Source of the DNA: a virus
IMG/VR virus record: IMGVR_UViG_3300009185_000108
Location: 1-23,685 of that record
Reading direction: 5' to 3' (one strand)
Length of the DNA: 23,685 bases
Position 1 is the first letter of the stretch, and the number at the start of each line of letters is the position of its first letter. Below, one piece after another: positions 1 through 23,685 of this stretch. The translations under genes and the position numbers were made by a program. The notes beneath the pieces were generated by a model. That model worked only from the letters and a program-made list of their open reading frames with translations. It was not told the DNA's origin and searched no databases.

Positions 1-3000
1 CAAGTCTAACTGGTACCACAGCAAGCGTCACAGGCAACGTTACAGGAAATTATTTTGTTGGCAATGGTTCAGCTTTAACTGGTATCATAGCATCAGCCGG
101 TGCAGCTATCACCAATGGCAACAGTAATGTCAGTGTAGCTGCTAATTCCAATGTCACAGTGGCTGTGACCAGCAGCACAATAGCCACGTTTGCCAGCACA
201 GGCGCTTATGTAACAGGCATAATCAGTGCCACAGGCAACATCACCGGCGGCAACGTGAGTGGTATAAATCTTGGTGGATCTCTGACCACTCCTGCTCAGC
301 CCAATATCACCAGTGTGGGCACATTGAGCAATGTGTCAGTCAGCGGCAACGTTGACGCTGGCAATTATCTCACAGGCGGTATTGTCAGTGCTGTTGGCAA
401 CATCACGGGTGGAAATCTAAGTGGTGCTAACATTGCAGGCACCTTGACCACTGCCAGCCAGACCAACATCACCAGCGTGGGCACATTGGGATCGTTGAGT
501 GTGACAGGCAATGTCACAGGTGGCAATTTGACCACAGGCGGTGCAGTCAGCGCCACTGGCAACATCACAGGTGGCAATATATTAGGCGGCGCCAATGTCA
601 ATGCAACCACCCACACAGGTAGCACAGTGAGCGTAACAGGCAATGTTACAGGTGGCAATTTGGTTGGCGGAAATATCAGTGGCACCTTGATAACCGCAGC
701 ACAAACCAACATCACCAGTGTGGGCACATTGACAGCATTGAGTGTGACGGGAAATGTGTCGGGCGGCAATCTAACCACAAGCGATCAAGTCAGTGCCACC
801 GGCAATGTTACTGGCAACTATTTCATCGGTAACGGATCACAACTAACTGGTATTGTGTCAAGTTACGGCAACGCCAATGTTGCGGCCAACTTGGCAGCAT
901 TTGGCTCTAACCCAATATCTACCTCAGGCAATATCACTGGTGGTAATCTAAATGCCACAGGATTGAGCCTGAGTGGCAATGTTGTAAGTGTATTAAATTC
1001 AACTGCCAACATCACCACCACTGCTAATATCAGCAGCAACTACTTTATCGGTAACGGATCACAACTAACTGGTATTATATCCAGTTATGGCAACGCCAAC
1101 GTTGCAGCCAACTTGGCAGCATTTGGCTCTAATCCAATATCAACTAGCGGCAACATCACAGGTGGTAACATACTAGGTGGTGCCAATGTCAATGCAACCA
1201 CGCACACAGGCACCACAGTGAGTGTCACAGGTGACATTACAGGTGGTAATTTATACACTGCTGGGTTGATCAGTTCAACCAGTAATGTGTTTGGCGGCAA
1301 CTTATCTACCACCGGGCAAGTGATTTCAACCAACACAGGCAGCACAACCACCGGCAGCGGACAAATGTACCTAAATGGTGCAACAAACAACAGGATTGAT
1401 TTCAACACCAATGGAACTGCTGCACCTGCATTTACCACACGCAGTACAGGAACCAAGATTGTGTTGTATCCTAACATTGGCATTGCAGCGGCCGACTATG
1501 CTCTGGGTATTGAATCAGGCGCATTGTGGTCAGGCGTGCCAGACTCGTCTAACAGTTTCAAATGGTATGGTGGAACTACTCAAGTAGGATCGTTGAGCGG
1601 TACAGGTGTGTTGTCTATTGCAGGCAACATCACTGGCGCTAACATAAATGCCACAGGATTGAGCCTGAGCGGCAACGTTGTGAGTGTATTGGTATCAGCT
1701 GCCAACATCACTACCACTGCCAATATCAGCGGTGGTTATATCTTGGGCGACGGATCACAACTAACTGGTATTGTATCCAGTTATGGCAATGCCAATGTTG
1801 CAGCCAACTTGGCAGCATTTGGCTCAAATCCCATATCAACCTCAGGCAATATTACCAGCGGCAACTTGAATGCTGCAGGACTGAGTCTGAGTTCAAATGT
1901 GGTCAGTGCATTGGTATCAGCAGCTGATATCACTACCACTGCCAATATCTCAGGTGGATATATTTTAGGTAACGGAAGTCAGTTGACTGGTATTGTATCC
2001 AGTTATGGCAATGCCAATGTTGCAGCCAATTTAGCAGCATTTGGCACCAACCCCATATCAACCTCAGGCAACATCACTGGTGGTAATCTAAATGCCACAG
2101 GATTGAGTTTGAGTGGCAATGTTGTGAGTGTGTTGGTATCAGCTGCCAACATCACTACCACTGCCAATGTTAGTGGTGGTTATATCTTAGGCAACGGAAG
2201 TCAGTTGACTGGTATTGCTTCCAGTTATGGCAATGCCAATGTTGCAGCCAACTTGGCAGCATTTGGCTCTAACCCCATATCTACCTCAGGCAACATCACT
2301 GGTGGTAATCTAAATGCCACAGGATTGAGCCTGAGCGGTAATGTGGTCAGTGTATTGAATTCAACCGCTGCTATCACAACCACTGCTAATATCTCTGGCG
2401 GTAACATACTTGGTGGTGCCAATGTCAACGCCACCACACACACTGGTACCACTGTGAGTGTGACAGGTAATATCACCGGTGGCAATGTCAACACCAACAC
2501 CATAGTTGGCACCAGCACCACAATCCGATCAACCGGCGCGTTGAACTTCAGTGCCACAGGAAATATTGAAGTCAACAGCACATACATCAATAACTTACTG
2601 GATCCAGTGCAAAATCAAGACGCTGCTACCAAATATTATGTTGACACTGTAGCTCAAGGCCTGCATGTACATGACTCGGCCAACTTGGCATCCACAGCTG
2701 ACCTAGCCACATACACCGGTGCCACAGTCACATACAACAACGGCGCATCAGGAGTTGGTGCCACACTGAGCTTGGTTGGTAACACATTGACCACGTTGGA
2801 TGGTACAGCAATTCCTGGCTCTGCCAGTACCAGGCTGTTGATTAAAAATCAAGGCAATGCTGTACAAAATGGCATGTACAATTATACCAGCAGCAGTTTG
2901 TTGACCAGAAGTACAGACTTTGACACTTCGGCTGAAGCTGCTGGTGGAGACTTCTTGTTTGTGACATCGGGAGCCACACTAGCCGACACTGGTTGGGTGC

Positions 3001-3962
3001 AAACCACAGACAATCCCACATTGGGTACCAGCCCAATTGTGTTCTCACAATTCTCTGGTGCTGGCACATACACCGCTAACACCGCAGCTGGCCTGGTATT
3101 AAATGGTACTGTATTCAGTGCAAAAACTGACAACATCAGTACCACATTCGATGGCACTGGCAATATTGTGGTCAAGGCTGGAGCTCAACTGACCACACCC
3201 AACATTGGTGCTGCCACCGGTACCAGCGTAAGTGTAACAGGCAACATCACCGGTGCCAACATCATTGGTATTGTTGCTGCTGGTGCAAACACAATTACCA
3301 CAACTGGCAACATCACCGGCGGCAATATGTTGTTTGGATCTGGTATTATCAGTGGCACAGGCAACATCACCGGCGGCAATGTAAATGCTGCCGGATTGAG
3401 TTTGTCAAGTAATGTTGTTTCAGCAATCAATTCTGCTGCCAACATCACAACCACTGCCAATATTGCCGGTGGAAATATAATTGGTACTCATGTGGGCAAC
3501 GTAACTGGTACTACAGTCAGTGTGAGTGGCAATATCACAGCTGGCAACATCTTGGGTGGAGCCAACGTCAATGCCGTCACACATACAGGTGCCACTGTGA
3601 GTGTCACAGGCAATATCATCACTGGTGGCGGCATAGTGTCACGTGTGGTTTCAATTGCAGATGCTGCATCAGTCACCATCAACGCTGACACAACCGATCT
3701 GGCTACTCAAACCAATACTCAAGTCACAGGCACATTGACTATCAATGCTCCAACAGGAACATTGGCAAACGGACAAAAAGTCACATTTAGGTTGCAATCA
3801 TCCAATGTGCAAACTTTTTCTTGGAATGCAGTGTTTGCCGGATCAACAGATCTAAGTTTACCAACAACATCCAGCGGCAGTAGTAAATATGATTATATGG
3901 GATTTATATACAACTCAACTGCTACCAAATGGCAACTGCTGGCTAAAAACTTTGGATTCTAA
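1..3962 (+). CDS. Repetitive tail fibre / adhesin protein (5' end outside window)
   Basis: The frame is open from the first base to TAA at 3960-3962. The GTG at 159 is internal, because the repeat pattern continues upstream of it, so the gene is cut by the window edge and at least 1320 codons are visible. The protein is almost entirely Gly/Asn/Thr/Ser-rich beta repeats of the type SVTGNITGGN and TNITSVGTL, typical of phage tail fibres. Parts visible: a 74-residue repeat (nt 828-1163 and 1746-2411); a non-repeat beta module at about nt 1330-1620 (NRIDFNTNG, TKIVLYP, FKWYGGTTQV); a module at about nt 2580-3150 opening with DAATKYYVDTVAQGLHVH, common in T4-like fibres; and a C-terminal domain from about nt 3640, ending in KWQLLAKNFGF. 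There is no signal peptide or membrane segment. The likely role is a distal fibre or host-recognition protein. This rests on composition and known fibre motifs, and the receptor is unknown. It sits 16 nt upstream of a second giant fibre gene. Confidence 0.85.
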   Translation, partial: SLTGTTASVTGNVTGNYFVGNGSALTGIIASAGAAITNGNSNVSVAANSNVTVAVTSSTIATFASTGAYVTGIISATGNITGGNVSGINLGGSLTTPAQPNITSVGTLSNVSVSGNVDAGNYLTGGIVSAVGNITGGNLSGANIAGTLTTASQTNITSVGTLGSLSVTGNVTGGNLTTGGAVSATGNITGGNILGGANVNATTHTGSTVSVTGNVTGGNLVGGNISGTLITAAQTNITSVGTLTALSVTGNVSGGNLTTSDQVSATGNVTGNYFIGNGSQLTGIVSSYGNANVAANLAAFGSNPISTSGNITGGNLNATGLSLSGNVVSVLNSTANITTTANISSNYFIGNGSQLTGIISSYGNANVAANLAAFGSNPISTSGNITGGNILGGANVNATTHTGTTVSVTGDITGGNLYTAGLISSTSNVFGGNLSTTGQVISTNTGSTTTGSGQMYLNGATNNRIDFNTNGTAAPAFTTRSTGTKIVLYPNIGIAAADYALGIESGALWSGVPDSSNSFKWYGGTTQVGSLSGTGVLSIAGNITGANINATGLSLSGNVVSVLVSAANITTTANISGGYILGDGSQLTGIVSSYGNANVAANLAAFGSNPISTSGNITSGNLNAAGLSLSSNVVSALVSAADITTTANISGGYILGNGSQLTGIVSSYGNANVAANLAAFGTNPISTSGNITGGNLNATGLSLSGNVVSVLVSAANITTTANVSGGYILGNGSQLTGIASSYGNANVAANLAAFGSNPISTSGNITGGNLNATGLSLSGNVVSVLNSTAAITTTANISGGNILGGANVNATTHTGTTVSVTGNITGGNVNTNTIVGTSTTIRSTGALNFSATGNIEVNSTYINNLLDPVQNQDAATKYYVDTVAQGLHVHDSANLASTADLATYTGATVTYNNGASGVGATLSLVGNTLTTLDGTAIPGSASTRLLIKNQGNAVQNGMYNYTSSSLLTRSTDFDTSAEAAGGDFLFVTSGATLADTGWVQTTDNPTLGTSPIVFSQFSGAGTYTANTAAGLVLNGTVFSAKTDNISTTFDGTGNIVVKAGAQLTTPNIGAATGTSVSVTGNITGANIIGIVAAGANTITTTGNITGGNMLFGSGIISGTGNITGGNVNAAGLSLSSNVVSAINSAANITTTANIAGGNIIGTHVGNVTGTTVSVSGNITAGNILGGANVNAVTHTGATVSVTGNIITGGGIVSRVVSIADAASVTINADTTDLATQTNTQVTGTLTINAPTGTLANGQKVTFRLQSSNVQTFSWNAVFAGSTDLSLPTTSSGSSKYDYMGFIYNSTATKWQLLAKNFGF
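828..1163 (+). repeat. Tandem 222-bp coding repeat, first array (1.5 units)
   Basis: The block beginning GNGSQLTGI followed by SSYGNANVAANLAAFG starts at 828 and again at 1050, exactly 222 bp (74 codons) apart. The second copy keeps the pattern to about 1163 and then switches to another repeat class (GGANVNATTHTG). Differences between copies are mostly at third codon positions. Confidence 0.85.
1746..2411 (+). repeat. Tandem 222-bp coding repeat, second array (3 units)
   Basis: Three consecutive 74-codon units start at 1746, 1968 and 2190 with an exact 222-bp period. They are the same repeat as at 828 and 1050. A partial unit (from NATGLSLSGNVVSVLVSAAN) lies just upstream at about 1645-1745. 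The array ends at 2411, where GGANVNATTHTG begins. The near-identical DNA suggests copy-number change or gene conversion by recombination. Confidence 0.87.
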
Positions 3963-3978
3963 TAAGGCAACATAAGCA

Positions 3979-6900
3979 ATGGCAAATCGTTATTGGCGTG
4001 GCGGTACTGGCACGTGGAATACCACATCAACAACCAACTGGTCCACCTCATCCAACGGCCCCGGTGGTGCAAGTGTGCCAACTACAAATGACAGTGTTAT
4101 ATTTGATCAAGCAGGTACTTATTCAGTCACAATGACAGGTGCATTAGCTTGTTTCCAGTTTAGTGTGACGGCCGGCACTGTTTCATTCATAACTGGAACT
4201 GCACCAACTATTGCCATTTCGGGTGGTATGAGTTTGATTGCAGGTACAGTTTGGTCTAGCACTGGTACTGTTACATTCAATGCTCCATCATTTGGTCAAA
4301 CTATTACAACTAATGGAACAGCAATATTTGGTTCTATCATAATTAACTCACCGGGTGGTGTTTACTTGGGCAGCGCATTAACGACCAGTGTTAGTCAGAC
4401 TGTCACCCTCACCAGTGGTTTTCTTAATCTTAGTTCATTCGGATTTGATCTAACCACTGGCGCATTCATTTCAAGTAATACCAACACTCGTTCAATTGCA
4501 TTTGGTACAAATAATATTGTACTGTCATCAGTTACAGCAGCATTGCAGATGGCCACTCTTACTGGTTTCACATACACAGGTACCGGTGGTTTCAGAGCAA
4601 CAATGTCAAGTGTAAGAACTTTTACTTGTGGGACAACAGGTGGCACGTCGGCTAATGCACCCAATCTTACATTAGTGTCAGGCGCATCTGTAGCAACAAT
4701 AACCACTGGCAGCTGGTTTAACAAACTCGATTATGGAACAACCACGTTCACACAAGCAGCATCCACACTGAACGTGAACTCAATAACGCTGTCATCCACT
4801 GGCACGTACACAGCATTGATTTTGAATTTGGTTGGCACTGGCACCGTGACCTACAACGGAAAAACCACAGCGGCTGTAACATTGCTGGCTGGCACACCCA
4901 CAATTGCTGACACTGTCACGTGTACAACGTGGACTGTGAATGGACCCACGTTCAACTTTACCTCAGGAACAATAAACCCTTCCACCAGCTTTGTTGTGAC
5001 CTCAGGTGGTTTCACCCTCAATGGAGGTACACTGGGCGCTGTGCCAACATTCACTCACACAGCCGGAGCGGTAACATTCAATGCCAGTTATACAATGACT
5101 GTGACTGGTACGTATACATTAACTGCTGGTACACTGACACTGGCTGATGGGGTGACTTTGTCAACAGGTATATTCAGTTCGAGTAATACCAACACACGGG
5201 CAATTGCGTTTGGCAGTGCCAGTGCAGGAAACATCAATTTGACTCATACCACGGCCGCAACAGTGGTATTGAGCATGGCCACTGTGACAGGATTCACATA
5301 CACTGGGCCAGGTGGATTCACTGTGGCGGCCATGGGCAACACAAGAACGTTCACATTTGGAACTACAGGTGGTTCTACATCAAATGCAGTGAACTTGACA
5401 TTTACCACAGGTGCCAGCATTGCAACATTGACCACTGCCGGTTGGTTTAAAAATTTAAATTTTGGAACAACATCGTTCAATCCAGGAACAACTACATTAA
5501 ACATTGCCGGAGCTCTCACACTATCGTCAACTGGTACGTATACTACCACAACCATCAATCCTCTCGTCACAGCAACATATACATTTAATAGTGCATCACT
5601 GGGACCGTTTACAGTTAACACAGTTGGTGTCACTATCACAATGGGCAGTGCTGGTGGGTGTACCATACTTACAGTAACGCAGGGAACTGTTGATTTAAAC
5701 GGTCAAAATTTTACTTGTTCAAGTACAGCTACAGTTAACAGTGGCGGAACATTATCAAACTTTAGTACGTTTGCATGTACCACATTTACCAACAACGGAA
5801 GTACTATTTCATTGGCAAGCGGTGCAATCAATGCCAGTGTTAGTATTGTACAAAGCTCTGGATCATTTACCATTGGTGCAGCAACTATTGGTGCTACGCC
5901 AACATTCACACACACAGCAGGAACTGTGACATTTAATTCCAGTCAAAGTTTGGCTGTGACAGGCACATATACATTCACAGCAGGTACATTGACATTGGCT
6001 GATGGGGTGACTTTGAGCACAGGTATATTCAGTTCAAGTAATACTAACACACGGGCAATTGCGTTTGGTAGTGCCAGTGCAGGCAACATCAATCTTACTC
6101 ACACCACTGCCACAACGGTGGTATTGAGTATGGCTATAGTTACTAATTTTACATACACAGGCCCCGGTGGATTTACTGTGGCCGATATGGCCAACACAAG
6201 AACACTCACATACGGAACTACAGGTGGTTCTACATCAAACGCAGTGAACTTGACATTTACCACAGGTGCCAGTGTGGCAACATTGACCACTGCTGGTTGG
6301 TTTAAAAATTTAGATTTTGGAACAACAAGTTTCAATCCAGGAACAACCGCATTAAACATTGCGGGAAATCTCACACTGTCATCAACTGGTACTTACACTG
6401 GATTGACATTTACTCCACTGACCAGTGCTACATACACGTTTAACGGAGCATCTGTCGGAGCAATTGCATTCAATTATTCGGGCATTACTATCACCATGGG
6501 CAGTGCTGGAGGATGCTCAACACTCACAATGACAGCCGGTACCATTGATTTTGCAGGTTACAATTTTACTTGTTCGGGTACAGCAACATACAACAGTACC
6601 GGAACACTGTCAAACTTTGGCACATTTGCATGTACCACATTTACCAACAACGGTGCTACATTATCGTTGACCAGTGGCGCAATCAACGCCAGCACCAGCT
6701 TTGTACAAAGTTCAGGATCGTTTACCATTGGTGGCTCAGCAACCTTAGGTGCAACACCGTTGTTCACACACACAGCAGGAACAGTGACATTCAATTCCAG
6801 CCAAAGCCTGGCTGTGACAGGCACATACACGTTTACTGCTGGCACGTTGAATATTGATGATGGTGTGACTTTGAGCACAGGTATATTCAGTTCAACCAAC

Positions 6901-9900
6901 GCAAACACTCGCACAATCAATTTTGGTCTCACGACCAATCCAGGTTATATTTCTTTAACACATACCACAGCCGCAACTGTGGTGTTGAGCATGGCCATTG
7001 TGACTGGACTCACTGTGAATGCTCTAGGTAAATGGGACGGTAATGTATCTTATGGTCCTACACAAGTAGCAGGGGGATTTCGATCAGAAACAACCGTGAC
7101 AAAAACATTCACCTGTGGTACCACAGGTGGCAATTCTACCAATGCTCCTTGTTTATATGTTACTGGCACCGGTGGTACACAACTTCCTACATTTACCACA
7201 GGCAGCTGGTTTGGTGATTTTAGTATATACAATTTGTCGACCATGACAATCGCTGCTACCACATTGAATATAAATTCTTTATATGGTCAAGGTTATTATG
7301 TTAGTCTTAATACCACCAGTATGGGTTTGAACTTTGTAGGGTCAGGATTTATCAACAATCAAGGTGGTATAGATAACACATTTGGTATACTGGGTGCAGT
7401 CACAATAAATCACGCTGGCACAACTGCCATGATATATGGTATATGTGGAGCAACAACTGTGGCTTTAACTGCTGGAACACTGGAATGCAGATACTGGGCC
7501 AACGGTCCATTTAATGGAATTAGTCAATTTGCGCTAACAGGTGCTGTGACTCAAACAGGTGGCACCTGGTATAACAATGCTGTGTATATAAACACCTGCA
7601 CCACATACACAATCAATGGTCCAACTATAAGTTTTGACAGTGGTAGTATAACTGCTACTACTAGCATGGTACTAACTTCTGGATCATTCACGTTCAATGG
7701 CGGTACAATATCAGCCTTACCCTTGTTCACACACACAGCTGGTACTTTGACAATCAAAAATAGTCAGACTGTTTCATTGGCAGCCACCGGCACATACACA
7801 TTTACAGCAGGATCTTTAATATTAGAAGATGCTGCTGTGTTAAACACTGGTATTTTTAGTTCATCAGGCACAGGAACTAGGTCAATCACATTTGGTACTA
7901 CTGCAACTTATCCTGCATTTATTAACCTTACACATACCACAGCAGCAACCACTGTGTTGAGTATGGCCACAGCCACTGGATTCTCATGTACAGCATCATA
8001 CAACCCTGCTATTGGTCAAGGGTATAGTGGATTTAAATCTGATATGCCTGCTACGCAAACATTTGTGTTTGGAACAACAGGCGGGTCAATAAGTAATGCC
8101 CCTAATCTTAAAATAAACGGTAGTTCAACACCTACGATCACTACTGCTAGTTGGTTCAACATACTTGATTTTTCAGCTTCTCAAACATTTACATTGCCAG
8201 CAACCAGTCTTAACTTAAATTCACTAATACCTGCTTATGGTTATAACACCGTAGTACTTACCGGGCTTACTGCCAACATGCGTGGTCCAGGATTTTTGTT
8301 GGCTACTGGTGCTTCTTCTATTGGGCCGTTAGTTATCAATAATAGTGGTACAACTCAACTAGTATCAGGATTTTTTCCTCCATATTATGGAGCAGGAACT
8401 TTTTACTGCACTACACTAACCATCACAGCAGGTAATTTTGACGGTGGAGTACAGAAATTTACAGGATCTTGTACAGCAGGAGTACTAACAACTACTGGAT
8501 CTCCTACACTTGTTCCGGGTAGTAACTTATACGATAGTGTTGGTGTTCCTTACGGGTATAGTGGTAGTGTCGTAAGTGGATCAAGCAACACATGGGTATT
8601 GGGTGATCTTACTACATCGTTTGCTTCAAAAGATTTATGGGTCGGCGGTTCTGAATCATATCTAACTCCTTCATATTTAACTTGTTCTGGTGCTGTTACG
8701 TGGACTGGAGGGACATTAACCAATTTTGGCAGCACCACTGCTTATATATACGGTGATGGAAAAAATAGCATAACATGGACTTGCACCACATTTACAGTTA
8801 ATGGATCAACATTCAATCACACACTTGAAAATGGAGGAACAATAAATCCTTCAACCAGTTTTGTACTAACCGCAGGATCATATACCTATAATGGTGGTGT
8901 GTTGGGTGCTGTGCCACTATTCACTCACACAGCAGGCACAGCGACATTTAATTATAGCTATTCACTGACCACCACAGGCACATACACACTAACAGCCGGC
9001 ACATTGACGCTAGCTGCTGGGGTGACGTTGGCCACAGGTATATTCAGTTCATCAGGTGCCGGTACTCGCGCAATTGGATTTGGTGCTAGTGTTACCTCAG
9101 GCTCTGTGGCATTCAACGGTGTTGATCAGTATTTGACAGTACCAAGTAGTACAGCACTTACATTGGGCACAGGTGATTTTACTGTAGAGGCCTGGATAAA
9201 TCCAATAACCGTTGCTGGAGGTGCGAATCAATTTAATATCATAACTTTAGGTAGTCTTCAATTTTACGTAAGTGACGGAACTCTTTATTTCTATGATGTC
9301 AATGTCAATGCCGGTGGCGGCACAGTAGTAATAAATCAATGGCAACATTTAGCGGTTACAAGAATTGGTACTTTAGTAACTGCCTATATCAATGGTATTC
9401 CATATATTTATACCTCTAGTGGTGTAAATTTTATAGCAGCAACAACATATATCGGTAATAATCTTGGCGGAGCATTAGCCTGGGGATATATCAGCAATCT
9501 ACGTGTGGTAAAGGGAGTATCGGTATACACAATAGCAGCATTTGCTCCTCCCACAACTGCGTTGACTGCGGTTACTGGTACACAATTGTTAGTAGATGTA
9601 GCATCATCAGGTGCATATTTGACTGATGGAAGCACCAACAACTTTACCCTTACTCCAGCTGGAACTGTAACGTACAATGCTAGTACACCTGTCAGTACTG
9701 GTGGTAGTTTATACTTTCAAAGTGCGTCATCACGTTTAACTTTACCAAGTTCTAGTGCATTCGATATAACTGGTGATTTTACCATTGAAGCCTGGGTACA
9801 ATCTACCGCCTTTACGGCAGGAGGTCAAGGTATATTAGATACCAGAGTGGCTGCTCAAACATCAGCACCGTGGGTATTTTATATTACCCCCGCTGGCAAC

Positions 9901-12117
9901 GTAGGATTTTTTACTGGAACCTATTATGCAAGTACATATCCTATTGTGTTAAATGTTTGGACACATGTTGCAGTCGTGCGTTCAGGATCAATACTTACAT
10001 TTTTCATCAACGGTGTTCAAAGTGGTAGCACATACATTGGTACAGGCGCAATAAGTCCAGGCACTACCAGTGCAGTCATTGGTACAAAAGATTATGTCAT
10101 CAACGCAAATTTTAGAGCAATCAATTACATTACCAATCTGAGATTTGTCAATGGTACTGCACTATATGCACCAAACGCAGGTTCATTTACCCCACCAACT
10201 GGGCAATTGGCCAGCACACAATCAGCAAACACCAACGGCAATCCGTCGTCTGCTATCACAGGTACACAAACCAGCTTGTTATTGAATACAGTAAACGGTG
10301 CTAATTTTTTAACAGACAGTTCAACATACACCGCTACTGTTACCAACAATGGTACTGCAACCACTTCGTCTAGGAATCCTTTTGCAGGATATGTTAATCT
10401 CACGCACACTACTGCGGCTACAGTAGTACTAAACATGGCAGCACTAGGTGGATTCACTTATACTGGCAATGGCGGATTCGCTGTGGCTGAGATGACCAAC
10501 ACTAGAACGTTCAGTGTGGCCAGCACATCGGGTGGTTCAACAACCAATGCAGTTAATTTGTATTTTACTTCGGGTGCCAGTGTGGCAACTTTGACCACTG
10601 CTGGTTGGATCAACAATCTTGATTTTGGATTTACATCGTTTAATCCTGGCACAACCACTTTAAATATCAACGGTGGTTTAGTATTATCATCCAGCGGAAC
10701 TTATACAGGCCTGACTCCTTCGTTCCGTTCAGACAGTACACTTACTAGTAATGGTAAAACTGTTGCAGCTTTAGTAGTCAACGCTCCAACATTTACATTA
10801 ACAACAAATGATGCAACATCAATCACAGGAGCATTGACATTGACTGCAGGAGCATTGGTTGCTCCTTACGACATAACCAGTGGTAGCTTTGCTAGTGCTG
10901 GGCCATATTCTCGATCAATAACAGGATCGACCACAACATACACCATAACAGGTGCCGGTGCCACAGCATGGAGTTTTGCATCAACCGGAAGTGTGTTGTT
11001 AAACGGTACTAGTCAGTATCTAAGCGTGGCCAATAATGCTGCTTTTGCATTTGGCTCAGGACCGTTTACGGTTGAATGTTGGTTTTATCAAACTTCTTAC
11101 GCTGCTTCCAGCACTGGTAATAGCTTAGTAATGTTGTGGAAAGCTACTACAGGGCGAGCATTTAACTTTTATGTCAGACCCGATGGAGCATTAGAAGCAG
11201 ATTGGAATACTTCTTCAGGTATGGTTGGTGGTGCTACTAGTTTAAATACTTGGTACCATGCAGCCTTTGTTAGTGATGGTACTAATTTTTATCTATACCT
11301 TGACGGTGTACAAGTTGCTACTGCCGCAGCAGCAACAATTGTGGCTAGCACAGATCCGCTGTTTATTGGTGCCAACAACGATTCAACAAGTCCAGTTTGG
11401 CGTTTTCGAGGATATATTACTAATGTTAGATTAGCAAAAGGAGTAGCAGTTTACACTGGTAACTTTACCGTGCCAACTGCACCGTTGTTGCCAACGCAAA
11501 GTTCTAGCACAAACATAAGCGCCATCACAGGAACTCAAACTTCTTTGTTGTTGTCCACACCGTCTAACAGTTTTTTAACAGATTACTCAGTCAATAACTT
11601 TACTGTCACAAACACCGGCACAGCCACCGCCAACATTCTTTCACCGTTTGCTGTGACTTCGCCGGGTATAACATTTACCAGCTTCACCCTCAGCATGACT
11701 GCTGCTACCGCAAAAACATTTGCCGGCGGCGGTGCAACTTATCCAACACTCAATCAAGGTGGCGCAGGGGCATTGACTATATCTGGTAACAATTCATTTG
11801 GTGATTTGACTGCGACCACAAGACCCAGCACAATTACATTTACCATCTCAACAACACAGACATTCACTAACTTTACTTTGTCCGGCACAGCTGGCAATTT
11901 GGTCACAATCAACAGCAGTTCTGCAGGAACTCAAGCCACTTTGAGCAAAACCAGTGGTACTGTGAGTGTTGGTTATTTGAGCATTCGTGATTCCAATGCA
12001 ACAGGTGGCGCAAACTGGGATGCAGGAGCAACATCGAGCAATGTGAGCAACAACACAGGATGGATATTTGGTGGTTATGTGTTCACTGCTGGCGGCGACT
12101 TTTTTGCGTTCTTCTAA
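3979..12117 (+). CDS. Giant tail fibre / adhesin with beta repeats and three LamG-like domains
   Basis: This 2712-residue protein begins MANRYWRGGTGTWN, an N-terminus I associate with large structural proteins of aquatic phages. A weak AAGG at 3964-3967 is the only ribosome-binding site. The body has Thr/Gly/Ser-rich beta repeats; a marker motif (TLSTGIFSSSNTNTR-like, then AIAFG, LTHTTAATVVLSM, TTAGWFKNLDFGTTSFNPGT) recurs six times with spacings of 699, 855, 858, 969 and 1188 bp. Two LamG-like (concanavalin-A-fold) domains follow at residues about 1708-1905 and 1908-2130, shown by GDFTVEAWI, WQHLAVTR, TAYING and ISNLRVVKG. The interrupted repeat then resumes at about 2135. A third LamG-like domain (about 2337-2555) interrupts a C-terminal module ending in a TLSKTSGTVSVGYLSIRDSN segment. 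The likely role is carbohydrate or surface binding at the tail tip. No catalytic motif is visible. The gene ends 3 nt from the convergent NUDIX gene. Confidence 0.85.
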   Translation: MANRYWRGGTGTWNTTSTTNWSTSSNGPGGASVPTTNDSVIFDQAGTYSVTMTGALACFQFSVTAGTVSFITGTAPTIAISGGMSLIAGTVWSSTGTVTFNAPSFGQTITTNGTAIFGSIIINSPGGVYLGSALTTSVSQTVTLTSGFLNLSSFGFDLTTGAFISSNTNTRSIAFGTNNIVLSSVTAALQMATLTGFTYTGTGGFRATMSSVRTFTCGTTGGTSANAPNLTLVSGASVATITTGSWFNKLDYGTTTFTQAASTLNVNSITLSSTGTYTALILNLVGTGTVTYNGKTTAAVTLLAGTPTIADTVTCTTWTVNGPTFNFTSGTINPSTSFVVTSGGFTLNGGTLGAVPTFTHTAGAVTFNASYTMTVTGTYTLTAGTLTLADGVTLSTGIFSSSNTNTRAIAFGSASAGNINLTHTTAATVVLSMATVTGFTYTGPGGFTVAAMGNTRTFTFGTTGGSTSNAVNLTFTTGASIATLTTAGWFKNLNFGTTSFNPGTTTLNIAGALTLSSTGTYTTTTINPLVTATYTFNSASLGPFTVNTVGVTITMGSAGGCTILTVTQGTVDLNGQNFTCSSTATVNSGGTLSNFSTFACTTFTNNGSTISLASGAINASVSIVQSSGSFTIGAATIGATPTFTHTAGTVTFNSSQSLAVTGTYTFTAGTLTLADGVTLSTGIFSSSNTNTRAIAFGSASAGNINLTHTTATTVVLSMAIVTNFTYTGPGGFTVADMANTRTLTYGTTGGSTSNAVNLTFTTGASVATLTTAGWFKNLDFGTTSFNPGTTALNIAGNLTLSSTGTYTGLTFTPLTSATYTFNGASVGAIAFNYSGITITMGSAGGCSTLTMTAGTIDFAGYNFTCSGTATYNSTGTLSNFGTFACTTFTNNGATLSLTSGAINASTSFVQSSGSFTIGGSATLGATPLFTHTAGTVTFNSSQSLAVTGTYTFTAGTLNIDDGVTLSTGIFSSTNANTRTINFGLTTNPGYISLTHTTAATVVLSMAIVTGLTVNALGKWDGNVSYGPTQVAGGFRSETTVTKTFTCGTTGGNSTNAPCLYVTGTGGTQLPTFTTGSWFGDFSIYNLSTMTIAATTLNINSLYGQGYYVSLNTTSMGLNFVGSGFINNQGGIDNTFGILGAVTINHAGTTAMIYGICGATTVALTAGTLECRYWANGPFNGISQFALTGAVTQTGGTWYNNAVYINTCTTYTINGPTISFDSGSITATTSMVLTSGSFTFNGGTISALPLFTHTAGTLTIKNSQTVSLAATGTYTFTAGSLILEDAAVLNTGIFSSSGTGTRSITFGTTATYPAFINLTHTTAATTVLSMATATGFSCTASYNPAIGQGYSGFKSDMPATQTFVFGTTGGSISNAPNLKINGSSTPTITTASWFNILDFSASQTFTLPATSLNLNSLIPAYGYNTVVLTGLTANMRGPGFLLATGASSIGPLVINNSGTTQLVSGFFPPYYGAGTFYCTTLTITAGNFDGGVQKFTGSCTAGVLTTTGSPTLVPGSNLYDSVGVPYGYSGSVVSGSSNTWVLGDLTTSFASKDLWVGGSESYLTPSYLTCSGAVTWTGGTLTNFGSTTAYIYGDGKNSITWTCTTFTVNGSTFNHTLENGGTINPSTSFVLTAGSYTYNGGVLGAVPLFTHTAGTATFNYSYSLTTTGTYTLTAGTLTLAAGVTLATGIFSSSGAGTRAIGFGASVTSGSVAFNGVDQYLTVPSSTALTLGTGDFTVEAWINPITVAGGANQFNIITLGSLQFYVSDGTLYFYDVNVNAGGGTVVINQWQHLAVTRIGTLVTAYINGIPYIYTSSGVNFIAATTYIGNNLGGALAWGYISNLRVVKGVSVYTIAAFAPPTTALTAVTGTQLLVDVASSGAYLTDGSTNNFTLTPAGTVTYNASTPVSTGGSLYFQSASSRLTLPSSSAFDITGDFTIEAWVQSTAFTAGGQGILDTRVAAQTSAPWVFYITPAGNVGFFTGTYYASTYPIVLNVWTHVAVVRSGSILTFFINGVQSGSTYIGTGAISPGTTSAVIGTKDYVINANFRAINYITNLRFVNGTALYAPNAGSFTPPTGQLASTQSANTNGNPSSAITGTQTSLLLNTVNGANFLTDSSTYTATVTNNGTATTSSRNPFAGYVNLTHTTAATVVLNMAALGGFTYTGNGGFAVAEMTNTRTFSVASTSGGSTTNAVNLYFTSGASVATLTTAGWINNLDFGFTSFNPGTTTLNINGGLVLSSSGTYTGLTPSFRSDSTLTSNGKTVAALVVNAPTFTLTTNDATSITGALTLTAGALVAPYDITSGSFASAGPYSRSITGSTTTYTITGAGATAWSFASTGSVLLNGTSQYLSVANNAAFAFGSGPFTVECWFYQTSYAASSTGNSLVMLWKATTGRAFNFYVRPDGALEADWNTSSGMVGGATSLNTWYHAAFVSDGTNFYLYLDGVQVATAAAATIVASTDPLFIGANNDSTSPVWRFRGYITNVRLAKGVAVYTGNFTVPTAPLLPTQSSSTNISAITGTQTSLLLSTPSNSFLTDYSVNNFTVTNTGTATANILSPFAVTSPGITFTSFTLSMTAATAKTFAGGGATYPTLNQGGAGALTISGNNSFGDLTATTRPSTITFTISTTQTFTNFTLSGTAGNLVTINSSSAGTQATLSKTSGTVSVGYLSIRDSNATGGANWDAGATSSNVSNNTGWIFGGYVFTAGGDFFAFF
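5146..6858 (+). repeat. Two consecutive long coding repeats of 855 and 858 bp
   Basis: The segment starting at the GAT codon of DGVTLSTGIFSS recurs at 5146, 6001 and 6859. The first 400 or so bases of the units at 5146 and 6001 are very similar in DNA, and many differences are synonymous. More divergent copies of the marker occur at 4447, 7828 and 9016, and a copy without its front end resumes at about 10387. Confidence 0.8.
9100..10386 (+). other. Two LamG-like domains inserted in a repeat unit
   Basis: Residues about 1708-2134 of the giant fibre hold two back-to-back LamG-like domains. Each opens with a (G)SxxF/Y strand followed by YLTVPS- or LTLPSS-like residues. Each contains a TGDFT(V/I)EAW strand, a W-x-H-x-AV-x-R segment, a (Y/F)ING hairpin, an ISNLR or ITNLR strand and a TDxS ending. 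Upstream is the front half of a fibre repeat (TRAIGFG) and downstream is its back half (YVNLTHTTAATVVLNM). Confidence 0.75.
10987..11643 (+). other. Third LamG-like domain of the giant fibre
   Basis: Residues about 2337-2555 contain GSVLLNGTSQYLSVAN, FTVECWFYQ, WYHAAFVSDG, FYLYLDGVQ, ITNVRLAKG and a TDYSVNNFTVTNTGTAT end. The order matches the two earlier LamG-like domains. It lies between YTITGAGATAW and TSFTLSMTAATAKTF, which read as two halves of one C-terminal module. Confidence 0.75.
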
Positions 12118-12120
12118 ATG

Positions 12121-12543
12121 TCAGCTGCGCCGAAATGCGTTTTCAATTGATTCCAGTTTGGTCTGGATGCTTTCAAGATTCACAGTGCTCCACAGGCCCG
12201 GATGCATTGGGCGAGGCCATGTGCCTTGATCTATCCAGGCATAACCCAGATGTTCGTCATTCAGCACTGGTATAAATTCTTCATCAACCACACACACCCA
12301 GGTGTGATACTCAAACATACCATCAGCTGATGTGAATTTTTCCAGCGGTACCAGTCGTGTGTAAGCAGGAAAACTGCCTAGTTCTTCCACACATTCACGT
12401 TCCATACCGCCCAGCAATGTTTCGCCAGTTTCTATCTTGCCGCCAGGCAGGCCCCATGAACCCGGATGCTTGATATCGTTGCGTAGCAGGTACAAGTATC
12501 TTCCGGTGCCTTGACTAAGGAACCAAACCCCCACTGCTTTCAA
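12121..12543 (-). CDS. NUDIX hydrolase
   Basis: This encodes about 140 residues (MKAVGVWFL if the TTG start is used). The NUDIX box is complete at residues 35-56: G-x5-E-x7-R-E-C-x-E-E-x-G, read as GKIETGE, then RECVEELG. NUDIX enzymes hydrolyse nucleoside diphosphates linked to another group; in phages they may act on nucleotides, NAD-type cofactors or RNA caps, and the substrate cannot be told from this sequence. I place the start at TTG 12543-12541 because it overlaps the gp15 stop (TTGA), has GGAG about 9 nt upstream and begins exactly at the first beta strand of the fold. ATG at 12597 or 12690 would add 18 or 49 residues with no NUDIX similarity, encoded within gp15. The position implies translational coupling to gp15. 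The gene is convergent with the giant fibre gene, with 3 nt between the stops. Confidence 0.85.
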   Translation of the reverse strand: MKAVGVWFLSQGTGRYLYLLRNDIKHPGSWGLPGGKIETGETLLGGMERECVEELGSFPAYTRLVPLEKFTSADGMFEYHTWVCVVDEEFIPVLNDEHLGYAWIDQGTWPRPMHPGLWSTVNLESIQTKLESIENAFRRS

Positions 12544-13928
12544 AGTACCAGACTCCAGGTGCCGCCGGGGTATATTCCTTGATAACTTTTGATCCATTGT
12601 GTTCCAACCCATTGATATTGTATGCTGGTGGTGATGTTGGTAACGTACTGAATGTCTGTGTTGCCTTCTGCATTGAACACCACATGCCAATAGTTACCAC
12701 TGTACTCAATTATGTCATTGGCTTTGGCAATCAGTGGACGACCATTTTCTCCAATCCAGGCCACGGCAGGATATTCATTGTCATAAGAACCAGTGGCCTC
12801 AGTCAACAGATATCTCACACCTTCCAAATTACTGTCGTCTGGCGCAGGTGCCCAGGTCAATGGATTCACAATAGCATCAATTGGAGCTAGGGTGTTTTGT
12901 GGAGCAGTGTCAGGGTCCACATCAAACAACAAGAATCGATTGTCTGAAGGATCCAATACTATGGTTCCTATCACTTCGGATTCATCTGCTTGTACCAGGC
13001 GTATTTGACTGATACCTGGGCGCAACACACCATAAACTCCAATCACTGCTGTCCATTGTAAATTGCTGTTGGACACAATCTGAGTGGGAGTCAATGACTC
13101 ATTGCCTGGTTCTTCTGCTAGACTTTGTTGCTGTAAGCATTGTAATTTGTTGTTGATCAACACTGCTGCCCAATTGTACGGAGTAATCTGTTGTCTTGTG
13201 CCCAGCAACAGATCATTGTTTTCTATGGCATTGTGAAAATCACCATTGGCATCATACATGCTGGCAACCACACGTTCTACCACACCTAGTTTTTTAACCT
13301 TGACCGGTGAACTGATCCAGATTGGAATGCCAAATTTCAAGCTGGCAATGTCAATGGGATTTTCTGTGCCTTGGGGGATAGTCCTTGACGTCCAGGTACA
13401 ACTGTCCAGCTCTACCACACTCAAACTGGTCCAGTCAAGATAGTTGTCTGTGCTTTGTATTTCCAAACTGGGATTGAACAGGGTCAAAATTTGTTCTAAC
13501 AGTTGTAGTTTTTGATTGGTGTTGCTGGTCCAAATGTCCAGGGTAATACCCAGTCTGTAAGGCACAGGCATTAGACGTTCAATGGTAAATGCATTTCCTT
13601 GAGTGGTTTCATAAGTGTCAGTGGCACTGTCATAGGTTCGTTGTCGAATTGACACTGAATTCACATGATAGGGTTCTTGCATTCTAGGACGATCGTAGTC
13701 CAAAGATGAAATATAAAAAGTCATCAGGGGTGTGCTGGGCAAACTGCTGGCTGAGTTTTCCTGCAATATGGTCTGCACATTTCTAGTGGCATCGCCATAT
13801 CTTACTGGTACTCGTAGTAATGCAGCTTGTTCTCCGTCGCGCCCATATTGAACTTGAAAGCCAGATACCATTCTGGTAAACTGCAACAAGAAACGTCGTA
13901 TCTGTTCATCATAAAAGAAATTTTGCAT
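12540..13928 (-). CDS. 15: Tail sheath stabiliser / tail completion protein, T4 gp15-like
   Basis: This 462-residue protein corresponds to T4 gp15, which caps the top of the sheath and tube and joins the tail to the neck. The N-terminus NFFYDEQIRRFLLQFTRMVS, then LLRVPVRYGD, parallels the gp15 start (FYN..FRRY, then RVPITYAS). The segment MPVPYRLGITLDIWT, followed by LLEQILTLFNPSL, parallels SPIKMIYELSIFT and VEQILPYFQP of T4. T4 gp15 is about 272 residues, so the last 190 or so here are extra. They include Trp/Tyr-rich short strands (YPAVAWIG, YQWVGTQWIKSYQG) and are not recognised as a known domain. The gene starts 3 nt after the gp14 stop and its TGA overlaps the NUDIX start, so gp14, gp15 and NUDIX look like one transcript. 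Homology was judged from remembered T4 sequence. Confidence 0.85.
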   Translation of the reverse strand: MQNFFYDEQIRRFLLQFTRMVSGFQVQYGRDGEQAALLRVPVRYGDATRNVQTILQENSASSLPSTPLMTFYISSLDYDRPRMQEPYHVNSVSIRQRTYDSATDTYETTQGNAFTIERLMPVPYRLGITLDIWTSNTNQKLQLLEQILTLFNPSLEIQSTDNYLDWTSLSVVELDSCTWTSRTIPQGTENPIDIASLKFGIPIWISSPVKVKKLGVVERVVASMYDANGDFHNAIENNDLLLGTRQQITPYNWAAVLINNKLQCLQQQSLAEEPGNESLTPTQIVSNSNLQWTAVIGVYGVLRPGISQIRLVQADESEVIGTIVLDPSDNRFLLFDVDPDTAPQNTLAPIDAIVNPLTWAPAPDDSNLEGVRYLLTEATGSYDNEYPAVAWIGENGRPLIAKANDIIEYSGNYWHVVFNAEGNTDIQYVTNITTSIQYQWVGTQWIKSYQGIYPGGTWSLVL

Positions 13929-13931
13929 ATC

Positions 13932-15344
13932 TTAACTGGATTTTTGTCCTGGTTGTGTGAGCGGAAATGGTTTGGGTGGCAAGTTACCGCCCTCGTCACC
14001 ATTGTCAGCTCGAGGTTTGAGCATTTCACTGAGACTTTGACGACTAGGTATATTACCCATATCAGTAGTAGGCACAGTGTATGTATTGTTTACAAAGGTA
14101 CTGTGTAATATATCGTTGGCAGAACCATTGTTGAGATTGGTACGTACTGCATCTTCCAGTTTGACCCAACGAACACCATCCCACCGGAACAATCTGTTTG
14201 GTTGATAATCTAGTCTCAATGCATAATCTCCTAGCGATGGATTCAGCGGGAAAGTCACGCCAGGTGTGACTGGCAATCCGTTGGGTGCCTCATCCGAACC
14301 AGTCAAGTAACCCACTGTGTAACCAAAAGATGTTGGTGTGCCAGTTAGATAACCTTCAGTATAGCCCAGTGATTGTGGTGTCACATCCATCCCGCCTTGT
14401 GTGCCGTCCACTGTGTTATCGCTGCCAGCATACAATGTGGTAGAGTTGGCTGGTTGTAAATTTTCAGTAGGCAAAATATAAAACTTGCTGATATCATAAC
14501 CACTGAGTGGCACTTCGATATCGGCCTGTGTGAGTATGGCTTCATTGATGGCGGTATCTTTGGTTCTGGTACCTTGCAAGTCAGAGATGGTAGATGGAGT
14601 ATATTCTCTCCAATAATTGGTATTGGTAATGTCCGTGCCGGCTGGTGTATTGGCTCTGGCTTGATAATAAGTATTGCCGTAGTTGACCACGCTGCCGGTG
14701 GGGTAAAAATTACCGTTGTCCCAGATCTGTTCGCTTACCATGGGTTTGTTTGTGATAGTGTTAAATTCTTGTGAGTCTGTGAGCGGGGTGGCTTTGACTC
14801 TCCACAAGTGAGGTAACCACGTCACACTAAATCCTTCGCTGGCATAAGCAGCATCTTGGATGACATAGTATCTGGCCAGCCCTGTGGGTAAATCGGCTTT
14901 CAGTGGATGAAAATCTTTTAAATTGGGTATTTCCAAAACATCGCCATTCATCAGTTTGCGCCCGAACGTATCAATCATTTTGTTGTAGTGGAACGTGATG
15001 AATAGTGTATCGTTGTTTAGAAACAGTCCAAATTGGGTAAGATCAAAGTCAATATCTTGTGCGTTATACACACCTCGCATGACATACACATCTGGGTCAT
15101 ATTGCCGATCTCGATTTTCTAACAGCAGCAAATCTTGTATGTTCAGCGGGCTTAGTGTTTCGTAAATTGGCAAAGTAGCGTCGGCATTGCCCGAAAACGC
15201 TGAATCAGTACCACCAGTTTCGGGACCTAGATATTTGTGACAATACAAATCCAAGCCGCCAACGGTGTACATTTCTGCAATGGTGCGATCCAGGAATTGG
15301 TAATCCCTAGTTCGATTGGTACGGTACATGGAAAGTCTGGGCAT
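13932..15344 (-). CDS. 14: Neck protein, T4 gp14-like
   Basis: This 470-residue protein resembles T4 gp14, which with gp13 closes the packaged head and forms the connector for the tail. Evidence: an early AEMYTVGGLDLYCHKYLGP segment (compare the MRGVECYYVPREYV region of gp14), then FGLFLNNDTLFITFHYNKM, then a GDVLEIPNLKD strand at the place of the T4 GDLIYFP strand. It is immediately followed by gp15. T4 gp14 is about 256 residues. The extra length holds a CBM5/12-like module (about 208-248: IWDNGNFYPTGSVVNYGNTYYQA, with NYWREY at its end), a doubled SxGYTxGYLTG motif (about 326-350) and a DYALRLDY / LFRWDGVRWVKL hairpin (about 367-398). The start at 15344 has no ribosome-binding site. ATG at 15329 (MYRTNRTRDY) is the alternative. 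Confidence 0.75.
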   Translation of the reverse strand: MPRLSMYRTNRTRDYQFLDRTIAEMYTVGGLDLYCHKYLGPETGGTDSAFSGNADATLPIYETLSPLNIQDLLLLENRDRQYDPDVYVMRGVYNAQDIDFDLTQFGLFLNNDTLFITFHYNKMIDTFGRKLMNGDVLEIPNLKDFHPLKADLPTGLARYYVIQDAAYASEGFSVTWLPHLWRVKATPLTDSQEFNTITNKPMVSEQIWDNGNFYPTGSVVNYGNTYYQARANTPAGTDITNTNYWREYTPSTISDLQGTRTKDTAINEAILTQADIEVPLSGYDISKFYILPTENLQPANSTTLYAGSDNTVDGTQGGMDVTPQSLGYTEGYLTGTPTSFGYTVGYLTGSDEAPNGLPVTPGVTFPLNPSLGDYALRLDYQPNRLFRWDGVRWVKLEDAVRTNLNNGSANDILHSTFVNNTYTVPTTDMGNIPSRQSLSEMLKPRADNGDEGGNLPPKPFPLTQPGQKSS

Positions 15345-15351
15345 AGTATGT

Positions 15352-15359
15352 TATTTATG
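15352..15359 (-). promoter_or_regulatory. T4-late-type promoter element CATAAATA before gp14
   Basis: The minus strand reads CATAAATA, one base from the T4 late -10 consensus TATAAATA. Only 7 nt separate it from the ATG at 15344 and no Shine-Dalgarno sequence fits between, so the message may be leaderless. If translation starts at ATG 15329 instead, the distance is 22 nt, matching the plus-strand late elements in this window. Confidence 0.5.
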
Positions 15360-15365
15360 GGCAGG

Positions 15366-15394
15366 TTGACTGGAAATTCTGCTTCAGTTATAAT
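15366..15394 (+). promoter_or_regulatory. Sigma70-type promoter TTGACT-17-TATAAT
   Basis: The -35 hexamer TTGACT (15366-15371) and a perfect -10 TATAAT (15389-15394) are separated by 17 bp. The expected transcription start is about 15401, exactly on an in-frame ATG. The next in-frame ATG (15425) has AAAGGA 6 nt upstream, so the message would carry a 24-nt leader with a good ribosome-binding site. This is the best sigma70 promoter in the window. Confidence 0.75.
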
Positions 15395-15424
15395 TACAAC
15401 ATGACAATCACCAAAGGAAAACCC

Positions 15425-16570
15425 ATGGCAGTGACTGCAAAAGCCGCAATCAAATCAATGAATCCGCGTAGCCCGGATACCAAATACGTGGGACACGAAC
15501 CTGAATGGCGTGTGCAGCCTGAACAAGATCGCAACCGAATCAGCGCAATGAGCAATGCGTTTGGTTGGTACAATTATTTTTACGGTAAAAAAGAAGCCAA
15601 AGAAATGATTGTGACCTATTTGGAGCTGCACAAACGAGCAAAAGATGCTAAAAAAATACGCTCGTTGACTGACAGTCAAATTCGACTGACCACAGGTTGG
15701 CTGTGCCGCATGACCATGATGGGCTTGGAATTGACTGATCAAGAACAGATCAAACTGGACAATCTCATTGACGACTTGTTGGCAATCAAAGACCAAGCAG
15801 CAGCAGAAGTGGCAGAAGTTGACTCTGTTGCAAAACCCAACATCCAAGATCGTCTAAGAGAAAAGATGAAAGAATGTGCCGGTGAATTGGAAGGCATGCT
15901 GGATGATTTTGTCACAGCAGGTTGCAAAATGTCAGCTGACTGGAAACCCATTGCTCAGATCCGTGGTATGAACGTGGCACCACAAATGGTGTATCACATT
16001 GCAGACATCTGGAAAACTAGGTTATCACACTTTGAAAAAGTAGTGGCTGGCAAAGATGCACAGCTGGTTGAAGGTTATTCGCACTTGTCCAAGGTACAAC
16101 TGCGTAACATTGTGAAGTTTTGCGAGTCTGTGATTTCAGATTGCGGTGCTTATGTACAGATCAAGAAAGTAGAACGCAAGCCACGCAAGGTCAAACCTAT
16201 CAGTCCAGAGAAAAAAGCAGCCAAGTTCAAACACTGTGTGGAATTTGCTGAACTCAAGCTAAAAGGCCTGTCGGCTGCTGCTCTAGTGGACAAGAGCGAG
16301 GCTTGGTTGTATGATACCAAAAAACGCAAACTGATCCATGTGGTAGCAGACAGTCATGCTGGCAGTTTTACCATCAAGAGCAGTTCAATTATTGGATTCT
16401 CTGTGAGCGAGACACAGCAAAAAACACTGCGTAAGCCAGCAGAAACTTTGAAAGCACTACAGGCCGCAGGCAAACCAGCTGCTAGAAAGATCTTCAAAGA
16501 CTTGACCACAACTGAAACTCAGTTCAATGGTCGAAGCAATGAGAATTTGCTAGTGCTCAAAAGCTGGTAA
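15425..16570 (+). CDS. Conserved phage protein of unknown function
   Basis: This encodes 381 residues from ATG 15425 (MAVTAKAAIKSMNPRS). That start has AAAGGA at 15413-15418 with 6-nt spacing; an in-frame ATG at 15401 would add 8 residues and lies on the predicted transcription start. It resembles proteins I have seen in T4-like phages of aquatic bacteria, but I cannot name a function. Visible features (numbered from 15425): a TKYVGHEPEW motif near residue 20; an aromatic YNYFYGKKEAKEM segment; charged helical segments over about 65-150; a Lys/Arg-rich stretch (KVERKPRKVKPISPEKKAAK) near 250-265; and a C-terminal part with EAWLYDTKKRKLIHV, SSIIGFSVSETQQKTLRKP and a final NLLVLKSW. There is no signal peptide, membrane helix or catalytic motif. 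The sigma70-type promoter suggests early or middle expression. Basic composition would allow nucleic-acid binding, but this is only inference. Confidence 0.85.
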   Translation: MAVTAKAAIKSMNPRSPDTKYVGHEPEWRVQPEQDRNRISAMSNAFGWYNYFYGKKEAKEMIVTYLELHKRAKDAKKIRSLTDSQIRLTTGWLCRMTMMGLELTDQEQIKLDNLIDDLLAIKDQAAAEVAEVDSVAKPNIQDRLREKMKECAGELEGMLDDFVTAGCKMSADWKPIAQIRGMNVAPQMVYHIADIWKTRLSHFEKVVAGKDAQLVEGYSHLSKVQLRNIVKFCESVISDCGAYVQIKKVERKPRKVKPISPEKKAAKFKHCVEFAELKLKGLSAAALVDKSEAWLYDTKKRKLIHVVADSHAGSFTIKSSSIIGFSVSETQQKTLRKPAETLKALQAAGKPAARKIFKDLTTTETQFNGRSNENLLVLKSW

Positions 16571-16573
16571 ATA
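16566..16573 (+). promoter_or_regulatory. Late-type element GGTAAATA before gp13
   Basis: GGTAAATA matches TATAAATA at the last six positions and lies 22 nt before the gp13 ATG, the same distance range as elements upstream of 17406, 20153 and 23611. It overlaps the stop codon of the preceding gene. It is weaker than the element before gp18. Confidence 0.4.
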
Positions 16574-16595
16574 AGGGGGAACGGAGTTCCCCCTT
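16573..16595 (+). promoter_or_regulatory. Perfect hairpin carrying the gp13 ribosome-binding site
   Basis: AAGGGGGAAC (16573-16582) and GTTCCCCCTT (16586-16595) form a perfect 10-bp stem with loop GGA. The only Shine-Dalgarno-like sequence, GGAG (16583-16586), sits in the loop and closing pair, 9 nt before ATG 16596. The stem therefore ends directly at the start codon. No T-tract follows, which argues against a simple intrinsic terminator. Confidence 0.7.
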
Positions 16596-17357
16596 ATGTC
16601 TGAAAAAACACTACCACAACTCAAACAAGATCTTGTAGAATACTGTAGCCTCATGTTGGGCGCTCAGATCATTGACCTTGAGTTGGATCCAGCACATTAC
16701 GAAGCAGCATATCAGCGAACTTTGGGTGTGTATCGGCAACGTGCCAATGCTGCATATGAAGAAGCCTACATCTTTATGGAGTTGATACGAGATCTCAACA
16801 TCTACACACTGCCGCAAGAAGTACAAAGTGTCAGGCAAATATTCCGCCGTACATTTGGTGATGCCACAGGCCCGTTTGCATCAAACTTTGATCCGTTCGC
16901 TCAAGCGTCGATCAACGTGTATCTCATGAATTTCAATGTGGCAGGTGGTCTTGCCACATACGATTTCTACAGCCAGTATGTGGAACTGGCAGCCAAGATG
17001 TTTGGCGGATTCATGAACTATACCTGGAATCCCGTAAACAAAAAACTGCAACTGATTCGTGATCCCAAAAATACCGGTGAAAATGTACTGATCTGGTGCT
17101 ATCAACTCAAGCCCGAAATCAACCTCTTGAGTGATTTTCAAATACAGCAATGGATCCGTGATTATATGGTAGCTGTGTGCAAAATGATCATTGGAGAAGC
17201 CCGTGAGAAATTTGGCACTATTGCTGGCCCACAAGGTGGCGGCACATTAAACGGCACTGCTATGAAAACCGAAGCCCAGGCACAGATGGATGCCAAGGTG
17301 TTAGAATTGGTCAACTATGTTGATGGGTCTCAACCGATCACCTTTGTGATTGGCTAA
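16596..17357 (+). CDS. 13: Neck protein, T4 gp13-like
   Basis: This 253-residue protein fits the gp13 neck (head completion) family. The N-terminus has a leucine-rich helix (LPQLKQDLVEYCSLMLGAQI) leading into IDLELDPAHYEAAYQRTL, the family's pattern of a short DVELT-type strand and a helix. It is followed by NIYTLPQEVQSVRQIFRRTF, matching the YxLPxxVxSVxxIFR region. The C-terminal part has KKLQLIRDP, ENVLIWCYQLKPEI and QQWIRDYMVAVCKMIIGEAREKF, also a typical gp13 order. The family partners with gp14 to close the DNA-filled head and bind the tail. In T4, gene 13 lies directly before 14 and 15; here gp14 and gp15 are on the other strand, with one unknown gene between. Translation begins right after the hairpin at 16573-16595. 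The assignment is from remembered family patterns. Confidence 0.75.
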   Translation: MSEKTLPQLKQDLVEYCSLMLGAQIIDLELDPAHYEAAYQRTLGVYRQRANAAYEEAYIFMELIRDLNIYTLPQEVQSVRQIFRRTFGDATGPFASNFDPFAQASINVYLMNFNVAGGLATYDFYSQYVELAAKMFGGFMNYTWNPVNKKLQLIRDPKNTGENVLIWCYQLKPEINLLSDFQIQQWIRDYMVAVCKMIIGEAREKFGTIAGPQGGGTLNGTAMKTEAQAQMDAKVLELVNYVDGSQPITFVIG

Positions 17358-17374
17358 GCCTCGTATAAAATGCC

Positions 17375-17382
17375 AATAAATA
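17375..17382 (+). promoter_or_regulatory. Late-type promoter element AATAAATA
   Basis: AATAAATA differs from the T4 late consensus only at the first base and lies 23 nt before ATG 17406, with GAGGAA in between as ribosome-binding site. Confidence 0.5.
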
Positions 17383-17405
17383 CACCTGTAGAGGAACAAC
17401 ACAAC

Positions 17406-17762
17406 ATGAGTCATTTTGCAAAAGTAGAAAATGGTATCGTTACCCAAGTGATAGTTATAGAACAGGATGTTCTTGACACAGGACTTTGGGGCGATCCTGC
17501 TGCCTGGGTACAAACCAGTTATAACACATCAGGTGGACAGCATCGCCTGGGCGGAACACCAATGAGAAAAAACTATGCCGGTGTGGGTTTTATCTACGAT
17601 CAAAATCTAGATGCGTTTTATGCACCCAAACCTTATGCCAGCTGGATCTTGGATGAAGCCACTTGTGTATGGCAAGCACCTGTATCAATGCCAACTGATG
17701 GCAAAGATTATCAATGGGACGAACCCACTGTGTCTTGGAAAGTGGTAGTCAACCCAGCATGA
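17406..17762 (+). CDS. Small conserved phage protein of unknown function
   Basis: This encodes 118 residues starting MSHFAKVENGIVTQVIVIEQ. ATG 17406 is preferred to ATG 17370, because 17370 lies upstream of the late-type element and its first 12 codons look like leader; GAGGAA lies 11 nt upstream of 17406. It belongs to a family I recall from T4-like phages of cyanobacteria and other aquatic hosts: an opening AxVxNGxVTQVIVI strand, then TSYNTSGG, a RKNYAGVGFIYD motif, an APKPYASWILDE motif, and a tail with WQAPVSMPTDG and YQWDEPTVSWK. It is Trp/Tyr-rich and probably a compact beta protein. A late-type promoter fits a virion or assembly role, but no function is known to me. Its TGA overlaps the next gene's ATG (ATGA), so the two are probably translationally coupled. 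Confidence 0.8.
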   Translation: MSHFAKVENGIVTQVIVIEQDVLDTGLWGDPAAWVQTSYNTSGGQHRLGGTPMRKNYAGVGFIYDQNLDAFYAPKPYASWILDEATCVWQAPVSMPTDGKDYQWDEPTVSWKVVVNPA

Positions 17763-18529
17763 ACTTGGTATTGGTGGCTGGCTGTAGTTTTGCCGGAGTT
17801 GTAACAGGACAGTCAGACACAGCAATTAATCTAAATCAAAAACGATTTAAATTTTTTGATTCATCCGCAGCCGGCAACAAAGCCATTGCTGCCAGGATAC
17901 GATATGAATTACTAAGAGACTCATATGATCATGTGATTGTACTTTGGTCCGGAATCAATCGCATAGATGTGCCAATCAGTTCGGAAACACATACAAAAAC
18001 GCCAAACAATTACAAGTACATATCAGTAATGGAAGACTGGGTCTGGTATCATTCTGGCGGTATAGCCGGCAGTTGGCAGTCTGATGATGTGTGTCCTGCT
18101 GCAATAAAATCTCAATTTCGTCAAGAGTATTTGTATCAGACCGCTAGGTCGGCCACAGACACAACTTTGTTGGCCATTATAGAAACACAAGATCTATTAG
18201 AGACTCACAAAATCAACTATACCATGAGCTTTATCTACGACATACATCAAAGTTACAATGACACAGTAGACAAAGTAACCAACACCAAATACCGTACAAT
18301 TGGTTTTGATCGCTGGCCACTTTGGTTGTCACTTGAACATTGTTTGGGCAAAGTTGACGCTACTTCGGGTTTGTACAACATGGTCAACTGGGACAAATTC
18401 AATAACACCACTCCGCCTTTTGAATATTGTGCCAAGAGAGATTTACAGCAAATTGATAAATTCCATCCCACGCCAGTTGGTATGATAGAATGGTTTGAAA
18501 CACAGCTGAGTATTGATCTAACCAGTTAA
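17759..18529 (+). CDS. SGNH/GDSL-type hydrolase-like protein
   Basis: This encodes 256 residues from ATG 17759, which overlaps the previous stop in ATGA. An upstream in-frame start at 17714 would run through the coding end of the previous gene and is unlikely. SGNH signs: block I AGCSFAG with candidate nucleophile Ser10 (Cys9 replaces the usual Asp of GDS); block II SAAGNKAIAARI with Gly39; block III VIVLWSGINRID with Gly65 and Asn67; and block V DKFHPTPVG with Asp233 and His236. All four catalytic positions are present. SGNH proteins are esterases or acetyl-hydrolases; some phage members modify surface polysaccharide or belong to tail structures. The substrate is unknown here. There is no signal peptide. 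Tight coupling to a probable late gene suggests late expression and perhaps a virion-associated role. Confidence 0.7.
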   Translation: MNLVLVAGCSFAGVVTGQSDTAINLNQKRFKFFDSSAAGNKAIAARIRYELLRDSYDHVIVLWSGINRIDVPISSETHTKTPNNYKYISVMEDWVWYHSGGIAGSWQSDDVCPAAIKSQFRQEYLYQTARSATDTTLLAIIETQDLLETHKINYTMSFIYDIHQSYNDTVDKVTNTKYRTIGFDRWPLWLSLEHCLGKVDATSGLYNMVNWDKFNNTTPPFEYCAKRDLQQIDKFHPTPVGMIEWFETQLSIDLTS

Positions 18530-18530
18530 G

Positions 18531-18559
18531 TTGCGTGTGTGCGTAGTGTGTGTTACAAT
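18531..18559 (+). promoter_or_regulatory. Sigma70-like promoter with extended -10
   Basis: TTGCGT (18531-18536), a 17-bp spacer and TACAAT (18554-18559), preceded by TGT, make an extended -10 promoter. The spacer is an alternating GT-rich tract. The predicted transcription start is about 18565-18567, on the ATG of the exonuclease gene itself, and no Shine-Dalgarno sequence is visible, so a leaderless message is possible. Confidence 0.55.
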
Positions 18560-18564
18560 ACACT

Positions 18565-19089
18565 ATGGCAGATTTAATGATTGACATTGAAGGGTTAGGC
18601 ACCGGTCCTGATACCACTATACTGACTATCGCGGCTCAAAGTTTTGATCCGTTGGGGCAAGGCTATCACGATCGTTTTTACTATGCTAGAATTGATTTAG
18701 AAAGTCAGCCCAATCGTAGTATTCAGCAAGGTACTATAGACTGGTGGGCAACTCAACCTGCAGCAGCCCGAGACGAAGCATTCAGTGAGCATGATCGTAT
18801 TCCATTGGATCAAGCATTGGATCAGCTGGCCAAGTTTATTTGGCAAAGCCGGTTGATCTGGGCCAATGGTCCCACCTATGACATGAACATCATTGAACAT
18901 GCTTACAAAAGTTATGGCCGACCTTTGCCTTGGCAATTTTATGTGGTTCGTGATGCCCGCACCATATATAGTTTGTGGCCTGATTTGCCTAGACCTGCTA
19001 CCAGTCATCATGCACTGGAAGATTGCCGACGTCAAATTGACATGTTACAAGCCACTTTAAAACATCTAAACGTCAAAGAGCTCAAATGA
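18565..19089 (+). CDS. DEDDh 3'-5' exonuclease, DexA / Rv2179c-like
   Basis: This encodes 174 residues from ATG 18565 (MADLMIDIEGLG). The DEDDh metal-binding residues are visible: Asp7 and Glu9 in MIDIEGLGTGP, Asp106 in GPTYDMNIIEHAY, and His148 with Asp153 in SHHALEDCRRQ (H-x4-D). The QGTIDWWATQPAAARDEAF segment closely parallels STIEWWKNQSPEAR of T4 exonuclease A (DexA), and the protein also fits the Rv2179c-like 3'-5' exoribonuclease group. It probably degrades single-stranded nucleic acid from the 3' end; DNA against RNA preference cannot be decided. It is shorter than T4 DexA (about 227 residues). No ribosome-binding site precedes the ATG. GTG 18550 would add 5 residues but lies in the promoter. 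The stop overlaps the kinase start (ATGA), so the two form an operon. Confidence 0.85.
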   Translation: MADLMIDIEGLGTGPDTTILTIAAQSFDPLGQGYHDRFYYARIDLESQPNRSIQQGTIDWWATQPAAARDEAFSEHDRIPLDQALDQLAKFIWQSRLIWANGPTYDMNIIEHAYKSYGRPLPWQFYVVRDARTIYSLWPDLPRPATSHHALEDCRRQIDMLQATLKHLNVKELK

Positions 19090-19760
19090 TTATTGGAATT
19101 TGTGGATTCATTGGATCAGGTAAAGATACTGTAGCAGATTACTTGACAAACTTACATGAGTTTCGTAGAGAAAGTTTTGCCAACAGTCTTAAAGATTCTG
19201 TAGCACATGTGTTTGGTTGGGATAGAACCATGCTGGAAGGGCGTACAAAACAAGCCCGTGAATGGCGCGAACAATTGGATGTGTGGTGGGCAGATCGACT
19301 GAACATGCCTGAGCTCACACCTAGATGGGTGCTGCAACATTGGGGTACCGAAGTGTGCAGACAAGGATTTCACGATGATATTTGGATAGCCAGTTTAGAA
19401 AACAAACTGCGTAACAGTCAAGATGACATAGTGATTTCTGATTGCAGATTCCCCAACGAAATTGCAGCAATTAAACGCGCCAATGGCCTAGTTGTACGAG
19501 TTGTTCGCGGTCCCGAACCCAAATGGTATGATGATGCCATGGCAGTTAATCACGGAGAATTTGGCAATATGAAATGGACTACCAGTAAGTCTCGATTGGC
19601 CAAACTTAAAATACATGCCAGCGAAACTGCCTGGGTAGGTACCGAGTTTGATGTAATTTTAGACAACAATGGGTCGTTGGATGATCTGTATGCTCAGGTG
19701 CAACAGTTGGTCACACATCCGGTTCAAGATCTCCCGGCCGCCACGGCAAGTCGGATCTAA
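19086..19760 (+). CDS. 1: Deoxynucleoside monophosphate kinase, T4 gp1-like
   Basis: This 224-residue kinase converts dNMPs to dNDPs, supplying precursors for phage DNA synthesis in the cytoplasm. It has an N-terminal P-loop MIIGICGFIGSGKDTVADYL (Lys13, Asp14), the GKDT form typical of gp1-like dNMP kinases. Next comes ESFANSLKDSVAHVFGWDR, matching the LAGPIKDALAYAWG region of T4 gp1. Then follow VLQHWGTEVCRQGFHDDIWI, DIVISDCRFPNEIAAIKRANG, VVRVVRGP, and a C-terminal HASETAW with FDVILDNNGSLDDLYAQV (compare HITEAGL and LVITNDGSLEEL in T4). The length is close to T4's 241. The start overlaps the exonuclease stop. The last 50 bp overlap the 3' end of a convergent gene; the last 15 or so codons (HPVQDLPAATASRI) lie beyond the conserved fold and may be a late extension. 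Confidence 0.9.
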   Translation: MIIGICGFIGSGKDTVADYLTNLHEFRRESFANSLKDSVAHVFGWDRTMLEGRTKQAREWREQLDVWWADRLNMPELTPRWVLQHWGTEVCRQGFHDDIWIASLENKLRNSQDDIVISDCRFPNEIAAIKRANGLVVRVVRGPEPKWYDDAMAVNHGEFGNMKWTTSKSRLAKLKIHASETAWVGTEFDVILDNNGSLDDLYAQVQQLVTHPVQDLPAATASRI

Positions 19761-20055
19761 GCAATTCTTCCACACAGTTTTTGCACACTGATTTGAGATT
19801 CTTCGGTGAGGCATTGTTGAGATTACCATCCAGGTGATACACTAAAATCTGACTGGCATATCTAGCTTTGAATCCGCAGCGGTCGCAGCTCATTTTCTTC
19901 TTATAACCTGCTGATTTCCAGCGTGGTTCTCGTGGTCGGATTCCGCGATTTTTCCTAGCACAAGTTTCACAGCGTTTTCTATAATGCTTAATATCCTCAC
20001 GAATGTAATTCACAGCACAAGGACGTTGGTTGCAGGCTTGACAAATGGGTCTCAT
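19711..20055 (-). CDS. Small zinc-binding protein with degenerate HNH-like treble clef
   Basis: This encodes 114 residues from ATG 20055 (MRPICQACNQRPCAVNYIRE). Two four-Cys metal sites are visible: Cys5/Cys8 with Cys29/Cys32, and Cys57/Cys60 with Cys91/Cys94. The second half (CDRCGFKA, then LVYHLDGNLNN, then NLKSVCKNC) has the layout of an HNH endonuclease: a Cys pair, H-x-D-G-N-x2-N, N-L and a second Cys pair. The first His of the usual HH pair is Tyr73 and the usual His after the last Cys is Val95, so nuclease activity is doubtful. The protein is very basic in the middle (RKNRGIRPREPRWKSAGYKKK), which fits nucleic-acid binding. An in-frame ATG at 20100 adds 15 residues but lies upstream of an AATAAATA element. 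The gene overlaps the kinase gene by 50 bp, tail to tail. Its role is unknown. Confidence 0.75.
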   Translation of the reverse strand: MRPICQACNQRPCAVNYIREDIKHYRKRCETCARKNRGIRPREPRWKSAGYKKKMSCDRCGFKARYASQILVYHLDGNLNNASPKNLKSVCKNCVEELLRSDLPWRPGDLEPDV

Positions 20056-20059
20056 GGGG

Positions 20060-20067
20060 TATTTATT
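20060..20067 (-). promoter_or_regulatory. Late-type element AATAAATA before the zinc-binding protein
   Basis: The minus strand reads AATAAATA, followed by CCCC and then the ATG at 20055. The 4-nt gap leaves no room for a ribosome-binding site. If real, it would give a leaderless message; chance occurrence within an upstream-started reading frame is the alternative. Confidence 0.35.
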
Positions 20068-20119
20068 ATTGTGAACCTTTGCCAAAGGGTTCCGTATCAT
20101 GTGTTTTTTTGATGATTCT

Positions 20120-20127
20120 TATAAATA
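20120..20127 (+). promoter_or_regulatory. T4-late-type promoter TATAAATA before gp18
   Basis: This is an exact match to the T4 late promoter -10 octamer. It lies 25 nt before the gp18 ATG, followed by AAGGA (20141-20145) with 7-nt spacing to the start. It is the clearest late promoter in the window. Confidence 0.75.
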
Positions 20128-20152
20128 TCAGTAACTTGAAAAGGAAACCACC

Positions 20153-23100
20153 ATGGCTCTAACATCACCCGGCGTAGAAGTAGTTGTAATTGACGAAAGT
20201 CAATACATTCCATCTGCGGTCAACACCGTACCTTATTTTGTAATCGCTACAGCACAGAACAAAGTTTCTAGTGACGGCGTCACAGTAGCAGCAGGTACAA
20301 CGGCAGCCAATGCCAACAAAACTTATCTCATTACCAGCCAACGCGATCTTACCGCTACATTTGGTGTACCATTCTTTTACAATACCACTACAGGTACTCC
20401 AATCAATGGTTATGAACTCAATGAATACGGATTGCTAGCAGCATACAGTGCATTAGGTGTTACCAATCGTGCGTACATACAACGTGTTGATGTAAACCTT
20501 ACTGACCTTACTGCCAGTTTAACTCGTCCCACTGGCAATGCTGCTAATGGTGCTTTTTGGTTGGATACTTCTGCAACCACATGGGGCCTACAAGAATGGA
20601 ATCAAACCACTGGCACTTTCACAGTCCAAACTCCAATGACTATTACAGACACTGCAGATGTGGTAAACTACAGTGGTGGTGACTATACACCACAAGCATC
20701 AATTGGTAGTATTGGTGATTATGCTGTGGTTGCTGTTGCCGAACACATACCAACCTATTACAAAAATTCAGATAATGATTGGGTAGCAGTTGGTTCGCAA
20801 GCATGGCAAATTTCTTATCCTACTATTACTGGCACTAATGCTCCCAGCAGTTTGACTGTGGGTTACAGCATGTATATCAATGGAAATGTGGTTGCAGTTG
20901 GTGCTACTAATACTGTGGCTGGATTTGCAGCAGCAATCAACACAGCCGCTATTACTGGTGTTACCGCAGCAGCAGTCAGTGGACAACTAACCATCTATGC
21001 TGATTCTACTGCTACCAGCGACGGATCTACTGCCAATGGAGGACACGTGGTCATACAACCAGGGCCAACTTCGGGTGCAGCGTTACTAACTACTTTAGGT
21101 ATTACCGAAGGTGAGTATTACACACCTATATATTTTGCAGGATATAGTTATCAAGCCCCACGTTGGAGAACCACAGATACTACACCACGTCCTACCGGAA
21201 GCGTTTGGAACAATCTTAGCGTTGTAAATAATGGGCTGTCGTTGTCAGTTAAAAAATATAGCACTGCGCTAGATACGTGGATTGCACAACCAACTGCTGC
21301 TTATACCGGCGACGCTACTGCCATATATGCATTAGATCCAACAGGCGGTGGCAAGAATATTCCAGTTGGTACCACTTATGCAGGATATAATGTAGAGGCT
21401 TTAAACACCGCACCTAATAGTTCAATGGCTTTTGAAATCTTTGAAAGAGTTGCGTTGGGTGCTACTATAGTTACAGGAACTACAATCCCTACTTCTTTTG
21501 TGGTGGGTAATAGTTTTAGTTTAGTTGGAACCGAAGCCGGAACAAGTGCATTAAACAGTGCAACCGTAACCATTGGCGGCACTGGTACAGTTGCTAATTT
21601 TATCAGCGCAGTAAGTGCAGCTTCAATTCCGTATGTGAGCGCTAGTGTAAATTCTGCAGGTAACATAGTGTTTACACACAGTCAAGGCGGTACTATCTTA
21701 GTAAAAAATATTACTGGTACTCCACTGACCACTGCTGGATTTAGCGTTAACACAAGCAAAGTACGTGCTTCCAATTTTACTTCTGGACAATTGATTTTCA
21801 GTAATTTTGTGACCACACCATTGTTCACTTATAGTGCCAGCAATACTGCACCATACCAAGATCCAGCAGATGGTCGCCTATGGTATTACAGTTCTGTTGA
21901 TGATGTAGATGTTATGATTCAAGACAACGGTTCTTGGCAAGGATATCAAAATGTCACCAATGATGTTCGCGGATATGACTTGAGCAATACCAATGCAACT
22001 GGACCTATTGTGTCAGCAACAGCACCATTGACACAAACTGACACAGCTGAATCACCACTGGTATACGGGGATCTGTGGATAGACACCAGCGACCTAGAAA
22101 ATTATCCCAAAATGTATCGTTGGGAATCGTCTAATAGTGTCAATCAATGGGTAGAAATTGACACTACCGATCAAACCACACAAAGTGGTGTTTTGTTTGC
22201 AGATGCTCGTTGGGCTCCAAACGGTACCACAGATCCTGTATCTGATCCATTCCCGACTATTACAAGTTTGTTGACCAGCGATTACCTAGATCCTGATGCA
22301 CCAGATCCTGCCTTATATCCGCAGGGTATGTTGTTATGGAACACACGTCGTAGCGGCTACAATGTAAAATCTTTCCAAATAGATTATTTTACTACCACAG
22401 CAACCGACTACAGCATTAGTGCATATTCTAACACCACTGCGTATGCAGTAAATGATTTTGTCAGCTATGACAATGGCATTTATGTGGCCACTGCTGCCGG
22501 TACAGGACATGCTCCAAGCAACACAGCATACTGGGACTTGATTGTGCTTAATACTTGGCTAACTGCAAGTGGCAACCGCCCAACTGGTGCTATGTATGGC
22601 GGACGCCAAGCGCAACGCAAGATGATTGTGGCTGCAATGAAAAGCGGCATTGATACCAGTGTAGCTGCTAGAGAAGAGCAAAATGGATTCAACATCATTA
22701 CTACTCCAGCATATCCTGAACTGACTCCTAACATGATTGCTCTCAGCAACGAGCGCAACAATACATTGTTTGTGGTTGCAGATACACCAATGCGTTTAGG
22801 ACCAGATGGCAATAGCTTAGTTGATTGGGCTACCAACAACCTTGGATTGGGATTGCCTACAGAAGACGGAAATATTGCCACCAGTAACTATGCTGGTGCA
22901 TTTTATCCAAGTTGCTTGACTACAGATCTAGGCGGCAACACTGTGGTACAACCTCCAAGTCGTATGATGGTACGTACTATACTGCGTAGTGATGCAGTGA
23001 GTTATCCATGGTTGGCTCCTGCCGGTACACGTCGCGGTGTGGTTGACAATGCAATAGCAATTGGTTATATCGATGCTACCACTGGCGAATTCCAACAAAT

Positions 23101-23542
23101 TGGTGTAAGTCAAAGTGTAAGAGACATCCTATACGAACGCAACATCAATCCAATCACATTTATTCCGGGAATTGGTATTACCAACTTTGGTAACAAGACC
23201 ACTACTACCACTACTACTGCATTGGATCGTATCAATGTGGCACGTTTGGTTTGCTTCTTGCGTGGCAGACTGGAAGAAGTTGGTAAACTGTTCTTGTTTG
23301 AACCCAACGATCAAATCACACGTAGTTCTATTGCCAATCTGTGCAACAGTTTGATGATTGACTTGGTGGCCAAACGTGCTATCTATGACTATTTGGTAGT
23401 ATGTGATTTGAGTAACAATACTCCTGCACGTATTGATAGAAATGAATTGTGGGTTGATATTGCTATTGAACCAGTGAAGGCTGTGGAGTTTATCTACATT
23501 CCGTTGCGTATTAAGAATACCGGCGCAATTTCTGGTGCATAA
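20153..23542 (+). CDS. 18: Tail sheath protein, T4 gp18-like, enlarged
   Basis: This 1129-residue protein forms the contractile sheath around the tail tube. The N-terminus (MALTSPGVEVVVIDESQY, then TVPYFVIATAQNK and LTATFGVPFFY) and the C-terminal part (ALDRINVARLVCFLRGRLEE, KLFLFEPND, VAKRAIYDYLVVCD, ELWVDIAIEPVKAVEFIYIP) are characteristic of T4-like sheaths and form the conserved polymerisation core. T4 gp18 has 659 residues, so about 470 are extra, mostly between residues 125 and 870. The insert includes two flagellin-IN-like repeats (about 230-325 and 440-545: SLTVGYSMYING / AAINTAAITGVTAAAVSG, and SFVVGNSFSLVG / ISAVSAASIPYVSASVNSAG), GDLWIDTS / WVEID-type hairpins, and a CBM5/12-like module at about 750-800 (YSNTTAYAVNDFVSYDNGIY, ending TAYWDLI). 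A seven-Thr run precedes ALDRINV. It is followed by a hairpin and gp19, as expected. Confidence 0.93.
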   Translation: MALTSPGVEVVVIDESQYIPSAVNTVPYFVIATAQNKVSSDGVTVAAGTTAANANKTYLITSQRDLTATFGVPFFYNTTTGTPINGYELNEYGLLAAYSALGVTNRAYIQRVDVNLTDLTASLTRPTGNAANGAFWLDTSATTWGLQEWNQTTGTFTVQTPMTITDTADVVNYSGGDYTPQASIGSIGDYAVVAVAEHIPTYYKNSDNDWVAVGSQAWQISYPTITGTNAPSSLTVGYSMYINGNVVAVGATNTVAGFAAAINTAAITGVTAAAVSGQLTIYADSTATSDGSTANGGHVVIQPGPTSGAALLTTLGITEGEYYTPIYFAGYSYQAPRWRTTDTTPRPTGSVWNNLSVVNNGLSLSVKKYSTALDTWIAQPTAAYTGDATAIYALDPTGGGKNIPVGTTYAGYNVEALNTAPNSSMAFEIFERVALGATIVTGTTIPTSFVVGNSFSLVGTEAGTSALNSATVTIGGTGTVANFISAVSAASIPYVSASVNSAGNIVFTHSQGGTILVKNITGTPLTTAGFSVNTSKVRASNFTSGQLIFSNFVTTPLFTYSASNTAPYQDPADGRLWYYSSVDDVDVMIQDNGSWQGYQNVTNDVRGYDLSNTNATGPIVSATAPLTQTDTAESPLVYGDLWIDTSDLENYPKMYRWESSNSVNQWVEIDTTDQTTQSGVLFADARWAPNGTTDPVSDPFPTITSLLTSDYLDPDAPDPALYPQGMLLWNTRRSGYNVKSFQIDYFTTTATDYSISAYSNTTAYAVNDFVSYDNGIYVATAAGTGHAPSNTAYWDLIVLNTWLTASGNRPTGAMYGGRQAQRKMIVAAMKSGIDTSVAAREEQNGFNIITTPAYPELTPNMIALSNERNNTLFVVADTPMRLGPDGNSLVDWATNNLGLGLPTEDGNIATSNYAGAFYPSCLTTDLGGNTVVQPPSRMMVRTILRSDAVSYPWLAPAGTRRGVVDNAIAIGYIDATTGEFQQIGVSQSVRDILYERNINPITFIPGIGITNFGNKTTTTTTTALDRINVARLVCFLRGRLEEVGKLFLFEPNDQITRSSIANLCNSLMIDLVAKRAIYDYLVVCDLSNNTPARIDRNELWVDIAIEPVKAVEFIYIPLRIKNTGAISGA

Positions 23543-23549
23543 TGATTAA

Positions 23550-23578
23550 GAGTTGAGGCTAATTATTAGCCTCAACTC
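23550..23578 (+). terminator. Strong hairpin between gp18 and gp19
   Basis: GAGTTGAGGCTA (23550-23561) and TAGCCTCAACTC (23567-23578) are perfect complements, and an extra A-T pair leaves a 3-nt loop. The stem is 13 bp. No T-run follows (AAAGGTAAATAA), so it may be an mRNA-processing or stability element, or a factor-dependent or weak terminator, rather than a full intrinsic terminator. It is followed directly by a late-type element for gp19. Confidence 0.55.
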
Positions 23579-23581
23579 AAA

Positions 23582-23589
23582 GGTAAATA
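23582..23589 (+). promoter_or_regulatory. Late-type element GGTAAATA before gp19
   Basis: This is the same octamer as before gp13, 21 nt upstream of ATG 23611. AGGAGAG (23597-23603), with 7-nt spacing to the ATG, is a strong ribosome-binding site. Tail tube protein is needed in many copies, so a dedicated late promoter is plausible. Confidence 0.4.
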
Positions 23590-23610
23590 AACATATAGGA
23601 GAGATAACAA

Positions 23611-23685
23611 ATGGCAGTTTCATCATTACAGCGCATGACAGTACCCTTGGCAAGTGACCAAAGCTCATCAACCCAAGGCTTATTA
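23611..23685 (+). CDS. 19: Tail tube protein, T4 gp19-like (3' end outside window)
   Basis: Only 25 codons are present (MAVSSLQRMTVPLASDQSSS, then TQGLL). The strong ribosome-binding site AGGAGAG, the position right after gp18 and an N-terminus that I associate with tail tube proteins of T4-like aquatic phages support the call. gp19 forms the inner tube that is driven through the envelope when the sheath contracts. The conserved core of the family lies beyond the window, so the assignment depends mainly on gene order. Confidence 0.65.
   Translation, partial: MAVSSLQRMTVPLASDQSSSTQGLL

Follow-up and report, generated by a model that had tools for sequence, protein, structure and literature searches.

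Comparable domain arrangements in known systems

Ig-like domains are small beta-sandwich modules found as sporadic additions to the virion proteins of related phages. The phage protein described here differs from these additions in that its modules are LamG rather than Ig domains and lie within a beta-helix repeat; in other phages, the same socket holds a glycine-rich domain. A second point of comparison is the Hbp autotransporter (Escherichia coli hemoglobin protease), where side domains of the beta-stem can be replaced singly while the stem stays intact (PMC3521207). Hbp and other SPATE passengers resemble the phage protein in using a beta-helical stem as a scaffold for separate side domains. 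However, Hbp is a secreted bacterial protein with a protease function, these passengers are not arrays of like units in which sockets recur, and the likeness to the phage scaffold is one of structure.

Among phage receptor-binding proteins, related phages exchange fibre or spike domains and keep the remainder of the protein (Smug et al. 2023, PMC10684548). In the relevant part of that paper, the domains exchanged in the fibre and neck examples are C-terminal, whereas the modules described here lie inside the loops of repeat units; relative to the mosaicism described in that part, the present family adds empty, single and double states and several types of socket. In jumbo phages, laminin G3 domains have been linked to tail fibres and virion components (PMC7824862, relevant passage). 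The likeness to these phages extends from LamG/concanavalin-type domains to the tail sheath, which is also jumbo-like here, but that passage describes no insertion of LamG into a repeat unit. Host-recognition genes of marine phages are known to be variable (PMC3909814). Beta-helix side domains, phage domain mosaicism and jumbo phage lectin domains are thus known already. What is new here is that many similar units and recurring sockets occur together with a natural series of empty, single and double sites and with module swaps. Because the close relatives provide this series for one loop, together with swapped modules on the same rod, it can be asked directly how phages add or exchange binding domains while the fold of the fibre is kept, and which beta-helix loops tolerate whole domains. 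The socket loops are also natural permissive sites, of use in protein engineering.

A giant repeat protein with a split sixth unit

The window is the whole 23,685-nucleotide stretch that was analysed (IMG/VR record IMGVR_UViG_3300009185_000108, positions 1 to 23,685). A single open frame at 3979-12117 on the + strand, the strand of the repeat units and inserts listed for the window below, encodes a repeat protein of 2712 aa that is probably a virion adhesin or fibre. Neighbouring genes encode a tail sheath stabiliser, a virion structural protein, a head-tail adaptor and a tail sheath, the last of which is closest to those of jumbo phages Atu_ph07, Phosso and PA5oct (about 40%). The source is an uncultured contractile-tailed phage of the T4 superfamily, probably a jumbo phage. 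The place of the gene among tail and head-tail genes suggests that its product is part of the virion, and this setting, together with the LamG fold, points to receptor binding by the LamG domains. The upstream frame (3-3962), which is open at the left end of the window, is also repeat-rich ('SVTGNITGGN..') and has no Pfam or PHROG match.

A hidden Markov model (HMM) was built from the five intact units of the window. These copies of a unit of ~140 aa begin at aa 148 (4420-4818), aa 385 (5131-5550), aa 670 (5986-6405), aa 956 (6844-7302) and aa 1279 (7813-8238); in the fourth, the loop after model position 56 is 15 aa longer. Searches of Pfam and PHROG gave no match for the scaffold units, and two of these units gave no tblastn match among 50,697 phage records with the low-complexity filter on. 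A search for relatives in bacterial genomes gave 61 pattern matches, none of them confirmed. The LamG parts of the protein match phrog_3545, a group of unknown function.

The sixth unit is matched twice by the HMM, at aa 1675-1719 (model positions 1-44, i-E 3.8e-8) and at aa 2122-2246 (model positions 18-139, i-E 2.2e-36). In a two-piece alignment, which totals 198 bits versus 147 for the best single piece, model position 28 is the last before the split ('..TRSIAFG^..NIVLTHTT'). The N part (9001-9087, model positions 1-28) scores 45 bits, versus a best of 16 in 500 shuffles of this flank, and the C part (10387-10713, model positions 29-136) scores 153 bits, versus a best of 26 in 200 shuffles. 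Between them, at a position referred to as site A, lies an insert of ~433 aa (aa 1704-2136, 9088-10386, edges good to about 3 residues) with two tandem LamG domains that match Pfam Laminin_G_3 at 9118-9513 (E 2.8e-16) and 9727-10092 (E 5e-18). The protein has three Laminin_G_3 (PF13385) domains in all, scoring 54-73 bits, each above the curated cut-off of 27.6. The sequence-only reading had described the sixth unit as interrupted by about 430 residues with two LamG domains and then resuming, with flanks that fit one intact unit. The insert and its flanks agree with this description: the two parts meet at model position 28 and score far above shuffled sequence. The same reading held that the halves are directly joined in the other units; they are joined, but not directly, since a short variable loop of about 0-8 residues connects them. 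An intein or intron was considered for the insert and rejected on the basis of the open LamG-coding frame and the lack of visible splicing ends. No target-site duplication was seen at the DNA junctions of the insert, and a PDB sequence search with the insert gave weak matches only, mostly antibody chains, which were judged spurious.

A third LamG domain, absent from the sequence-only reading, splits the diverged terminal unit 7 at a different loop from that in unit 6 (after '..GATAWSFAS'; site C). The N part of unit 7 (10861-10983) was placed by alignment to related contigs L005, L091 and L083, all three of which are without LamG at this site. The insert spans aa about 2336-2561 (10984-11661; Pfam match 11002-11433, E 4.6e-22), and the C part (11662-11898) shares 67-93% identity with the corresponding stretch of L092, L005, L084, L091, L081 and L094. 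The two-piece score for unit 7 is 161, versus 109. Contigs L137 and L138 start approximately where the third LamG ends, with positions 1-152 preceding a 99% match to the C-terminal scaffold of the window; this start point possibly reflects population variation there.

Predicted structure of the scaffold

AlphaFold, run with 24 sequences, predicts the LamG-free region of L005 to be all-beta (pLDDT 89.4, pTM 0.86). The best structural matches of this model are all parallel beta-helices (Z 8-11); the matches include VacA p55, HMW1, Ag43, SPATE passengers (Hbp among them), phage tailspikes and PL6 lyases. Foldseek E-values for PDB matches of the scaffold model are weak (best 0.3), and so the matches suggest a general fold in common, not kinship. 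Searches of a viral structure library returned mainly uncharacterised phage proteins, the nearest being proteins of uncultured phages. The LamG-free scaffold is confidently predicted to be a parallel beta-helix, with stacked parallel strands along the rod.

In the L005 model, the turn that joins strands 99-103 and 110-113 contains site A, and sites B (described below) and C likewise look like turns between strands. In the window model, site A is flanked by strands 99-103 and then 540-543, which is the L005 pattern offset by the insert of ~430 residues. Since the same strands are found shifted by this length, the register of the rod is kept around the insert in the model; the comparison of flank and intact unit is one of strand register, not atomic superposition. 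The pLDDT is mostly 75-92 in the scaffold to either side of site A and mostly 26-65 in the inserts, which are poorly predicted. The proposal that a module had been placed in a loop without breaking the beta scaffold, for which a structural comparison with an intact unit had been suggested, is upheld by the fit of the flanks to one unit and by the register shared between the two AlphaFold models, with the geometry of the insert itself being a low-confidence prediction.

Recurrent insertion sites and the states of close relatives

A scan of 272 units from 65 unit-bearing frames, the window's included, found 236 to be intact. LamG detection in the open reading frames of relatives used hmmsearch --max; default hmmsearch overlooked LamG domains in some of them. 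Five units have LamG inserts at site A (window, L091, L085=L127, L081=L089 and L094), and every known insert at this site is LamG. The site A loop is 18-20 aa long in L079, L083 and L106, which indicates that it tolerates length changes. At site B (model positions 72-85), LamG is found in L006, L082, L094 (twice), L102 and L093, and is replaced by a Gly_rich_2 domain (PF21722/phrog_4474) in L087 (15740-16624) and L099 (8711-9508). LamG occupies site C in the window, L079, L106, L092, L082 and L140; most relatives are empty there, with LamG-less 'inserts' after model position 30/31 read as a borrowed neighbouring unit and counted as empty.

Close relatives provide a natural control at three orthologous units, where site A holds no LamG in L005, one in L091 and two in the window, and the protein flanks are 66-87% identical. 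L005 is collinear with the window, has both site A and site C empty, and shares 66-85% protein identity with it over the compared scaffold stretches; L091 has its single LamG at site A and an empty site C. At the DNA level, the window and L091 are 82-91% identical over most of the flanking fibre and neighbouring genes, and in the neighbouring genes they are closer to each other than either is to L005. LamG is therefore not a fixed part of the fold at this site, given the empty L005, the single copy in L091 and the large majority of intact units. Of the two kinds of relative that the sequence-only reading had proposed to look for, those with an intact repeat at the site were found (L005), and those with another domain were found at site B but not at site A.

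Exchange of modules at site C

Direct evidence for modular swapping, which the sequence-only reading had suggested, came from contrasting pairs of relatives at site C. Between L079 and L106, the flanks are 82% and 99% identical but the LamG domains only 52%. Conversely, the LamG domains of L079 and L092 are 87% identical, with flanks at only 52% and 59%. In L083, the flanks are 76-78% identical to those of L079 and site C is empty. Mosaicism is thus seen both as related scaffolds with diverged modules and as the converse (L079/L106, L079/L092; L005/L091/window). DNA identity between L079 and L106 drops from 82-97% to 33-53% across the LamG core; inside the final 60 residues of the module it climbs back to 95-98%, and the profile of the window against L092 has the same shape. 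Identity shifts sharply near the module edges, and the start and last ~50-60 residues of the LamG module are more conserved than its core. The module ends are thus shared and the core differs, but conservation of the ends could come from structure rather than from recombination. On a tree of the 3' flank, the LamG state of site C must change 6 times, and well-supported branches force at least 3 of these changes; this tree is built from few columns, has many unresolved forks, and its labels missed L102 and L173, both with LamG close to site C. These data give good support to modular gain, loss and swapping of the inserted domains.

Proposed mechanism and alternative explanations

The explanation favoured here, and considered probable, is that the protein, a giant adhesin or fibre, is built of beta-helix repeats whose turns act as sockets for exchangeable lectin-like modules, and that recombination moves these modules and so alters sugar recognition. 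In this model, the short inter-strand loop of a repeat could be replaced by a self-contained module (LamG, or a glycine-rich domain at one socket), the ends of which would return near both strand ends, so that the rod keeps stacking around it. Related fibre genes would recombine, partly inside modules, leading to modules being gained, lost or exchanged, and with conserved module ends, one crossover on each side would swap the binding core with the rod untouched. The likely benefit would be an altered range of surface sugars recognised by the fibre. The route by homologous recombination, the closeness of the module ends and selection for host range are all inferred. Since the same loops of relatives are empty or hold a different domain, the viruses appear to swap probable host-binding parts with the rod undisturbed. 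More tentatively, these genes may represent a family of giant beta-helix adhesins of phages that has not been described before, with a size of up to about 6,600 residues and, in one relative, 25 units. Every repeat of such a protein would have defined sockets, conserved module ends would allow homologous exchange of the core, and zero to several lectin or glycine-rich domains would be combined along the fibre.

An origin of the split by misjoining of low-complexity and LamG-like repeats in metagenome assembly, is very improbable. The gene is rich in repeats, and L137 and L138, which are 99% identical downstream, start only about 150 bases upstream of their match. However, the independent contig L091 reproduces both outer junctions, with window positions 6817-9201 and 10249-10715 aligning across them, which indicates that the split is not an assembly accident; moreover, no stop codon interrupts the 433 codons of the insert, and the same split recurs in other contigs. 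The site A LamG might instead be ancestral in this lineage, an old fixed feature that is decaying and has been lost by L005 and other relatives. Taken alone, the three close relatives are compatible with a loss in L005 as well as with a gain in the other two, but the closer relationship of the window and L091 in neighbouring genes favours gain in their common branch. Together with the predominance of intact units in the scan and the placement of site A LamG in different units of different genes, this makes ancestral presence improbable.

The interpretation that deserves most weight among the alternatives, while still unlikely, concerns function rather than history. The LamG inserts could be structural spacers or decorations, with a part in, for example, the stiffness of the fibre, contacts between subunits or unspecific adherence to particles, and not determinants of host range. 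No ligand is known for the LamG domains, and the existence of LamG-free relatives implies that the module is dispensable for the gene. On the other hand, the module core is more diverged than the surrounding scaffold and has been swapped between backgrounds, which is what a recognition surface would be expected to show, and lectin-type domains have been reported with tail fibres in jumbo phages (PMC7824862, relevant passage).

LamG-rich open frames in other contigs

Several other contigs have long open frames with multiple LamG domains. In L087, a 6659-aa open frame (2-19978) has ~25 repeat units, three LamG domains near the C-terminal end and a glycine-rich insert. L007 has a seven-LamG open frame (6924-12464) upstream of a LamG-free scaffold gene (14584-17634) in the same phage. 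The 5611-aa open frame of L053 (3387-20219) has about 23 LamG domains, of which two neighbouring ones rank among the best matches of the LamG pair in the window (40% and 47%); the L053 array is possibly a distant kind of donor for this pair.
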